Positions 1 through 64,000 of a stretch of DNA of 64,000 nucleotides are shown here, one piece after another. Made by a program: the position numbers and the translations under genes. Source of the DNA: Sandaracinaceae bacterium (lineage in GTDB: Bacteria; Myxococcota_A; Polyangia; Polyangiales; Sandaracinaceae); NCBI GenBank assembly GCA_040218145.1, contig JAVJQK010000145.1, positions 1 to 64,000 on the forward strand. The letters are read 5' to 3'. The notes beneath the pieces were generated by a model. The model was not told the DNA's origin, did no database searches, and saw only the letters and a program-made list of their open reading frames with translations. The number at the start of each line of letters is the position of its first letter. The stretch's first letter is position 1.

Positions 1-345
1 CTCGGCGCTCGTGCCGAGCAGCGCCCTCGCGACCGTCTCGCGAGCGTGGCGCGCGCCGAGATCCGTCCGCAGTGCCACCGGTGGTCTCATGGAGACCGGT
101 GATATCGGTGGAGGTGGTGCGCTTCGTCGCCGGTGGCGACACTTCTCGGCCTCCGCCTGCGAGCGGCCCTTGGACTTCTGGCTCTCGACGACCGCCTCGA
201 AGCGCTCTTCGAAGACGTCCGAGCAGCGCTTCAGGAAGAGGACGCCGAAGATGTACTCCTTGAACTCCGAGGCATCCATCTTGCCGCGGAGGATGTCCGC
301 GGCGGCGAAGAGGTGACGTTCTAGCTGGGGTAGGGTGAGGGGCAT
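1..345 (-). pseudogene. hsdM: HsdM-like type I restriction-modification methyltransferase, N-terminal fragment
   Basis: Reading leftward from ATG 345 (AGGA ribosome site just upstream) the first ~66 residues match the helical N-terminal domain of type I DNA methyltransferase subunits: [20 protein letters not shown], then [33 protein letters not shown]. HsdM with HsdS and HsdR methylates or restricts DNA. After about residue 66 (near position 141) the frame stays open to the window edge, but none of the three frames continues with the expected FFVP/RW region. The gene therefore looks interrupted or recombined rather than merely cut by the window. N-terminal identity is fairly sure; the cause of the break is not. 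Confidence 0.6.
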
Positions 346-700
346 CGTCCTGTACTTCGGGGCTGGGAGACCCGCCGAGCGCCGTGCCGTAGAGGCCGAA
401 TCGAGGCGCGCGGAGCTCCCGTCGTGGGGGCCCGGAGAATAGTCCGCGCCCGGTCGCTGTGAACAGGCTGCCGATGGGCTCGAGTCGACCCACCCGATGA
501 ACGCCGTCACGCCGCGATCCCCCTCACGCGACCCAGGCTACGCAATTAGTCGCGCTCGGGATACGAGCATTACTGCTCTACTCCGCGCGCGGGGAACTAG
601 AGCAAGATTGCTAGAGCGGAGGGCGTGACCATCGCGCCCGATGGATCGAGTCACCAAATCCCATCGACAACGGCCGATACGACCTCCTTCGTCTCAGAGG
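346..700. other. non-coding interval
   Basis: No convincing gene. It holds the upstream region of the reverse-strand hsdM fragment and the 3' flank of the gene ending at 701. Around 570-620 there are repeated TAGAGC/GCTCTA words with an imperfect dyad, which could be an operator or weak terminator. Nothing else stands out. Confidence 0.4.
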
Positions 701-1858
701 CTATGCGTGTCGAGACAGCCAATCGAGGATCGTCCTAGTGAGGCGGTCCAGAGTTTCCTTTGCCTCGCGCGCCTCTTCGGGTCGCACGTCCACCTCAGCG
801 GCTGTAGCGCCCTGCTCGAGGAACTTGCCCGCGTGGATCCGCTGACGTCGCCGGTTGAGGTCTTCACATCGACCCGCAAGTGACCCGTCTAGGATCGCGT
901 GCTCGCCACCTCTTTTTGCTCCCCAGATGAGGTCGTTGAAGGACCAGTGCTTGGGTGACTTGTCGAGTTGCCCCCCTGTCATGCACCCATGCTTCTGAGC
1001 GGTGTCGTGGACGAATGACAAGGCTGCTTCTCCGAGAGCCGCTGCAACTACGATCGTCGCTGTCGGTGTCTGGACCTCCGACAACACGCTCAACTCGCGC
1101 CGAGTGTGGCTCCACCACATGCGATAGTCGCCGTGCCCGAGCTTCGGGAGTTCGGCCTCGAAGGCGACAAGGGGCTCGGCCGACGACGGTCGCTGATCGT
1201 GTCGCCGGCTGATGATGTCTTCGATCTGGGTGACCAGCTGTCTAAGGGAGGAGTCGCCTCCTCGCCCTGCGCTATGCGGGGCGCTGTGCTCACTGGTGTT
1301 TCGCGGCCGCTGCTGAAAGATCTGCGGGCGCGCCGTGAGCAAGCCGTCCTCCTGTTCGTCGAGATACTGCGCCACGCAATAGCTCGCGATGGCGATCTGG
1401 ACAGATTTCTCGGTGTGCCCCTTGTCGATCGCCCGGGCGAGTAGCACGTCGCGCCCGACCTTGGCTGCTCGCTGGCCGTGGGTCTTTGCTACAGCTTGGA
1501 ACTCGTCCACGACGAACTGGTAGGCGTCCACGTCGCGGAACTCGTCACGGTCGAAGAACCAGACGAGATCCGTTGCATCGCGGTCGGCCAGAACCAGGCG
1601 ACCATCGCGCCGACCGTGGAGGTGCGAGCCGAGTGCGTCTCGCAGCTCGCCCTCACCGATGTCGTGCCTCGACGCTAGTTCCCGTAGTTCGCCCCAGGTC
1701 AGACCGTGTTCGGTAGGAGCGGCAAACACCGTGGCTCGTAGGGCGCGGCGAATGAACTGTTGGACTGTCGCAATGCGTTGCATGTTCGTACCGTTGATCG
1801 CTGCCTGGGCCCGGTCCAGTCCGCCCGCCTGTTCCGATGTCGGTCGGGCCGGGAACAC
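701..1858 (-). CDS. unrecognised 385-aa protein, possible HEPN-like C-terminus
   Basis: Function unknown. The frame is open for 385 codons from GTG 1858; an ATG at 1783 (MQRIATVQQF) is an equally possible start and neither has a clear ribosome site. The N-terminal part looks like a charged helical domain; the middle (about residues 190-215) is a Ser/His/Arg-rich linker. The C-terminal ~130 residues are helical and contain RRRQRIHAG, which fits the R-x4-6-H pattern of HEPN-fold proteins (many are toxin or abortive-infection RNases). That assignment is inference from one motif. Codon use is less GC-extreme than the host genes on the right, consistent with accessory DNA beside a broken hsdM and a prophage. 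Confidence 0.6.
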   Translation of the reverse strand: MFPARPTSEQAGGLDRAQAAINGTNMQRIATVQQFIRRALRATVFAAPTEHGLTWGELRELASRHDIGEGELRDALGSHLHGRRDGRLVLADRDATDLVWFFDRDEFRDVDAYQFVVDEFQAVAKTHGQRAAKVGRDVLLARAIDKGHTEKSVQIAIASYCVAQYLDEQEDGLLTARPQIFQQRPRNTSEHSAPHSAGRGGDSSLRQLVTQIEDIISRRHDQRPSSAEPLVAFEAELPKLGHGDYRMWWSHTRRELSVLSEVQTPTATIVVAAALGEAALSFVHDTAQKHGCMTGGQLDKSPKHWSFNDLIWGAKRGGEHAILDGSLAGRCEDLNRRRQRIHAGKFLEQGATAAEVDVRPEEAREAKETLDRLTRTILDWLSRHA

Positions 1859-2289
1859 GCGTGCGTGCCCGATCTCGGGTTCGAGATCACTCAGCTTTCG
1901 CCCACCCCGTCTTTGGAACGCGCGCCTCAGAGCGTTGAGGTCCTGACCAGAGCACGCGGCGCGGACCCGTGCTCGGCGGGAATCGACCCGCCAAGACGAG
2001 CCGAATTCGGTGACCGCTCCCGACTACACCCACCACGCAGGCTTCGAGGAGCGGTCCAATGGGACGACTTCCACCAGTCTGTCAGATCCTTGGTTGAGTC
2101 GTCCAGCCGCCATGATGACCGAGCGCCACTCGACCGTGGACATGGCTGAGAAGCGCTTCCCGTTCCGCGGCACGTATGGCCCCGCCTTCAAGGCCCTTGC
2201 CGCCTCCGATCGAGCGATCGGAACCCCCACACGACGAAGCCCGGCGCGAGCGACTAGCTCCAACCGGGCGACATCACACACCAAATCCA
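1859..2289. other. non-coding host flank of attL
   Basis: About 430 bp between the 385-aa gene and the left attachment repeat. Short open frames exist on both strands but none has a ribosome site or protein-like composition across its length. This DNA would originally have lain downstream of tRNA-Gly before the prophage inserted. Confidence 0.4.
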
Positions 2290-2333
2290 GAGCGGGCGAT
2301 CGGGCTCGAACCGACGACATTCAGCTTGGGAAG
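2290..2333. repeat. attL core: 44-bp copy of the tRNA-Gly 3' half
   Basis: Identical over 44 bp to 34437-34480. It contains the T-arm, the 3' acceptor strand and the anticodon region but lacks the 5' half, so it is not a functional tRNA. It marks the left end of the prophage. Confidence 0.93.
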
Positions 2334-2421
2334 GTCACAGCCGGCCCCAGAGCTACTACGCATTTCCAATGAATACAACACGTTAGCGTCCCACGGTGTT
2401 GCGTGCCAACGCGCTGTGGCT

Positions 2422-2448
2422 CGACGGAATGGACACTTCGATGGACAC
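2422..2448 (+). repeat. 27-bp direct repeat, candidate integrase arm site (left)
   Basis: Perfect 27-bp match to 34337-34363 in the same orientation. The core contains two 12-bp direct units beginning ATGGACAC. It lies about 90 bp inside attL, as expected for arm-type integrase sites on a P arm; that role is inferred. Confidence 0.6.
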
Positions 2449-2600
2449 CTCCCCGCCGCTTCCGTCAGAAAGCACCGCTCGCCTGCGTCCCTTCCGGCGT
2501 GGACCCCTACCACGGCGAAGAAGAACACCCCCCGGCCCCCTGGCCGGCCGAGGATGACCCCTGGCGGTAGTCCGGAGCCGAGGCTGCTATCGTCTCGTCG

Positions 2601-2774
2601 TTGGGAGTAAAGGACACCGATCCCGATCCGGGGAACACCTGGGACCGCTTGCGGACGCTGAGTGAGGCGGCGCAGCGTGCCCGCGCGCTCGGAGACGACG
2701 AGCGCGCGGACGCCCTCGAGGAGGAGTGGCTCGCGCTTCGCGCGCAGCTGATCAAGAGCGAGGCGGGTGGCTGA
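2601..2774 (+). CDS. small hypothetical protein (57 aa) at prophage left end
   Basis: A short frame with protein-like composition: a hydrophilic start (KDTDPDPGNTWDRLR) followed by an amphipathic helix rich in Ala, Arg, Glu and Leu, ending SEAGG. The only reasonable start is TTG 2601; there is no Shine-Dalgarno site, but a TATCGT hexamer 7 bases upstream could serve as a -10 for a leaderless message. It reads rightward, against the neighbouring late genes, as prophage-end accessory genes often do. Function unknown; moderate doubt that it is expressed. Confidence 0.35.
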   Translation: MGVKDTDPDPGNTWDRLRTLSEAAQRARALGDDERADALEEEWLALRAQLIKSEAGG

Positions 2775-2965
2775 TCTCGACGAGCGGCGCGGTTGCGCGC
2801 ATCCAGCGCCGGGGCCACCTTTGACCCGTGGCCGACAGACAGCAAATGCCAATGCCCCCCAAGGCCGCCCGGGACGAGGTCTCCCCTCTAACCCGCGAGC
2901 TACCCTCGTCGGAAGCGATGGCTCGACGACTGCGGTTTCAGCAGGCTGTCCGCGGTCGGGTCGCG

Positions 2966-3020
2966 GGAGTTTCCGCCGCAGTCGCGGGAGAGTCCGGGGA
3001 GTTTCCGCCGCAGTCGCGGG
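2966..3020. repeat. two 23-bp direct repeats
   Basis: The word GGAGTTTCCGCCGCAGTCGC (plus GGG) occurs at 2966-2988 and again at 2998-3020, a 32-bp period, just downstream of the last leftward late gene. No hairpin or U-run was seen. Role unknown. Confidence 0.6.
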
Positions 3021-3027
3021 GAATGGC

Positions 3028-3315
3028 CTACGAGTAGAGCTCCTCGAGCAGCCGGTCGATCGACGCGTCGTCTTCGGCCAGGTCGGCCTCGGTGATCACG
3101 CCCTCGCGCGCGTCGACCCGCCGCTTGAGCTCCTCCAGCGCGGCGCGCGCCTTGCCCACGCCCAGGGTCCGGACGAGCCCAGCCACCAGCCGGGCCACCT
3201 CCGCGCCCTGGCGCATGATCAGCTGCACCTCGAGCGGGACAGCGGCGCCGATCCGCTCGGTGGTCGCCGCCGCCCCCTCGAGCACGTCCGCGATGATCGC
3301 GCGCGCCTCATCCAC
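3028..3315 (-). CDS. hypothetical phage protein (95 aa)
   Basis: Last gene of the leftward late operon. ATG 3315 overlaps the end of the upstream gene by 8 bp, so translation is probably coupled. The protein is entirely helical and acidic at its C-terminus (EADLAEDDASIDRLLEELYS) with a central LKRR stretch. No transmembrane segment, no recognised domain. It lies among lysis and tail-end genes, so a late role is likely, but the function cannot be read from the sequence. Confidence 0.6.
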   Translation of the reverse strand: MDEARAIIADVLEGAAATTERIGAAVPLEVQLIMRQGAEVARLVAGLVRTLGVGKARAALEELKRRVDAREGVITEADLAEDDASIDRLLEELYS

Positions 3316-4036
3316 GGGACAGCCCCCACGCCGGCGGCGCGAGATCGAGCGCGCCCGGCACCGGCAGCGCGCCGTCCTCGAGGGTGTTGGCGCAGGACGC
3401 GATCGCTCGGTACTTGTCGAGCGCTCGGCGGGCCACGGGGATGAAGTCCAGGGCCGTCACGCGCCCGTCGCCGTCGCCGGTGGCGGGCTCGCGGCCGGTC
3501 TGCTGGGCGAGCCAGAGCGCCTCCACGTAGCCGCTGACGGCGGAGCCGTAGGTGCGGTGCGCGTCGATCACGCACTGCCACTCGCGCTCCGCCTGCGCGC
3601 GGGCGGCCTGCGCTTCCTCGAGGGAGGCGCCCTGCTCGTGGGCGCGCCGCACCGCCGTTTCGATGGCGGTCAGGCGCATCCGCCGGATCGTCGGCTCGCT
3701 GAGGATCTGCGCGTCCTGCATGCCTTGCGCGACGGCCGTGTGCTGCTCAATCCAGCTCGCCCCGCACCCGGGGAGCGCGGCGGCGAGCACGAGCACGAGG
3801 AGCATGGAGAGGGGCCCGGCGCCGCCACCGCCGCGCCTGCCGGAGCCGTTCTTGGGTTCGGTCACTCGGGGCAGGAACATGGTCGTCACCCCTCCGGTCA
3901 CGAGGCCGGTGCCCGCGAGTAGGAGGGTCGTCGAGTGCTCGCCGGCGTTCCCGGTCACGATCAGGACGACTCCGCCGGCCGCGAGCAGGACGCCCGCGAC
4001 GGTGGAGATCAGCTTCATCAGGGTCTGGTTGGTCAT
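3308..4036 (-). CDS. phage membrane protein with internal lipobox (holin/spanin-like region)
   Basis: From ATG 4036 (MTNQTLMKLI) the product is ~242 aa. Two hydrophobic helices (about residues 6-30 and 36-54) form a holin-like hairpin, followed by a Gly/Arg linker. Then comes MLLVLVLAAALPGC, which has the form of a lipoprotein signal with lipobox LPGC, whose Met is at position 3805. The remainder is a soluble helical domain. Either it is one protein with three membrane segments, or two products are made in the same frame, a holin-like protein and a lipoprotein from the internal start. It follows the membrane protein and endolysin genes, so a lysis role fits. No strong ribosome site at 3805, so the second product is uncertain. 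Confidence 0.6.
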   Translation of the reverse strand: MTNQTLMKLISTVAGVLLAAGGVVLIVTGNAGEHSTTLLLAGTGLVTGGVTTMFLPRVTEPKNGSGRRGGGGAGPLSMLLVLVLAAALPGCGASWIEQHTAVAQGMQDAQILSEPTIRRMRLTAIETAVRRAHEQGASLEEAQAARAQAEREWQCVIDAHRTYGSAVSGYVEALWLAQQTGREPATGDGDGRVTALDFIPVARRALDKYRAIASCANTLEDGALPVPGALDLAPPAWGLSRG

Positions 4037-4150
4037 GGTGTCTCGATGTCTCGATGCATGGACGCCCCCGTCCAAGCGGGCCGCCGTCGAGCCCCCGAGG
4101 ACGAGGGCAAGTCGTTGGGAACGCGACGGCGGCCCGCTTCGACGTGCCTC

Positions 4151-4489
4151 CTACCGGCGCAGCCTCCGGTCCAGGGCCTGCTCGATGCGCGAGAGCCGCT
4201 GCTCGAGCTGGGCGCGCTCGAGGGCGCGCGTGGTGGTGTCGCTCTGCCGCCACGTGTCGACCTTCGTGCCGAGGGCGGTGACGGACCTGTCGAGCGCGTC
4301 GAGGTGGTCGAACCGCTCCTCGAGCGCCGTCATGCGCGCTTCGACGGCGCCGACGCGCTGATCGGTCGCCGCTTCGATGGCGGCGCTGTTGCGCCACTGC
4401 GCGAAGGCGCCGATCAGCACGGCGGTGATGACGGTGATCGCCACCCCGCCGATGATCGTTCGGGCGAGCTTCCGGCTGTCGTCGTCCAT
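4151..4489 (-). CDS. small membrane-anchored coiled-coil phage protein (112 aa)
   Basis: Start ATG 4489 (MDDDSRKLARTIIGG) is chosen because AGGAG lies 8 bases upstream; an ATG at 4507 sits before that site. One transmembrane helix (about residues 9-29) is followed by a long coiled coil with heptads (VEARMTALEERFDHLDALDR). This topology fits inner-membrane spanins or phage membrane scaffolds. It is immediately downstream of the endolysin and upstream of a second membrane protein, which supports a lysis cassette. The lysis role is inference from order and topology. Confidence 0.65.
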   Translation of the reverse strand: MDDDSRKLARTIIGGVAITVITAVLIGAFAQWRNSAAIEAATDQRVGAVEARMTALEERFDHLDALDRSVTALGTKVDTWRQSDTTTRALERAQLEQRLSRIEQALDRRLRR

Positions 4490-4527
4490 GTGGATCTCCT
4501 CTTCCATGCGGCTCCTCACTGCGGGCT

Positions 4528-5370
4528 TCAGTACGGACCCAGCCCCGACGGGTCCCACTCTGTCGGGATCGGACGGCCTTCGCGCCAGGGGCTCTCCCGC
4601 TGCGCCTCGAGCCCGAGCTCGTCGACGGCGTACTCGAGCACGAGGCGGCGCCAGATCTCTTCGCCTGGGTCGGAGCGCCGGTTGTCGCTCGACTGCCGGT
4701 GGGCGACGACATAGCGGATCGGCATGCCCTCGCGGCGCCCCTCGTCGACGAGCCACGTCAACGCAGCCTGGGCCGCAATCAGGGTCTCCTCGGTCAGCTC
4801 AGACGGGGAGCCGCCCCAGGTCGTGAGGAGGTCCTCGCGCGGGAGCGTGTCGGGGTCGTCGAGGAGGCCGGGGTATCGACCCTCCACCTCGAGCCCCAGC
4901 GAGTAGCCGTTGAAGCGGCCGGCATGCTGCACGTAGGTGCGCAGCGGGTGCGCCGCCACGAAGTAGCCCGCGCGGAACGCCATGGCGTGGCACGCGACGT
5001 CGAGGGCGCGGCGGGCCCGCGCCAGCTCCACGTCGCCGCCCGCGAACTCGACCGCGCGGCGGCTCACGCCGTACTCGGCCGCGGTCTGGTGCACGACGAT
5101 GGTGGTGACCTCCTCGGGCGCCCGCATGACGACCTGGTTTCCCCGGATGAGCGTCTTGCGGCGGCCTCCCGGATACCAGTAGTCCTGCTCGTCGCGCAGG
5201 TCGTAGAAGCCCGCCTCGGGGGGCGCGTCGCACTGCCCGGGCAGCCGGAGCCGGTCGGCGACGTCCTCGGCCGCGGCGTGCGCTTCCCGCTCGCTCAGGC
5301 CGCGCTTGAGCGCCTCGATGTAGACCGCGTCGCAGACGGCGTCGCGTGGGGTGCAGGTGGGCTCATTCAT
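4528..5370 (-). CDS. endolysin, N-acetylmuramoyl-L-alanine amidase (Amidase_2 type)
   Basis: 280 aa, ATG 5370 with AGGAG upstream. It would cut the amide between muramic acid and the peptide to release phage. The central and C-terminal regions carry the amidase_2 pattern: TTIVVHQTA (first zinc His) about residue 90, a NGYSLGLEVEG segment, VVAHRQSSDNRRSDPG near residue 225 with the second His and the Asp of the DPG motif as metal or catalytic residues. The N-terminal ~80 residues are a helical extension of unknown role. No signal peptide, so export should depend on the neighbouring membrane proteins. Confidence 0.85.
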   Translation of the reverse strand: MNEPTCTPRDAVCDAVYIEALKRGLSEREAHAAAEDVADRLRLPGQCDAPPEAGFYDLRDEQDYWYPGGRRKTLIRGNQVVMRAPEEVTTIVVHQTAAEYGVSRRAVEFAGGDVELARARRALDVACHAMAFRAGYFVAAHPLRTYVQHAGRFNGYSLGLEVEGRYPGLLDDPDTLPREDLLTTWGGSPSELTEETLIAAQAALTWLVDEGRREGMPIRYVVAHRQSSDNRRSDPGEEIWRRLVLEYAVDELGLEAQRESPWREGRPIPTEWDPSGLGPY

Positions 5371-5383
5371 GGGTTTCTCCTCT

Positions 5384-6133
5384 TCAGACGCTCGCCAGGT
5401 TGAAACCGAACGCCTCGTTGACGCGACTGGTCAGCGTGGCGAGCTCGCCGACAGAGAAGCCGCCGGCCTTCGCGATCAGCGCGTAGCAGGAGCCGACGAA
5501 CTCGCTCGGCGCCGCGGCGAAGATGGCCAGCTTGTCGGTGCCGAAGGCTATCGGCCCGAGGGTGGCGTTCGCGGTGGCGCCGGCCACGTCGTTCGTCTTG
5601 AGGAACGCCGCGTCGCCGTCCGGCGAGAAGAAGCGCCCCCGCTGGCAATAGAGCGTCCCGTCATTCGTGAGGCTCGCTCCCACCGCCTGCAGCGTCGTGC
5701 CCCCCTCGAAGACGCGAAAGACGCTCAGCCCGGACCAGCGGGGGATCAAGGCGAAGTGCGTCTGACCCTGGCCACCGATCAAGAACCTCTGGGCATTCGC
5801 CGCGGTCGAGCTCATCACGGCGACCACGTCGAGCACGCCGCCGTCCGGCACGTCCAGCGCCGAAGCGGCGAGCCGGCTCAGGAACGCCGTCCCGCTCGGG
5901 ACCACCAGGTGGGAGCCGGGGACGTACGTCACCGCACCGGTGGAGCGGACGGCGTCGAGCGCGGAGCCGGCCGTGCCCAGGTTGCGCCACTCCGTGACCT
6001 CGCTCGAGCCGTCGAGCGTGACGCTGCTCGCCTCCGGGCCCCAGAGATAGAGCTGCGCCCCCAACGGGTCGAAGCCCGTCACTCGCGCACGACGCGCGGC
6101 CTGGGCCAACAGAGCTCCGGCGGCGCGGTGCAT
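5384..6133 (-). CDS. phage tail appendage protein, lectin/LamG-like fold suspected
   Basis: 249 aa from ATG 6133, whose ATG overlaps the TGA of the upstream gene (ATGA), so the two are coupled. The sequence alternates short beta-type hydrophobic runs with Gly/Ser/Thr loops (LYLWGPEASSVTL, GGVLDVVAVMSS, FLIGGQGQTHFALIP), as in concanavalin/LamG-like jelly rolls on phage fibres. The C-terminus ends in a helical FSVGELATLTSRVNEAFGF. Binding to a cell-surface glycan is a guess from fold and position between tail genes and endolysin. Confidence 0.6.
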   Translation of the reverse strand: MHRAAGALLAQAARRARVTGFDPLGAQLYLWGPEASSVTLDGSSEVTEWRNLGTAGSALDAVRSTGAVTYVPGSHLVVPSGTAFLSRLAASALDVPDGGVLDVVAVMSSTAANAQRFLIGGQGQTHFALIPRWSGLSVFRVFEGGTTLQAVGASLTNDGTLYCQRGRFFSPDGDAAFLKTNDVAGATANATLGPIAFGTDKLAIFAAAPSEFVGSCYALIAKAGGFSVGELATLTSRVNEAFGFNLASV

Positions 6134-6555
6134 CACGCGACCTCGAGATCTCCGGCGATCCACACTTCGGTGGCGGTCCGCCACTCGAGCACGGCGCCCT
6201 GGTACTGCTCGGCGATCGCCGGGACGAAGGTCGCGCCGTGGCGCAACGTCACCCCGACGCCGGGGACGAACGTCACCTTGCCAGCGCCTGCCTGGTTGTG
6301 TCGGCTGCTCGTGCCAGCCGTCCCGGCGTCGACCGTCACGGTCACCGGGGAGGCCGACTCGTAATAGACGCTGCGGTCGCGGTCCCCGTCGCCGGTCGTG
6401 CGTGTGGTCCCCAGCTCGGTGACCTGCTCGGCGCTCAGCGAGACGTTGGCGCGCCGGATGCGCTTGGACGAGCCGTCCGCGTCGTCGACCACCAGGAGCT
6501 GGTCGTCGTCGGTGAGCGTCAGGATCTCGGGCAGCTCGGTGACTCGCTTCGACAT
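6133..6555 (-). CDS. small phage tail-fibre-like protein (140 aa)
   Basis: ATG 6555 with GAGG upstream. It begins MSKRVTELPEILTLTDDDQL, a pattern common at the start of phage fibre and appendage proteins (attachment segment LPE..TLTDDDQLLVVDDADG), followed by beta-rich Thr/Val/Gly sequence (SPVTVTVDAGTAG). The end overlaps the start of the next appendage gene by one base. Not identified beyond that; likely part of the host-recognition module. Confidence 0.55.
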   Translation of the reverse strand: MSKRVTELPEILTLTDDDQLLVVDDADGSSKRIRRANVSLSAEQVTELGTTRTTGDGDRDRSVYYESASPVTVTVDAGTAGTSSRHNQAGAGKVTFVPGVGVTLRHGATFVPAIAEQYQGAVLEWRTATEVWIAGDLEVA

Positions 6556-6562
6556 GTCGTCC

Positions 6563-7210
6563 TCAGAGGTTCGAGAGCTTGCTGCTCTGCAGCTCGACCA
6601 GGGCCGCGCGGATCCGGTCGTTGTTGGTCGCGGCGTCGTTGCCCGCGGCGACCTCGAGCGACCACTGCGCCCCCAGCGAGACCGCGACCGGGCTGCCCGA
6701 CAGGTCGATCGTCACCCACTGCAGGTCCGTCGTGCCGTCGTCGAACACCGACCCCACCACGGTGGTGGTGACGCTGATGGGCTTGGCGAAGCTGATGCCG
6801 TAGTTGTCGCGCTGGAGCTCCACCTTCATGCGGTTGGTGCCCGCGCGCGCGACCCCGGGGTTGAGGAGCACGCGCACCCGGACGATCGAGGCGTGGCGCG
6901 GCAACCGCGACAGGTCCCACCACGCGAGCCCGAAATTCCGGCGCACGTCGAGCGCGCCGCGGGCCGGGAGGAAGTCCGCGTTGTTCAGCGTCTCGAGCTG
7001 CAGCGCGCCCGCTCCGAGGTAGCCGATCCAGCTGAGCGGCGCGGGGAGGTCGATCTCGCCGGCGCCGTCGAAGCGACTGAACACGTGGCGCGTCCGGTCC
7101 GCGAGGGCCTGGAACGGGACCTCCACCGACAGCGCGTTGCGCGGGTCGCCGTCGACCGGAACCGTGATCGGGCTGGTGAAGGCATCTACGTCGACGAGGT
7201 CTTTCGGCAT
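6563..7210 (-). CDS. phage tail appendage protein (215 aa), unrecognised
   Basis: ATG 7210 with GGAGAG 5 bases upstream. The protein is beta-rich (ITVPVDGDPRNALSVEVPF, VRVRVLLNPGVARAGTN) and has no membrane segment. It lies between the gpI-like baseplate gene and the fibre-like genes, the usual place for baseplate wedge or appendage proteins. No specific family recognised. Confidence 0.55.
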   Translation of the reverse strand: MPKDLVDVDAFTSPITVPVDGDPRNALSVEVPFQALADRTRHVFSRFDGAGEIDLPAPLSWIGYLGAGALQLETLNNADFLPARGALDVRRNFGLAWWDLSRLPRHASIVRVRVLLNPGVARAGTNRMKVELQRDNYGISFAKPISVTTTVVGSVFDDGTTDLQWVTIDLSGSPVAVSLGAQWSLEVAAGNDAATNNDRIRAALVELQSSKLSNL

Positions 7211-7220
7211 GACTCTCCGG

Positions 7221-8000
7221 CTAGCAAACGAACTGGACGGCCAGGTTTCCGCCCCAGACCTGTCCGGGCGAGGGGTCGTCGTCGGCCCACGTGCCGCCCG
7301 GCGGGTAGCCCCACACGTCGCCCTCGGGCGGCAGCAGGGTCAGGTAGATGCGGTCGATGTGCGCCGCGCTCCACTCGCGCGGCACCGCGCAGAACAGCTC
7401 CCGCTCCGCGTCGCTCATCGCGTAGATCGACACCTCCGCGAGCAGCGGCTCGCCGCTCTCGGCCAGCAGCGGCTCGCCGCTCTCGGTCAGCAGCGGGATC
7501 CCCACCGTCGTGCCGCTCAGCGAGAAGAACAGGAAGAGGCGAGCCCACCGCGCCGGGTGCTCGCCGTCGCCGCCCCAGCTGATCGTGTCCTCGGTGATCG
7601 CGCCGGCGACGTCCACCTGGTGGCGGAACCCGGAGTTCGCGACGAGCGCGATCGGTACGGCGAGCGAGCTGACGAAGAACGCGTGCAGCTGCCCGAGCAG
7701 CGCGTACGGTCCGCCGCGGGTCCGGTGCGCGTCCCACCACGTGAGCATCCGGGCCGCGAACGTGGCCCCGTCCTCGCCCGGCCCACGGAGGATCTGGCGC
7801 TGGCGCCCCAGGTACGTCAGCGCGCGGGGCTGCGCGGCCGACGGGAAGCGCAGCGCGACGCCGTCCACCGCCCGCTGTGTCGCCACGTCCACCGCCTCAC
7901 CCAGCGCGGCCATCAGCGCGCCGCCCACCGGGCGCCGCAGCCAGGGAGGGCAGATGAGGAGGATCTCGGCCGCGAACGAGACCGGAGGAGAGCTCGCCAT
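7221..8000 (-). CDS. phage tail protein I-like baseplate protein (259 aa)
   Basis: ATG 8000 overlaps the stop of the baseplate J remnant (ATGA), the usual J-I gene coupling of contractile-tailed phages. N-terminal half shows PPWLRRPVGGALMAALGE and RALTYLGRQRQILRGPGED, typical of gpI-like baseplate proteins. The region LLTESGEPLLAESGEPLLAE is an in-frame tandem repeat of an 8-residue unit, coded by near-identical DNA at about 7440-7500. C-terminus is beta-rich (GDVWGYPPGGTW). Its partner gene is truncated, so it is probably a relic with an intact frame. Confidence 0.6.
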   Translation of the reverse strand: MASSPPVSFAAEILLICPPWLRRPVGGALMAALGEAVDVATQRAVDGVALRFPSAAQPRALTYLGRQRQILRGPGEDGATFAARMLTWWDAHRTRGGPYALLGQLHAFFVSSLAVPIALVANSGFRHQVDVAGAITEDTISWGGDGEHPARWARLFLFFSLSGTTVGIPLLTESGEPLLAESGEPLLAEVSIYAMSDAERELFCAVPREWSAAHIDRIYLTLLPPEGDVWGYPPGGTWADDDPSPGQVWGGNLAVQFVC

Positions 8001-8523
8001 CAGCTGGCCACCAGGTGGACGGTCGCGGTGACGACCCCGAGCACGGGCGCCTCCGTCGGCGCGACCGGCACGTCGGCCGCCGGGACGCTCAGCTGCAGGT
8101 CGACGAGGTGCTCGGCGCCGATGGTCTCCCCGATCGCCGCCTCGAGCAGCTCGGCGTACACGCTCCCCGCGCCCGTGAACTTGCGCAGGCCGCCGATCGG
8201 CAGCTGCCCCACGAAGGGCGCCAGCGCCGTCTCGACCTGGGCGGCGACCTCGCTCGCCGTCAGCCCGATCGTGCTGCGCACCCACACCTCGTACGTCACC
8301 GCGATGACGAGCGGCGTGGCGCTCGCGATCGTCGTGCTCACCCCCACGGGCAGCACGAGCTCGCGGATGGCCACGTCGACGGCGCCCAGCGGGGTGCTCG
8401 GGTCGCCCACCACGCCGGTCACTCCGCCCGAGCCGGTCGCCACGTACACGGCCACGTGCCCCGTCCCGTCCGCGATCGTCGTCACGCGCGTGACGCCCGC
8501 CCCGATGCCGCCGGTCGTCCGCG
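8000..8523 (-). pseudogene. baseplate J-like protein, C-terminal half only
   Basis: Downstream of about 8523 the frame reads GIGAGVTRVTTIADGTGHVA, AVDVAIRELVLPVGVSTT, PLVIAVTYEVWVR and ends TVHLVAS, the pattern of the C-terminal half of baseplate J (P2 gpJ/Mu gp47) proteins, which normally run ~350 aa or more. The N-terminal half is absent: upstream DNA is the start of a capsid gene in another frame. The frame is open further to 8599, but that part is an out-of-frame reading of the capsid sequence. Confidence 0.7.
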
Positions 8524-8691
8524 CGCCGTGTCGAGGAGCCAGTTGATGCGCTCCTTCTTCGCGCCGCTGTCCATGCGCCGCGCGATGAGGTTCCACCACG
8601 ACGCGTTCAGCAGCCGCTGGTATTCGCGCGAGCTGATCACGCTCATGTTCGACTCGAGGTCGAAGAGGAATTCAGGGGTGAGGGCTCCCAT
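8482..8691 (-). pseudogene. major capsid protein, N-terminal fragment fused out of frame to baseplate J
   Basis: From ATG 8691 the product starts MGALTPEFLFDLESNMSVIS and continues SREYQRLLNASWWNLIARRM, DSGAKKERINWLLDTA, which resembles the N-terminus of Mu-like phage major head proteins. It directly follows a decoration protein, as expected. After residue 56 (position 8524) the capsid sequence stops and the DNA is baseplate J coding sequence in a different frame; the open frame then ends at 8482. A complete capsid protein would be ~300 aa, so this cannot assemble a head. Confidence 0.7.
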
Positions 8692-8711
8692 GGGTCGTTC
8701 CTTCGTTCAGC

Positions 8712-9113
8712 TCAGGGGTGCTCGATGAGCACGCCGTAGATGGAGTGGACCGCCCAGACCGTTCCGGCCGTCGAGCGGGTGGCGGTACCGTCCGAGGCGG
8801 ACACGGTACGAGAGTCGAGGATGAACGCGTCGTTGCCGATGTCGGCGGCCTGGACGTCGTTCGGTGCGACGTCGTTGTCCCACCAGTGGAGCTGCAGCTC
8901 CCGGAAGAGGCGCACGCGCACTTGCTTCGCGCCGTCACCGGTCAGGTCCTCGTCGAAGTAGCCGATCGGGCGCAGCGTGGTGGACGGCTGCCCCGCGACG
9001 ATCAGGGCGGTCGCGGTGTCGAGGCACGCCATGTGCCCCTCCTCCGCGACCTCCGTGTTCGCCAGGGTGTGCTCGAAGTAGCTCCAGCTCTCGGTGCGAG
9101 TCATGCGGCGCAT
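8712..9113 (-). CDS. phage head decoration-like protein (133 aa)
   Basis: ATG 9113 (AGGGAG upstream); lies between the protease-scaffold gene and the capsid start, the usual slot for a decoration or stabilising protein. It contains EEGHMACLDTATA and LRPIGYFDEDLTGDG with a beta-rich core, then RTVSASDGTATRSTAGTVWA. That layout (gateway value, colour of beta strands, DSRTV segment) fits small head decoration proteins of Mu-like phages. Moderate confidence in the role. Confidence 0.6.
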   Translation of the reverse strand: MRRMTRTESWSYFEHTLANTEVAEEGHMACLDTATALIVAGQPSTTLRPIGYFDEDLTGDGAKQVRVRLFRELQLHWWDNDVAPNDVQAADIGNDAFILDSRTVSASDGTATRSTAGTVWAVHSIYGVLIEHP

Positions 9114-9117
9114 GTCG

Positions 9118-9789
9118 TCACGCTCCCTTCTCGCCGCTGCGCGTGGGCGCCGGCGGCGTGGACTGCTGCCCGGGCGCGCCGTTGGTCACCGGGACCTGGG
9201 CACCGAGGATCAACTTGTTGCCCTGCTGGACGACGCCCGCGGTGGTGCGGGTCAGGCCCATGCGGGCGTCGAGCGCGGCCTTCTCGGCGGGCGGCAGGCG
9301 GCTCGCCTGGCCGTCGCCTTGCCCCGCGCCCAGCGTGGGACGGACGCTGCTCGCCGCGGCGGGGTTGGCGCGCGGCGGCGCCTCGATCGCCGAGACGATG
9401 GCCTGCACCTCCGTCAGCGGCTTCTTCTGGAGGACCTTGACGAGGCTCGGCGACAGGTCGGGGCGGCTGGCGAGAAGGCGCGCGCGCTCTCCCTCCTCCC
9501 GCTCCCGCTCGACCGCCGCGAGCCGCGAGGTGAGATCCTGCACGGCGCTGGCGAGCTCGCCCGCGGTCGACGCGGTGACGTTCGAGGTCTTGGCGCTGGC
9601 CTTCGCCTTCTTCGCCTTCTTCGCCTCCTCGTCCTCTTCCTCGCTCTCCGCGGTGGCGTCGTCGTCGTCTTCGTCTTCGTCCATGGCCTTGAGCGCGCGG
9701 CGAGCGCGCTTGCGGGCCTGCTCGTCCGCCTCCTCGTCGTCGGCGATGGCCTGGAGAGCCTTCCTCGCCTTCTCTTCGTCTTCTTCCAT
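9118..9789 (-). CDS. possible nested scaffold protein from an internal start
   Basis: Within the protease gene, ATG 9789 (MEEDEEKARK) is preceded by GAGGAATCC, a good ribosome site, exactly at the junction between protease and acidic scaffold region. This would give a ~223-aa free scaffold protein in the same frame, as lambda Nu3 is made inside gene C. Seen: the site and its placement. Inferred: that it is used. Confidence 0.45.
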   Translation of the reverse strand: MEEDEEKARKALQAIADDEEADEQARKRARRALKAMDEDEDDDDATAESEEEDEEAKKAKKAKASAKTSNVTASTAGELASAVQDLTSRLAAVEREREEGERARLLASRPDLSPSLVKVLQKKPLTEVQAIVSAIEAPPRANPAAASSVRPTLGAGQGDGQASRLPPAEKAALDARMGLTRTTAGVVQQGNKLILGAQVPVTNGAPGQQSTPPAPTRSGEKGA

Positions 9790-10569
9790 GGATTCCTCGT
9801 TCGTTGCGCCCGCCGCCCGGGCGGGGGTGTTGCCGCTCGCCAGCGCGAGCACGTCCTCGAAGCTGCTCAGCGCGTCCGCCAACCCCAGTCGCACCGCCTC
9901 GGGGCCCAGGACGCGGTCACCCTGCAGAGCGCGCAGCGCGGCGACGTCGACGCCGCGGTGTTCGCGGACCAGCTCGAAGAACGTCTCCGCGAGCTGGTCC
10001 ACGCGACGCTGCGACGCGGCCAACGCCGCCTCCGTGAGCGGCACGTGCGGGTCGCCGTCGGTCTTGCGCGCACCGCTCGCCACCAGCGTGACCGCGACCC
10101 CGTGCCGCTCGTCGGCCGCGGTCACGTCGAAGAAGGTCTCGATCACCCCGATCGAGCCAATGTCGCTCGAGGGCGTCGCGTGGATCTCGTCGGCCGCGGT
10201 GCTCAGCGCGTAGGCCGCGCTCGCCGCCGCCCCGTCGACGTAGGCGAGCAGCTTCACGCCCGCCGCCCGCGCTGCCCGCCGCAGCGCCCGCGCCGTCTCG
10301 AACGCGCCGGAGACCGTCCCCCCGGGCGAGTCGACCTTCAGCACGATCGCGCGGGGCTGCGTCTCGAGCGCCGCCGTGAAGCGCTCCATGATCCCCTCGT
10401 ACGAGTCGCCCCAGTACTCCTTGTGGTGCGCGAGCGGCCCGCGGATCGTGATCACCGCCACGCTCGAGCGCGTCTCGATCGCCGGGGTGGAGGGCTGACC
10501 CTCGCTCACGACCATCCCGAGCGCGCGCGGGTCCAGCGCCAAGAGACCGCGGGGGGTGTAGTACCTCAC
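9118..10569 (-). CDS. phage prohead protease (S49/SppA-like) fused to a scaffold domain
   Basis: 483 aa from GTG 10569, which overlaps the portal stop (GTGA). Residues ~20-250 form an S49 serine protease: VAVITIRGPLAHHKEYWGDS, IVLKVDSPGGTVSGA, then AYVDGAAASAAYALSTAADE with the nucleophile Ser, and SSDIGSIGVIE. This clips head proteins during capsid maturation. Residues ~262-340 are a highly charged acidic/basic coiled coil (MEEDEEKARKALQAIADDEE, then runs of Glu, Asp and Lys), typical of scaffold. The C-terminus is Pro/Gly/Thr-rich. The order portal-protease/scaffold-decoration-capsid is standard. Confidence 0.85.
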   Translation of the reverse strand: MRYYTPRGLLALDPRALGMVVSEGQPSTPAIETRSSVAVITIRGPLAHHKEYWGDSYEGIMERFTAALETQPRAIVLKVDSPGGTVSGAFETARALRRAARAAGVKLLAYVDGAAASAAYALSTAADEIHATPSSDIGSIGVIETFFDVTAADERHGVAVTLVASGARKTDGDPHVPLTEAALAASQRRVDQLAETFFELVREHRGVDVAALRALQGDRVLGPEAVRLGLADALSSFEDVLALASGNTPARAAGATNEESMEEDEEKARKALQAIADDEEADEQARKRARRALKAMDEDEDDDDATAESEEEDEEAKKAKKAKASAKTSNVTASTAGELASAVQDLTSRLAAVEREREEGERARLLASRPDLSPSLVKVLQKKPLTEVQAIVSAIEAPPRANPAAASSVRPTLGAGQGDGQASRLPPAEKAALDARMGLTRTTAGVVQQGNKLILGAQVPVTNGAPGQQSTPPAPTRSGEKGA

Positions 10570-12002
10570 GCGACCTCCCGCAGGCGCACCGGCGCGGGGC
10601 CCGGGTCGGCCTGTCGGCGGCGGGTGGGGATCCCGAACCTCGCGATCATGGCGTCCACGTCGAGCTCGTGCGCGGCGCCTTCGGCTCCGCCTCCGGTGGC
10701 GAGCAGCGCCTCCGCCATCGCGGTGATCGCGTTGGCGGTCGTCACCATGGCCTGCGCCTCCGCCGCGCGATCCTTCGGCGGCGTCACGTCCCACTCGACG
10801 ACCGCGCCGTCACGAAGCGCCGCCTCACCCCAGCGGCCGAGGATCCAGGGCGGCAGCACCTGGGTGTTGACCGTGTACGCGAGCGCGTCGCTGGTGGCCT
10901 TGATCAGGTCGGCGCGGATCGAGCGGTGGATGTCGCTGTTCTGGAACCCCGCCCCGCCGTCCGAGGTGACCAGCTGTCCGGCCACCGCCATCTTGAACTC
11001 GACGTCCTGCGCCGCGATCGTCTTCTCGAAGCTCTCGTAGCCCCGCCCGTTGCTCTCGAGCAGCTTCACGTCGTAGCCGGGCGTCAGGCTGAACACCGTG
11101 TTGATGCCCCACGCCATGACGCGCTTGAACCAGGCGTCCTTCTGGCCCTCGCTCGCCCCCTGGGGCGCCAGCGCCACCCGCGCCGGGTTGGCGAGCTTCG
11201 CCTCCCAGTTGTCCTTGTGGATCGAGGCGTGCTCCTTGCGAATGTAGGCGCGCCCCACCGCGCGCCAGAGCGCGGCCTGCCACGGCGCACAGCGGCCCCC
11301 CGGGACGTGCAGCACCCACCGGCCGTCGCCCGGCGTGATGGGGATCAGCCCGACGTTCGAGCGGAAGTACCAGCGGTTCTCATACCAGCGGTAGATCAGG
11401 AACTCCGGGTCGTACCGGACCAGCACGGGGTAGTTGCGCCCCGGCACGGGCAGCAGCTCGCCGACGCCGACGCCGACGAGGACCCCGTCGGCCGCCAGGG
11501 CGCTCAGCTCCGGCGCGGGACACATCTCGTCGAAGACGCTCCGCGTCTGCTCGTGGCCCAGCTCGAGCGCGGCGACGATCTCGTCTCGTCCACGGAACCG
11601 CTTCGGCAGCCGGACCAGGCCGTCGGTGCGCGTGGAGAGCACGCCCGCCAGCACCCCGTCCTTGCGCGCCGCGCGCATGAGCCGCGCCGCACCAGCGAGG
11701 TGGCCCGCGTCCGCGTTGTGCTCCGCCGCCTCGAGGTCGCTGAGGTACCAGCGCGTCTGGCTGAAGGGGATCGGCTGCAGCCCGCCGCCGAACTGCTCGC
11801 GAAGGCGCTCCACCGCCGGGTCGTCGAGCGTCAGCGCACCCTCGGCAGCCGGCCGAGTGTAGGCCGAGATGCCAAGGAGCGATGCTATGCGAGAGGCGAT
11901 CCCCACGTCCGGAAGCGTGAGGAGTTCGCCAGCGCCAGGTGTATGATTCGCACCGGTTGACCCCGGTTGACCCGGTTGACCCCCCCCCGTCGAACGACTC
12001 AA
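10566..12002 (-). CDS. phage portal protein (DUF935, Mu gp29 type)
   Basis: 478 aa. It forms the dodecameric portal through which DNA enters the head. Family features: FSQTRWYLSDLEAAEHNADA near the start, LEDDP-like helices, AWFKRVMAWGINTVFSLTPG, and the C-terminal PPWILGRWGE..ALRDGAVVEWDV segment. The start is uncertain: TTG 12002 follows the stop of the small HTH gene directly, but the first ~30 codons are coded by a CCGGTTGA repeat and look artificial; a GTG at residue 33 (VGIASRIASLLGIS) is a good alternative. The stop overlaps the protease start. Confidence 0.8.
   Translation of the reverse strand: MSRSTGGGQPGQPGSTGANHTPGAGELLTLPDVGIASRIASLLGISAYTRPAAEGALTLDDPAVERLREQFGGGLQPIPFSQTRWYLSDLEAAEHNADAGHLAGAARLMRAARKDGVLAGVLSTRTDGLVRLPKRFRGRDEIVAALELGHEQTRSVFDEMCPAPELSALAADGVLVGVGVGELLPVPGRNYPVLVRYDPEFLIYRWYENRWYFRSNVGLIPITPGDGRWVLHVPGGRCAPWQAALWRAVGRAYIRKEHASIHKDNWEAKLANPARVALAPQGASEGQKDAWFKRVMAWGINTVFSLTPGYDVKLLESNGRGYESFEKTIAAQDVEFKMAVAGQLVTSDGGAGFQNSDIHRSIRADLIKATSDALAYTVNTQVLPPWILGRWGEAALRDGAVVEWDVTPPKDRAAEAQAMVTTANAITAMAEALLATGGGAEGAAHELDVDAMIARFGIPTRRRQADPGPAPVRLREVA
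11953..11979. repeat. three tandem CCGGTTGA words at the portal start
   Basis: CCGGTTGA occurs at 11953, 11963 and 11972, spaced 9-10 bp, followed by a run of C. They lie between the small HTH gene and the body of the portal gene. This could be a binding site for that HTH protein or a simple repeat expansion. Confidence 0.5.
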
Positions 12003-12185
12003 CTACCAGGAATCACGCGGAATCCCGTAGTTGACCTCCAGCGCGTTTTTCTTCGCGTCCGAGGGCTTTCGGCGCCCCGAGAGCCAGTGGTAGACCGCTC
12101 CGGGCGTCACTCGGCAGCGCGCCGCCACGTACTGCACCTCCGTGCGGCGCAGGATCTCGAGCAAGGCGGCGCGCCCACGCGACAC
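12003..12185 (-). CDS. small helix-turn-helix protein (60 aa) between terminase and portal
   Basis: GTG 12185, starting 4 bases after the terminase large-subunit stop. It carries a compact HTH: VQYVAARCRVTPGAVYHWLS, then GRRKPSDAKKNALEVNYGIP and a final W. The layout (HTH, basic GRRKP, helix, GIPxxxW) is the same as in the N-terminus of the terminase small subunit at 14394. It may be a second DNA-packaging recognition protein or a late regulator. DNA binding is likely; exact role unknown. Confidence 0.65.
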   Translation of the reverse strand: MSRGRAALLEILRRTEVQYVAARCRVTPGAVYHWLSGRRKPSDAKKNALEVNYGIPRDSW

Positions 12186-12189
12186 GCTG

Positions 12190-13818
12190 CTACCGGCGCC
12201 TCCATGCGTCCGCCCCCGCGTACGGGTCGAACGCGTGCTCCGCGAGCTCCTCCGCCGGCTCGGGTCCGCGGCGCGCCGACGGAGGCACCCCGTCCCGCAG
12301 CGAGAGAGGAACCCAGCACGCCAGCGCCAGCGCGTCGTAGCGGTCCGGCGAGCGGCCCAGCTGGTCCCGGCGCCGTAGCACCTTCTTCTGCGGGACCAGC
12401 TTCAGCCGCCCCGTGTGCGCCTGCTGCTCCCACTCCCACACGTGTAGCTCGGCCGCCAGCTTCGAGTCCTCGGGGATCGCGCCGCCCTCGCGCATCCAAC
12501 CCTCGAGGTTTGCAGTCAGCTCGTCGCGCATGCGGTCGAAGACGTGCGGCTGGCGCACCGCACGATCGGACGCGCGCACCGCCACCAGCTCGAACGGCTC
12601 CTCCCCCTTCCGCTCCTCGAGGAACCGCAGGAACTCGCCGTACACCTTCGCGCCCACCGCCCCCTCGCGGTCCAGCACGATCACCGGCTTCTCCCGACGG
12701 CGCCCCAGCCGCTCGACGATGCCGAGCGCGTGGACGAGGTGCGCCGCCGGCGAGAGCCCCGTGAACGCCACCAGCTCGAGCAGCTTCTGCCCCCGCCGCG
12801 GGGCGAACACCGCCTCGTCCCCGGTCCCGCTCTCGCCCGCTGGGTCGAGCCCCACGAACAGGCGCCCCTCGGCCTTCGTGTCCGCCCACCGGCTCTCCGC
12901 GTCCACGATCGCCGCGACGCTGAAGATCTTCCCGTCCTCCCGCTCGGCGAACTCTCCCTTGACGCGGATCAGGTACAGGGCGGACTCCTCGCCCCACATC
13001 TCCTTCTTCTCGTCGACCCACTCCTTCGTCGCCAGGCCGGGGACCACGACGCGCCCCTCGCGGCAGTTCGGCGTGTCCTCGGAGCTCGTCGTGATGCAGT
13101 GGAAGTACTTCGACTTGCCGTTGTGCGACTCGTAGAACTCCCCGCTCGTCTTCGTGGGGTTGCCCGTGTAGAGCACCCGGACCGTGCCCGGCCCGTCGCT
13201 CGCCCACCCGGCCCGGTTGCCCTCGAGCCCCTCGAAGATCTCGTCGGGGATCCCCGAGCACTCGTCGAACACGAAGAAAAGGTTCTTGCCGGCCGTGCCG
13301 GTGATCGCCTCGACGTCTTTGGCGGTGTAGCCCTTGATCTCGCGGAAGTTGTCGCTCACCAGCCCGGTCGCCGCGCGCTTCCCCAGCTTCCCGTCGATCA
13401 GCGCCGAGTGGGGGCACGGGCGCTCCGTCACACCCTCCGCCCGGCAGGCGAGACAGACCCCGCCGCGCTTCTTCATCATGGCGGTCTCCCGCCAGAGGAT
13501 GTCGTCCACCTGGCGTGCCACCGGGGCGCTCATGACTACGCGCGCGTCGTCGAAGGAGCTGTAGAACCACAGCCCGCACCCCGAGGCGGTGTTGGACTTC
13601 GACACCCGGTGGCCGGACTTCCAGGTCGTGCGCGGGTTGTCGCGCACGCTCTCGAGTACTTCGCGCTGCGTCGACCATGGCTCGATCCCGAGGATGTCCC
13701 GGAAGAACCCCACCGGGTCGGAGCGGTAGCGCGCCGAAGGCCAGCGGATCGCCCGCGCGAGCTTCCGTGCCTCCCGGTAGACCTCGAGCGCGTCGAGGAC
13801 GTAGAGCGACGCCACCAC
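12190..13818 (-). CDS. terL: terminase large subunit
   Basis: 542 aa, GTG 13818 (another GTG one codon on), 3 bp after the small-subunit stop. This is the ATPase/nuclease motor that packages phage DNA. ATPase half: GIEPWSTQREVLESVRDNPR (adenine motif), a degenerate Walker A in SGHRVSKSNTA, Walker B NLFFVFDECSGI, and coupling motif LYTGNPTKTSGEF. Nuclease half: LFVGLDPAGESGTGDEAV with acidic residues, and DRYDALALACW near the C-terminus. A CLACR..CPH cysteine cluster near residue 120 is an unusual insert. Complete by length. Confidence 0.88.
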   Translation of the reverse strand: MVASLYVLDALEVYREARKLARAIRWPSARYRSDPVGFFRDILGIEPWSTQREVLESVRDNPRTTWKSGHRVSKSNTASGCGLWFYSSFDDARVVMSAPVARQVDDILWRETAMMKKRGGVCLACRAEGVTERPCPHSALIDGKLGKRAATGLVSDNFREIKGYTAKDVEAITGTAGKNLFFVFDECSGIPDEIFEGLEGNRAGWASDGPGTVRVLYTGNPTKTSGEFYESHNGKSKYFHCITTSSEDTPNCREGRVVVPGLATKEWVDEKKEMWGEESALYLIRVKGEFAEREDGKIFSVAAIVDAESRWADTKAEGRLFVGLDPAGESGTGDEAVFAPRRGQKLLELVAFTGLSPAAHLVHALGIVERLGRRREKPVIVLDREGAVGAKVYGEFLRFLEERKGEEPFELVAVRASDRAVRQPHVFDRMRDELTANLEGWMREGGAIPEDSKLAAELHVWEWEQQAHTGRLKLVPQKKVLRRRDQLGRSPDRYDALALACWVPLSLRDGVPPSARRGPEPAEELAEHAFDPYAGADAWRRR

Positions 13819-13821
13819 CGG

Positions 13822-14394
13822 TCAGTCCTCCAGGACTTCGGCGAGCCGCCTGTCGAGCTCGGCGGCGAGCGATGGCTCCACCGGCTCGAGCTGCTCGGCG
13901 AGCCAGGTCAGGATCTCGCGGAAGCGCTGCCACGCTGGGTTCTCGGCGATGACGCGCGCCTGGAGGAGCTCGGCCTCGGCCTTGGCACGCTCGGCCTCTC
14001 GCCGCAGGCGGGTGGTCTGGTCCAGGAGCCGCGACTCGAGGGTGAGGGCCTTGTTGTAGTCGGCGTCCATGAGGTCGCCCCGCTCGCGGCGCTGCCTCGC
14101 CTGCCTCAGCAGCTCTTCGGCGTGCTCGAGCGGCGTCAGCTCTCGGAGGTCGCGCTGCGCCGGGCGCGGCTGGTCGGCGGGCTGCTGTGACCACGCCTTC
14201 GCCGGGATCCCGAACGCGTCGGCCATGGACTCGCGGTTCTTGGCCCCCGGACGCTTCGAGCCCCGCCGCCAGTAGCTCACGACCTGCTTGGTGCAGCCGA
14301 GCCGTTCGGCGATCTCGGCGTGGCTCTCCGGGCGCGCCAAGAGCTGCCTCTGCCCTTCGCTCCGCGGCCGGACGCTGTCGGTGCCGTCGGTCAT
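13822..14394 (-). CDS. terS: terminase small subunit-like DNA-binding protein (190 aa)
   Basis: ATG 14394. N-terminal HTH: ESHAEIAERLGCTKQVVSYW, followed by RRGSKRPGAKNRESMADAFG and IPAKAWSQQ. The rest is long helices with coiled-coil character (EELLRQARQRRERGDLMDAD) and an acidic end. Position directly before terL and this HTH-plus-coiled-coil form fit a terminase small subunit, which recognises the packaging site. The region upstream (14395-14722) is non-coding and could hold the late promoter. Confidence 0.7.
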   Translation of the reverse strand: MTDGTDSVRPRSEGQRQLLARPESHAEIAERLGCTKQVVSYWRRGSKRPGAKNRESMADAFGIPAKAWSQQPADQPRPAQRDLRELTPLEHAEELLRQARQRRERGDLMDADYNKALTLESRLLDQTTRLRREAERAKAEAELLQARVIAENPAWQRFREILTWLAEQLEPVEPSLAAELDRRLAEVLED

Positions 14395-14722
14395 CGCGTC
14401 CGCCGGGGGCCGGGGGTCAACCGAATTTCAGCAGCACCGAAATCGATCCAAGCATGAACGCGACTCCTCTGGGCCTTGGAGTCTCCACAACTGTTGGAGG
14501 GGGGGTGCTCGTGGTGGCCCTGCCGTGCGCCGACGTTGGCGTGTCTGCGCTCGGGTAGCGCTCGTCCGGGGGTGGAGCCGTCCGTGGCGCTGAGGGGCGT
14601 AGAGGGCGAGTGAGGGCGTCGCGTCCGCATGCGTCGCCCCCTTGCGTGGAGGGTGGCACAGCGGGTGCTGGACCGCACTCGGCTGGAGGGTGCGCCGAGT
14701 GAGTGAACTGGGCAGCCGCCGC
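14395..14722. other. non-coding interval upstream of the late operon
   Basis: About 330 bp between primase 3' end and terS. A 7-bp perfect inverted repeat (ACTCGGC at 14677, GCCGAGT at 14694) lies 23 bp past the primase stop and may be a hairpin without a U-run. Near 14420-14445 the words ACCGAATTT and ACCGAAAT are repeated close to the terS start and may be a late-operator element. No credible gene. Confidence 0.4.
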
Positions 14723-17671
14723 TCACCACTCGTCCTCGAACTGTCGCGGGTCGTCAGGGTGGAACGTTGCGTCCTCTGGGTGGGACGATCCCAACCCCTC
14801 CTGTGATCCCAACCTTTCCTTAAGAACCCCCCGCGTGCGTGGGGATACGCGCGTGGGGATCGCGCCCCCTATCCCCAATTCACCCCCATCCCCATCATAT
14901 TCTCCAGGTGTTTTAATTAGGTTGGGATCGTTGGGATCGTTGGGATCACCCCCCATCTTCGTGGGGTTTTTGCCCCGGTTTGTGATCCCAACCACCATTT
15001 GGTGGTTGGGATCATTTGCGGGGGGGGTTGGGATCATCGGGCCTCTATCCCCATTTTCACCCTCGCCAGGCGATGGGGATAGCGCGGCCACATCCTGACC
15101 GGAGTGCGCTCTATCCCCATCGGAGGCTTCGTATCCCCATTTTTCGCCGTCGTGATCCCAACCCCCCTCCGAGGTTGGGATCATCTCGTACGCCCAGCGC
15201 GCTCGACCGTTGGTGCCATCTCTCTTGCGCTTGCGCTCCCACCCGAGCCGCCCGAGGATGGTGCTCACGCGCATTTGAGATTGCTTGTCGTAGTCCTCCT
15301 TTCGGAGGCCGATGACCGCGAGGCAGTCCCCGATGGTGACGCGCGGCTGGACGAGGCCGAGCTGCTCCTTCTCCAGGTACGTACGGATCACCGCCTCCCA
15401 CTCGTCTCCCTGGTAGCGGTCCTCTTGGGCTTCGCGGGCTGCCTCGTTGAGCTCGCGGCCGACGAGGTGCCAGGGCTCTCCCTGGTGGAAGCGGTGGACG
15501 GCCTCTGCCCAGATCTGGTCGCGGGCCTTCCGGAGCCCCTTGAGGTCGATCGGCCCGGTCTCGGTGACCTTCACGGGCCAGAAGCGGCGGCCCCCCGTCG
15601 GATCTTTCAGGTAGGCCTGCTCGTTCGTGGAGGCCGCGAAGACGCAGCGCCGGGGCCGGGTGATGGTGCGGCGTCCGTAGGCGGGCCGGTAGCGGTCGGC
15701 CTGTGAGGTGAGGAACGCCTTGATCGTCGCCGCCTCGGCCTTGCCGAGGGCGTCGAGTTCGGCCAGCTCCACGATCCATGGGCCCTGGAGGATCTCGGCG
15801 GCGTCCTTGCCGCGCCGGACGTCGGGCAGCTTGTCGCAGAACCACTCCTCACGGCCCGCCATGATGGCCAGGGCGGTGCTCTTCCTCGCGCCCTGCTTGG
15901 CCTCGAGGACCAGGGCGTGGTCGACCTTGCAACCGGGGAGGAAGGCGCGAGCGACGGCGCTGATCAGCCAGCAGGCGCCGACGGCGCGCGTGAGAGGGGT
16001 GTCTACGGCGCCCAGGTAGTCGACGAGCCAGGTGTCGGCCCGCGCCACGCCATCCCAGTCGAGCTGCTCGAGGTGCTCGAGGACGGGGTCGAAGCTGTTG
16101 CGTCCCGCGATGGCGTTGACCGCGCCGTGGATCTTCTCGATCGGCCAGTCCAGGCCGTACTGGACCTCGAGCCAGCGACAGATCCACACCTCGTCCGCGT
16201 CGGTGACCTGGCGTGGGTAGTCGCCCGCCTCGAGCTCGGCCATCGCCAGGTACGGGGGAGGAGCGAGCAGCTGCACCTGGCCGTCGCGCTCGTCGAAGCC
16301 GAGGACGCCGTGGAAGCGCGCGTCGTGCTGGAGGACCACGAGCAGGTTGCCGAGGCTCTTGCGAATGGTGCCGCGGTGGGTCCTCTTGAGGAGGGCGGAC
16401 CAGTCTGGCTGGTCGGCCGCGCGCGCGCCGGCGGGCAGGGCGTCCCAACCTCCGCTGTCGAGGTCGTACTCGGGGAACGGCGCGTCGAGAGGCGGTGGGG
16501 GCTCTGGCGACTCCTTGCGGGGCGGCGGGTCTGGCAGCTCGTCGGGGGCCTCGACGAGCTCGCCGCGCGGCTCGAGGGGGAGCTGCGCGAGCCGTACGTC
16601 GCCGGCGTCCTGCAGGGGGTCGCTGCCGATCGTGGGGGGCCGCCAGCGCTCGAGCCAGAACGCCGGGCCACGAAGTCGCTCCGCGAGGAGGTGCGTGACC
16701 TTCTCCGCGTAGCGGTCCCCGGGGGGGTCCGCGTCGGTCGCGCACACGACCGTCATGCCCGTCGGGAGGCGGTCGAAGAGCTCCGGGCGAAGGCTGCCGC
16801 TGAAGATCCCCCACGAGGCGTAGCGCTCGCCGCGGTAGGGCTCGGTGGCCCAGGCCAGGAAGTCGACCTCGCCCTCGCCCAGGACGACGCGGGGGCGCTC
16901 GCCGAGCGTGGGCGGTACGGCGCCGTGCTCGAGGAGGTGGCGCCCGAGCGGACACGCCAGGACGAGCCCCTTTCGGTTGCGCTCGGTGGGGCCGACGCTC
17001 TTCGGCTTGCGCACGTTGCGCCCGATGACGCTGCGCCGTGCGCCGTGGTGATCGAACGCGGGGACGATCAGGCGGTTGCCGTGTTCGGTCCAGGGGCGGC
17101 CGCTCGCGAATCGCGCCCACTGGGGGAGCCTGCGGAGGCCCTTGGGCAGGGCGCGCGCGAGGTCGCGCTCGGCGACCAAGGCGGGGTCGACGCGGCGCCG
17201 CTCGAGGAACGCGCGCACCTCGGGGTCGTCGACGACCGGGACGCATCGGCTCCAGAAGTCCTCGAGCTCGTCCTCTGGGATGTACGGCAGCTCTTCGGGT
17301 TCGGGCGGGGGCTCTCGCCCGACCGGGGAGCCCAGGAAGTCCTCGCACCACCGCCGGACCTCTGCCCGCTCGGAGTCGTTGAGGCCGCCCATTCGTCGGC
17401 CGGTGAGGTGCAGCGCGACGAAGTGCAGCGCGTCGCCCGTCTGTTCGCAGGCTTGGCACTTCCAGCCTCTCGGGTTCTCCCGCGAGCTGCCCACCGCGCC
17501 GCGCTTGTCGCCGCGCTTCTTCGCGCCGGCTCGCCGCTCGGCTCCGCACGCGGGACAGGGCGCGATTTGCCACGAGGAGCGCCCGGCCTTCACGGCGCAA
17601 CCGAGCGCGGTGGCGACCTGGGCGACCGAGACGACCCTCATGGCGTCCACGTATGTGGCGTCGTTTCCCAA
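14723..17671 (-). CDS. phage primase-helicase (zinc finger, TOPRIM, VirE/DUF-type ATPase)
   Basis: 982 aa from TTG 17671 (GGGGACGAAGG upstream; ATG 17641 is the alternative). It should prime and unwind phage DNA. Residues 39-75 hold a CPAC..CQAC zinc finger; ~255-330 look TOPRIM-like (RPRVVLGEGEVDFLAWA, VVCATDADPPGDRYAEKV); ~590-800 form a VapE/VirE-type ATPase with LVLEAKQGARKSTALA as Walker A, GPWIVELAELD as Walker B and RRCVFAASTNEQAYLKDPTG as a sensor/arginine-finger region. The last ~120 residues are low-complexity (repeated DPN, Pro, Gly, Asp) because the DNA there is a repeat cluster. Confidence 0.82.
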   Translation of the reverse strand: MGNDATYVDAMRVVSVAQVATALGCAVKAGRSSWQIAPCPACGAERRAGAKKRGDKRGAVGSSRENPRGWKCQACEQTGDALHFVALHLTGRRMGGLNDSERAEVRRWCEDFLGSPVGREPPPEPEELPYIPEDELEDFWSRCVPVVDDPEVRAFLERRRVDPALVAERDLARALPKGLRRLPQWARFASGRPWTEHGNRLIVPAFDHHGARRSVIGRNVRKPKSVGPTERNRKGLVLACPLGRHLLEHGAVPPTLGERPRVVLGEGEVDFLAWATEPYRGERYASWGIFSGSLRPELFDRLPTGMTVVCATDADPPGDRYAEKVTHLLAERLRGPAFWLERWRPPTIGSDPLQDAGDVRLAQLPLEPRGELVEAPDELPDPPPRKESPEPPPPLDAPFPEYDLDSGGWDALPAGARAADQPDWSALLKRTHRGTIRKSLGNLLVVLQHDARFHGVLGFDERDGQVQLLAPPPYLAMAELEAGDYPRQVTDADEVWICRWLEVQYGLDWPIEKIHGAVNAIAGRNSFDPVLEHLEQLDWDGVARADTWLVDYLGAVDTPLTRAVGACWLISAVARAFLPGCKVDHALVLEAKQGARKSTALAIMAGREEWFCDKLPDVRRGKDAAEILQGPWIVELAELDALGKAEAATIKAFLTSQADRYRPAYGRRTITRPRRCVFAASTNEQAYLKDPTGGRRFWPVKVTETGPIDLKGLRKARDQIWAEAVHRFHQGEPWHLVGRELNEAAREAQEDRYQGDEWEAVIRTYLEKEQLGLVQPRVTIGDCLAVIGLRKEDYDKQSQMRVSTILGRLGWERKRKRDGTNGRARWAYEMIPTSEGGWDHDGEKWGYEASDGDRAHSGQDVAALSPSPGEGENGDRGPMIPTPPANDPNHQMVVGITNRGKNPTKMGGDPNDPNDPNLIKTPGEYDGDGGELGIGGAIPTRVSPRTRGVLKERLGSQEGLGSSHPEDATFHPDDPRQFEDEW
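14787..15183. repeat. iteron-like repeat cluster inside the primase 3' end (candidate replication origin)
   Basis: At least ten copies of GTTGGGATC or its complement: 14787, 14805, three head-to-tail with 9-bp period at 14921-14947, then 14985, 15006, 15027, 15155 and 15174. Two pairs form hairpins: a perfect 15-bp inverted repeat with a 2-base loop at 14983-15014, and an 11-bp one at 15153-15183. A second word, TATCCCCAT or its complement, recurs about eight times between them. The local sequence is also the most AT-containing in this operon. Iterated sites inside a replication gene recall lambda ori within O. Confidence 0.7.
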
Positions 17672-17713
17672 CCTTCGTCCCCTTCACACGCCGGCCGACG
17701 CCGTCCGCGTGCG

Positions 17714-18298
17714 TCAGCCTCGAATCTTCGCCCTGACCGCCTGCAGCCGCCGAACGGCGGACTCCAGCGCGTCCGCCGCCTTCATCCGCTCCGGATCTCG
17801 TAGGTCGACCCACTTCAGGGGGGCGAGGACCTCCGCCGCTCCGATGACGCGTTGCTCAGCACGGCGAACCCGCTTCTCCTCGAGCATTCGCTTGACGAGG
17901 TACCCGACCGCGGGATCGCCCGAAGAGCCGGCGGGCGCACGACGGACCTCGAACTCCCCCAAGCCACGGAACGAGTGGAACAGGACCAAGCCCCAGCCCT
18001 CGTAGAGAGGATCAAAGCGAGGAACGCTCGACACCTGAGCCTCGATTGCAGCGGGCATGGCCAGCCAGCGTTCTGTCCCCACGCCCCCGTGCCAGTGGTG
18101 TGGTTTGTTGCGCTGCTGCACAAGCGCGTCGGACTTGGACGCCTTCGCCTCCACGAGCACAGCGCGCCCGTCTGCCGTGAACCCGAGGGCGTCCGGCCGC
18201 TCCTTCCCATGGCCGGCTCGCTCCGCGTACACGAGCTCGCAGAAGCACGCCTTGCGGAGCCACTTGCACGATACCTTCACCAGTTCTGCGTGTGTCAT
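17714..18298 (-). CDS. PD-(D/E)XK-like nuclease (194 aa)
   Basis: ATG 18298 with AGGAT upstream. The motif RPDALGFTADG..AVLVEAKASKSD near residues 34-55 fits the PD...(E)xK active site of restriction-fold nucleases (Asp 36, Glu 50, Lys 52). Further HHWHGGVGTERWLAMP and GWGLVLFHSF are consistent with a compact nuclease core; the C-terminus is a charged helix. It sits in the replication operon between the primase and an unknown gene. Target (branched DNA, host DNA or ends) cannot be told. Confidence 0.65.
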   Translation of the reverse strand: MTHAELVKVSCKWLRKACFCELVYAERAGHGKERPDALGFTADGRAVLVEAKASKSDALVQQRNKPHHWHGGVGTERWLAMPAAIEAQVSSVPRFDPLYEGWGLVLFHSFRGLGEFEVRRAPAGSSGDPAVGYLVKRMLEEKRVRRAEQRVIGAAEVLAPLKWVDLRDPERMKAADALESAVRRLQAVRAKIRG

Positions 18299-18302
18299 CT
18301 GG

Positions 18303-18962
18303 CTATCCTGCCGCATGGCCGCCGGGGCAGCGCGCTTCGGTGTCGATGGACGCGCGTGCGAGCAGGAGCGCCGCGGTCTCGTACGCCTCGGCGTCGACGA
18401 GGGGCGCGAAGAGGTCCAGCTCGGTGCGCGTCGCGGCATCGCGAACGGCGCCGAGCGAGTGCTCCCCGACGAGCTCGGCGTCCGCCGCGCCCGCGCCGGT
18501 CGGGTACGCGCGCTGGATCCCGAGCGCCGCGAGGTGCGCGGCCGCGGTGAGCAGGCGGTAGCGGTGGAGCCCCGGAGCGCGCGCACCCGCTCGACGGATG
18601 GCCCTGTCCCTGAGCTGGCCCAGTCGCACGACGTCGAAGTCCGGCGCCGCCGGCTCGACGACGCAACGGCCGAGCAGGTCGCGGTCTACGTCCGGCCACT
18701 CGCCGCCCGGGCCCACGGCCACGTCGTACGCGTCCGCCAACCAGCCCCCGGCGACGCGCACGACCGTCAGGGCGGGAGCGCCGCGGAGGATCGCGAGCGG
18801 GAGGACGAGCTCGACGAGGTCGCACTCCCGCCATGCGTCAGCGAGCGTCTCCCACCGCTCGGCGTGCTGCAGGAGCGCGACCTCGTAGACGCCGGCCGCC
18901 CAGAGACGCTTCGCGACCCACCGCTTCGGCACGTAGCCGCTGACGCGCAAGTCGCGGCTCAC
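18303..18962 (-). CDS. hypothetical phage protein (219 aa)
   Basis: GTG 18962 overlaps the upstream stop (GTGA). N-terminal VSGYVPKRWVAKRLWAAGVY may be a small nucleic-acid-binding region; the middle is hydrophobic beta/alpha sequence, and the end is helical with a Cys-containing tail. No recognised family. Co-transcribed with primase and nuclease genes, so a replication-related role is possible. Confidence 0.55.
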   Translation of the reverse strand: MSRDLRVSGYVPKRWVAKRLWAAGVYEVALLQHAERWETLADAWRECDLVELVLPLAILRGAPALTVVRVAGGWLADAYDVAVGPGGEWPDVDRDLLGRCVVEPAAPDFDVVRLGQLRDRAIRRAGARAPGLHRYRLLTAAAHLAALGIQRAYPTGAGAADAELVGEHSLGAVRDAATRTELDLFAPLVDAEAYETAALLLARASIDTEARCPGGHAAG

Positions 18963-20068
18963 GAGCGGCTCCGCCCGTCGTCGCGGAGCAACTCGTACGC
19001 GCGCACTTCGCCGGCGGCGGCCTGGTAGACGTCGTCGAGGGCGTGGCCGCCGCTGATGGACAGGGCGCGGAAGAGGGCGCTGATCTCGTCCCGCAGCTCG
19101 AGCAGGCGCCAGGCCCGCTGCTCGCGAGGCGAGCGCTCGGGCGAGTCACCAGGCTCGGCGACCGCCGGCGGCGGGTCGGCCTCCTCAGCGCCCTGCGGCT
19201 CCTGCGCGTCCGCCTGCGGCTCCTGGGCGTCCGCCTCCACCTCGTCCCGCGACTCTTCCCGCGACTCCTGCGCCGCCGCGGTGGCCAGGCGGTACCTCCG
19301 GCTGCCGCGCGGAGCGGGTGCGGGCACGTTCTCGTCGCACAGGCCCCGGCTGCCGCGCGGAGCAGGTGCGGGCACGTTCTCTTCGCGCAGGCGCTCGAGC
19401 ATCTCCGCTCGTCGCTCCCGCTTGCGCGCCAACACGGCCTCCTCGAGCGTCCACCCGTCGCGGAGGCGGTTGTAGAGGTCGGCCTTGACCAGGCCCCGCG
19501 CCTGCACCTCGGGCAGGGCGGCCACCTCCCGGACGCTGCGCAGCGCCCCGCGGAACGAGTACAGCTTGGGCTCCTTGCCCCTTCGGGCCTTCGTCCGCGG
19601 CGGCGGGTCCTCGGCTCGCAGGGCCCCGGTCTCGTCCTCGTCTCGCATGCGTTCGTCCTCTGCAGGGGTCACCGCCTCCGCCGCGCGAGGAGCCTCCGGA
19701 GCGCCCCGGTGGGGGGGCAGGCCGGGGGAATGCTCCGGAGGCTCCTCGCGAAGCGGAGGTCGGGACGGAAGGGGCGTCGGCGCGGGCGCCGGCGCGGGCG
19801 CCTCGACAGACGCATGCACGGCGAGCTGCACCAGCCTGATCGGCTCGCCGCCGATCTTCTCGAGCTCGGCGGGCCAGCGGGTCGGCGCGTCGCCGGCGTC
19901 GTGCGCGCGGCCGAGCGGGCAGCCGGCGCACTCGGACTTGTTCAGGCGCTGCTCGCCCGCCTTGGCGCCGCCCCGGAGGTGTCGCTCCGCGCGGCGCCAG
20001 CGTGACGCGCACCCCGCCCGCGTCACGCGAGCGCCCCAGATGCGCAGGCACACGAACCCCTCGGTCAT
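18959..20068 (-). CDS. Cys-N-terminal, Pro/Ala-rich phage protein with internal tandem repeats
   Basis: 369 aa from ATG 20068 (GGGAGG upstream). Four cysteines in the first 50 residues (CLRIWGARVTRAGC, SECAGCPLG) suggest a zinc site. A long Pro/Ala/Glu linker follows, then a helical block (LYSFRGALRSVREVAALPEV, LVKADLYNRLRDGWTLEEAV). Two perfect-looking peptide repeats occur: ENVPAPAPRGSR twice, coded by a ~60-bp DNA repeat at about 19305-19395, and ADAQEPQ twice. Function unknown; the helical block could bind DNA. Confidence 0.55.
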   Translation of the reverse strand: MTEGFVCLRIWGARVTRAGCASRWRRAERHLRGGAKAGEQRLNKSECAGCPLGRAHDAGDAPTRWPAELEKIGGEPIRLVQLAVHASVEAPAPAPAPTPLPSRPPLREEPPEHSPGLPPHRGAPEAPRAAEAVTPAEDERMRDEDETGALRAEDPPPRTKARRGKEPKLYSFRGALRSVREVAALPEVQARGLVKADLYNRLRDGWTLEEAVLARKRERRAEMLERLREENVPAPAPRGSRGLCDENVPAPAPRGSRRYRLATAAAQESREESRDEVEADAQEPQADAQEPQGAEEADPPPAVAEPGDSPERSPREQRAWRLLELRDEISALFRALSISGGHALDDVYQAAAGEVRAYELLRDDGRSRS

Positions 20069-20102
20069 CGGACCCTCCCGGGGAGGGCGCTGACTGAGCG
20101 GC

Positions 20103-20717
20103 CTAGAGCGGCTCGTCCTCGCCAAGGAAGAGCACACGCTCGCCGAACTCGATCAGCAGGACGCCGGTCACGCCCTCCATCGGGAGGTAGGTCCCGGCGG
20201 CGTCCATCAGGTGGACACGCTGACCGTAGATCTGGCTCGACGACGTGCGCGCCGACTCGCAGCAGTAGCTCTCGCCGTTGTGGTCGAAGTAGATCCAGAA
20301 GCCGGGTGACTGGTCGCCCCGCGGGGAGGTCAGCCGGTCCCAGGGCGGGCTCGACTCCGAGTGCATGAAGCCGCTCCGCTGCATCCAGTCGCGCACCCTC
20401 GTGAACCGACTCACCAGACCCGCCGCGATGGCGAGCGCGAAGGGCAGGAGCGTCGTCAGGAAGGCAAGCCAGCCGCGGTCGCGCAGCGTCGCTCCGTCCA
20501 CCATGACTCGCTCGAGCGTCGGACCCACCCAGCCCCAGAACAACAGCAAGAGGGTCCCATTGATCGCCGACCAGATCACCGTGTTGCCGAAGCGGTCCTC
20601 GCGGCTCGTGCCAGGGCGAAGGCCCGCCATGTTGCGGTACGTGCGAGCGGCCAGGATCCCGGGGAGGAACACCAGCGCGGCGATCACGAGGGCCTGAAGG
20701 GTGGGGGGCGTGCTCAT
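20103..20717 (-). CDS. membrane protein, DUF6338-like (204 aa)
   Basis: ATG 20717 with GGAG 9 bases upstream. Three transmembrane helices (about 8-28, 47-67, 84-106) followed by a soluble domain (FWIYFDHNGESYCCESARTS, GVTGVLLIEFGERVLFLG). The architecture resembles the uncharacterised DUF6338 family. A membrane protein in the middle of a replication operon is a candidate for superinfection exclusion or another accessory trait; that is inference from place only. Confidence 0.6.
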   Translation of the reverse strand: MSTPPTLQALVIAALVFLPGILAARTYRNMAGLRPGTSREDRFGNTVIWSAINGTLLLLFWGWVGPTLERVMVDGATLRDRGWLAFLTTLLPFALAIAAGLVSRFTRVRDWMQRSGFMHSESSPPWDRLTSPRGDQSPGFWIYFDHNGESYCCESARTSSSQIYGQRVHLMDAAGTYLPMEGVTGVLLIEFGERVLFLGEDEPL

Positions 20718-20753
20718 TGCGTACGTCTCCTGGACCGTGGGATGATCGGGAGC

Positions 20754-20903
20754 ATGACAACTCCGAAGCCGCCGAACGACAAGAGTCCACGCCCAGGGCC
20801 GCGAACCGAGGCCGTTCCTCGACGAGACGGCGCCAACACTCAGTCGCACGTGAAGAAGCCACCGCGTCAGGGGCTGCCGAAGCCACCGAAGAAGCCAGAC
20901 TGA
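20754..20903 (+). CDS. small basic Pro-rich protein (49 aa), possible
   Basis: ATG 20754 with GGGAG upstream, diverging from the membrane gene 36 bp away. The product is MTTPKPPNDKSPRPGPR... ending PKPPKKPD: Lys/Arg/Pro-rich and without hydrophobic core, so probably disordered. It opposes the surrounding leftward operon. Real expression is doubtful; it could be a small nucleic-acid-binding or decoy protein. Confidence 0.35.
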   Translation: MTTPKPPNDKSPRPGPRTEAVPRRDGANTQSHVKKPPRQGLPKPPKKPD

Positions 20904-20921
20904 TCGCTGCCTCGGGCTGTC

Positions 20922-22067
20922 TCATGCCGCCGCCCCCGACTGGTTGCCCCACACCGCCCAGCCAGGCCGCGGTGAGCGCGCGAAGAGCTCGACGCGAGGC
21001 AGCTCCGGGAACATCCGCGCGATGAGCGCCGCGAAGCTGTCGGGCTTCACCGAGTGCTCCCCCCGGCGCTCGCGGACCACCGAGGCGGGGCGCGCGGCCG
21101 GCGCAGGAGCGGGCGGGTTGCCGCGGGTCGCGATCAGCAACAGCTCGTGCTGCTGACGCGCCCAGTACCCCATCCCGAGCCGTTCCTTGTCCCAGACCAT
21201 GCAGGTCCGGTAGACGAAGTCCCAGGCCTCGATGACGCGCAGCGAGTTGGCCAGCAGCGGCGACGTGGCCCAGCAGAAGAGCACGGCGTCCGGCGTCGCG
21301 ATCTCGCTCACCGGCAGAGCGCAGATCTCCTCGAGGGCCATGGTCGGGTACTGGTTCTCGATCGCTCGCGACTCGCTCGCGGCGTGTTCGTAGCGCCAGG
21401 CCGGGTCGGCGTAGATCACCGCGTAGCGCTGCGAGGCGCCCAGCGGCGCGTTGCCCCGGGCGATCTCGTTGATGCGCTCGGTGCGCTGGCGGCGCCGGAT
21501 CTCGGTGCGCACGCGGCGGCCGTCCCCGCGCGTCTCCTCGAGGACCTCGCGCTGTACCTGGTGCTCGAGCGCGGCGAGCTCGGCCGCGGCCGAGACGGCG
21601 AGCAGCCCGTGGTCGACGGCCGCGACCACCTCGGGCGCGGCCGTCTCGATCACCGAGCGGGCGGCGCGCACGCTGCGCTCGCTCGTGCCGAGGTGCGCCG
21701 CCGCCTGCGCCTGGGTGGGCACGTCGGCAAATTTGCCGACCTGGCGCTGTCCGTCGGCGAGCGTCGCGATGCGCGCTGCCACCATAGCACGCTGGCTCTC
21801 GTTGAGGTGGCGACGGTGGAGGTTGGCGCTCAAGACGAAGGCGATCGGGTCCTCGACGTCGACGAGCCGGACGCGCGGTTCCACCCCCACGCGCTCGCAC
21901 GCGGCGAGTCGGTTCCGGCCGTCGAGCAGCAAGCCCGTCTCACGTTCGACGACGAGCGCCTGCAGGAGGCCGCGGTCACGGATGTTCGCCGCGAGCGCCG
22001 CGAGGCCCTCTTCGGGCAGCAGCGGGAAGATCTCGGCCGCTGGGTGAGTGCCGCAGATCCGCCTCAC
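20922..22067 (-). CDS. ParB-like domain fused to MT-A70-family adenine methyltransferase
   Basis: 381 aa from GTG 22067, overlapping the upstream stop (GTGA). Residues ~5-100 are ParB/sulfiredoxin-like (LPEEGLAALAANIRDRGLLQ, LLLDGRNRLAACERVG, NLHRRHLNESQRAM), ~110-140 an HTH (AQAAAHLGTSERSVRAARS). Residues ~215-375 are an MT-A70 methyltransferase: YAVIYADPAWRYEHAASESR with the DPPW-like catalytic DPAW, then PDAVLFCWATSPLLA and the conserved PELPRVELFARSPRPGWAVWG. It should make N6-methyladenine, probably on DNA, with the ParB/HTH part giving site choice. Role may be anti-restriction or regulation. Confidence 0.82.
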   Translation of the reverse strand: MRRICGTHPAAEIFPLLPEEGLAALAANIRDRGLLQALVVERETGLLLDGRNRLAACERVGVEPRVRLVDVEDPIAFVLSANLHRRHLNESQRAMVAARIATLADGQRQVGKFADVPTQAQAAAHLGTSERSVRAARSVIETAAPEVVAAVDHGLLAVSAAAELAALEHQVQREVLEETRGDGRRVRTEIRRRQRTERINEIARGNAPLGASQRYAVIYADPAWRYEHAASESRAIENQYPTMALEEICALPVSEIATPDAVLFCWATSPLLANSLRVIEAWDFVYRTCMVWDKERLGMGYWARQQHELLLIATRGNPPAPAPAARPASVVRERRGEHSVKPDSFAALIARMFPELPRVELFARSPRPGWAVWGNQSGAAA

Positions 22068-22282
22068 GCTCCACGCTCCCGCAGGGCTCGCAACGTCGCG
22101 TCCCGCATGCGGTCGCGCCACGGGTCGAGCGCGCACCGCAGGCAAGGCTGATCGGTGTGCTTGAGGCCCGCGCGGTCGAGCCGCTCATTGTCGAGCAGGC
22201 CTCGGAAATGGCAGTAGCCGGCCACCGCGGCCCAGAACACGGCGCGCGCCCGCCTCACGCGAGACCCCCAGACTGAACACAT
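22064..22282 (-). CDS. small hypothetical protein heading the leftward operon
   Basis: Frame from ATG 22282 or, better spaced from GGGGGTC, GTG 22261. The core reads VFWAAVAGYCHFRGLLDNER, LKHTDQPCLRCALDPWRDRM, with a CLRC pair that may bind metal, and a helical end. The stop overlaps the start of the ParB-methyltransferase gene. First gene of the leftward run; function unknown. Confidence 0.5.
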   Translation of the reverse strand: MCSVWGSRVRRARAVFWAAVAGYCHFRGLLDNERLDRAGLKHTDQPCLRCALDPWRDRMRDATLRALRERGA

Positions 22283-22407
22283 GCGCCGGTTTGCAGCCGC
22301 GCATGCGTGGTTACCGTGCTGAGACCGGCAAGGCGCGCGGCGGGGGTCCACCCGGCTCGCACGCTGCGGTACCCTTCCCGACGAACCCCGTGGGGAGGAA
22401 GGTCCAG

Positions 22408-22944
22408 ATGCGACAGCGAACCATGCTCCTGGCAGCCCTTGCTCTGACCGCGTGCGACGCGGGGCCGAGCCTCGACGACGCTGGTGACGTGCGCGTGGAC
22501 GGTGGGCGCGAGGTCCGAGACGCCACGGTTCGCGACGCCGGGGGCGACGGCGGGGTGCTCGACGCGTTCGTCCCGATCGACGCTGGACGCGACTCGGGCG
22601 CCGACTCGGGGCGGGATGCTGGCCGGCGCGACTCGGGAGCCGACGCCGGTTGCACGGGCGCGTGCTGCGACGACCTGGTGGGCGGGTCCGACTGCCCCTC
22701 CGGGTACACCTGCCGCTACCAGTTCGACGGCGGAAGTCGCACAGGCCGAGCTTGCGAGACGACTGGTATCCATCGCGAGGGCGCCGCTTGCGAGATCAAC
22801 GGGACCGGCGATACGTGCATGGTCGGCCACTACTGCGACGGGATCAGCTGTTGGCGCTACTGCGTAGACGACACGGACTGCCCGGACTCGGCCGGTAGCC
22901 CACGGCGCTGTAGTGGGCAGCGGTGCGTCGCAGACCTGGGATAG
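22408..22944 (+). CDS. Cys-rich lipoprotein, host-like cargo gene of the prophage
   Basis: 178 aa from ATG 22408 with GGGGAGGAAGG upstream. Signal: MRQRTMLLAALALTACDAG with lipobox LTAC at Cys 16, so it should be a lipid-anchored outer-surface protein. A linker of Asp, Ala and Gly follows (DAGRDSGADSGRDAG), then a ~90-residue Cys-rich domain (CPSGYTCRYQFDGG, CMVGHYCDGISCWRYCVDDT). This style is typical of Myxococcota lipoproteins such as the host gene at 41289. In the prophage it lies alone in the immunity region, between the XRE repressor and the leftward operon, as lysogenic-conversion genes do. Confidence 0.75.
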   Translation: MRQRTMLLAALALTACDAGPSLDDAGDVRVDGGREVRDATVRDAGGDGGVLDAFVPIDAGRDSGADSGRDAGRRDSGADAGCTGACCDDLVGGSDCPSGYTCRYQFDGGSRTGRACETTGIHREGAACEINGTGDTCMVGHYCDGISCWRYCVDDTDCPDSAGSPRRCSGQRCVADLG

Positions 22945-22957
22945 GCAGCGCGACACG

Positions 22958-23200
22958 TCACGCCACCGCCTCGTCCGCCGCCAGGTCGCCGGGGCCGGTC
23001 CCTTTCCCGGCCAAGAGCCAGTCCAGCGTGACTGAAGTGGCGGCAGCCCAGCGCTTGCACACATCAACGCCTGGCGTTTGGTCCCCCCTCTCGTAGCGAT
23101 AGACCGAGTTCGGGGTCACCTGCAGGACCCGCGCGAACTCGCTCGCGTTGTCGTGTCCAGCGCTGGTGCGCGCCAGCTTCAGCCTGTCCGCGAGAGTCAT
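22958..23200 (-). CDS. XRE-family repressor (80 aa), CI/Cro-type
   Basis: ATG 23200 lies 8 bases past a promoter -10, so the message is leaderless or nearly so. The product is almost only an HTH_3 domain: ADRLKLARTSAGHDNASEFA, RVLQVTPNSVYRYERGDQTP, WAAATSVTLDWLLAGKG. It is paralogous to the divergent 146-aa protein at 23288 (shared NASEFAR, PNSVYRYERG, then a W and LAG/MAG). It is followed by the convergent lipoprotein gene, so it is monocistronic. Likely one of the two immunity regulators; its short size suits a Cro-like protein. Confidence 0.8.
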   Translation of the reverse strand: MTLADRLKLARTSAGHDNASEFARVLQVTPNSVYRYERGDQTPGVDVCKRWAAATSVTLDWLLAGKGTGPGDLAADEAVA

Positions 23201-23237
23201 ACCTACGCGTACTAACCGATGCGTGGTTTTTGAGCAA
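23201..23237 (-). promoter_or_regulatory. repressor promoter with operator-like sequence
   Basis: Reading leftward: TTGCTC (23237-23232), 17-bp spacer, TAGTAC (23214-23209), then ATG 23200. The spacer contains an AACC-N7-GGTT dyad (23214-23228). The 13-bp word CGTACTAACCGAT (23208-23220) recurs exactly at 23984-23996 over the early promoter. Shared sites at both promoters are expected for a phage repressor operator. Confidence 0.5.
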
Positions 23238-23287
23238 GCCCCTATCGCTTCAGTTCGTTGCCTCGCGCCGCAGCTCGCCAGGACTCT

Positions 23288-23728
23288 ATGGACATGTTTG
23301 AGGCAGACCCAAAGGCAGTAGGCGAGCGAATCCGCCGCGCACGCACCGAAGCGGGGATCACGAACGCCAGCGAGTTTGCGCGCGCGATCGGTGTCCAACC
23401 GAACTCGGTCTATCGCTACGAGAGGGGAGAACAGCTCATCTCCTCTGAGATCCTGACTCGCGTGGCCATGGTGACCGGTCGCTCGATGGAGTGGCTCATG
23501 GCCGGGAGCTCTGAGCCTACCGGTCTCGCCCTCGCGTCCTGGCTGGAGACCCCCACGGGCCGGAGCGCCACGCCGGACGAAGTCGCGTGGCTCCGGCGCG
23601 TCGACCCTGAAGGACTGTTGCCAAACCACACGTTCTTCGACTTGCTTCTGAGCGCCAGGAGACATGGCCTGGGCGCGCAGGACGCCGTGAAGACGGTGGC
23701 TGCTGAAAAGAAGTCACGAAACCCCTGA
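23288..23728 (+). CDS. XRE-family regulator (146 aa), divergent partner
   Basis: ATG 23288 chosen for CAGGA 6 bases upstream; ATG 23294 and TTG 23258 are alternatives. N-terminal HTH_3: GERIRRARTEAGITNASEFA, RAIGVQPNSVYRYERGEQLI, RVAMVTGRSMEWLMAGS. The C-terminal ~70 residues (TPDEVAWLRRVDPEGLLPNH, FFDLLLSARRHGLGAQDAVK) form a second helical part, perhaps for dimerisation. Divergent from the 80-aa XRE gene with an ~87-bp shared control region. As the longer protein it may be the lysogeny repressor, but either could be. Confidence 0.8.
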   Translation: MDMFEADPKAVGERIRRARTEAGITNASEFARAIGVQPNSVYRYERGEQLISSEILTRVAMVTGRSMEWLMAGSSEPTGLALASWLETPTGRSATPDEVAWLRRVDPEGLLPNHTFFDLLLSARRHGLGAQDAVKTVAAEKKSRNP

Positions 23729-23790
23729 CCGAGCGTCAGTCGGATGGGTCGCATCTCGTCTGATCCCCCCGAAACGGGAGGAGCACGACG

Positions 23791-23991
23791 GTGCTGGATG
23801 AACTCAAGCTTGCGTCACGACTCGGTTTCTTGCTGGTCTGTGACGTCACCCTCGAGACTGAAACGGATCGTTCTGGCCGCGTTCTCAGGTTCAATCCAGA
23901 CGCTCCCGAAGACCTCCTAAGGCGCTCAGTCGTAAGGAGCCTCACAGAGGCATTCGAACCTCCCGGTTCAGTTCATACCTTGACGTACTAA
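23791..23991 (+). CDS. small phage protein (66 aa) after the regulator
   Basis: GTG 23791 with a strong GGGAGGAG site upstream. Reads MLDELKLASRLGFLLVCDVT, then acidic and basic stretches ending VHTLTY. The stop codon lies inside the early promoter/operator. No family recognised; likely a small early regulator or accessory protein co-transcribed with the XRE gene. Confidence 0.55.
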   Translation: MLDELKLASRLGFLLVCDVTLETETDRSGRVLRFNPDAPEDLLRRSVVRSLTEAFEPPGSVHTLTY

Positions 23992-24009
23992 CCGATAAGT
24001 GCCTAACTT
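23980..24009 (+). promoter_or_regulatory. early rightward promoter with repressor site
   Basis: TTGACG at 23980-23985, then a weak TAACTT at 24004-24009 (18-bp spacer). The copied operator word CGTACTAACCGAT (23984-23996) overlaps the -35 and the spacer, so repressor binding would block it. It precedes the operon of ~17 genes starting at 24035. Confidence 0.45.
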
Positions 24010-24034
24010 CGTCTCCTCAGAGGAGGGCAGGACG

Positions 24035-24388
24035 ATGATGGGACGAATCGAAGGGTGCGTGGAGCTGGGTGGAGTTCGGGTTCACCTGCGCGTGGAGGGC
24101 CGGCTTGTCCGGGTGGTGGTCGACGGGGGGGAGCGGAGCGAGCTCACCCGGGACGTGCTCGTCGCGGTGGACCGGGGGGCGCGGGCGACGGTGCTCGAGG
24201 ACGCGTCGAGCGAGGTGGCCCGGGTGCGGCTGCTCGAGCGGTGGGGGCCGGCGGTGGTGGCGGCGGTGGCGGACGCGACCGTCGAGGCGCCGAGCCAGGT
24301 GGGCGAGGACGTCCTCGATGCGGTGGGCGAGCGCCGCGGGGTGGTTCTCGCGTTCCCCGCGGTCGTCGACGGGGAGCTGGCGGCGTGA
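24035..24388 (+). CDS. early hypothetical protein (117 aa)
   Basis: ATG 24035 with AGAGGAGG upstream; first gene of the early operon. Beta-rich N-terminus (CVELGGVRVHLRVEGRLVRV) then Ala/Val helices; acidic overall. No recognised domain. Stop overlaps the next start. Confidence 0.6.
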   Translation: MMGRIEGCVELGGVRVHLRVEGRLVRVVVDGGERSELTRDVLVAVDRGARATVLEDASSEVARVRLLERWGPAVVAAVADATVEAPSQVGEDVLDAVGERRGVVLAFPAVVDGELAA

Positions 24389-24666
24389 AGCGGGTGTGCT
24401 TCTACGTGCCCGAGGACGGCTACGTCGAGGGCGTGGGCTACCGGGTCTCGATGGTGACGGAGGGCGAACCGGGCCACCGCCCGACCGGAGACTGGCCGGT
24501 CCCGGCCGGCGGAGTCCGACCCTACTTCTACGGGCACGACCTCGAGAAGGCCCGGGAGCGGGCGCGTCGCCAGAACGCACGCTTCGGGCTGAGCGACGAC
24601 GTCGTCGCCGCGATCGTGGAGTCGTCGATCGGCGCGCAGCTACGGGCTGAGCGAGGTGCTCGATGA
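24385..24666 (+). CDS. early hypothetical protein (93 aa)
   Basis: GTG 24385 overlapping the previous TGA (GTGA). Starts VKRVCFYVPEDGYVEGVGYR, with PYFYGHDLEKARERARRQNA later and a helical end. Composition is protein-like throughout. Function unknown; part of a run of tiny coupled genes. Confidence 0.6.
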   Translation: MKRVCFYVPEDGYVEGVGYRVSMVTEGEPGHRPTGDWPVPAGGVRPYFYGHDLEKARERARRQNARFGLSDDVVAAIVESSIGAQLRAERGAR

Positions 24667-24848
24667 AGCGCGGCGAACTGGAGATCGCGCTCCGCTCGCT
24701 GCGCGCGGTGCTCGAGCAGCAGCGCGAGCGCGGCCCGGTCGCCGTCTCCGAGCCGGAGTCGCCCGGGACGACGCTCTACCTCCAGGGCCGGCGTGAGGGC
24801 CTGGGAATCGCGATCGGGCTCATCTCCGACGCGCTGGGGGAGTCATGA
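24663..24848 (+). CDS. early hypothetical protein (61 aa)
   Basis: ATG 24663 overlapping the previous stop (ATGA). A short two-helix protein (MKRGELEIALRSLRAVLEQQ, GRREGLGIAIGLISDALGES). Unknown function. Confidence 0.6.
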   Translation: MKRGELEIALRSLRAVLEQQRERGPVAVSEPESPGTTLYLQGRREGLGIAIGLISDALGES

Positions 24849-25153
24849 AGCTGCGCGTGGAGGTGACCCAGGAGGACCTCGACGAGGGGACGCGGCTGCA
24901 CGCCTGCGATTGCCCGGTCGGTCGGGCGCTCCGGCGCGCGCTGCTCGCGGCGGGCGTCGCCCTCGACGGCAGCGCGATGCCGGTCACGGTGGCTCCGGAC
25001 GGGACGCGCGACATCCCGGACGTGGTGGTCTACGGCGCCGACGGGATGCTGCGCGCCGAGCTCCCGGCCGGCGCGGTCCAGCTCGTCGACGACTTCGACC
25101 AGGCGCGCGCGCTCGCCCCGCTCACGTTCGACCTCGAGGTCGAGCCATGGTGA
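24845..25153 (+). CDS. early hypothetical protein (102 aa)
   Basis: ATG 24845 overlapping the previous stop. Begins MKLRVEVTQEDLDEGTRLHA and has a CDCPVGRALRRALLAAG segment, a pattern also seen in small phage proteins that fold as mixed alpha/beta; later VVYGADGMLRAEL. Overlaps the next start by 7 bp. Confidence 0.6.
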   Translation: MKLRVEVTQEDLDEGTRLHACDCPVGRALRRALLAAGVALDGSAMPVTVAPDGTRDIPDVVVYGADGMLRAELPAGAVQLVDDFDQARALAPLTFDLEVEPW

Positions 25154-25512
25154 GCGCGCGTTGGGTGAAGTGCCCTCGGTGCGACAGCGAGGCGCGCGGC
25201 GGCTTCGAGTGGCGCGGCCGACCGTCGACGGTCTGCGAGGACTGCCGCGCCAAGGAGACGCCGGCGCCGGACCCGCTCGCCGGCGAGCAGCGCGTCCGAG
25301 CGGTGCTGACCTTCGATCTCGAGCTGGACGGGCCCGGTCCGTACAGCGAGGAGGATCGGCACCACGCGCTCGAGTGCCTGTTGGCGATGGGTGGGCTGCC
25401 GACGGTGACGCGCTTCCTCCGCGTCCAGGAGCCTCGGCCCGTCTCTGAGTCGGGCGACTTCTTCGAGCAGCCCGAGCACGACGGCTTCGCGCCGGTTCGG
25501 AGGCGTCGATGA
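25147..25512 (+). CDS. zinc-ribbon early protein (121 aa) with a C-terminal RRRR tail
   Basis: ATG 25147 (VSARWVKCPRCDSEARGG). Two CxxC pairs (CPRC, CEDC, about residues 9-37) make a zinc ribbon. A beta segment VLTFDLELDGPGPYSEED follows. The end, FFEQPEHDGFAPVRRRR, closely resembles the tail of the host 63-aa protein at 40917 (FFDEPGHDGFEPIRRRR). No catalytic motif; probably a small adaptor or nucleic-acid-binding protein. Confidence 0.6.
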   Translation: MVSARWVKCPRCDSEARGGFEWRGRPSTVCEDCRAKETPAPDPLAGEQRVRAVLTFDLELDGPGPYSEEDRHHALECLLAMGGLPTVTRFLRVQEPRPVSESGDFFEQPEHDGFAPVRRRR

Positions 25513-25835
25513 GCGTCCTCGGTTTGCGGCGTCGACAGCTCCGCGCGCGCGCGGTGGAGCTCCTCACGCACTTCCTGCAGCACGCCGGCTTCGTGCCCCA
25601 CGCGGGCGAGGTGGACGACCTGGTGGAGGCCATCGTCGGCGAAGCCCAGGCCGTAGGCGAGCCGGTGGTGGTCGCCTTCGCGCTCAGCGGGGAGGCAGCC
25701 GAGCGGCTCGTCGCCGAGCACGGCGCCCCAGGTCGGGTCTCGGAGCTGCTGCGCGTGCGGCTGACAGGAGCCCTGACGCGCCCCGGCTCCTGGGAAGCGC
25801 AGCACGTCGAGGCGCTGCTGGCGGGGGAGTCATGA
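25509..25835 (+). CDS. early hypothetical protein (108 aa)
   Basis: ATG 25509 overlaps the previous stop. Helical: LRRRQLRARAVELLTHFLQH, AGEVDDLVEAIVGEAQAVGE, then a hydrophobic VVVAFALSG strand. No membrane segment or known motif. Confidence 0.6.
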   Translation: MSVLGLRRRQLRARAVELLTHFLQHAGFVPHAGEVDDLVEAIVGEAQAVGEPVVVAFALSGEAAERLVAEHGAPGRVSELLRVRLTGALTRPGSWEAQHVEALLAGES

Positions 25836-26329
25836 AGACGCGCCATCGGCCGACGCTCTGTCCTGGGTGCGGATGCCTCCTGAGCTCGTCTGAGGACCCG
25901 CTGCGCCCGGAGCGCAGGCCTCAGCGCGGAAACCTCTGTCTCTGCCGACATTGCGGCGTGCTGCTGACGTACCGGGAGGACCTCACGCTCGAGCGGGTCA
26001 GCGCTGAGCGTGAGGCAGCGCTCAGCCCGAAGGTGAAGGCTGGCCTCGAGGTGGCGCGCCGGACGCGCGAGGCGGAGGTAGCGCGCGCGCTGGTGATCAG
26101 GAGCTACATCGACGAGGCCGAGGGCGGCTACGTGCCGATCGTCGAGTACGGCAACCCCGGTGAGCCCCTCCACGTCGAGCGCTTGCCCATGCTCGCGACG
26201 AAGGCGGAGGCGAGGACCCTCCTCGAGCTGATCAACGCGAGGGTGCGCGCGTTCGCCGAGCGGCAGGGGACGCCCGTCGTGGTCGACCGGCGCACGAGCT
26301 GGGGCGCGCCCGTGCGGGGGAAGGCGTGA
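25832..26329 (+). CDS. zinc-ribbon early protein (165 aa)
   Basis: ATG 25832 overlaps the previous stop. N-terminal ribbon LCPGCGCLLSSSEDPL...LCLCRHCGVLLTYRED supplies four or more cysteines. C-terminal part is alpha/beta (ARALVIRSYIDEAEGGYVPI). One of several zinc proteins in this operon; function unknown. Confidence 0.6.
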   Translation: MKTRHRPTLCPGCGCLLSSSEDPLRPERRPQRGNLCLCRHCGVLLTYREDLTLERVSAEREAALSPKVKAGLEVARRTREAEVARALVIRSYIDEAEGGYVPIVEYGNPGEPLHVERLPMLATKAEARTLLELINARVRAFAERQGTPVVVDRRTSWGAPVRGKA

Positions 26330-26553
26330 TCGTGGTCCGGTGCGACGCGGACGGGTGCTCCGCGGAGGCGCGCATCCCGCCGCGCACGGGCGACCGCGGG
26401 GTTCCTCCGCTCCCGCAGGGATGGCTCCCGAGCGTCTTCTACCCCCGCGGTCTCGACCGCAGCCGACGCACCGAGCGGCAGCCGTGGCGGATGCAGCACT
26501 ACTGCCCCGGGTGCGCCGCGGGGCGTCTCGCCGATCTCGCGAGGGGGGCATGA
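26326..26553 (+). CDS. small Cys-containing early protein (75 aa)
   Basis: GTG 26326 overlaps the previous stop (GTGA). VRCDADGCSAEARIPP and HYCPGCAAGRLADLA give four cysteines placed for one zinc. Short, basic, no other motif. Confidence 0.55.
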   Translation: MIVVRCDADGCSAEARIPPRTGDRGVPPLPQGWLPSVFYPRGLDRSRRTERQPWRMQHYCPGCAAGRLADLARGA

Positions 26554-27002
26554 GCGCCGCCGCGGAGCAGCTCCCGCCGTGCACCGCGCCCTGCACTCGG
26601 TGCGCGCGCGGATGGGTGGGCGGCCAGGAGTGTCGCGCGTGCCTCGGCTCGGGGCTGCGCCACGCGGACGTGGACGAGCGCGCGCGGCCCTTGCCCTCGG
26701 GAGCCATCGAACAGGTCACCGATCGACTCGTCCGCGAGTTCGTCCGCCGCCGCCGGACGGACGCGCAGTACGAGGCGGGCGCGGTCGCGCGCGCGCTCCG
26801 GCTCGAGGCGCCGGAGGCCGTCCTGCCGATGCTGCTGGGGCGTGGGTACGAGGCTGAGGACGCTCGCGCGCTCGCCACCCACGTGGTCGCCGCCGTCGAG
26901 GAGCGCGCGGCCGTGCTCGGCCTGTGGGTCCGGAGCCGCGAGGGCGCCGAGCGGGCGTCGCTCCGCGCGTGGACCTGGAAGGCGCGGGAGGCGATCAAGT
27001 GA
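26550..27002 (+). CDS. DnaJ-type zinc finger early protein (150 aa)
   Basis: ATG 26550 overlaps the previous stop (ATGA). N-terminus CTAPCTRCARGWVGGQECRA followed by CLGSG resembles half of a DnaJ Cys-rich domain (CxxCxGxG). The remainder is helical (IEQVTDRLVREFVRRRRTDA). Role unknown; perhaps a recruiting factor. Confidence 0.6.
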   Translation: MSAAAEQLPPCTAPCTRCARGWVGGQECRACLGSGLRHADVDERARPLPSGAIEQVTDRLVREFVRRRRTDAQYEAGAVARALRLEAPEAVLPMLLGRGYEAEDARALATHVVAAVEERAAVLGLWVRSREGAERASLRAWTWKAREAIK

Positions 27003-27319
27003 CCGACTGGACCAAGCTACGCGAGGACCTGGCGGCGGCGCGGGAGGCGGCCGAGCTGGCCGCGCAGGGCGACGACGGCGGCTCGTCGAACTTCGATGAC
27101 GTGCGCCTCTTCGGCGTGCGCTGGAGCAAGAGGGCGGCGGGCGTGGCCGAGGAGGCAGGGCTCCGCGCACGGCGCGCCACCTGGCTTCGCCGCGCCTGCA
27201 TCAGCCTCGAGCTGCCCGGGACGGGGCAGGGACACACGAGGACGCGCGCAGCCGAGGCCCTCGCGCGCGTGCTGCGCGGGCGCGGCTGGGACGCGAGCGT
27301 CTTCTACATGGCCGACTGA
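26999..27319 (+). CDS. early hypothetical protein (106 aa)
   Basis: GTG 26999 overlaps the previous stop. Helical N-terminus (VTDWTKLREDLAAAREAAEL), Gly/Ser-rich bend, then WSKRAAGVAEEAGLRARRAT and RTRAAEALARVLRGRGWDAS. Likely soluble; not recognised. Confidence 0.55.
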   Translation: MTDWTKLREDLAAAREAAELAAQGDDGGSSNFDDVRLFGVRWSKRAAGVAEEAGLRARRATWLRRACISLELPGTGQGHTRTRAAEALARVLRGRGWDASVFYMAD

Positions 27320-27332
27320 GCTGGAGGGACAG

Positions 27333-27605
27333 ATGGACGAGTTGACGAACAGGGTGATGACGGTCGCCGCGCTCGGACGGCGCGGCATGGAGATCGAGCA
27401 GGCCATGGGGCGCGCGCGCGAGCTGCACGCGGACCCGGCCTACACGGAGGAGCTCGAGCGGCGCCGGCAGGCGCTGCGCGCGCTGGACGCGAAGACGCTC
27501 GTCGAGCGCGGACACCTCGCGGGGCTGTTCCCGGAGGAGCTGGGCGACGTAGAGGCGCTGGCCCGGCACGAGGCGGCCCAGGCGCTCTCGGGGAGGGTCG
27601 AGTGA
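27333..27605 (+). CDS. early hypothetical protein (90 aa)
   Basis: ATG 27333 with GGAGGG upstream. All-helical (MDELTNRVMTVAALGRRGME, ELERRRQALRALDAKTLVER). The stop shares one base with the next start (TGATG), so it is coupled to the ATPase gene. Confidence 0.6.
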   Translation: MDELTNRVMTVAALGRRGMEIEQAMGRARELHADPAYTEELERRRQALRALDAKTLVERGHLAGLFPEELGDVEALARHEAAQALSGRVE

Positions 27606-28918
27606 TGAAGCCGAGCAGGATCGTCCGTCTCTCCGCGAGCAACGTGAAGCGGCTGCGGGCCGTCGAGATCGAGCCCGACGGCTCGCTCGTGGTGATCGCC
27701 GGCCGCAACGGCCAGGGCAAGAGCAGCGTCCTCGACTCGATCTGGATGGCCCTGGGCGGCCGGCGAAGCTTCCCGCCGCGCCCGGTGCGAGACGGGGCCG
27801 AGGAGGCGTGCGTGGAGCTCGAGCTCGACACGGGGCTCGTGGTGACGCGCCGGATCAAGCCCGACGGGCAGACCGCGTTGCAGGTGGCCACCCAGGAGGG
27901 GGCTCGGTTCCCGTCGCCGCAGGCCATGCTCGACGCGCTGGTGGGCGAGCTGAGCTTCGACCCGCTGGACTTCGCGCGGCGCAAGCCGGCCGAGCAGCGC
28001 GAGCTGCTCCGAAAGCTCGTCGGCCTGGACCTCTCCGAGCTCGAGGAGCGGCGCGTGCGTTTCTACGACGAGCGGTCGGACGCGAACCGGGAGGCGAAGC
28101 GGCTGGCAGGGGAGATCAGCGGCGTGCCTCACCACCGTGACGCTCCGGACGAGGAGGTCAGCGTGGCGGCCCTGGCCGCCGAGCTGCGCACCGCCCAGGA
28201 GGCGCGGCGCGAGCTGGACGAGGCGACGCGCGAGGTGGACAAGGCGCAAGCCAACCTCGATGGGGTGCTCGGCGCCGCGGACGAGCTGCGCCACAAGCTC
28301 GCGGCCCTGGAGACGGAGCTCGCGCTCCTGCGCGGGCGCCTGACGCGTTGCGAGGAGCAGGTGGTCCCCGAGCACGAGGAGGCGCTGAGCGAGAAGCGCC
28401 GCCGCGCCGACGAGCTGCGCGCGCGCGTGCCGGAGCTCGAGCCCATCCAGGAGCGGCTCGCGGGCGCGGAGGAGGCGAACCAGAAGGTGCGGGACAACCG
28501 CCGCCGCACCCAGCTCAAGGAGCGCTACGAAGCGGAGGCCGAGCACGCGCGCGCGCTCACCGAGCAGATCGAGGCGGTGGACCGGGAGAAGGCCGAAGCC
28601 ATCGCCGCCGCGAGCTACCCGCTGGAGGGGCTCGGCGTCGGCGACGAGGGTGTGCTCCTGGACGGCGTGCCGTTCGAGCAGGCCAGCTCGGCCGAGCAGC
28701 TGCGGGCGTCGGTCGCGATCGGCCTGGCGCTCAACCCGCAGCTCAAGGTGCTGCTCGTGCGGGACGGGTCGCTGCTCGACTCCGATTCGCTGCGCCTGCT
28801 GGGGGAGCTCGCCAGCGCCGCGGACGCGCAGGTGTGGGTCGAGCGCGTCGACGAGTCGGCCCTCATGGGCGTCGTGATCGAGGACGGCGCGGTGCGCGGC
28901 GCGGAGGCGGCAACGTGA
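27605..28918 (+). CDS. SMC/Rad50-like ATPase (AAA_23 type)
   Basis: ~437 aa from ATG 27605 (GTG 27602 is the next choice). Walker A GRNGQGKSSVLDS near residue 35; a long coiled coil in the middle (residues ~160-330, e.g. LAALETELALLRGRLTRCEE); an ABC-type signature region SSAEQLRASVAIGLAL and a Walker B-like LKVLLVRDGSLLD near the end. This is a small Rad50/SbcC-like protein. It is followed by a recombination-type protein and a nuclease, so it probably acts on phage DNA ends. Glu after Walker B is not obvious, which may alter hydrolysis. Confidence 0.8.
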   Translation: MKPSRIVRLSASNVKRLRAVEIEPDGSLVVIAGRNGQGKSSVLDSIWMALGGRRSFPPRPVRDGAEEACVELELDTGLVVTRRIKPDGQTALQVATQEGARFPSPQAMLDALVGELSFDPLDFARRKPAEQRELLRKLVGLDLSELEERRVRFYDERSDANREAKRLAGEISGVPHHRDAPDEEVSVAALAAELRTAQEARRELDEATREVDKAQANLDGVLGAADELRHKLAALETELALLRGRLTRCEEQVVPEHEEALSEKRRRADELRARVPELEPIQERLAGAEEANQKVRDNRRRTQLKERYEAEAEHARALTEQIEAVDREKAEAIAAASYPLEGLGVGDEGVLLDGVPFEQASSAEQLRASVAIGLALNPQLKVLLVRDGSLLDSDSLRLLGELASAADAQVWVERVDESALMGVVIEDGAVRGAEAAT

Positions 28919-29481
28919 CCCACTACCGGCAATTCTTCGACTCCGACTACATCGGCCACTGGGACCTCGAGGGAGGCCGCGACACGCCGGTCACGATCAC
29001 GCGCGTGAAGGGCGACACCGTCGAGGGCGAGAAGGGGCGCAAGGCGCGGAAGATCATCCTCTTCTTCGCCGAGCTCGAGAAGCCCTTCGTCTGCAACGTG
29101 ACGAACGCGAAGACGATCGCGGCCATCTACGGAACGGACGTGCTGACCTGGGCGCAGAAGCCGATCACCCTCTGCCTCGGCGAAGCGCGAAACCCGTCCA
29201 CGGGGGAGATGGGCCCGTGCCTGCGGGTGCGGCCGACGCCGCCGAAGATGCCACGCCGCGAGGGTGCGCAGCGCCGCGAGCGCGAGGCGCCGCCCGCGAT
29301 CGTAGAGCTCCGAGCGTGCGCGGCCGCGGAGGCGCTGGTGGAGCTGCTCGCTCGGCACGCGCCGTTCTTCGTCGAGCACCACAAGAAGGCGTGGCCCATC
29401 GTCGAGGCGCGGTGCGCGGAGCTCGGCCTGCCGCTCGAGCGCGCGGTCGAGGCCGTCGCCGCCGCTCGGAGCCAGGGGTGA
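28915..29481 (+). CDS. phage recombination-associated protein (188 aa)
   Basis: GTG 28915 overlapping the ATPase stop. It begins VTHYRQFFDSDYIGHWDLEG with ITRVKGDTVEGEKGRKARKI and YGTDVLTWAQKPITLCLGEA, a pattern of conserved phage proteins that sit beside RecE/RecT-type genes. The C-terminal helices are Ala/Glu-rich. Binding to single-stranded DNA is plausible; no family name is sure. Confidence 0.55.
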   Translation: MTHYRQFFDSDYIGHWDLEGGRDTPVTITRVKGDTVEGEKGRKARKIILFFAELEKPFVCNVTNAKTIAAIYGTDVLTWAQKPITLCLGEARNPSTGEMGPCLRVRPTPPKMPRREGAQRREREAPPAIVELRACAAAEALVELLARHAPFFVEHHKKAWPIVEARCAELGLPLERAVEAVAAARSQG

Positions 29482-30377
29482 GCGAGGCCGCAGCGTGGGA
29501 GCCCGTGCACTTCTCGCGGCTCAAGCTCCTGGCGCAGAGCCCGGCGCACTACCGGGTGGGCCACGCTGCGCGCAAAGAGACGGCCGCCATGCGCTTCGGG
29601 ACCGCCGTCCACGTGCTGGCGCTGCGGGGTGAGATCGTCGTCTTCGACGGCGAGCGCGCCGGCAACAGGTGGGCGGCGTTCAAGGAGCTCGTGGCCGGCG
29701 CGGAGCCGTACGTCTACGACGGCCCGCACCGAGGCAACGCGTGGAAGTGGGCCAAGGAGGAGGCGCAGGGCCGCCCCATCGTGACGAGCGAGGACGTCGC
29801 TGCCGCCGCCGCCGGGCGGGCGATCCAGGGGCAGCGCCTCGCGGCCGGTCGCTACCTCTCGCCGATCGTCACCACGGCGGAGTACGACGTGGCGGCGCGC
29901 GTCGCGGAGAAGGTGCGGACGCACGCGGTGGCTGGCGAGCTGCTCGACGGAATGCACGAGCAGCCGCTGCGCTGGGACCGGGCGGGCCGGGCGTGCGCCG
30001 GGACGCTCGACGTGATGGGTCCGCGGCGAATCGTCGACCTGAAGACGACCACGAAGGCGGACCCCGAGTGGTTCCCGCACCACGGTCGCAAGCTGCACTA
30101 CCACGCGCAGCTGGACTGGTACGCGGGCGGAGCACGCGAGAACGGCCACATCACCGACGCGTGCTTCATCGTGGCCGTCGAGACGACGGAGCCGCACGCG
30201 GTGACCGCGTTCGAGCTGTCCGAGCGCGCGCTCGAGGCGGGCGCTCGACAGACGCACCTCTGGCTCGAGCGGCTGAAGGGGTGCGAGGCCGCGGACGAGT
30301 GGCCCGAGTACGTGCAGAGCGTCGTGCCGTTCGACCTGCCCGACGACGACTTCTTTTCGACGCTCACGGGCCTGTGA
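29478..30377 (+). CDS. PD-(D/E)XK exonuclease, RecE/YqaJ-like
   Basis: 299 aa from GTG 29478 overlapping the previous stop. The fold markers are SRLKLLAQSPAHYRVGHAAR, a Gly-Thr-His segment FGTAVHVLAL, AGTLDVMGPRRIVDLKTTTK with the catalytic Asp and (D)xK (about 176-188), and YHAQLDWYAGG. It should be a 5'-3' exonuclease in phage recombination. A matching RecT/Bet annealing protein is not identified; the 188-aa neighbour or the ParB-like protein may take its place. Confidence 0.78.
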   Translation: MSEAAAWEPVHFSRLKLLAQSPAHYRVGHAARKETAAMRFGTAVHVLALRGEIVVFDGERAGNRWAAFKELVAGAEPYVYDGPHRGNAWKWAKEEAQGRPIVTSEDVAAAAAGRAIQGQRLAAGRYLSPIVTTAEYDVAARVAEKVRTHAVAGELLDGMHEQPLRWDRAGRACAGTLDVMGPRRIVDLKTTTKADPEWFPHHGRKLHYHAQLDWYAGGARENGHITDACFIVAVETTEPHAVTAFELSERALEAGARQTHLWLERLKGCEAADEWPEYVQSVVPFDLPDDDFFSTLTGL

Positions 30378-30397
30378 GCGAGCCACCTGGAGGGACG

Positions 30398-32101
30398 ATG
30401 CAAAAGGAAAAGGGACCGATCTATCGAGGCGAGGACAAGGACGTGAGGCTGTCGGCGCTGCGCCCGAGCCCCACCAACCCGCGCACCGTCTACGAGGACA
30501 TCGACGGGCTCGCCGCCTCCATCGCGGCGAACGGACTCATGACGCGCCTCTGGACGCGCGAGAGTCCGGACGGCACGCATGAAGTTGTCGCCGGCGAGCG
30601 GCGGCGCCGTGCGCTCGAGCAGCTCTACGAAGGCGAGGACCCCCTCGTGCGCGTCACGGTCGGGGCGCCGACCGACGAGGAGGTCCTCGCGATGCAGCTC
30701 GTCGAGAACGAGCAGCGAAAGAGCGTGGGCGACCTCGAGGCGGCGGACGCCTACGCGGCGCTCCGCGACACGCACGGGCTGAGCGTCGCGGAGATCGGCG
30801 CTCGCGTCGGCCAGTCGGAGGCGACCGTCTACCGGCGGCTCGCGCTGGCGGGGCTGTGCCCGGCGGCGCGCAAGCTCGTGGCCGACGGGACGATCGGCCT
30901 GGGCGTGGCGCGCGAGCTCGCGAAGCTCCCCGACCCGAAGGTGCAGGCGGCGGCGACCAAGGCTCTCGTGCGGCAGCACTGGCACACGACGGTGGACTCC
31001 GCACGACGCTTCCTCGAGCGCGACTTCATGCTGCGGCTCAGCGCGGCGCAGTGGCCGCTCGACGACGAGACGCTGGTGAAGGCCGCGGGCGCGTGCTCAA
31101 GCTGCCCGAAGCGCAGCAGTGCTCAAGCCTACCTGTTCGCGGGCGAGGACCGGGGCGAGGATCGCTGTCTCGACGCGAAGTGCTGGGACAAGAAGAAGAG
31201 CGCGCTCTGGCGGCGCACCAAGGCCGAGGCGAAGAAGCGCGGGCTCGCGGTGCTCACCGAAGAGCAGTCGAGGGAGATCTACGGGCCCTATGGCGGACAG
31301 CCGAAGGGGTTCCTCGAGCTCGGGCAGCGGCCCAGCTACGAGACGTCGAAGACGACCGCCGAAGTCCTGGGCAAGCGCGTCGATGACGTGGAGCGGACCC
31401 TCGCCAAGAACCCACACACGGGCGAGATCGTGGAGCTGGTCAAGCCAGCCGACGTCAAGCGCGTGCTGCGGGAGGAGCCGCGCAAGAGCGACCCGCCGAG
31501 CCTGGCGGGGAAGAAGCGCGAGCTCTCGGCGCTGGAGAAGGCCGAACGCGCGCGGCGCCGCAGAGAGAAGCTCGTGAGGCAGGCGAAAGATCAGGCGTTC
31601 GAGGCGAGCGTGGCCGAGCTGCGCGACGGCGTCGCCAACGGCACGCTCGCCGGCGCCCAGGTCGGCCAGGCGGGGCTGGACCAGGCGCTGCGTTGGCTGG
31701 TCCAGGACGCGCTCCAGGGCCTGCAGCTGCAAGGCGACGAACTCAGGGCCGTGGCCGAGGCGCGCGGGCTGCCGGTGCAGCTCGACACGTTCGGCGGCGC
31801 GCAGTGCGAAGCGCTGCCAGCGTGGGTCCGTTCGACGACCGACCGGGCGCAGCTCGTGGCGCTGGCGCTCGAGATCGTCGTGCGGAGCAACCCGCTCGCC
31901 GAGCCGGGCCCGGAGGGTGAGCGGTCGCTCGGCGCCGAGCTGCTCGATCACCTCGGGGTGGACTGGCTCGCCAACGAGAAGGCCGCGCTCGCCGCGCTCG
32001 AGGAGGAGAAGGCGAACGCGAAGGCCGCGAAGAGCAAGGCCGCAAAGAAGAGCACGACGAAGAAGCGCCCTAAGCGAAAGGCGCCGGAGGCCGCGTCGTG
32101 A
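30398..32101 (+). CDS. large ParB/Spo0J-like protein (567 aa) with Cys cluster
   Basis: ATG 30398 with GGAGGG upstream. Residues ~15-110 are ParB N-terminal (LRPSPTNPRTVYEDIDGLAA, EVVAGERRRRALEQLYEG, MQLVENEQRKSVGDLEAADA), ~125-145 an HTH (LSVAEIGARVGQSEATVYRR). A CSSCPKRSSAQ..CLDAKCW cluster near residue 235 follows, then a long charged helical C-terminal half ending in a Lys-rich tail. CTP-fuelled clamping on DNA is a family property; whether this one partitions DNA or acts in recombination is unknown. The prophage is integrated, so partition would matter only if it also replicates as a plasmid. Confidence 0.8.
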   Translation: MQKEKGPIYRGEDKDVRLSALRPSPTNPRTVYEDIDGLAASIAANGLMTRLWTRESPDGTHEVVAGERRRRALEQLYEGEDPLVRVTVGAPTDEEVLAMQLVENEQRKSVGDLEAADAYAALRDTHGLSVAEIGARVGQSEATVYRRLALAGLCPAARKLVADGTIGLGVARELAKLPDPKVQAAATKALVRQHWHTTVDSARRFLERDFMLRLSAAQWPLDDETLVKAAGACSSCPKRSSAQAYLFAGEDRGEDRCLDAKCWDKKKSALWRRTKAEAKKRGLAVLTEEQSREIYGPYGGQPKGFLELGQRPSYETSKTTAEVLGKRVDDVERTLAKNPHTGEIVELVKPADVKRVLREEPRKSDPPSLAGKKRELSALEKAERARRRREKLVRQAKDQAFEASVAELRDGVANGTLAGAQVGQAGLDQALRWLVQDALQGLQLQGDELRAVAEARGLPVQLDTFGGAQCEALPAWVRSTTDRAQLVALALEIVVRSNPLAEPGPEGERSLGAELLDHLGVDWLANEKAALAALEEEKANAKAAKSKAAKKSTTKKRPKRKAPEAAS

Positions 32102-32138
32102 GCGCCGGAAGCGCCTTTGAAACGGCGGCGGGCTCGCT

Positions 32139-32903
32139 ATGAACCGGACGAAGGAGAAGAGGGACGCGGACCTGCGGAAGCTCGCCGAGGACGCGTTCGC
32201 CGAGCATGAACTGGCGTCGAAAGTGGGCCTGCGCGATGTGGGCCTGCACGGCGCCGGCGTCGGCCTGTGGCAGTCGGGGCGCGCGCACCTGCGGCGGAGG
32301 GGATCGTCGTTCTACGCGACCGAGGTGCTGTGGTGCAGGTACGGCCGGCTGTTGGTGCACGGCGACATCCAGCCGTGCATCTTCGCGATCCACGAGCCGG
32401 ACATGGAGAGCGCGGTGCACGCGCTTGCCGGTGCGCACCTCGACTACCTCGCGCCGAAGTGCGCGGAGGGCGAGCGGAGGTCGCATGCTGGCTACGACGT
32501 CGACTGCGACGTGATGCTCGCTGACCTGCTCGCGGAGTTCGCGAACCCGGACGAATCGATCAGCGCAGTGCGTGAGGCGATCTCGCTCGTACAGCAGCTG
32601 GGTGACGTCGACGGGGCCAAGCGGGTCCTGTTCGATGCGGGTTTCGACCCGGAGACGCTGGCCGGGATGGGGCGCGTGATCGACGCGCGCCTGTACTACG
32701 CGCAGGCTGCCCTCAGGCGCCTCGTCGAGCTCGCTGCTCTGGGGCGCCGCGGACACGAGGCGGGGAAGGAGGCGTCCGTGGCCGAGCGCGCGAGCCGCGA
32801 GCGGGCCCCGTTCGGGTGTGTGTGCAAACAGCTCGGCCAACCGCGACCGACGGAGGACTGCCACCGCGTCGGGCTCTGCCGGATGGAAGGGGCCTGGGGA
32901 TGA
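32139..32903 (+). CDS. hypothetical phage protein (254 aa)
   Basis: ATG 32139. N-terminal helical (MNRTKEKRDADLRKLAEDAF), mixed alpha/beta centre (WCRYGRLLVHGDIQPCIFAI) and a C-terminal Cys/His run (FGCVCKQLGQ, DCHRVGLCRM) that may bind zinc. Overlaps the next start (ATGA). Not recognised. Confidence 0.55.
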   Translation: MNRTKEKRDADLRKLAEDAFAEHELASKVGLRDVGLHGAGVGLWQSGRAHLRRRGSSFYATEVLWCRYGRLLVHGDIQPCIFAIHEPDMESAVHALAGAHLDYLAPKCAEGERRSHAGYDVDCDVMLADLLAEFANPDESISAVREAISLVQQLGDVDGAKRVLFDAGFDPETLAGMGRVIDARLYYAQAALRRLVELAALGRRGHEAGKEASVAERASRERAPFGCVCKQLGQPRPTEDCHRVGLCRMEGAWG

Positions 32904-33445
32904 CGAACTCGAGTGCGTGCGCCAGCGTCGACGCTCAGCGTCTCGAGCGCGCTCGGGCGTTGGGGTGGCTCGACACCGAGGAGGCCGCTGCCTTCCTCCG
33001 CATGACGCCTTCGGGGATTCGCACTCTCGTGAGCCGGCGGGAACTGCCGGACGAAGGCCGCGCGAGTCGCGGCCAGTACATGTTCCGCCTCGCCACGCTT
33101 GAGGCCTTCCTCGTGGCCCGGTCCCGGCGGTACGCTCCCGACCGGCACGCAGCGCCTCGGGGCATGGGAGAAGCTCATGCGAAAGACGAAGCACCCGGGG
33201 GTACAGCGACTGCCGGACGGGAGGTACAGCCTCGACGTCTCGGTGGTCTGCCCGCAGACGGGCAAACGGAAGAGGAAGCGCAAGATCGTGGAAGCTCGAA
33301 GCGCAGCGGAGGCCGCGGATCTCCGAGCCGAGCTCCGCGGCGAAGCGGGGAAGGGCAGGGCTCAGCGCGCCCGGGAGCGCGTCGCAGCTGTCGCGATGTC
33401 GTGGCTGCGTTCGAAGCTGCCGACGCTGAGGCCGAGCACGCGTAG
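32900..33445 (+). CDS. excisionase-like HTH protein overlapping the integrase
   Basis: ATG 32900 (ATGA with the previous gene). The first ~75 residues form a MerR/Xis-type winged helix: ALGWLDTEEAAAFLRMTPSG, IRTLVSRRELPDEGRASRGQ, YMFRLATLEAFLVARSRRY. The remaining ~105 residues are Arg/Gly/Ala-rich low complexity in a frame that overlaps the integrase gene by 269 bp. The HTH part is convincing; the tail may simply be read-through of integrase DNA in another frame or a real overprinted extension. Excision control is likely from position. Confidence 0.6.
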   Translation: MTNSSACASVDAQRLERARALGWLDTEEAAAFLRMTPSGIRTLVSRRELPDEGRASRGQYMFRLATLEAFLVARSRRYAPDRHAAPRGMGEAHAKDEAPGGTATAGREVQPRRLGGLPADGQTEEEAQDRGSSKRSGGRGSPSRAPRRSGEGQGSARPGARRSCRDVVAAFEAADAEAEHA

Positions 33446-34394
33446 GCATTACGCGGACGTGCTCGATCAGCACATCCTCCCCGCGTTCGGCGACGTGTAC
33501 CTCGACGCGCTCACCGCGACCGATGTGGTCGGGTGGCGCGACGCGATGGACGCGGCGCCGGACACCATCAACGGACGCCTCCGCGTGCTGAAGAGCATGC
33601 TGGCGGACGTCATGCACGAGCGCGGCATGCACAACCCCGCGGCCCGGGTCAGCAGCGTCCGGGTCTCGAGGCACGCACGCCGTCGCAAGACCAAGGTCGT
33701 CGAGACCTCCTCTCCTCGCTGCCCAGCGCAGCGTCTCACCGCCGCCGAGCTCGCCGCCGTGCTCGAGCAGCTTCGCGAGCTCACGCCTCAGTGGTACCCG
33801 CTCGTTCTCACGCTCGCCGTCACCGGCGCGCGCTGGGGGGAAGCGACCGCGCTGAAGTGGAGCAACGTCGACTTCGAGGCTGGGTTGATCCGCATCGAAG
33901 ACGCGCATTGGCGCGGCCACATCGACGAGACGAAGACGAGCGTGATCAAGGAGCTGCCCTTGCCGCGGCTCCTGGCGCAGGTCCTCAAGGCCCACCGCCG
34001 AGCGCTCGTCGAACGACAGGCGAAGGGGCTGTCGGCGGGGTGGGTGTTTCCTTCCCGCGTTGGTCGCCCCCACGTCGACGCGAGCGTGATTCGCAAGCCG
34101 TTGGCAAAGGCCCTCGATGCCGCTTCGGTCGGCCGGTGGGTGAGCCCTCACGGCCTGCGCCGCTCGTTCAACAACCTGGCGCGCCAGGTCGCTGCGGGGG
34201 ACGTCGTCCGCGCGATGACGGGGCACGTCACCGAGGAGATGACCACGCACTACTCGCACGTGGAGCTCGAGGAGAAGCGCACGGCGCTCGACGGGGCGCT
34301 CCGGCTCGTCCTCGGTGGCGGCGAGAGCGACCAGGCCGACGGAATGGACACTTCGATGGACACTTCGGCGGACGGAACGAAGAAGCCCGGCTGA
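33177..34394 (+). CDS. int: tyrosine-family phage integrase
   Basis: 405 aa from ATG 33177 (GGGAG upstream). N-terminal AP2-like/SAM-like part (KHPGVQRLPDGRYSLDVSVV, TLRPSTRRHYADVLDQHILP). Catalytic domain: TGARWGEATALKW (Arg, about 219), HGLRRSFNNLARQ (His and Arg, about 325-328), GHVTEEMTTHYSHV with nucleophile Tyr near 358. The 3' coding end contains the 27-bp repeat shared with the left end. Placed 43 bp from attR beside tRNA-Gly, it is the enzyme for this insertion. Confidence 0.92.
   Translation: MRKTKHPGVQRLPDGRYSLDVSVVCPQTGKRKRKRKIVEARSAAEAADLRAELRGEAGKGRAQRARERVAAVAMSWLRSKLPTLRPSTRRHYADVLDQHILPAFGDVYLDALTATDVVGWRDAMDAAPDTINGRLRVLKSMLADVMHERGMHNPAARVSSVRVSRHARRRKTKVVETSSPRCPAQRLTAAELAAVLEQLRELTPQWYPLVLTLAVTGARWGEATALKWSNVDFEAGLIRIEDAHWRGHIDETKTSVIKELPLPRLLAQVLKAHRRALVERQAKGLSAGWVFPSRVGRPHVDASVIRKPLAKALDAASVGRWVSPHGLRRSFNNLARQVAAGDVVRAMTGHVTEEMTTHYSHVELEEKRTALDGALRLVLGGGESDQADGMDTSMDTSADGTKKPG
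34337..34363 (+). repeat. 27-bp direct repeat, candidate integrase arm site (right)
   Basis: Matches 2422-2448 exactly; here it overlaps the last codons of int, about 75 bp inside attR. Contains tandem ATGGACAC units. Confidence 0.6.
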
Positions 34395-34436
34395 GGGGGC
34401 AACCTCAACCGGGCGAAAGAACTAGCGAAATCTGTT

Positions 34437-34480
34437 GAGCGGGCGATCGGGCTCGAACCGACGACATTCAGCTTGGGAAG
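34437..34480. repeat. attR core within the tRNA-Gly 3' part
   Basis: 44-bp direct repeat of 2290-2333. It covers the anticodon arm, T-arm and acceptor 3' strand of tRNA-Gly, showing that integration rebuilds the tRNA end. Confidence 0.93.
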
Positions 34481-34510
34481 CTGACACTCTACCAACTGAG
34501 TTACGCCCGC
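34438..34510 (-). tRNA. tRNA-Gly (anticodon CCC)
   Basis: Reverse strand, 73 nt. Acceptor stem GCGGGCG pairs with CGCCCGC; discriminator T; anticodon stem TCAGC/GCTGA with loop TTCCCAA, so U33, anticodon CCC, A37; T-loop TTCGAGC-type. The 3' CCA is not coded. It reads GGG codons and is the prophage attachment gene. Confidence 0.93.
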
Positions 34511-34556
34511 GAGAGAGCGGAGGGTTATCCCTTGGCCGCCCCCTCGTCAAGAGAGT

Positions 34557-37427
<2,871 letters not shown>

Positions 37428-37590
37428 GTGGCTGCTCGGGCGTGGACCGCCCGCCTGTACGGCTTCCTAGCACGGACGCGTCCATCCGGGGGGCGGGGAC
37501 GTGTGCGGCTCGTGTGCATGCGCAACGGAACGGGAGCCCAGGCGGGTTGCGGCCCGGATCGCCGAGAATACGGGCGCGGCGGCGCGGGGG

Positions 37591-38940
<1,350 letters not shown>

Positions 38941-38944
38941 GGGA

Positions 38945-39424
38945 TCAGCTCTTCGAGACCTTGAACAGCTGGTCCCCGTACTCCACGGGCTTGCCGTTCT
39001 CGACCAGGATCTCGACGATCGTGCCGGAGATCTCTGACTCGATCTCGTTCATGAGCTTCATCGCCTCGACGATGCAGAGCACGTCTCCGGAGGCGATCTT
39101 CTGGCCCTTCTCCACGAACGACGGCGCGTCCGGGGAGGGCGCCCGGTAGAACGTGCCGACGAACGGCGACGTGATGTACACGACGTTCGGGTCGTCCTTG
39201 GCCTCGGCCGCGGGGGCCGTGGCGGGGGCGGGAGCAGGGGCCGGGGCGGGCGGCGGCACCGTCTGGGGCGCGGCCATCATCGGCTGCATGGTGATCGCGG
39301 GGCCCGCCGGGTCACCGCGGCGCATGTACAGGCGGGCGCCGTCCTGCTCGAGCTCCAGCTCGCTCATGCCGAGCTGCTTCATGGCGCGCATCAGCTCGCG
39401 CATCTGCTTGAGGTCGATGTCCAT
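38945..39424 (-). CDS. accB: acetyl-CoA carboxylase biotin carboxyl carrier protein
   Basis: 159 aa. It carries the biotin between AccC and the carboxyltransferase. N-terminal helical part ([20 protein letters not shown]), a Pro/Ala linker in the middle ([18 protein letters not shown]), and a C-terminal biotinyl domain with [17 protein letters not shown] where Lys of EAMKL is biotinylated. Directly upstream of accC. Confidence 0.95.
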
Positions 39425-39440
39425 CTCTACGAATGCCTCG

Positions 39441-39914
39441 TCATTGAGAGTCGTCGCTACCGTCGGGCGCCCTGAGATAGTCGATGAGGCCTCTCAAGCC
39501 AAGCGCATAGCTGTTCGCGCCGAATCCCATCACCACGCCGAGGCTGACCGGGGCGATGTGGGAGTGATGCCTGAAGGCCTCGCGGGCGTGCGTGTTCGAG
39601 AGGTGAATCTCGACGCAGGGGGTCTCGCTGGCGCTGATCGCGTCGCGGATCGCGACGGAGGTGTGGGTGTAGGCGGCCGCGTTGAGGAGGATCCCGTCGA
39701 AGCCCTCGCGGGCCTCCTGGATCCAGTCGACGAGCTGGCCCTCGTGGTTGCTCTGGCGGCTGTCGATGGACGCGCCGAGCTGCTGGCCGAGCTGCTGCAG
39801 GGCCGCCTCGATGCTCGCGAGATCCGCGGTGCCGTAGATCTCCGGCTCGCGGGTGCCGAGCAGGTTCAGGTTCGGCCCGTGAAGGACCAGGACGCGCAGC
39901 ACGCGGGGGGGCAT
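39441..39914 (-). CDS. aroQ: type II 3-dehydroquinate dehydratase
   Basis: 157 aa. Dehydrates 3-dehydroquinate to 3-dehydroshikimate in the shikimate pathway. [20 protein letters not shown] contains the catalytic Arg and Tyr; [35 protein letters not shown] and [17 protein letters not shown] are the other active-site segments (Asn, His, Arg). The order aroQ-accB-accC is common in bacteria. Gap to accB is 16 bp. Confidence 0.95.
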
Positions 39915-39936
39915 GAGAGGAGCGCGCGGCGGGCGC

Positions 39937-40302
39937 TCAGGTCAGCTCGCTGAGGAGCTTGCTGCTCGCGGTGCGGAGCAGGAAGCGCGCCTTGCCGGAG
40001 TTGCCACCGGGCGCGAGCGTCATCGCGACGAAGTACTCGTCGTTGAGCACGCGGATGACGGTGACCAGCTTCTCCGCCTGGATGGAGACCTCGCTGGCGC
40101 CGCCGGCCTCGAGCAGCTCGGCCGCGCGCTTGATGTCCTTGAGGATGACGCTGAACTCCATCCCGACGGTCTCGACGTCGACCGGCGCGCTGGCGCTCTC
40201 GCGGACGTACGCGTCGACGGGGATGCCGTCGAAGCCCATCAACAGACCGGCGACGCCGCCTTCGGTCCGATCGACGGCTTCCTGTAGAACCTGTCGGAAC
40301 AT
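39937..40302 (-). CDS. roadblock/LC7-domain protein (121 aa)
   Basis: ATG 40302. Fold features [73 protein letters not shown] fit single-domain roadblock proteins (MglB relatives, GTPase-activating partners of small Ras-like GTPases). No GTPase gene is in the window. Likely co-transcribed with aroQ-accBC, 22 bp downstream. Confidence 0.8.
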
Positions 40303-40347
40303 GGAGCCTCCGTGAAACGTGAGTCTCGTCGGAGCGGCGCCCGAGGG

Positions 40348-40479
40348 TCAAGTTCTGGTCGTCTTTTCGGCCGCTTGGCGCGCCCAGCGTGCTCGCTCTC
40401 GATCGTCGAGGCGCTTCGCCGTCAGCAGCGAGACCGCCGCGACGGCGAGGAAGAGCACCCAGAGCGGCCACGTCGCCAT
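40348..40479 (-). CDS. small single-pass membrane protein (43 aa), possible
   Basis: ATG 40479: MATWPLWVLFLAVAAVSLLT, then a positive tail AKRLDDRERARWARQAAEKT. One membrane helix plus basic amphipathic tail. No ribosome site is seen, so the call rests on composition. Role unknown. Confidence 0.45.
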   Translation of the reverse strand: MATWPLWVLFLAVAAVSLLTAKRLDDRERARWARQAAEKTTRT

Positions 40480-40501
40480 GGCCGGAGCATAACGGAATCA
40501 G

Positions 40502-40906
40502 TCAGTACCAGCTGATCTTGGCCGCGGGCGCCACGGGGGCCGCCCGGCTCGCGTGCCGGTAGGTCGGCAGCACACAGTCCTCGACGAAGCGCAGCCAGCG
40601 CTCGATCGCGCCGTCCGCGGCCGTCTGCATCGCGTTGTACGCGGCGTGGGTGACCTGGCCCAGGTGCAGCTCGTCCAGCCGCCAGAGCATCTCCTCGAAG
40701 AGGGCGGTCTCGTGGCCGACGAGCGCGCGGCCCTCCTCGTCCTGCGCCAGCACGGGGTGGGTGACGCGGCGGTGCGCGTCGTGCGCGACGCGCGCCGCCG
40801 CCGCGAGCGCCCCCGCGAAGACCTCGCGGGCGGCGCCGTCCGACTGCCGGAGGTGCTCGAGCAGATAGCCGACCTGCTGGTGCGCCTGGATGATGTCGTG
40901 CCTCAC
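40502..40906 (-). CDS. hypothetical helical protein (134 aa)
   Basis: ATG 40906. All-alpha with many His (QAHQQVGYLLEHLRQSD, HETALFEEMLWRLDELHLGQ, YRHASRAAPVAPAAKISWY). Some His/Glu spacing recalls hemerythrin-like bundles, but the full ligand pattern is not clear. Starts 11 bp after the 63-aa gene, so the two form a unit. Confidence 0.6.
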   Translation of the reverse strand: MRHDIIQAHQQVGYLLEHLRQSDGAAREVFAGALAAAARVAHDAHRRVTHPVLAQDEEGRALVGHETALFEEMLWRLDELHLGQVTHAAYNAMQTAADGAIERWLRFVEDCVLPTYRHASRAAPVAPAAKISWY

Positions 40907-40916
40907 CTCGTCGCCC

Positions 40917-41108
40917 TCAGAAGACCGGCTCGGTGTCCTCGCCGACGCGGCGACGGCGGATCGGCTCGAAGCCGTCGTGACCGGGCTCGTCGAAGAAGTG
41001 ATCGACGAGGTCCGCGGTGGTCTCGGGGTCGGCGGGCGCGCGCTTCACGCGGACGTCGCGCGGCGCGTCTCCCTTTCGCCACTTCTTGATGATGCGGTCG
41101 AGCAACAT
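40917..41108 (-). CDS. small charged protein (63 aa) with HDGFEPIRRRR tail
   Basis: ATG 41108 with GGAGG upstream. MLLDRIIKKWRKGDAPRDVR followed by an acidic stretch and HFFDEPGHDGFEPIRRRRVG. The tail is shared with the prophage zinc-ribbon protein at 25147. No domain recognised; the motif suggests a common small-protein interaction signal. Confidence 0.55.
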   Translation of the reverse strand: MLLDRIIKKWRKGDAPRDVRVKRAPADPETTADLVDHFFDEPGHDGFEPIRRRRVGEDTEPVF

Positions 41109-41288
41109 GGCTACTACCTCCGTCATCAAGACGATGCAGCCGCCGTGCCGCGGGGCCAGGTCGTGACTCCGGGGGCCGCGTCCTGGGGCATCCCGCCGCT
41201 CCGATGCGCGCACGCGACACTGCGCAGAGGGCGGTTGAACGAAGGTTGCGCAGTCTCCCAGGCCAGGGCCCGTGGTAACTTCGGGGGC

Positions 41289-42650
41289 ATGGGGAGCCGG
41301 CGCATGGGGAGCAGGTGGTGGGTCCTGGCGTGTCTTTGCCTGATGGGCTGTGAGTCCGAGGCGGTGCTGGTGGTCTCGCTGCGCACCGATCTGGTGCCCG
41401 GGCTCGAGGTGACGCGCGCCACGACGACGGTCGCGGACGCGAGCGCGACGGCCGACTTCGCGCTCGGCGACGATCTCATCGCGGGGACGCGGATCGCCGC
41501 CTTCGACGTTCCCCACGGCCAGCAGCGCGTGACGGTGACGCTCTCCGGTCCCGGCGCGGAGTCGCTGCGCCGCACGGTGGTGGTCGACGTGCGCGGCGGC
41601 ACGGCGGTGACGGTGGTGCTCACCCGGAGCTGCCGCGGCGTGTCCTGCCCGGCCGCGAGCGACGCGGCGGCGACCGAGTGCCTCGGCGGGGTCTGCGTGG
41701 CGCCGGAGTGCACCCCGGAGACGCCCGAGCAGTGCCCCACCGCGGAGTGCGCGGCCGACGGCGAGTGTCCGAGCGGGCCCGCGTGCACCAGGCCCGCCTG
41801 CCTCGACGGGGTCTGCGGCCTGCGCGCCGACGCGAGCGAGTGCGGAGGCGGCGCCTGCGATCCCGACGAGGGCTGCGTGGGCGCGCCCACTCCGGACGGC
41901 GGCGTGCCGATGGACGCGGGGCCCGAGCCGGACGCGGGCGCGCTCGATTCCGGCACGAGCCGGCTCGACTCCGGCCGGGGCGACCCCCCGCGAGACGGGG
42001 GGCCGCGGGACTGCGCGTCGGTCTGCCCGGGCAGCTGTGAGGGCCCGCTGTGCGTGCTCGACGGGACGCCGCTGCAGTCCGTCTGTCCCGACGGCGTCGA
42101 CTGCGAGTTCCGGTGTCTGGGCTTCGGGAGCTGCGACGTCGAGCTCTTCTGCGGCGACGGCGCGTGCAACGTGCGCTGTGAGGGGCCCAGCTCCTGCCGC
42201 AGCATCATCCACTGCGGAGACGCCTCGACCTGCGACGTCCGCTGCACCAACTCGACGGCGTGCGGCACCGTCAACTGCGGCGCGGGCGCGTGCGACGTGG
42301 ACTGCACGCGGGAGAATGCGTGCACCGAGGTCCAATGCGGGACGGGCGCGGCGAACGTCGAGTGCGCCGCGATGGGCGCCTGCAACACGGTCACGTGCCC
42401 CGCGCCCGCGACCCGGCTCGACCTCGTCTGCGACGGGTTCGGCGCCTGCTCGGACGTCTCGTGCGGCGCGGACACGTGCGTCATCGACTGCTTGGGCACG
42501 TCGTGCACCAACGTGACCTGCGACACGGCCTGCAACTGCGACGTCGCGTGCATGGGCTTCGGCGGCTGCTCGTCGGTCACGTGCCCGAGCGGATGCATGT
42601 CGGGCCCGGGCTGCATGAGCGCCGGCGGCGGCGGGTGCGGCTGCACCTGA
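41289..42650 (+). CDS. Cys-rich surface lipoprotein (453 aa)
   Basis: ATG 41289. Signal MGSRRMGSRWWVLACLCLMG then Cys: lipobox LMGC, so lipid anchored. Residues ~25-115 beta-rich (VLVVSLRTDLVPGLEVTRAT), then a Cys-rich segment, an Asp/Gly/Pro linker, and ~200 residues of short repeats of the form C-x-V-x-C (CDVRCTNSTACGTVNCGAG, CTEVQCGTGAANVEC), which read like a parallel beta-helix or disulfide ladder. Typical of Myxococcota surface proteins; function unknown. Confidence 0.78.
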   Translation: MGSRRMGSRWWVLACLCLMGCESEAVLVVSLRTDLVPGLEVTRATTTVADASATADFALGDDLIAGTRIAAFDVPHGQQRVTVTLSGPGAESLRRTVVVDVRGGTAVTVVLTRSCRGVSCPAASDAAATECLGGVCVAPECTPETPEQCPTAECAADGECPSGPACTRPACLDGVCGLRADASECGGGACDPDEGCVGAPTPDGGVPMDAGPEPDAGALDSGTSRLDSGRGDPPRDGGPRDCASVCPGSCEGPLCVLDGTPLQSVCPDGVDCEFRCLGFGSCDVELFCGDGACNVRCEGPSSCRSIIHCGDASTCDVRCTNSTACGTVNCGAGACDVDCTRENACTEVQCGTGAANVECAAMGACNTVTCPAPATRLDLVCDGFGACSDVSCGADTCVIDCLGTSCTNVTCDTACNCDVACMGFGGCSSVTCPSGCMSGPGCMSAGGGGCGCT

Positions 42651-42652
42651 GG

Positions 42653-43108
42653 TCAGTCGCAGGCCTCGAGCTGGACGCGCTCGGTGACGCGCTCGTAGGA
42701 GACGCCGGGCGAGCGCTGCACCAGCGCCTGGCGGAGGGCGCGCACCTCTTCGGCCAGCGCTCTGGGCATGTGCGCCGTGGCCGGGGTCTCCTCGACGCGC
42801 GGCCCGAGCGCCCAGATGCGGCAGTAGTTTCCGACCTCGCACGTGATCGCGATGCGATGAGAGCCGAACTGGTAGGAGCGCTTGTCGCGGTAGCGCGTGC
42901 ACACGCCCACGCGCCGCTGCGCGGGCTGCAGCAGGATGATGCGGTAGCCCTCTCGCCGGAGCGTGGACACGACGTGGTCGAACGCATCCTCTGGCCCCGC
43001 ACGATCGGGCACGCCGAACGTCAATGGGCGCTGGGTCGTCCACTGGTTGCAGCCCGAGGCCACGGCCAGGACGAGCCCGATCACGGCGAGGACGCTAGCG
43101 CGGCGCAT
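42653..43108 (-). CDS. small lipoprotein (151 aa)
   Basis: ATG 43108 preferred over 43123; MRRASVLAVIGLVLAVASGC gives signal plus lipobox ASGC. Mature part beta/alpha (PEDAFDHVVSTLRREGYRII, RIAITCEVGNYCRIWALGPR). Overlaps the end of the upstream gene by 14 bp, so they are likely co-expressed. Unknown role. Confidence 0.65.
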   Translation of the reverse strand: MRRASVLAVIGLVLAVASGCNQWTTQRPLTFGVPDRAGPEDAFDHVVSTLRREGYRIILLQPAQRRVGVCTRYRDKRSYQFGSHRIAITCEVGNYCRIWALGPRVEETPATAHMPRALAEEVRALRQALVQRSPGVSYERVTERVQLEACD

Positions 43109-44072
43109 GGCGAGGGGTCCCATCCCAGGCGGCGTTCTGCGCCGCGCCGACGATCAACACGATCAGCCCGATGATCAGCAACAGACCGCAGGTCGCGGCG
43201 CCGAAGGGCATCATGATCGCGCCGATCTGCACCTCCTCGTCGCCGGGGGATCCCCAGCGGGCCGACCACATGCGCTGGTGCGCCTCGAGGAAGCGCTCCC
43301 ACTCCTCGTCGGGATCCGGGCCGCGCAGCGGCGGGCTCGCGCCCGGGGCGGAGAGGCGGCCGCCCGCGCCGTCCACCTCGCTCCAGATGGCGTCGATCAT
43401 CGCGGACGCGTTCGCGGCGCGCAGGGACGCGGCGCCGGTCCGGGCGCCGACCTGCTCGACCTTGCCCACGCAGTCGTCGATGACCGCGCTGGCCGACTGC
43501 CGCCGGACCCGCGCGTCCACGTCCCGCACGGCCATGCGCAGCTTGAGCCGACCCTCGCGGCTCGTCCCCAGCTCCGCCGCGTGGGCGTCGATCCAGCTGG
43601 CCAGCTCGTTCGGGAGGGTCGGCTCCTCGCGGAGCCTGCGATTGAGCGTGCGGCGCGCGCGCGGCGGCATGCGGCTCAGCAGGGCGTGGTGCGCGTCGGT
43701 GGTGCGCGCGAGCACGGGCAGCTCCTCGTGCATGCGTGCGCGGAGAGGCGCCGAGAGGGCGCCGCCGCGCACGCTCTGGGCGACGTCGGCGATGACGAGC
43801 GTCTCGAGGGTGTGGCGGAGCAGCTGCTCGGCGAGGGCGGGCTGCGAGAGCCAGCTCAGCTCGGCCGCGATCCGCCCGTTCGGGACGCCGCGCACCCGGC
43901 CGAGCCCGCGCTCGAGCCGCTCGAGGAGCTCGCGCCCGCGCAGGTCCGCGCCCGCGTACGGGGAGGCGCCGCAGCCCGCGCCGAGCGCGGCCGGCGCGGT
44001 GACGAGCGCGCCCGCGGCGAACGCCGACCGGCGCAGGAAGGCGCGTCGGGCAGAGCTGGGGTGGTCGGACAC
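43095..44072 (-). CDS. Tat-type lipoprotein with C-terminal membrane helix (325 aa)
   Basis: GTG 44072. N-terminus ARRAFLRRSAFAAGALVTAP has twin Arg (RRAFLRR) and a lipobox-like GAGC after it. Helical middle (LLERLERGLGRVRGVPNGRI, HTLETLVIADVAQSVRGGAL). Near the end AATCGLLLIIGLIVLIVGAA is a membrane helix. Unusual to have lipobox and C-terminal helix; function not recognised. Confidence 0.6.
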   Translation of the reverse strand: MSDHPSSARRAFLRRSAFAAGALVTAPAALGAGCGASPYAGADLRGRELLERLERGLGRVRGVPNGRIAAELSWLSQPALAEQLLRHTLETLVIADVAQSVRGGALSAPLRARMHEELPVLARTTDAHHALLSRMPPRARRTLNRRLREEPTLPNELASWIDAHAAELGTSREGRLKLRMAVRDVDARVRRQSASAVIDDCVGKVEQVGARTGAASLRAANASAMIDAIWSEVDGAGGRLSAPGASPPLRGPDPDEEWERFLEAHQRMWSARWGSPGDEEVQIGAIMMPFGAATCGLLLIIGLIVLIVGAAQNAAWDGTPRHAPR

Positions 44073-44176
44073 GTTGCCGCGCGATAGTGCAACGCACAGT
44101 CCATCCCAGGGTAGAGGGAATTGCGGACGTCGGTGTGCCACGGCGTGCAGCTCGGTGCGCACGCCGTGCCGCAGGC

Positions 44177-47020
44177 TCACACACTCAGCCCGCGCAGGAG
44201 CTGCTGGAGCTTTCGGCGGGTCATGGGCTTGACCACGTGCGCGTCGAAGCCCTCGGCGCTCGGGCTGCGATCGAGCTGAGACTCGGCCCAGCCCGTCAGG
44301 GCCACGATGAACGGCGAGTCGCCGGCCAGCGCGCGCATGCGGCGACAGGCCTCGAAGCCGTCGACCTCGGGCATGCCGAGGTCCAGGAAGACGACCTGCG
44401 GCGTGGTCTGCGCCGCGAGCTGCACGCCCGCCGCGCCTCCGTGCGCGACGCGGACCTGGTGTCCCATGCGCTCGAGCAGCATCGCGAGGCTCACCGCCGC
44501 GTCCTCGTTGTCGTCGACCACGAGCACGTCGAAGCCATCGGTGAGCGACGGCTCGCTCACCGGGCCGTCGGCCGTCCGGGGTGGATCGGCCAGCCGGAGC
44601 CGGACCGAGAACGTGCTGCCGTGCCCCAGGCCCGGGCTCTCGGCCGAGACCTGGCCCTCGTGCAGCTCGACCAGGCTCTTGACGAGGCTGAGGCCGATCC
44701 CGAGGCCGCTCCGGGAGCGCTCGGTGCCGTGCAGCTGCCCGAACATCTCGAACGCCCGCTCCCGCTCGCCCGGCGCGAGGCCGAGGCCGTCGTCCTGCAC
44801 CTGCACCAGCGCCTCGCCGTCGCCGGCGCGCAACCGGATGGCGATGTGCCCGCCGCGGTCGGTGTAGGTGGCGGCGTTGGTGAGCAGGTTCGAGAAGACC
44901 TGGGCGAGCCGCGCCGCGTCGCCGTCGACCCACACCGGCACATCCGGGCGCTCCACGGCGAGGGAGTGGCCGGAGCGCGCGATGAGGTCGCGCGTGGCCT
45001 CGAGCGCGCTGTCGAGCGCGTGGCGCAGATCCACGCGCGCGCGGCGGAGCTCGATCTTGCCGCGGCTGATCCGGCTGATGTCGAGCAGGTCGTCGACGAG
45101 CCGGACGAGCTGGTCGAGCTGCCGCTCCATGATCGACAGGGGGCGCGCGATCGCCGGGTCGTCGCCGGTCGCCATCTCGAGGATCTCGATGCCGCTGCGG
45201 ATGGGCGCGAGCGGGTTGCGCAGCTCGTGCGCGAGGGTGGCGAGGAACTCGTCCTTACGCTGGTCCGCCTCCGCGAGCGCGACCTCCACCCCCTTGCGGT
45301 CGGTGATGTCGATGACGCTGCCGATGTAGCCCAGGAACTCCCCCTGGTCGGAGATGCGCGGCGCCGCGGCGTCGATCGCCCAGCGGTACTCGCCGTCGCG
45401 GCGGCGCAGCCGGTACTCGAGGCGGAACGGCTCGCGGCGCTCGTTCGCGCGGAGGAAGACCTCGGCCGCGCGGTCGCGATCCTCGGGGTGCGTGGCGTCG
45501 AGCCAGCCGAGGCCGAGCCCCGTCTCCGGAGTCTGCCCGGTCAGCTCGTACCAGGACTGGCTCAGGAACGAGCACGTGCCGTCCGGCTCGGTGACCCACA
45601 CCATGACCGGGGCGTTGTCGGCGAGGTTGCGGAAGCGCGCCTCGCTCTCCGCGAGGGCGGTCATCGCCTCGGCCCGCGCGCGCGCCAGGGCCAGGCTCCC
45701 GCTCACCCGCGCGATCAGCTCACGCGCGCTGAACGGCTTGACCAGGTAGTCGTCCGCGCCCGCCTCGATGCCCTCGACGCGCGCCTCCTCGCCGGCGCGC
45801 GCCGACAGCAGGATCACGGGCGTCGAGGCGAGCTCGGGGTCGGCCCGGAGCGCCCGCACGAGCCCGAGGCCGTCGAGCCGCGGCATCATGATGTCGCTGA
45901 GCACGAGGTCGGGGTGCCGCTCGTGGATCATCCGAAGCGCGGTCTGCCCGTCGGCCGCGGTGATCACGTCGTGGAAGGGCGAGAGGAGCCGCGCCACGTA
46001 GTCCCGCATGTCGGCGTTGTCGTCGGCGAGCAGAACGCAGCCGCGGTGCCTCTCCGCGGCGGCCCGGGTGGGCGCGGTGGCCTCGCGCACGGTGACGGCC
46101 GGGTCGGTGGGCGGCTCGGGGAGCCACCGCAGGGCCTCCTCCACGAAGGGAGTGGCGCCGAGCGCGGTCGAGACCTGCGTCCGCGCCCGCCCGACGTGCT
46201 CCGCCGGCAGGTGCGCGGCGCCGATGGGGACGCGCACGCTGAAGGTGCTGCCCGCGCCGAGCTCGCTCTCGACGTGGACCTCGCCGCCGTGCAGCCGGAC
46301 GAGCTCCTGCACCAGCGCCAGCCCGATGCCCGAGCCCTCGTGCGTGCGCCCCTCCGCGCCCCGCACGCGGTGGAAGCGTTGAAAGAGCTTGGGCAGCTCT
46401 TCTTCGGGGATGCCCGTCCCGGTGTCGGAGACCCGCAACACGGCGTGGTCGTCTTCGAGGCTGGTCGAGACGCGGATCGAGCCGGAGAGGGTGTACTTGA
46501 AGGCGTTCGAGACGAGGTTGAGGACGACCTTCTCCCACATCTCCCGGTCGACGTAGAGGGGCGCGTCGAGCGGCGGGCAGTCGACCTCCAGGCGCAAGCC
46601 CGCCTTCTCGACCGCGGCGCGGAACACGCTGGCGAGCTCGGCCGTGAGCGCGCCGAGGTCGGTCTCTTCGTAGGCGGCCTGCACACGCCCGGCCTCGATG
46701 CGCGAGAAGTCGAGCAACGTGTTGACCAGCTTCAGGAGGCGCTGGCCGTTCCGGTGGACGACCTCGAGCAGCGCGTGGGCCTCGGCGGGGAGGTCGCGCT
46801 CCGCGGTGGCGAGCATGTCCTCGAGCGGCGAGAGCATCAGGGTGAGTGGCGTCCGGAACTCGTGGCTGACATTGGCAAAGAACGTGGTCTTGGCGAGGTC
46901 GAGCTCCGCGAGCGCCTCCGCCCGCTTGCGCTCCTCCTCCGCGGCGCGCGCGTTCGACAAGAGGTTGGCGAGCTGGCCCGCCACGAGGCCGAGGAAGTCC
47001 TGGTACTTCTCGTCGAGCAT
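44177..47020 (-). CDS. hybrid sensor histidine kinase with two kinase and two receiver domains
   Basis: 947 aa from ATG 47020. Order: GAF end/helix LMLDEKYQDFLGLVAGQL; HisKA with FFANVSHEFRTPLTLMLS; HATPase; receiver with LVLSDIMMPRLDG; PAS (FRNLADNAPVMVWVTEPDGT); second HisKA, DEFLATLAHELRNPLAPIR; HATPase with GLGIGLSLVKSLVELHEG; final receiver VVFLDLGMPEVDG. Both kinase cores keep their N and G boxes. The start overlaps the stop of the gene at 47020 (TGATG), and homologous proteins are usually one chain across this junction, so this may be a split or frameshifted single gene. Confidence 0.85.
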   Translation of the reverse strand: MLDEKYQDFLGLVAGQLANLLSNARAAEEERKRAEALAELDLAKTTFFANVSHEFRTPLTLMLSPLEDMLATAERDLPAEAHALLEVVHRNGQRLLKLVNTLLDFSRIEAGRVQAAYEETDLGALTAELASVFRAAVEKAGLRLEVDCPPLDAPLYVDREMWEKVVLNLVSNAFKYTLSGSIRVSTSLEDDHAVLRVSDTGTGIPEEELPKLFQRFHRVRGAEGRTHEGSGIGLALVQELVRLHGGEVHVESELGAGSTFSVRVPIGAAHLPAEHVGRARTQVSTALGATPFVEEALRWLPEPPTDPAVTVREATAPTRAAAERHRGCVLLADDNADMRDYVARLLSPFHDVITAADGQTALRMIHERHPDLVLSDIMMPRLDGLGLVRALRADPELASTPVILLSARAGEEARVEGIEAGADDYLVKPFSARELIARVSGSLALARARAEAMTALAESEARFRNLADNAPVMVWVTEPDGTCSFLSQSWYELTGQTPETGLGLGWLDATHPEDRDRAAEVFLRANERREPFRLEYRLRRRDGEYRWAIDAAAPRISDQGEFLGYIGSVIDITDRKGVEVALAEADQRKDEFLATLAHELRNPLAPIRSGIEILEMATGDDPAIARPLSIMERQLDQLVRLVDDLLDISRISRGKIELRRARVDLRHALDSALEATRDLIARSGHSLAVERPDVPVWVDGDAARLAQVFSNLLTNAATYTDRGGHIAIRLRAGDGEALVQVQDDGLGLAPGERERAFEMFGQLHGTERSRSGLGIGLSLVKSLVELHEGQVSAESPGLGHGSTFSVRLRLADPPRTADGPVSEPSLTDGFDVLVVDDNEDAAVSLAMLLERMGHQVRVAHGGAAGVQLAAQTTPQVVFLDLGMPEVDGFEACRRMRALAGDSPFIVALTGWAESQLDRSPSAEGFDAHVVKPMTRRKLQQLLRGLSV

Positions 47021-47925
47021 CAGCCTGGGCTCACGCCGAGGACCACCACGCCCGCGGGGCCGTCGGCGCCACGGTCGGTCAGGGGCAAGACCACCGCGGT
47101 CTCGGGCGGCTCCGCCCACGGGCCCGAGGGCGGCACCTCGAGCGCGTCGCCGAGCGGGACCTCGGCGGGGGCGCCCGTGCGGAGCACCTCCTCGAAGGGC
47201 CACGGCGCCGTCTGGGGATCGGTGACGGACGGGCTGAAGGGGCGGTCCGGCGCGACGCCCGACCAGGCCGCGAGCCGCAGGCCGTCGTCGGGGTGCGTCA
47301 GGTAGATCAGCGAGAAGGGGATGTCTGCGTCGTCGTGGGCGAGCGCCTCCGCGGCGAGGCGGCACGCGTCGAGCACGGTGCGGGCGTTCGCCGGGGCGGT
47401 GGCGAGGTCGTGGAGCGTGTGCAGGCGTCGCTCGCCGAGCACCTTCTCGGTCGTCTCGCTGCAGGCGCAGAAGACGCCGCCGATCCCCCCCGACTCATCG
47501 CGGATGGGGCTGTAGGAGAAGGTGAAGTAGGTCTCCTCCGGGAAGCCGTTCCGCTCCATGATCAGCAGCAGATCGTCCGACCAGGTCGAGTCGCCGTGCT
47601 CGACCACGCGCTCGACCATCGGCCCGATCGTGTCCCAGATCTCCGACCAGATCTCCCGCGCGGGGCGCCCCATCGCCCACGGGTGCCGGTCGCCGAGGAT
47701 GGGCGCGTAGCTGTCGTTGTAGATCTGGACCGCCTGCGGCCCCCAGAACACGAACATCGGGTAGCGCGAGTTGATCAGGAGGCTGACCGCCGTCCGGAGG
47801 CTCTGCGGCCAGTCCGCGGCGGGCCCGAGCGCGGTCCGCGCCCAGTCCGTGCCCCTGACCAGCTCGCCCGCCGCGCCCCCACCCGCCAGGAAGTCCGTCC
47901 CCACCGCCTCGCCTCCGTCGCTCAT
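47020..47925 (-). CDS. PAS-GAF sensor module of the kinase system
   Basis: 301 aa from ATG 47925. It has a PAS-type region (MFVFWGPQAVQIYNDSYAPI, GRPAREIWSEIWDTIGPMVE) and a GAF-like second half (DIPFSLIYLTHPDDGLRLAA, VVLPLTDRGADGPAGVVVLG). No kinase core of its own. Its TGA overlaps the ATG of the hybrid kinase by one base. Read straight through with one added base, it would join LGVSP to RLMLDEKY, the normal sequence of such kinases. It is thus the sensor half of the neighbour. Confidence 0.75.
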   Translation of the reverse strand: MSDGGEAVGTDFLAGGGAAGELVRGTDWARTALGPAADWPQSLRTAVSLLINSRYPMFVFWGPQAVQIYNDSYAPILGDRHPWAMGRPAREIWSEIWDTIGPMVERVVEHGDSTWSDDLLLIMERNGFPEETYFTFSYSPIRDESGGIGGVFCACSETTEKVLGERRLHTLHDLATAPANARTVLDACRLAAEALAHDDADIPFSLIYLTHPDDGLRLAAWSGVAPDRPFSPSVTDPQTAPWPFEEVLRTGAPAEVPLGDALEVPPSGPWAEPPETAVVLPLTDRGADGPAGVVVLGVSPG

Positions 47926-47985
47926 CGTAGCGAACTGAGACCCCGGCGGGCGGGTGACCAGAGGGGATCTGCGTCGCCAAGACGT

Positions 47986-48010
47986 AAAAAAGCCGGCCCG
48001 AAGGCCGGCT
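47986..48010 (-). terminator. Rho-independent terminator of tRNA-Leu
   Basis: Reading leftward: AGCCGGCC, TTCG tetraloop, GGCCGGCT, then TTTTTT. An 8-bp GC stem with U-run, five bases after the tRNA 3' end. Confidence 0.9.
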
Positions 48011-48014
48011 TGTT

Positions 48015-48098
48015 TGCGGAAGAGAGGACTCGAACCTCCACGGATTTTACTCCACCAGATCCTTAGTCTGGCGCGTCTGCCAGTTCCGCCACTTCCGC
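48015..48098 (-). tRNA. tRNA-Leu (anticodon AAG)
   Basis: 84 nt on the reverse strand. Acceptor GCGGAAG/CTTCCGC, discriminator A, long variable arm: all Leu features. Anticodon stem CCAGA/TCTGG closes a 7-base loop CTAAGGA, giving U33, anticodon AAG and G37. A34 in a bacterial tRNA-Leu is uncommon (GAG is usual) and would be expected to become inosine through a TadA-like deaminase. Confidence 0.9.
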
Positions 48099-48134
48099 GT
48101 GGGGCGAGCGAATCTAGCTGGCTCCCCGGGGATG

Positions 48135-48521
48135 TCAAGCAGCGACGGTGTCCTTTTTCGGGGAGCGCGTGTACCACCAGGCCCACAGGATGAAGAGGGC
48201 CTGGAACGGCAGCCGGACGTAGAGGCCGACCTCGGGCACGTCGTAGTCCTCCGGGTGCAGGGCCATGTGGACGTTGGCCGGGAAGACCGCGATCAGGAGG
48301 GCGATGATGCCCCACGCCGCGAGCACGCGCGTCCGCGGGACGAGCACGCCGACGCCGAGCAGGATCTCGGCGAGCCCGGAGAGCCAGACCAGCTCCAGGT
48401 GCCAGGGCAAGTAGGGGGGCATGATCGCGACGTAGAACTCGGGGTTCACGAAGTGGTTCACGCCGGCCGCGACGTAGAGGACGGCCATCAGGACCAGGAG
48501 CACGTTCTTCAGCACGGTCAT
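48135..48521 (-). CDS. DoxX-family membrane protein (128 aa)
   Basis: ATG 48521. Four hydrophobic helices (MTVLKNVLLVLMAVLYVAAG, LELVWLSGLAEILLGVGVLV, VLAAWGIIALLIAVFPANVH, PFQALFILWAWWYTRSPKKD) with the NHFVNPEFYVAIMPPYLP and AEILLGVGVL signatures of DoxX-like proteins, small membrane proteins linked to redox or thiol metabolism in other species. Exact role unknown. Confidence 0.8.
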   Translation of the reverse strand: MTVLKNVLLVLMAVLYVAAGVNHFVNPEFYVAIMPPYLPWHLELVWLSGLAEILLGVGVLVPRTRVLAAWGIIALLIAVFPANVHMALHPEDYDVPEVGLYVRLPFQALFILWAWWYTRSPKKDTVAA

Positions 48522-48711
48522 CGCCTATCCGCGGCGAGCATAGGATGGGATGCGCCGCGCGGCCGCAGATCGCGCGCTGCCAGCTTCGTCAATGCAGGCG
48601 GACAGAGCTGGCAGTCGCCGCGCCCGGACCCCGGGAAGCTCGTGCCTGGGGCGGTGGCACGGGCCTCGCTGAGGGCGGGTCCGACCCCGAACGGATCGGG
48701 AGGAGGACCAG

Positions 48712-49143
48712 ATGAACGACAAGATCGGCAAGATGGGTAGCGCGTGGGTGTGGCTGTTCGCGCTGGGCGCGGTGCTCTTCGGCATGGGCAGCGGCTACGT
48801 CACGGCGGGCATGAGCGCGAAGATCTCCAGCGGCGTCTACTTCGGCGTCTTCATCGTCAGCGGCTTCGCGGCGATGGCGCTGACGCAGGCCAAGGCGTGG
48901 CTCGGCATCGCCGCGTTCCTGCTCGCCGCGCTGGTCAGCGCCGCGAGCTACTACTGGATCGCGGCGCAGGCGGTGGCGGACGCGACGAGCGCGCTCGGCG
49001 CGGCGGAGGCCGGCGGCACGATCGGCGCGGCGATGGGCGCCTTCGTGGCCGTGGTCACCTTCCTCGTCAGCGCGACGGGCGGCGTCACGGGCGCGGTCGC
49101 GGGCGTCCGCGCCCGCAAGCAGCTCGCCGCCGCGTCCGCGTGA
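48712..49143 (+). CDS. Ala/Gly-rich four-helix membrane protein (143 aa)
   Basis: ATG 48712 with GGGAGGAGGACC upstream, a strong site. Four transmembrane stretches (WVWLFALGAVLFGMGSGYVT, GVFIVSGFAAMALTQAKAWL, AAFLLAALVSAASYYWIAAQ, GAFVAVVTFLVSATGGVTGA). No family recognised. Its 3' end overlaps the 3' end of the opposite hydrolase gene by ~59 bp. Confidence 0.65.
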   Translation: MNDKIGKMGSAWVWLFALGAVLFGMGSGYVTAGMSAKISSGVYFGVFIVSGFAAMALTQAKAWLGIAAFLLAALVSAASYYWIAAQAVADATSALGAAEAGGTIGAAMGAFVAVVTFLVSATGGVTGAVAGVRARKQLAAASA

Positions 49144-50290
49144 GGAGGAGCGCCAGCGCGAACGCGGCCACCGCGGGGAGGCCGCGCGGGCTGGCGCGGC
49201 TCGCGCGGCATCCGCAGCCGCCGCCCTCGTCGGGCCCGGGCCCCGCGTCGCGCGCGCCGCCCCCCGCGTCCGCCGTCCCCGGGCCCGCGTCGCGCGGCCC
49301 CTCGGCGCCCGCGTCGTCGCGTCCGCCGTCTCGCGTTCTCGGGCCGGCGTCGGCGTCGGGCGGGCCCGCGTCCATCTCCACGGGCGGCGCGCTCGCGCAC
49401 GGCAGCGCGTCGAGCCCATCGGCCGAGACGCCTTCGATGGCGCCGCCGCTCTCGTCGCCGGCCATCGACGCGCCGCCGAGCCAGGGCCGCACCGCGTCGT
49501 CGTCGGTGAGCAGGCACGCCGCCCACGCCACCGCGTAGCGCCGGAACACGAGCGCGGTGCCGGGATCGCCCGCGCCGCAGCCGAAGGGGCACACCGAGTC
49601 CCCGGGCATCTCCGGATCGCAGTGGCCCGAGCCGCTGACGGTGAGGGTGAGCTTCGGGCTCGGCAGGCGGCCGGCCACCGCGTCGGGGCGCCACTGCGCG
49701 TTGCACGTGCCCGGCACGGCCGCGAGCAGCTGCAGGGTCGGCGCGGTGACGCCCGCGGTGGCGTCGAGCCCGACCGTGCCGTCGTCGTTCGGATCGAGGA
49801 GCACCAGCGCGTCGATTCGATCGTCGCGCGAGGCGGCGAGGTGGGAGGCGAGCGCGCCCCAGGAGTGCCCGATGAGCCCGCGGCGCGCCCCGTCGACGCG
49901 GCCCGCGATCGGCGCGCTCGCGTCGTCGCTCCGGGCCACCGCCCAGTCGAGCAGGGCGATGATCTGCGCCGCGTTCGCGTCGTGGTCGCAGCCGAAGAAG
50001 TCGCACGGCAGATCGGGGAGCACGACCACGAACCCACGCGAGGCGAGGGTGCGCGCCAGCTCCACGTGTCGGGCGCCCGTCCGGTTCGCGCCGTGGATCA
50101 CGCCGAGCAGCGGGTGCGGCCCGGGGGTGGTCGGGGAGATCACGCGCGTCGGGATGCGCGCGCCCGCGGCGTCCACGCGCCCCGCGTCCCACTCATCGAG
50201 CTCGAGCGGCCCGCGCGTCGCGGGGTCTTGCGCGTGGGCGGTCGAGGTGGCGAGCGCGCCGCACGCGCAGAGCAAGAGGGCCGCTCTCAT
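49085..50290 (-). CDS. secreted alpha/beta hydrolase with MYXO-CTERM tail
   Basis: 401 aa. Signal MRAALLLCACGALATSTAHA. Hydrolase core like dienelactone hydrolases: HPLLGVIHGANRTGARHV, FVVVLPDLPCDFFGCD, and GLIGHSWGALASHLA with nucleophile Ser in GHSWG; a late GSGHCD may hold the His. C-terminal third is an Asp-Ala-Gly linker followed by EGGGCGCRASR, a hydrophobic helix AVAAFALALLL and TRTRRR: the MYXO-CTERM cell-surface sorting pattern of Myxococcota (Cys, helix, basic end). Should be displayed on the outer surface. Confidence 0.82.
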   Translation of the reverse strand: MRAALLLCACGALATSTAHAQDPATRGPLELDEWDAGRVDAAGARIPTRVISPTTPGPHPLLGVIHGANRTGARHVELARTLASRGFVVVLPDLPCDFFGCDHDANAAQIIALLDWAVARSDDASAPIAGRVDGARRGLIGHSWGALASHLAASRDDRIDALVLLDPNDDGTVGLDATAGVTAPTLQLLAAVPGTCNAQWRPDAVAGRLPSPKLTLTVSGSGHCDPEMPGDSVCPFGCGAGDPGTALVFRRYAVAWAACLLTDDDAVRPWLGGASMAGDESGGAIEGVSADGLDALPCASAPPVEMDAGPPDADAGPRTRDGGRDDAGAEGPRDAGPGTADAGGGARDAGPGPDEGGGCGCRASRASPRGLPAVAAFALALLLTRTRRRAACGRGRPRPRP

Positions 50291-50351
50291 GCGGGCAGGC
50301 TACCCGAACGGCGGTGGGAGGGGCAGGCGGCGCGTCCTATGCTCTGCCGCG

Positions 50352-52667
50352 ATGGACTCCGTGGGCCCCTACGCGCTCCTCGATCGCATCGGCGAGGGCG
50401 GGATGGCAGAGGTCTGGCGCGCGCGGGCGCCGGACGGAGACGAGGTGGCCATCAAGCTGCTCGGGCGGGGTCGCGACGCCTCCGAGGCGGAGCTCGCCCG
50501 GTTCGAGCGGGAGATCCGCGTCGCCGAGTCGATCTCGCACCCGCACCTGATCCGCGTGCTCGACCACGGCGTCGACGACGCGCTGGGGCCCTGGCTCGTC
50601 ATGCCCCTGGTGCGCGGCATGACGCTGCGGGATCTCTTCGCCGGCCAGCGCCTGTCGGCCGAGTCCGCCCTCGTCCTGCTCGAGCCGATGGTCGAGGCGC
50701 TGGCCGCGCTGCACGCGCAGGGGCTCGTGCACCGAGACGTCAAGCCCGAGAACCTCATGCTGAGCCCGCTCGGGGAGGTCACCCTGGTGGACCTCGGGCT
50801 GGCGCTGGGGGAGGGCGACACCCGCCACACGTCCGAGGGCGAGGTGACGGGCTCGATCCCCTACATGTCGCCGGAGCGCATCGAGGGCCGGGAGATCGAT
50901 CCGAGCGCGGACGTGTGGTCCTTCGCGGTGATGCTCTACGAGCTGGTCGCGGGGCAGCGCCCGTTCGCGCGGGACCGCCCGGCGGAGGAGGTCGCGGCGA
51001 TCCTCTCCGGCACGTTCACGCCGCTGTCCGAGCGCGACCGCCGCGTGGCGCCGGAGCTGGACTTCCTGATCGGCGCCGCGCTGGGCGCCGAGCCGTGGAA
51101 CCGTCCACGCGACGCGGCCGCGGTGCTCGAGCGCATGCGTCCGCTCGTCCCGGGGGCGCGCGACGCGCGCAAGGCCGACCGGGTCTCGGTGCTGAGCGAT
51201 CGGCGCCGCTTCGAGGCGCGCGTGGCCGAGCGGGCGGCGGCCGGGCTCTGCGACGAGGCGGGGGCGCTGCTCCAGCAGGGGGACGGCTTCGGCGCGCTCC
51301 GCGTGCTCGATCGCGCGCTCGCGTATGTGCCCGACGATCCGAGGGTGACCGAGCTGGTCGAGCGCGCGGGGGACGGCGACGCGCTCGGGCCCGCGGCCGT
51401 GCCCGCGCGGCCGGCGGTGGAGGCGGCGCCCGCCAGGCCGGGCCGACGCCGCGCGGTGATCGGCGCGGCCGTCGCGGTGGCGCTGCTCGGGGTCGGCGCC
51501 GCGTCGATCGTCGCGCTTCAGGGGGACCCCGGCTCCGAGGGCGCGCCGGCGGTCGCGGCGGCGGAGCCCACGGCGAACGCTCCGGACGACGCACGCGACG
51601 GCGGCTCGAACGGGGACGCAGGCTCGGAGTGGGCCGCCCTCGACTACCACCGCATCCCGGACGCGCTCCTGTCCAACCACGACGAGGCGGATCCCGCCGC
51701 CTTGCGCGCTCGACCGGACGAGCCGCTCGTCACGCCCAGCGGCCTCGGGCACGACCCCGAGGAGACCCTCGCGCGCACCACGCGAGAGCTCGAGGATCGA
51801 CCCGACGACGTCTCGCTCCAGGTCGAGCGCGCGATGAGCCAGCTGGCGCTCGGGCGCCTCGAGGGTGTCGCCACGCTGGAGCGGCTCGTGCGCGCGCACC
51901 CGGAGCACGCGGAGGCGCAGACCGCGCTCGGTCACGTGCGCCTGCGCCAGGGGCGCTTCGAGGACGCCCAGGCGCGTTTCGACGACGCGATCGAGGCCGA
52001 TCCCGGGAGCGTGGGCGCGCACCGTCACCGCGGCACCCTCGCGCTTCGCCTCGGGCGCACGCGAGACGCCTACCGGGACTTCGAGCGCACGCTGGAGATC
52101 GACCCCGGCAACCTCTTCGCGCTCGCGGGCATGACCGAGATCTACCAGCGCGTGGGGCGCGTGGCGGACGCCGCGCCCTTCCTCGAGCGCATCAGCGAGC
52201 GCTCTCCCCTCAACGCCGAGGCCTGGGCTTCGCTGTCGATCGCGCTGGCCGCGTCGCGTGATCGGGCGGACCGCGAGCGGGCCATCGAGGTGGTGGAGCG
52301 GGCGCTGTCGCTCGAGCCGGACAACGCCAACGGGCTCGAGCATCGGTGCCTGCTGTTCTCGCGGCTCGAGCAGCCCGGGGCCATCGCGGCCTGCGACGTC
52401 GCGATCCAGGCGCTGCCCGACCACACCGATCTCTTCACCGCCCGCTCGCTCGCCCACTCGCGGCAGGAGATGCACCCGCAGGCCATCGCGGACGCCGACC
52501 GCGCGGTGGAGCTCGCGCCGGGCGAGGCGCGCCACTACGCCAACCGCGCCATCGTGCGAGGCCGCGCCGGCCGGGAGGCCGAAGCCATCGCGGACGTGCG
52601 CGCCGCGTGTCAGCTCGGGCACCAGCGCTCGTGCGCGCGGCTCAGCTCGCTCCGCGCGGCGCCGTAG
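50352..52667 (+). CDS. Ser/Thr protein kinase with membrane helix and TPR domain
   Basis: 771 aa, ATG 50352. Kinase (~1-270): IGEGGMAEVWRA glycine loop, VAIKLLG (Lys), LVHRDVKPENLML (HRD), VTLVDLGLALG (the metal-binding Asp in DLG), YMSPERIEG. One membrane helix (RRAVIGAAVAVALLGVGAAS, ~370-395) divides it from an outer TPR domain (RFEDAQARFDDAIEADPGSV, AYRDFERTLEIDPGNLFALA). A Pkn-type kinase. The FHA-sigma54 activator gene follows after 12 bp, and FHA domains bind phospho-Thr, so the two probably work together. Confidence 0.9.
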   Translation: MDSVGPYALLDRIGEGGMAEVWRARAPDGDEVAIKLLGRGRDASEAELARFEREIRVAESISHPHLIRVLDHGVDDALGPWLVMPLVRGMTLRDLFAGQRLSAESALVLLEPMVEALAALHAQGLVHRDVKPENLMLSPLGEVTLVDLGLALGEGDTRHTSEGEVTGSIPYMSPERIEGREIDPSADVWSFAVMLYELVAGQRPFARDRPAEEVAAILSGTFTPLSERDRRVAPELDFLIGAALGAEPWNRPRDAAAVLERMRPLVPGARDARKADRVSVLSDRRRFEARVAERAAAGLCDEAGALLQQGDGFGALRVLDRALAYVPDDPRVTELVERAGDGDALGPAAVPARPAVEAAPARPGRRRAVIGAAVAVALLGVGAASIVALQGDPGSEGAPAVAAAEPTANAPDDARDGGSNGDAGSEWAALDYHRIPDALLSNHDEADPAALRARPDEPLVTPSGLGHDPEETLARTTRELEDRPDDVSLQVERAMSQLALGRLEGVATLERLVRAHPEHAEAQTALGHVRLRQGRFEDAQARFDDAIEADPGSVGAHRHRGTLALRLGRTRDAYRDFERTLEIDPGNLFALAGMTEIYQRVGRVADAAPFLERISERSPLNAEAWASLSIALAASRDRADRERAIEVVERALSLEPDNANGLEHRCLLFSRLEQPGAIAACDVAIQALPDHTDLFTARSLAHSRQEMHPQAIADADRAVELAPGEARHYANRAIVRGRAGREAEAIADVRAACQLGHQRSCARLSSLRAAP

Positions 52668-52679
52668 CTTCGCGCCGCG

Positions 52680-54431
52680 ATGCGCGGTACACGACCCCCG
52701 ATGGGCGACGCGCGGCTGCAGATCCGGGTCAAGGGGCTCGAGCCCCTCGAGCGGCGCCTGGATCGCGCGCTGCTCTCGATCGGCTCGGCGCCCAACGCGG
52801 ACGTCCGCCTCGCCAGCGTGGCCCCGCAGTGGGCCATCGTCCGGGTGCGCGACGACGGGGTGGAGATCCGCCGCGTCGGCGTGCCGGGCGCCACGCGGCT
52901 CGCGCCCGGAGAGTCCGTCACGCTCGGCGAGGTCGAGCTGCGCCTCGAGGCGCCGGGGGCCGTCGAAGAAGACGTCGGGCTCCCGGTCGAGGCGCTGGCC
53001 GAGTCGCTCTCTGGCGCCGAGGCGCCCGAGGAGGCGCTCGCGCTCCTGGTGGACGGCCTCATCGCGGCGACGGGCGCGGAGACGGGCGCGATCATCCTGC
53101 GCAAGGAGGCCGGGTACGAGGTCGTCGCCGCGCGCCGGGCCGACGGGCGGCCGCTCGCGGAGGCGGCCGAGCTGCTGAGCGACACGCTCGTCACCGACGT
53201 GCTCGAGGGGACGTCGAGCACCCTGCGCCTCCAGGACCTCGGCGCGCACGCGCGGTATGGATCGGTGGCGTCGGTCGTCGCGCTCCGGCTGAGCAGCGTG
53301 CTCTGCGTCCCGATGCGGCTCGGCCCGCGCGTGCTCGGCGCGATCTACCTGGGCCACCACGAGCCCCGGCGGGGCTTCTCCGACGCGCAGGCGCGCGACC
53401 TCCGCGTGCTGGCCTCGATGGCGCTCCCGCTCCTGGCGCAGCTCCGCCGCCCACGCGTCGCGCCCTCGGCCCTCGACGCGGTCGTCGGGGAGTCGGCGGT
53501 GATGGACGCGGTGCGAGACCTCGTCGAGCGCGTGGCGCCGAGCGACCTGAGCGTGCTGCTGCTCGGCGAGACGGGGACGGGCAAGGAGGTGGTCGCGCGC
53601 GCGATTCACGGGGCGAGCCTGCGCGCGGCCGCGCCGATGGTGGCGCTCAACTGCGCGTCGGTGCCCGAGAGCCTGCTCGCGGTGGAGCTGTTCGGCTGCA
53701 AGAAGGGCGCGTTCACGGGCGCGACGACGGACCGGGTGGGGCGCGTCGAGGCGGCCCACGGCTCGACGCTCTTCCTCGACGAGGTCGGGGACATGCCGAT
53801 GCCGATGCAGGTCGCGCTGCTGCGGGTGCTCGAGGAGAGGGCCGTGACGCGCGTCGGGGAGAACGAGGCGCGGCCGGTCGACTTCCGGCTCGTCGCGGCC
53901 ACGAGCAAGGACCTCGACGCGGAGGTCGCGGCGGGGCGCTTCCGCAAGGACCTGCTCTACCGCCTCCGAGAGCTCGCGATCGTGCTGCCGCCGCTCCGCG
54001 ATCGAGACGGGGACGTGCTGCTGCTGGCGCAGCTCTTCCTGCGCCAGGCGGAGGCCCAGCTCGGGCTCCGGCCGCGCACGCTGTCGGCGGCGACGCAGCG
54101 CGCGCTCGAGCGGCACCCGTTCGAGGGCAACGTGCGCGAGCTGCGGGCGGTGATGCGGCGCGCGTCGATCCTGTGTGACGGCGGCGCGATCGCGCCCGAG
54201 CACCTGCAGCTCGGTCCGCAGCCCGGTCCGCAGCTCGGTCCGCCGGACGAGGCTGGTGAAGCCTCGCCCGAGGAGCTGTTCCCGTCGGACGCGCCGCTCG
54301 CCGAGGCGCGCGACGCGTTCGTCACGCGCTACGTGCAGGCGGCGCTCGACCGACACGACGGCAACCGAGAGGCCGCCGCGGCGGCCCTCGGGATCAGCGT
54401 GCGCAGCCTCTACCGATACCTGAACGGCTGA
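52680..54431 (+). CDS. FHA-GAF sigma-54-dependent transcription activator
   Basis: 583 aa (ATG 52680, or 52701 at MGDARLQ). FHA (~20-100: [20 protein letters not shown]), GAF (~110-250), AAA+ domain (~260-490) with [16 protein letters not shown] (Walker A), [12 protein letters not shown] (the GAFTGA loop that contacts sigma-54), [15 protein letters not shown] (Walker B) and [18 protein letters not shown]-terminal Fis [21 protein letters not shown]. Residues 500-540 are a Pro/Gln linker. Activation should follow phospho-Thr binding, probably from the preceding kinase. Confidence 0.92.
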
Positions 54432-54465
54432 CCGTGATCAGCCGCCCCGCGTCCAGCCAAACGGC

Positions 54466-55134
54466 TCAGCTGGCCTGACGCTCGCGCGCCGGGACGAGCC
54501 CGTGGTCCACCGCGTAGAGCACGAGGTCGACCGTCGTCTTGACACTGAGCTTGTCCATGATGCGCGCCCGGTAGGTCTGCACCGTCTTGGCGCTGATCCC
54601 CAGCGAGCGCGCGATCTCGGACGCCTTCTGCCCCCCGACGATGCGCTCGAGCACCTCGCGCTCCCGCTCGGAGAGCGTCTCGTGCGGCTTGTCGTCTTCC
54701 TCGACGGGCACCCCGCGGACCAGCAGCTCCACCAGCTCGGGAGGCATGTAGCGCTGACCGCTCGCCACGGTGCGCATCGCCTCCACGATCTCGTTCGCGG
54801 ACGCGGTCTTGGTCAGGAAGCCCTTCGCGCCCGCCCTCAGGCAGCCCACACCGACCTCCTCGACCTCGCGCATGGTGAACACGAGCACGGCCACCCGGGG
54901 GTGCTGCCGCGCGAGGTCCCGCACGAGCTCGAAGCCCCGTACGTCCGGCATGCTCAGGTCGAGCAGGACGACGTCGGGTGACGACTCGGAGACCCCCGCC
55001 AGGGTCTCGGCGCCCGTACCCGCTTCGCCGACGACGCGTAGGTCATTCAGCTCGCTCAGGATTTGTTTGACCCCCCTGCGTATCGCTGGGAAATCGTCCG
55101 CCACGAAGACAGTGGCATTGCTCCGATCCGACAT
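54466..55134 (-). CDS. NarL/FixJ-family response regulator
   Basis: 222 aa from ATG 55134 (MSDRSNATVFVADDFPAIRR). Receiver with VVLLDLSMPDVRG (phospho-Asp), VLVFTMREV and GFLTKTAS (Thr and Lys); C-terminal LuxR HTH TLSEREREVLERIVGGQKAS, EIARSLGISAKTVQTYRARI. A sigma-70-like promoter ends 7 bases before the ATG (see 55141). No partner kinase adjacent. Confidence 0.9.
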   Translation of the reverse strand: MSDRSNATVFVADDFPAIRRGVKQILSELNDLRVVGEAGTGAETLAGVSESSPDVVLLDLSMPDVRGFELVRDLARQHPRVAVLVFTMREVEEVGVGCLRAGAKGFLTKTASANEIVEAMRTVASGQRYMPPELVELLVRGVPVEEDDKPHETLSEREREVLERIVGGQKASEIARSLGISAKTVQTYRARIMDKLSVKTTVDLVLYAVDHGLVPARERQAS

Positions 55135-55450
55135 GGAGCGAGCATACACGATTTTTGCGCGCGTCCAACGTGCTCCGACAGAGAAGTTGAACACGATTCA
55201 GCCATTGGCTCGCTCTCATCGGTGACGTCAGGCCAGCCCGACGGGCGCGGGCGTCCGTTCGGTCGGATCTGGCGCGCCAGGGGTAAGGGGACATTAAGCC
55301 GGCGCGCGAGCCGCGCGCGGACGGAAGCGAGCGCGCGCGGCGGGCGCTCTCGCAGCGCGCCGAACGAGCCGCGTTCGGAGGGCGCGTGAAACCATACGGT
55401 GTACGATTCCGACTGACGCTCCCATCCCCTCTCACGGGAACGATACAAAT
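55135..55450. other. non-coding interval
   Basis: 316 bp holding the response-regulator promoter at 55141-55168 and GC-rich spacer further right. No gene seen. The right end contains a weak dyad near 55395-55450 that may be the end of the lipoprotein transcript. Confidence 0.4.
55141..55168 (-). promoter_or_regulatory. promoter of the NarL-type regulator
   Basis: Leftward reading: TTGGAC (55168-55163), 16-bp spacer, TATGCT (55146-55141), then ATG at 55134, so the mRNA is leaderless or has a very short leader. Confidence 0.45.
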
Positions 55451-56371
55451 TCAGGGACAGCTACAGAACTCTTGTCGGAGACTGGTCTCCAGGAAGCCGT
55501 CGCAGGACCCCGACATCGGAAGCTCCCACCACTGCTCTTCGAGGCGCGCGCCCTCGGTCAGCCCGTGCTCGTCGACGCAGCCGCGGGAGAACTCCTGGGT
55601 GCGCGTGAGGGTCAGGCAGCCGTCGGGGATGGGCTCCTCGGGCGTCAGGGTGGTGGTGACCGACACGAGGTCGTCGCAGCCCAGGCCCGTGGTGTCGCCG
55701 ACCGCGTCGACCGTCAGCGCGCCGCCCATCGTCACGTACTCGCAGCCGAACCGGAACTGGGTGGGGATGGTGTCGCACTCGTCCCAGCCGTCGGCGTCGA
55801 CCAGGCGGATGGCGACCTCACCGCGGTAGGCGAAGTCCACGCCGCGCACCTCGGCTTCGAGGACGAGGCGTCGCCCGTCGGGCGCGTCCCACCCGATCTG
55901 GTCTTGCAGGGGGCCGATCCAGGCGACGTCCCCGTCTCGACGCATCGGGTCGGTGAGGCGGAAGACGAAGCCGGGCGCGTCGCCCGCGGCGCCGGGGTGC
56001 GCCGGATCCTCGCGGTGGCGGAGCACGACCTGGACGCACGTCTCGGTGGCGGTCGCGGCCGCCGGCACCTGGAGGGTCGGGAGGATCATCGCGCCGCCCT
56101 GGAACCCGAACTCGTAGACCGCGTCGCCGCCGTCCTCGTAGGGGATCACCACGCCGTCACGCCGCGCCCCGATGACGAGCCCCGGCTCGGCCTCGCCGTC
56201 GAAGTAAGAAAGGTCCCGGCAGCGTCGGGTGTAGCAGCCGCCGTCCTCGCAGACCTCGTCGGGGCCACCATCCGTCACGGAGGGGACCTCGCCATCGCGC
56301 ACGTCCATGGAGCCGCCGTCGCAGGCGGCGAGGAGCACGAAGGCGACCAGCGCCCTGGGGAGCTCACGCAT
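55451..56371 (-). CDS. Cys-containing lipoprotein (306 aa)
   Basis: ATG 56371; MRELPRALVAFVLLAACDGG with lipobox LAAC. Short Asp/Gly linker, then a beta-rich domain with paired cysteines (CYTRRCRDLSYFDGEAEPGL, GWDECDTIPTQFRFGCEYVT, GSCDGFLETSLRQEFCSCP). No enzyme motif; probable surface protein. Confidence 0.65.
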   Translation of the reverse strand: MRELPRALVAFVLLAACDGGSMDVRDGEVPSVTDGGPDEVCEDGGCYTRRCRDLSYFDGEAEPGLVIGARRDGVVIPYEDGGDAVYEFGFQGGAMILPTLQVPAAATATETCVQVVLRHREDPAHPGAAGDAPGFVFRLTDPMRRDGDVAWIGPLQDQIGWDAPDGRRLVLEAEVRGVDFAYRGEVAIRLVDADGWDECDTIPTQFRFGCEYVTMGGALTVDAVGDTTGLGCDDLVSVTTTLTPEEPIPDGCLTLTRTQEFSRGCVDEHGLTEGARLEEQWWELPMSGSCDGFLETSLRQEFCSCP

Positions 56372-56458
56372 GACGGCCCGCTTCAGCAATGCCAGTGCCA
56401 TCGAGCGCGCGGGCCCAACCGTCCCGCCATGACACGGGACGGCACATCGGCCTGCGCC

Positions 56459-57217
56459 TCAGACCGGGACGACCACGCCCCACAGCACGCCGCCGAGGAT
56501 CTGGAGCGCCACCAGGATCATCAGCGCGCGGGTCGCGGTGGCGAAGCCGCGCTCGCTGATCTTCGACAGCAGGTGCTTGCCGACCCACGTGCCGACGAAC
56601 ACGCCCGCGATCATCAGCGCCAGGGGCACCGCCCACGGCCCGAACTCGAAGGAGAGCGCCAGCCCGAAGAGCGGGATCTTCAGCGCGTGACCCACCGTCT
56701 GCACGACCGCCTTGGTGGCGACGTGGGCCTCCTTCTTCACGTCGTAGAGGAGCAGGGCCTGCGAGACCAACGGCCCCGTGGAGCCCACGACCACGCCGAG
56801 CAGCCCGGTGCAGAACCCGAAGAGATAGAAGGCGCGGAGCGACGTGGCGCTCTTGGGCGAGGGGACCCGCTTGGCGAAGAGGCTGGCGAGGATGGCCACC
56901 GCGAGCAGCACCTCGAGCAGGGTCGGGCTCACCGAGGCGAGCCAGCCCACGATCAAGATGCCGACGAGCGAGCCGGGCAGGAGCAGCAGCACGAAGCGCC
57001 CCACGATCTCCCAGCGCACGTGGCGCCAGAAGGCCGCGATGCGAGTCAGCCCGGCCGCCGTCTGCACCGCGCCGTGCAGGGGCACGACGGCGGTGGCGGG
57101 GACGACGAGCAGGAGGCCCGAGAGGAGGAGCACTCCGCCTCCCACGCCCGTCATCGCCGACAGCGCGGCGGCGAGGAGCGCGGCGAGGCCGAGGAGGGCC
57201 GCGACGAGGGTGGTCAT
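56459..57217 (-). CDS. TauE/SafE-family membrane permease
   Basis: 252 aa, about 7-8 membrane helices. The two half-repeat motifs SAMTGVGGGVLLLSGLLLVV and FCTGLLGVVVGSTGPLVSQA are characteristic; family members export or import sulfonates/sulfite or other anions. Substrate unknown. Its start is 7 bp past the end of the DUF2252 gene, same strand. Confidence 0.85.
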   Translation of the reverse strand: MTTLVAALLGLAALLAAALSAMTGVGGGVLLLSGLLLVVPATAVVPLHGAVQTAAGLTRIAAFWRHVRWEIVGRFVLLLLPGSLVGILIVGWLASVSPTLLEVLLAVAILASLFAKRVPSPKSATSLRAFYLFGFCTGLLGVVVGSTGPLVSQALLLYDVKKEAHVATKAVVQTVGHALKIPLFGLALSFEFGPWAVPLALMIAGVFVGTWVGKHLLSKISERGFATATRALMILVALQILGGVLWGVVVPV

Positions 57218-57224
57218 CGTGCGC

Positions 57225-58367
57225 TCAGTGAACCGGAGGCGGCGCCTCCGAGTGCGGAGACTGCTTGCGGCTGGCCTTCTTCTTGAGGCGCGACCGATCG
57301 AGGTACGAGAGGTGGGCGGCGCCGACCTCCGCGCGCAGCTGCGCGGCCACCTCGATGAGGTGGTCGTAGAGGGCCTCGAAGCAGCCGAGGTGCGCCTTGG
57401 CGTCCAGCGGCATCGAGAGCGTGTGCGCGCGCCCGAGCTGTGAGGCGACCGCGAAGCAGACGTCGATCTGCTGCACCGTGGTCAGGCGCCGCTTGAGCTT
57501 CTCGTTCTGGGTCGGGATCTCGCGGACCCAGTACTCCACGCCTTCGTATGTGGCCCAGCCGGGGTTCTGCTCCCAGCCGGGCGCGTGCAGCTCGCCCGCC
57601 TCGACCATGCGCTGGCCGTTGTGCCCGAAGGGGTTCATGAAGTACGCGTCGTCGGGCTCGTCGTAGACCTCCTTGACGTCCACGAGGCGCGGGTCGATGT
57701 CGTCGCGGTTCGGCTCGAGCAGGAGCAGGGTGTGCAGCTTGCCGAGCGAGCCCGGGACCTCGGCCGCCGAGGCGATCGAGTAGACGCTGGCCAGCTCGAG
57801 CTCCCCGCGGCTCTCGAGGTAGCTCTCGAGCAGCGCCTGGAGCCGCGGCTGCCGCGGATCGATGGCGTGCTGCGCGAGCCGGCCGCCCCACTGGCGACCC
57901 TTCTCGAGGTAGCGGACGAGGTCCTGCTGCCAGCGCTTCGGCTGCTTCTTGCGCAGGTCGCGCATCTCCTCCCAGCCGAGGCCGGGGGCGCTCACGCCGA
58001 GCAGGTAGCCGCGCCGGAACGAGTCGAGCACCGCGGGGTGCAGGAGCCGGCCGTCGCTCTCGTCGGCGCGCCGGCAGGAGACCGACACGAGGAAGCGGGA
58101 CACGTCGTAGCCGAACGGGCCGAAGCGCGCGCGGTCGAAGTCGACCATGGCCGCGCCGCGGGTGGTCTTGGCGTAGTTGGCCAGGTGTGGATTGCCGTGC
58201 AGGAACGCCCGCGGCATCGCCTCGACCTCGGCGAGATCCACGAAGCGGCGCTGCATGGCCGCGTGGGTGTGCCGAAAGAAGCGATGGAGCCCGCGCTCCG
58301 GGTGACGGTATTCGTCGATCAGGTCAGGCGAATCGTTGGCTGGCTGGCGGTGAAACGGGTTCATCAA
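57225..58367 (-). CDS. DUF2252-like protein (380 aa)
   Basis: ATG 58367. Contains AFLHGNPHLANYAKTTRGAA, MVDFDRARFGPFGYDVSRFL, resembling the kinase-like HGD-xN..DFD core of DUF2252 proteins, plus WATYEGVEYWVREIPTQNEK. Function of the family is unknown; members look like aminoglycoside-phosphotransferase relatives. C-terminus is basic (RSRLKKKASRKQ). The upstream 168 bp hold an inverted repeat. Confidence 0.75.
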   Translation of the reverse strand: MMNPFHRQPANDSPDLIDEYRHPERGLHRFFRHTHAAMQRRFVDLAEVEAMPRAFLHGNPHLANYAKTTRGAAMVDFDRARFGPFGYDVSRFLVSVSCRRADESDGRLLHPAVLDSFRRGYLLGVSAPGLGWEEMRDLRKKQPKRWQQDLVRYLEKGRQWGGRLAQHAIDPRQPRLQALLESYLESRGELELASVYSIASAAEVPGSLGKLHTLLLLEPNRDDIDPRLVDVKEVYDEPDDAYFMNPFGHNGQRMVEAGELHAPGWEQNPGWATYEGVEYWVREIPTQNEKLKRRLTTVQQIDVCFAVASQLGRAHTLSMPLDAKAHLGCFEALYDHLIEVAAQLRAEVGAAHLSYLDRSRLKKKASRKQSPHSEAPPPVH

Positions 58368-58535
58368 AAGCCCCTCCGCGCTCGAAAGTGACAGAAAAGT
58401 GAGATCGAGTCACGCAAACGTCACAAATGAGCCCTCCGTGTCACCGGTGCAAGCGCTCATTTGCCCTGGACCCATCTTTTTCCGGGCCGGACGTTCGTGA
58501 CGCGTTTGTGACGCGGGTAGGTCGGCCGGCCGCCG
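58368..58535. promoter_or_regulatory. intergenic control region with inverted repeat and GTGAC words
   Basis: CAAATGAGC at 58424-58432 faces GCTCATTTG at 58455-58463 (9-bp inverted repeat, 22-bp spacer). GTGAC/GTCAC occurs at least six times, including CGTGACGC and TGTGACGC near 58498-58514. A likely operator area upstream of the DUF2252 gene. Confidence 0.4.
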
Positions 58536-59714
58536 TCAGGGCATGAGCGCGGCCCAGAGGCCGGCCGCGAGCCCGAGGAGGAGCAGGGCGAAGGCGAAGA
58601 GGGCCAGCGTCGGCACCCCCGAACGAGGACTCGAGGCGCTCGGCCCCGTGTGCAGCGTGGGGCGGTCTCGCTCTCGAAACGCGGGGGCGTCGACCTCGGT
58701 CGGCGCGTCGGTGCCGGGCACGGGCTGGCTGATGTTGCCCGAGCTGGTGCTCAGCCCGGCGCTCTCGGTGATCGCCTGACGCTCCTCGTGGCTGATCACC
58801 GCGGAGCTGGGCCCCGTGCGCTGGCGGGGCTCGCCGCGGGTGTCCGGGTCCAGCCGGACGCAGTCGGCGGGCAGCTGCCGGAGAGCCTCGAGCATGCCCC
58901 GCGCGTTGGTGAAGCGCTTCGCCGCGTCCTTGGCCAGCGCGCGGCCGAGCAGCGCCTCGAGGGCCTCGTCCACCTGCAGCCCGGGGCGCACCTCGGTCAG
59001 CGGCGGGATGGGCTCGAGCAGGTGCGCCCGGAGCAGCTCGGAGCGCCGCTCGTAGAGGAAGGGCCGCCGGTCGGCGAGCAGCTCGTAGAGCATGACCCCG
59101 AGCGCGTAGACGTCGGCGCGCACGTCGATGAACACGCCGGTGATCTGCTCGGGCGCCATGTAGGCGGGGGTGCCGACGATGCGCCCCTTGCGGGTCAGGG
59201 TGCCCTCCTCGTTCGTCTCCTCGATGGACAGCATCTTGGCGAGGCCGAAGTCGAGCAGCTTCACGCTGCTGTCGTGCAGGAGGAACACGTTGGCCGGCTT
59301 CAGGTCGCGGTGGACCACCTCGCGGTCGTGCGCCTCGGCCAGGGCCTGGAGGATCGGCTCGTAGAGCTGGAGCGCGCGCCGCGGCGCGATCGGGCCCTCC
59401 TCGAGCTCGTCCTCGAGCGTGCGCCCCTCGAGAAGCTCCATCGCGATGAAGGTCCGCCCGTCCTGGATCCCGAAGTCGCTGATCTCGACGATGTTCGGGT
59501 GGGAGAGCTTCTCCAGGACCCGCGCCTCGCGTCGAAAGCGCTTCTCGAGCCCGGTGATCGAGCCGAGGTTCTCGTGCAGCACCTTCAGCGCCACGGGCGG
59601 ACCGCCGCTCGCGTCGACCGCTCGATAGACCACCCCCGTCGCGCCGGTGCCGATGGTCGCCTCGATGCGGTAGGCGCCGAGCGTGCGCCCGACGAGCTCC
59701 TCCCCCGCCGCCAT
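58536..59714 (-). CDS. Ser/Thr protein kinase with C-terminal membrane anchor
   Basis: 392 aa from ATG 59714. IGTGATGVVYRAVDASGGPP (glycine loop), VALKVLHENL, VVHRDLKPANVFLL, VKLLDFGLAKML, GTPAYMAPEQ: all kinase landmarks present. A long Ser/Thr/Pro linker (residues ~285-365) leads to a single helix TLALFAFALLLLGLAAGLWA at the end. No extracytoplasmic sensor, so it is a tail-anchored kinase. Independent of the 50352 kinase. Confidence 0.9.
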   Translation of the reverse strand: MAAGEELVGRTLGAYRIEATIGTGATGVVYRAVDASGGPPVALKVLHENLGSITGLEKRFRREARVLEKLSHPNIVEISDFGIQDGRTFIAMELLEGRTLEDELEEGPIAPRRALQLYEPILQALAEAHDREVVHRDLKPANVFLLHDSSVKLLDFGLAKMLSIEETNEEGTLTRKGRIVGTPAYMAPEQITGVFIDVRADVYALGVMLYELLADRRPFLYERRSELLRAHLLEPIPPLTEVRPGLQVDEALEALLGRALAKDAAKRFTNARGMLEALRQLPADCVRLDPDTRGEPRQRTGPSSAVISHEERQAITESAGLSTSSGNISQPVPGTDAPTEVDAPAFRERDRPTLHTGPSASSPRSGVPTLALFAFALLLLGLAAGLWAALMP

Positions 59715-59755
59715 GGGGCGCACGATAGCAGAGTGTGGGGGGAATCCCGCGCGCT

Positions 59756-60178
59756 CTAGTCGATCGCCAGGACGGTGCCGAGTCGCGCGAGGAGCGGCAG
59801 CCCCGCGGGCAGCCCGTAGATGCGCAGCTCGCCGTTGCGGAGCGCCGTCGCCATCGCGCGGTTCACCTCGCCGCGGAGGTCGGGGAGGCCGAAGCGGCCC
59901 GTCTCCATGCGCGACATGTCGGCCACGACCTCCGCCGTGCCCCGCACCGTCACGTCCGGGATGCCCACGATCCCGTCGTGCACCACCGCGCGCCCGCCCC
60001 GGAACTCGAGGGTGAGCGCGACGTCCGCGTCCTCCGCCACGATCGCCACCCGACCGAGCAGCCGATCGAACGCGGGCATGCGCTCGGGGTGATCGTCGAG
60101 GTTCTGGCTCATCATGGTGGCCATCATGATGGCCAGGCCGTTGTCGTCCGCGCCCGGCGCGAGCTCGATCGCCGCCAT
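59756..60178 (-). CDS. SCP2-like sterol-carrier domain protein (140 aa)
   Basis: ATG 60178. ADVALTLEFRGGRAVVHDGI, VGIPDVTVRGTAEVVADMSR, then GEVNRAMATALRNGELRIYG fit an SCP2/alkyl-sulfatase C-terminal-type lipid-binding fold. Start lies 3 bp after the preceding SCP2 gene's stop, so the two form a pair. Ligand unknown. Confidence 0.6.
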   Translation of the reverse strand: MAAIELAPGADDNGLAIMMATMMSQNLDDHPERMPAFDRLLGRVAIVAEDADVALTLEFRGGRAVVHDGIVGIPDVTVRGTAEVVADMSRMETGRFGLPDLRGEVNRAMATALRNGELRIYGLPAGLPLLARLGTVLAID

Positions 60179-60180
60179 CG

Positions 60181-60603
60181 TCAGGCCGGGAAGTCGGTGT
60201 CGACCGCGGTGGCCGAGGACACGAGCTGCTTGCTGGCCACGACGAACTTCAGGAGCGTCGGGAGGTGACCCTTCTTCAGCTTCAGCTTGTTCTGCATCAT
60301 CGCCTTGGTCGGGTCGACGTCGCCGCTGAGCACCTCTTTCCAGCGCTCGTACTGCGCGAGCACCACGAAGTCCGCGGTCTCCGCGCCCGGCCCGTCGGTC
60401 ATCTCCGCGTCGCGGCACTTCCCCTGGTAGAGGTCGAGCACCATGGCCGTATCGTGATCGATGCCGAGCTCTGGCCGCGCCTCCACCACGTAGGCGACCT
60501 TGCCATGCGTCCAGCCCGCGCCGGCCTTCGCGTAGCCGTCGTTCGCGTTGATCGCGTCCTTGAAAGCAGCCGTCCACTCGGCCGAAGGAAACTTGATGCC
60601 CAC
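60181..60603 (-). CDS. SCP2 sterol-binding domain protein (140 aa)
   Basis: GTG 60603 chosen for GGAGG upstream. FPSAEWTAAFKDAINANDGY, KVAYVVEARPELGIDHDTAM, VVLAQYERWKEVLSGDVDPT, MMQNKLKLKKGHLPTLLKFV: the classic SCP2 pattern with the conserved KLKLKKG segment. A small soluble lipid carrier. Confidence 0.7.
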   Translation of the reverse strand: MGIKFPSAEWTAAFKDAINANDGYAKAGAGWTHGKVAYVVEARPELGIDHDTAMVLDLYQGKCRDAEMTDGPGAETADFVVLAQYERWKEVLSGDVDPTKAMMQNKLKLKKGHLPTLLKFVVASKQLVSSATAVDTDFPA

Positions 60604-60866
60604 CGCTCTGCCTCCGCAGGGAATCGAATCAGGGCGCGGAAAGTAGGCTGGGCACGAGCGCGACGCAACGCGGGCCCGCGTTTGCTTCGACGCCGCCCCC
60701 ACCGGAAGCTAGAGATCGCTCCCGTCGGGGCTGTGCTCTACTGTCGGAACGTTTTTCGCGGCGAGGCGTTCTGAGGCGAACCTTCCAGGAGGCTCGCGCG
60801 TCCCAGCTGCACTAGGAAGCTCTCATCCGGTTCTCGACCGCCATCGCCCAGCTGCTCCTCGCCCAG

Positions 60867-61982
60867 GTGAAGGGTGTCGGCTGGCCCGTGCTCATCTCGC
60901 TGGGGCTGCACGTCGCCCTCGCGGTGGCGGTGCTGCGCGCGCCGTCGGCGTGGCTCGAGGGCGAGCCCGAGCCGGAGCCGGTGGAGATCACGATCCTCAC
61001 GCCCGAGCCGGAGCCGCGCCCGGACGCGCCGGCCGAAGAAGAGACGGCGCCGGAGCCTCGCCCCGTCCCGCCCGAGCCCGAAGAGGCGCCCCCGCAGACG
61101 GCGCCGGCCGCGGCCGCGATCCAGCTCCCCGGCCCCGCGGTGGAGCCCGACACCCAGCCGGGCACGGGTGAGCCGGTGCCGAGCGTGGTGGAGCTCCCGA
61201 GCGTGGAGCAGGAGCCGCGGCCCGCGCGCGAGGAGACGGCCGAGGAGCGTCGCCAGCGGCTGGCGGCCATGCTCGACCCGTCGCGGGTGGCGCGCGGATC
61301 CTACGTGCCGACGGGCCCCGGGCCCTCGCAGCGCAGCGGCCCGGCGGGTCTGCAGACGGGTCCGCGTGGGCCGAGCGAGGCCGAGATCGAGCGCCGCCTC
61401 CAGGATGGGCTCCGCGCCGAGGCGATGACCAAGAACCACACCACGCGCGAGCGTGTGGTCCCGCGTCGCCGCTCCGACGGGTCGTACGCGTGGCAGGGGC
61501 ACCGCTTCACGGCGATCATCCAGCCCGACGGGAGCGTGGACTTCGAGGATCAGGGCAACGTGCAGACCGACGGGTTCAGCACGTCCGGATCGTTCGACGC
61601 GATGGACGCCATCATGGGCGCGGCGGGCCAGGATCCGTACGGCTACGAGCGTGAGCGCTTCATGCGCGAGACGGAGGAGCTGCGGCATCGGCTCGAGGCG
61701 GAGCACCGCCGCCAGCAGATGGCGCGCGGGCTCCGCGGGCTGCGGGGACGCCTGTCCCGGGTCTGGGGCACGGAGAGCCGAAGCCACGCGCAGCGGCGAA
61801 GACGCATCTTCCAGATCTGGGACGAGATCGCGGAGGACGGCAGCTCCGCCGGGGCGCGGGAGCTCGTCATCACGTTCATCCGCGAGACCCTCCCGCAGGG
61901 ACACGAGCACGCTTACACGACGGCCGAGATCAGCCGCTTCAACGGCGAGCGCGAGAGCACCGAGCGCTTCGAGCCGTACTGA
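60867..61982 (+). CDS. TonB-like inner-membrane protein, Pro/Glu-rich (371 aa)
   Basis: GTG 60867. N-terminal helix MKGVGWPVLISLGLHVALAV, then a proline/glutamate linker (PEPEPVEITILTPEPEPRP), as in TonB/TolA proteins. C-terminal half is unlike TonB: it has DGSYAWQGHRFTAIIQPDGS, many Arg/Glu helices and VITFIRETLPQGHEHAYTTA. Links membrane to periplasm presumably; not assigned. No ExbB/D nearby. Confidence 0.65.
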   Translation: MKGVGWPVLISLGLHVALAVAVLRAPSAWLEGEPEPEPVEITILTPEPEPRPDAPAEEETAPEPRPVPPEPEEAPPQTAPAAAAIQLPGPAVEPDTQPGTGEPVPSVVELPSVEQEPRPAREETAEERRQRLAAMLDPSRVARGSYVPTGPGPSQRSGPAGLQTGPRGPSEAEIERRLQDGLRAEAMTKNHTTRERVVPRRRSDGSYAWQGHRFTAIIQPDGSVDFEDQGNVQTDGFSTSGSFDAMDAIMGAAGQDPYGYERERFMRETEELRHRLEAEHRRQQMARGLRGLRGRLSRVWGTESRSHAQRRRRIFQIWDEIAEDGSSAGARELVITFIRETLPQGHEHAYTTAEISRFNGERESTERFEPY

Positions 61983-62066
61983 CGGCGTCAGCCTGGACGG
62001 ATCTCGAGCCGTCCACTTCGACCGGACAAGGGTTCCGTCCCGCGCCGGATTCGGTATGATGCCGCC

Positions 62067-62426
62067 GTGGGGCAAGTCGGGGGCGATACGCGCACTGTCC
62101 TCGTCGTCGAAGACGAGGATGGGGTCCGTCGTGTGGTGGTTCGGGTGGTCGAGGCCGCCGGATACCGCGTGATCAGCGCGTGTGAGCCCGACGAGGCGCT
62201 GACCCTGCTCGATGGCGCCATTCCCGATGCGGTGGTCACCGACGTGAGCATGCCGCACGGCGGCGGCACCCGGCTCGTGGAGGAGCTCCGCAAGAGCCGC
62301 CCCGAGCTGCCCGTGGTGTTCATGACGGGCTACGCACCCGACGACGAGGGGCTCGCAGGGGTGGTGCTGCTCAAGCCGTTCCGGCCGAATCAGCTGCTCG
62401 AGGCCCTGAAGAAGGCGTTCGGCTGA
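62067..62426 (+). CDS. single-domain response regulator (CheY-like)
   Basis: 119 aa, GTG 62067. VLVVEDEDGVRRVVVRVVEA, VVTDVSMPHGGG with phospho-Asp, VVFMTGYAP (Thr), VLLKPFRP (Lys). No output domain; a phosphate-relay or motility-type partner. No kinase adjacent. Confidence 0.85.
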   Translation: MGQVGGDTRTVLVVEDEDGVRRVVVRVVEAAGYRVISACEPDEALTLLDGAIPDAVVTDVSMPHGGGTRLVEELRKSRPELPVVFMTGYAPDDEGLAGVVLLKPFRPNQLLEALKKAFG

Positions 62427-62474
62427 GGCCCGCCTCTCGAAGAGACACCTCGAGCCCATATCGACGAGGGACAC

Positions 62475-63074
62475 ATGGACGAGCGACCCATCGACGTCAG
62501 CGTCGTGATGCTCGGGCTCGACGCGAACGCGCGCCGCGAGATCCAGGACGCGATGGACGCGATCGCGTCGAGCGGCGACACCGCGAGCCCGGCGGGGCTG
62601 GTGCAGATGCTCCGCGAGGCGATCGCGGTCCTGCTCGGGCGTCGCGAGGCGTGGACGCACGCCGCGGCCGAGAACCACGCGCCGATGCCGCCGGAAGACG
62701 CGGAGGCGAAGTTCGGCCTCGCGGCGCACCGCGCCCGCGCGCGCTTCGAGCACGAGCTGGTCCGGGCCCACGCGGGTGAGGTCGCGCGCCCGAAGGCGCC
62801 CCCGCTACCTCCGCAGCCGGACGTCCCCGGCGTGGTGGTGGTGACGCTCGTCGTGGCCGCGCGGCGTGTGCTGCGCGACGTGGTCGACGTCCGCGACCGC
62901 GCCGCGCTCCAGCTCGCGCTGGACGCGCTCGCGGCGATCGATCCGGGCGACTTCGTCGCGATGGAGGTGATCTGGTCGCCGGCCGATCCGCGAGAGCGCG
63001 TGCCGGTCGAGACGCTCGAGGCGAACCACCCGGAGCTGGTCCGCCTGCCGCTCGAGACGGAAGGCCGCGCCTGA
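62475..63074 (+). CDS. DUF1517-like protein (199 aa)
   Basis: ATG 62475. N-terminal MDERPIDVSVVMLGLDANAR, helical middle, C-terminal PGVVVVTLVVAARRVLRDVV and DFVAMEVIWSPADPRERVPV, a pattern seen in DUF1517 proteins. No membrane helix visible in this short form. Stop overlaps pgeF start (ATG/TGA share a base). Function unknown. Confidence 0.6.
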   Translation: MDERPIDVSVVMLGLDANARREIQDAMDAIASSGDTASPAGLVQMLREAIAVLLGRREAWTHAAAENHAPMPPEDAEAKFGLAAHRARARFEHELVRAHAGEVARPKAPPLPPQPDVPGVVVVTLVVAARRVLRDVVDVRDRAALQLALDALAAIDPGDFVAMEVIWSPADPRERVPVETLEANHPELVRLPLETEGRA

Positions 63075-63820
63075 TGTGGCTGCGCTCGAAGCGGCTCGAG
63101 GAGGCGGGGTTCCGGCACGCCTTCTCCACGCGCGAGGGGGGCGTGAGCGAGGGGCCGTTCGCGAGCCTCAACCTCGCGCGCACGGTCGGGGACGACCCGG
63201 CGGCGGTGGCGGAGAACACGCGGCGGTTCGAGGCGGCGCTCGAATGTGACCGCCTCTACGAGGTCAGCCAGGTCCACGGGCGCGCGGTCGAGCGCGTCAG
63301 CCATGAGCCGGTGGCGGAGGTCCGTCGTCGCGAGGCCGACGCGCTGGTGACCTCGGTCGCGGGCGCCGCGGTGGCGGTGCGGACCGCCGACTGCGTGCCC
63401 ATCCTGCTCGCCGATCCCGCCTCTGGCGCGGTGGCGGCGGTGCACGCGGGCTGGCGCGGCGTCGCCCAGAACATCCTCCGCGTGGCCCTCGAGGAGCTGG
63501 GGGCGGCCGATCCGATCGCCGCCATCGGCCCGCACATCCGGCTCGACGCGTTCGAGGTGGGGGACGAGGTCGCGGCGGAGATCGCGCGCGCCGTCCCGGG
63601 CGCGCGGGTGGTCGAGGCCCGCGCGCCGCGCCCCCACGTCGACCTCGCGGCCGCGGTGCGGGCGCAGCTCGCCGAGGCCGGGGTGACCGAGATCGACGAC
63701 GTGGGCGGCTGCACGCACGCCGAGCCGGCGCGCTTCTTCAGTCACCGGCGCGACGCGGGCAAGACCGGGCGTCACCTCTCGGCGATCGTCGCCCGCGCCC
63801 GCACCAGCGGCTCCACCTGA
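63074..63820 (+). CDS. pgeF: PgeF-like peptidoglycan-editing factor (laccase-domain protein)
   Basis: 248 aa, ATG 63074. Signature VRTADCVPILLAD with the metal Cys, AAVHAGWRGVAQNIL with His, and EVGDEVAAEIARAVPGA. In other bacteria PgeF removes wrongly inserted serine from peptidoglycan precursors. C-terminus RDAGKTGRHLSAIVARA is typical. Overlaps the 3' end of the reverse-strand thioesterase. Confidence 0.88.
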   Translation: MWLRSKRLEEAGFRHAFSTREGGVSEGPFASLNLARTVGDDPAAVAENTRRFEAALECDRLYEVSQVHGRAVERVSHEPVAEVRRREADALVTSVAGAAVAVRTADCVPILLADPASGAVAAVHAGWRGVAQNILRVALEELGAADPIAAIGPHIRLDAFEVGDEVAAEIARAVPGARVVEARAPRPHVDLAAAVRAQLAEAGVTEIDDVGGCTHAEPARFFSHRRDAGKTGRHLSAIVARARTSGST

Positions 63821-64000
63821 CCGCGGAAGCGCGGAGACCACGGGCAGGGCGTGTTCGACTCGGGGTCGAGCCGAACCAGACGCGTCTCGCCGCGCGCGTA
63901 GACGGCGTCGCCGTGCATGGAGCGGACGGACGCCTCGAGCACGAGGCTCGACGTCCCGAGGTGCACGGGGCTGATCTCCACGAGCACCTCACCCTCGCCC
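63772..64000 (-). CDS. hotdog-fold acyl-CoA thioesterase, C-terminal part (truncated by window)
   Basis: Reads leftward from the edge without a start: EVLVEISPVHLGTSSLVLEA, SVRSMHGDAVYARGETRLVR, ending VRARATIAER. This is the second half of a YbgC/4-hydroxybenzoyl-CoA thioesterase-like protein. Its stop overlaps pgeF by 49 bp. The active-site N-terminal half is outside. Confidence 0.6.
   Translation of the reverse strand, partial: GEGEVLVEISPVHLGTSSLVLEASVRSMHGDAVYARGETRLVRLDPESNTPCPWSPRFRGQVEPLVRARATIAER

Follow-up and report, generated by a model that had tools for sequence, protein, structure and literature searches.

Most described defective prophages carry several accumulated lesions. 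Such 'cryptic' or 'grounded' prophages are a well-known kind of element, as reviewed (PMC6379469) and as catalogued for the E. coli O157 prophage pool (PMC2669165). Here, one such element is described from a window of 64,000 nucleotides (the whole stretch of DNA analysed) at the start of a contig of a Sandaracinaceae bacterium (JAVJQK010000145.1), for which the best explanation, held at a probability of about 0.86, is a temperate prophage of the myophage type, integrated in a tRNA-Gly gene and rendered defective when a single illegitimate-recombination event at a 2-bp microhomology removed 10,151 bp. The phage is of the contractile-tailed type with Mu-like head genes, as indicated by a PF06074 portal in the prophage and by PF10124, DUF2586/phrog_907 and PF04865 proteins in its complete relative; Myxococcus phage Mx4 (OK085710) is distant, with 27% (portal) and 34% (sheath) protein identity and a capsid without detectable tblastn similarity.

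The prophage occupies positions 2290-34480 (32.2 kb in its deleted form), inserted in the 3′ end of the tRNA-Gly gene and flanked by both attachment sites. The 44-bp core of attL (2290-2333), a fragment of the tRNA-Gly 3′ end, is identical to that of attR (34437-34480), itself the 3′ end of the intact tRNA-Gly gene (34437-34510, minus strand). Queried with the portal protein, viral contigs yielded 38 relatives, including one near-identical complete phage, IMGVR_UViG_3300001730_000004 (G057; 41,538 bp), with a portal 100% identical over aligned residues 6-478. The prophage is colinear with this contig across the att site, whose identical 44-bp core is present there as attP with the two sites joined; because the sequence runs through the joined site, G057 represents an excised or packaged form. 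By the same comparison, a full-length version of the prophage would be ∼42.3 kb.

Three blocks account for the correspondence: window 14464-8525 matches G057 1-5939 with zero substitutions and one difference in a homopolymer; window 8526-2290 matches G057 16091-22327 at 100%; and window 34486-18349 matches G057 22278-38430 at 99.85%, over 16 kb of early and integration region. Thus the same late genes stand on both sides of the join, ∼12.2 kb in all without a substitution, whereas elsewhere the differences are seven substitutions, a further two at the edge of att, an indel of 15 bp that keeps the frame and an exchange of the primase module. A capsid-tail segment of 10,151 bp, G057 5940-16090, is missing from the window. 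As the late genes around the join are free of substitutions, the deletion is judged recent against the time since the two phages diverged.

The replication module has been exchanged between the two: the window carries a VapE-like primase/helicase gene (14723-17671, minus strand; PF05272, E=1.3e-80) within 14682-18349, in place of which G057 has a different primase/helicase gene (38430-41331). This difference implies that G057 is not the direct parent, and a VapE query found no other carrier of the window's module among viral contigs. The 15-bp indel lies near 19151, within a gene (18959-20137) that also contains two tandem 47-48-bp units at 19298-19392.

At the join itself, the sequence-only reading had placed capsid residues 1-56 directly against the C-terminal part of baseplate J in another frame, and this arrangement is borne out, with the junction now located at 8525/8526. 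The truncated major capsid gene (8482-8691, minus strand) encodes 69 amino acids, of which the first 56 are identical to the 345-residue major capsid protein of G057; from there the frame enters baseplate J shifted by one base and reaches a stop after 13 foreign residues. The baseplate J remnant (8000-8526, minus strand; phrog_6, E=4.7e-7) begins at about codon 218 of 392 and is without its own N-terminus. In minus-strand orientation, CTCGACACGGC closes the left side and GCGCGGACGACC follows on the right, with the 2-bp microhomology 'GC' common to both. The longest exact match between the break regions (G057 5800-6240 against 15790-16390) is 11 bp and lies away from the join. This signature points to an illegitimate, microhomology-type mechanism, by which one event would have taken out everything between codon 56 of the major capsid gene and codon 218 of baseplate J.

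The same short matches bear on whether the strain's prophage might in fact be complete, with the 10 kb lost in assembly or via a chimeric molecule. In favour of this stand the existence of a near-identical complete phage, the draft state of the genome (148 contigs) and the sighting of the deleted form in one record only; a false join might stem from a chimeric read, from chimera formation during amplification, or from an error in scaffolding or gap closing. However, the join has 2 bp in common and the longest exact match between the searched break regions is 11 bp, shorter than a k-mer or overlap collapse would need, and repeat-driven collapse at the breakpoints was rejected on these grounds; moreover, no Ns are present at the join. 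Had both forms been abundant, identical stretches of 6-16 kb would be expected to break a short-read contig, so the deleted form presumably dominated the sequenced material.

The content of the missing segment is read from G057, which, with 100% identical flanks, holds the capsid, sheath, tube, tape measure and baseplate block exactly where the earlier reading had predicted that a full-length relative would carry it, as 10,151 bp between the two join points. Lost with it are capsid codons 57-345 (the intact protein matches PF10124, Mu-like gpT, E=1.7e-13, and phrog_371); several genes in neck position without family matches; the sheath (DUF2586, phrog_907); a tail protein in the tube position (phrog_4579); the tape measure protein (phrog_58); baseplate-region proteins; and baseplate J codons 1-217 (intact protein PF04865, E=2.2e-22). 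In this respect the prophage belongs with the defective ones, having lost essential virion genes: capsid body, sheath, tube, tape measure and baseplate genes are absent. That they occur nowhere else in the window was also confirmed, since tblastn of the lost proteins against it gave nothing at E<=0.01.

Searches of the whole 11.06-Mb assembly extended this result. The first 7,956 bases of the missing segment were not found elsewhere in it as DNA: G057 5000-13895 matched strongly only at the retained 940 bp, other matches being short and of 72-88% identity. The sheath protein had no match in the assembly, and the capsid protein matched only the truncated copy. A split contig or a second prophage of the assembly carrying the missing segment was considered and not found by these DNA and capsid and sheath protein searches. 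In a draft estimated as 100% complete, the finding of the searched DNA on no other contig further weakens the artefactual explanation, which is considered unlikely. A foreign contig in the bin was also considered and rejected, because two stretches of the right flank, at 40.7-49.3 kb and 51.5-60.0 kb, are 99% identical to a second draft of the host species; the contig is thus not a binning error. That second draft lacks the att region and so bears neither on an empty attB nor on the deletion allele. Taken with the identical flanks, the evidence favours a deletion that is probably real in the cell as well as recent.

The claim that the whole tail module had been deleted holds in part: what is lost begins in the capsid body and ends midway through baseplate J, but the baseplate J C-terminus, the gpI-position, putative fibre and lysis genes stay. 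On the tail side, the retained genes comprise a tail protein in the gpI position (7221-7997) and a protein of unknown family in the putative fibre region (6563-7210), both 100% identical in G057 and without family match, and an Amidase_2 endolysin (4528-5370; PF01510, E=2e-10), whose intact frame agrees with the earlier reading's remark that lysis genes downstream are open. On the head side stand an HTH protein that is probably the small terminase subunit (13822-14394), judged by position and an HTH_3 match below the curated cut-off; the terminase large subunit (12190-13818; phrog_2, E=2e-25); the Mu-type portal (10566-12002; PF06074, E=3.5e-34); an S49-family head maturation protease (9118-10563; PF01343, phrog_53); and, adjoining the capsid gene, a decoration-like virion structural protein (8712-9113; phrog_1731, E=6.2e-16), all of these head and tail genes on the minus strand. 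On the plus strand, an HTH repressor-like protein (23258-23728; PF01381, E=5.5e-11) and a tyrosine integrase adjoining attR (33099-34394; PF00589, E=2.8e-19) are identical in G057. In the portal gene, a run of 9 G at 11988 in the window, shortly past the annotated TTG start, faces 8 G in G057, which suggests that either the true start is located farther downstream or one of the two records has a homopolymer error.

Open frames are kept by the integrase, the repressor-like HTH gene, the terminase, portal, protease and amidase, and also by the genes checked across the differences between window and G057. Among the genes checked, the 10-kb deletion thus appears to be the only inactivating lesion. 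On induction, such a prophage could still excise, replicate and lyse its host, but would be expected to form no particles of its own.

Recurrence of the deletion among relatives was rejected: every relative, viral or genomic, with fetched sequence continuing beyond the protease keeps the capsid gene, and those reaching further have sheath, tube and tape measure in the same order after portal, protease and capsid (two loci, L025 and L071, end too early to show the capsid gene). The junction sequence had no match in any viral contig searched, and the intact left flank was present among them only in G057. In a genome of the same family (MAG UWPOB_DELTA5), two related prophages (L072 and L075) each have capsid, sheath, tube and tape measure genes.

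The retained genes also invite the reading that the element has been domesticated, or kept under selection as a satellite through interference with, or packaging by, a complete relative: integrase, att sites, terminase, portal and lysis genes are open, a packaging site is possibly kept as well, and a near-identical complete phage exists in nature. This is, however, very improbable, as no sign of selection is seen, the deleted form is found in a single genome and without other copy, and a recent neutral deletion accounts for the same facts. A capsid-forming satellite of the cfPICI-like kind has an intact capsid gene of its own and borrows its tails from a helper, and was rejected with that gene cut at residue 56 of 345 and no second copy in the genome. 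Equally doubtful is a natural defective-interfering element, which would excise by its own integrase, be packaged by its own or a helper terminase into particles of the complete phage, spread and protect its host; the retained integrase, att sites and terminase, its sole support, could possibly be read in this way.

With a recent illegitimate deletion as the most likely explanation, the element gives an unusually clean view of prophage decay at what looks like its first step. It also assigns a host species and an exact att site to a phage that had been seen only in a metagenomic contig; general understanding is unchanged, this being a broken prophage of an ordinary kind, though very well documented. 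The defective prophages of E. coli K-12 and O157 (PMC6379469, PMC2669165) likewise keep integrase and regulatory genes and are without essential virion genes. Unlike those sets, the prophage described here displays a single, apparently very recent deletion, visible against an intact, near-identical reference.
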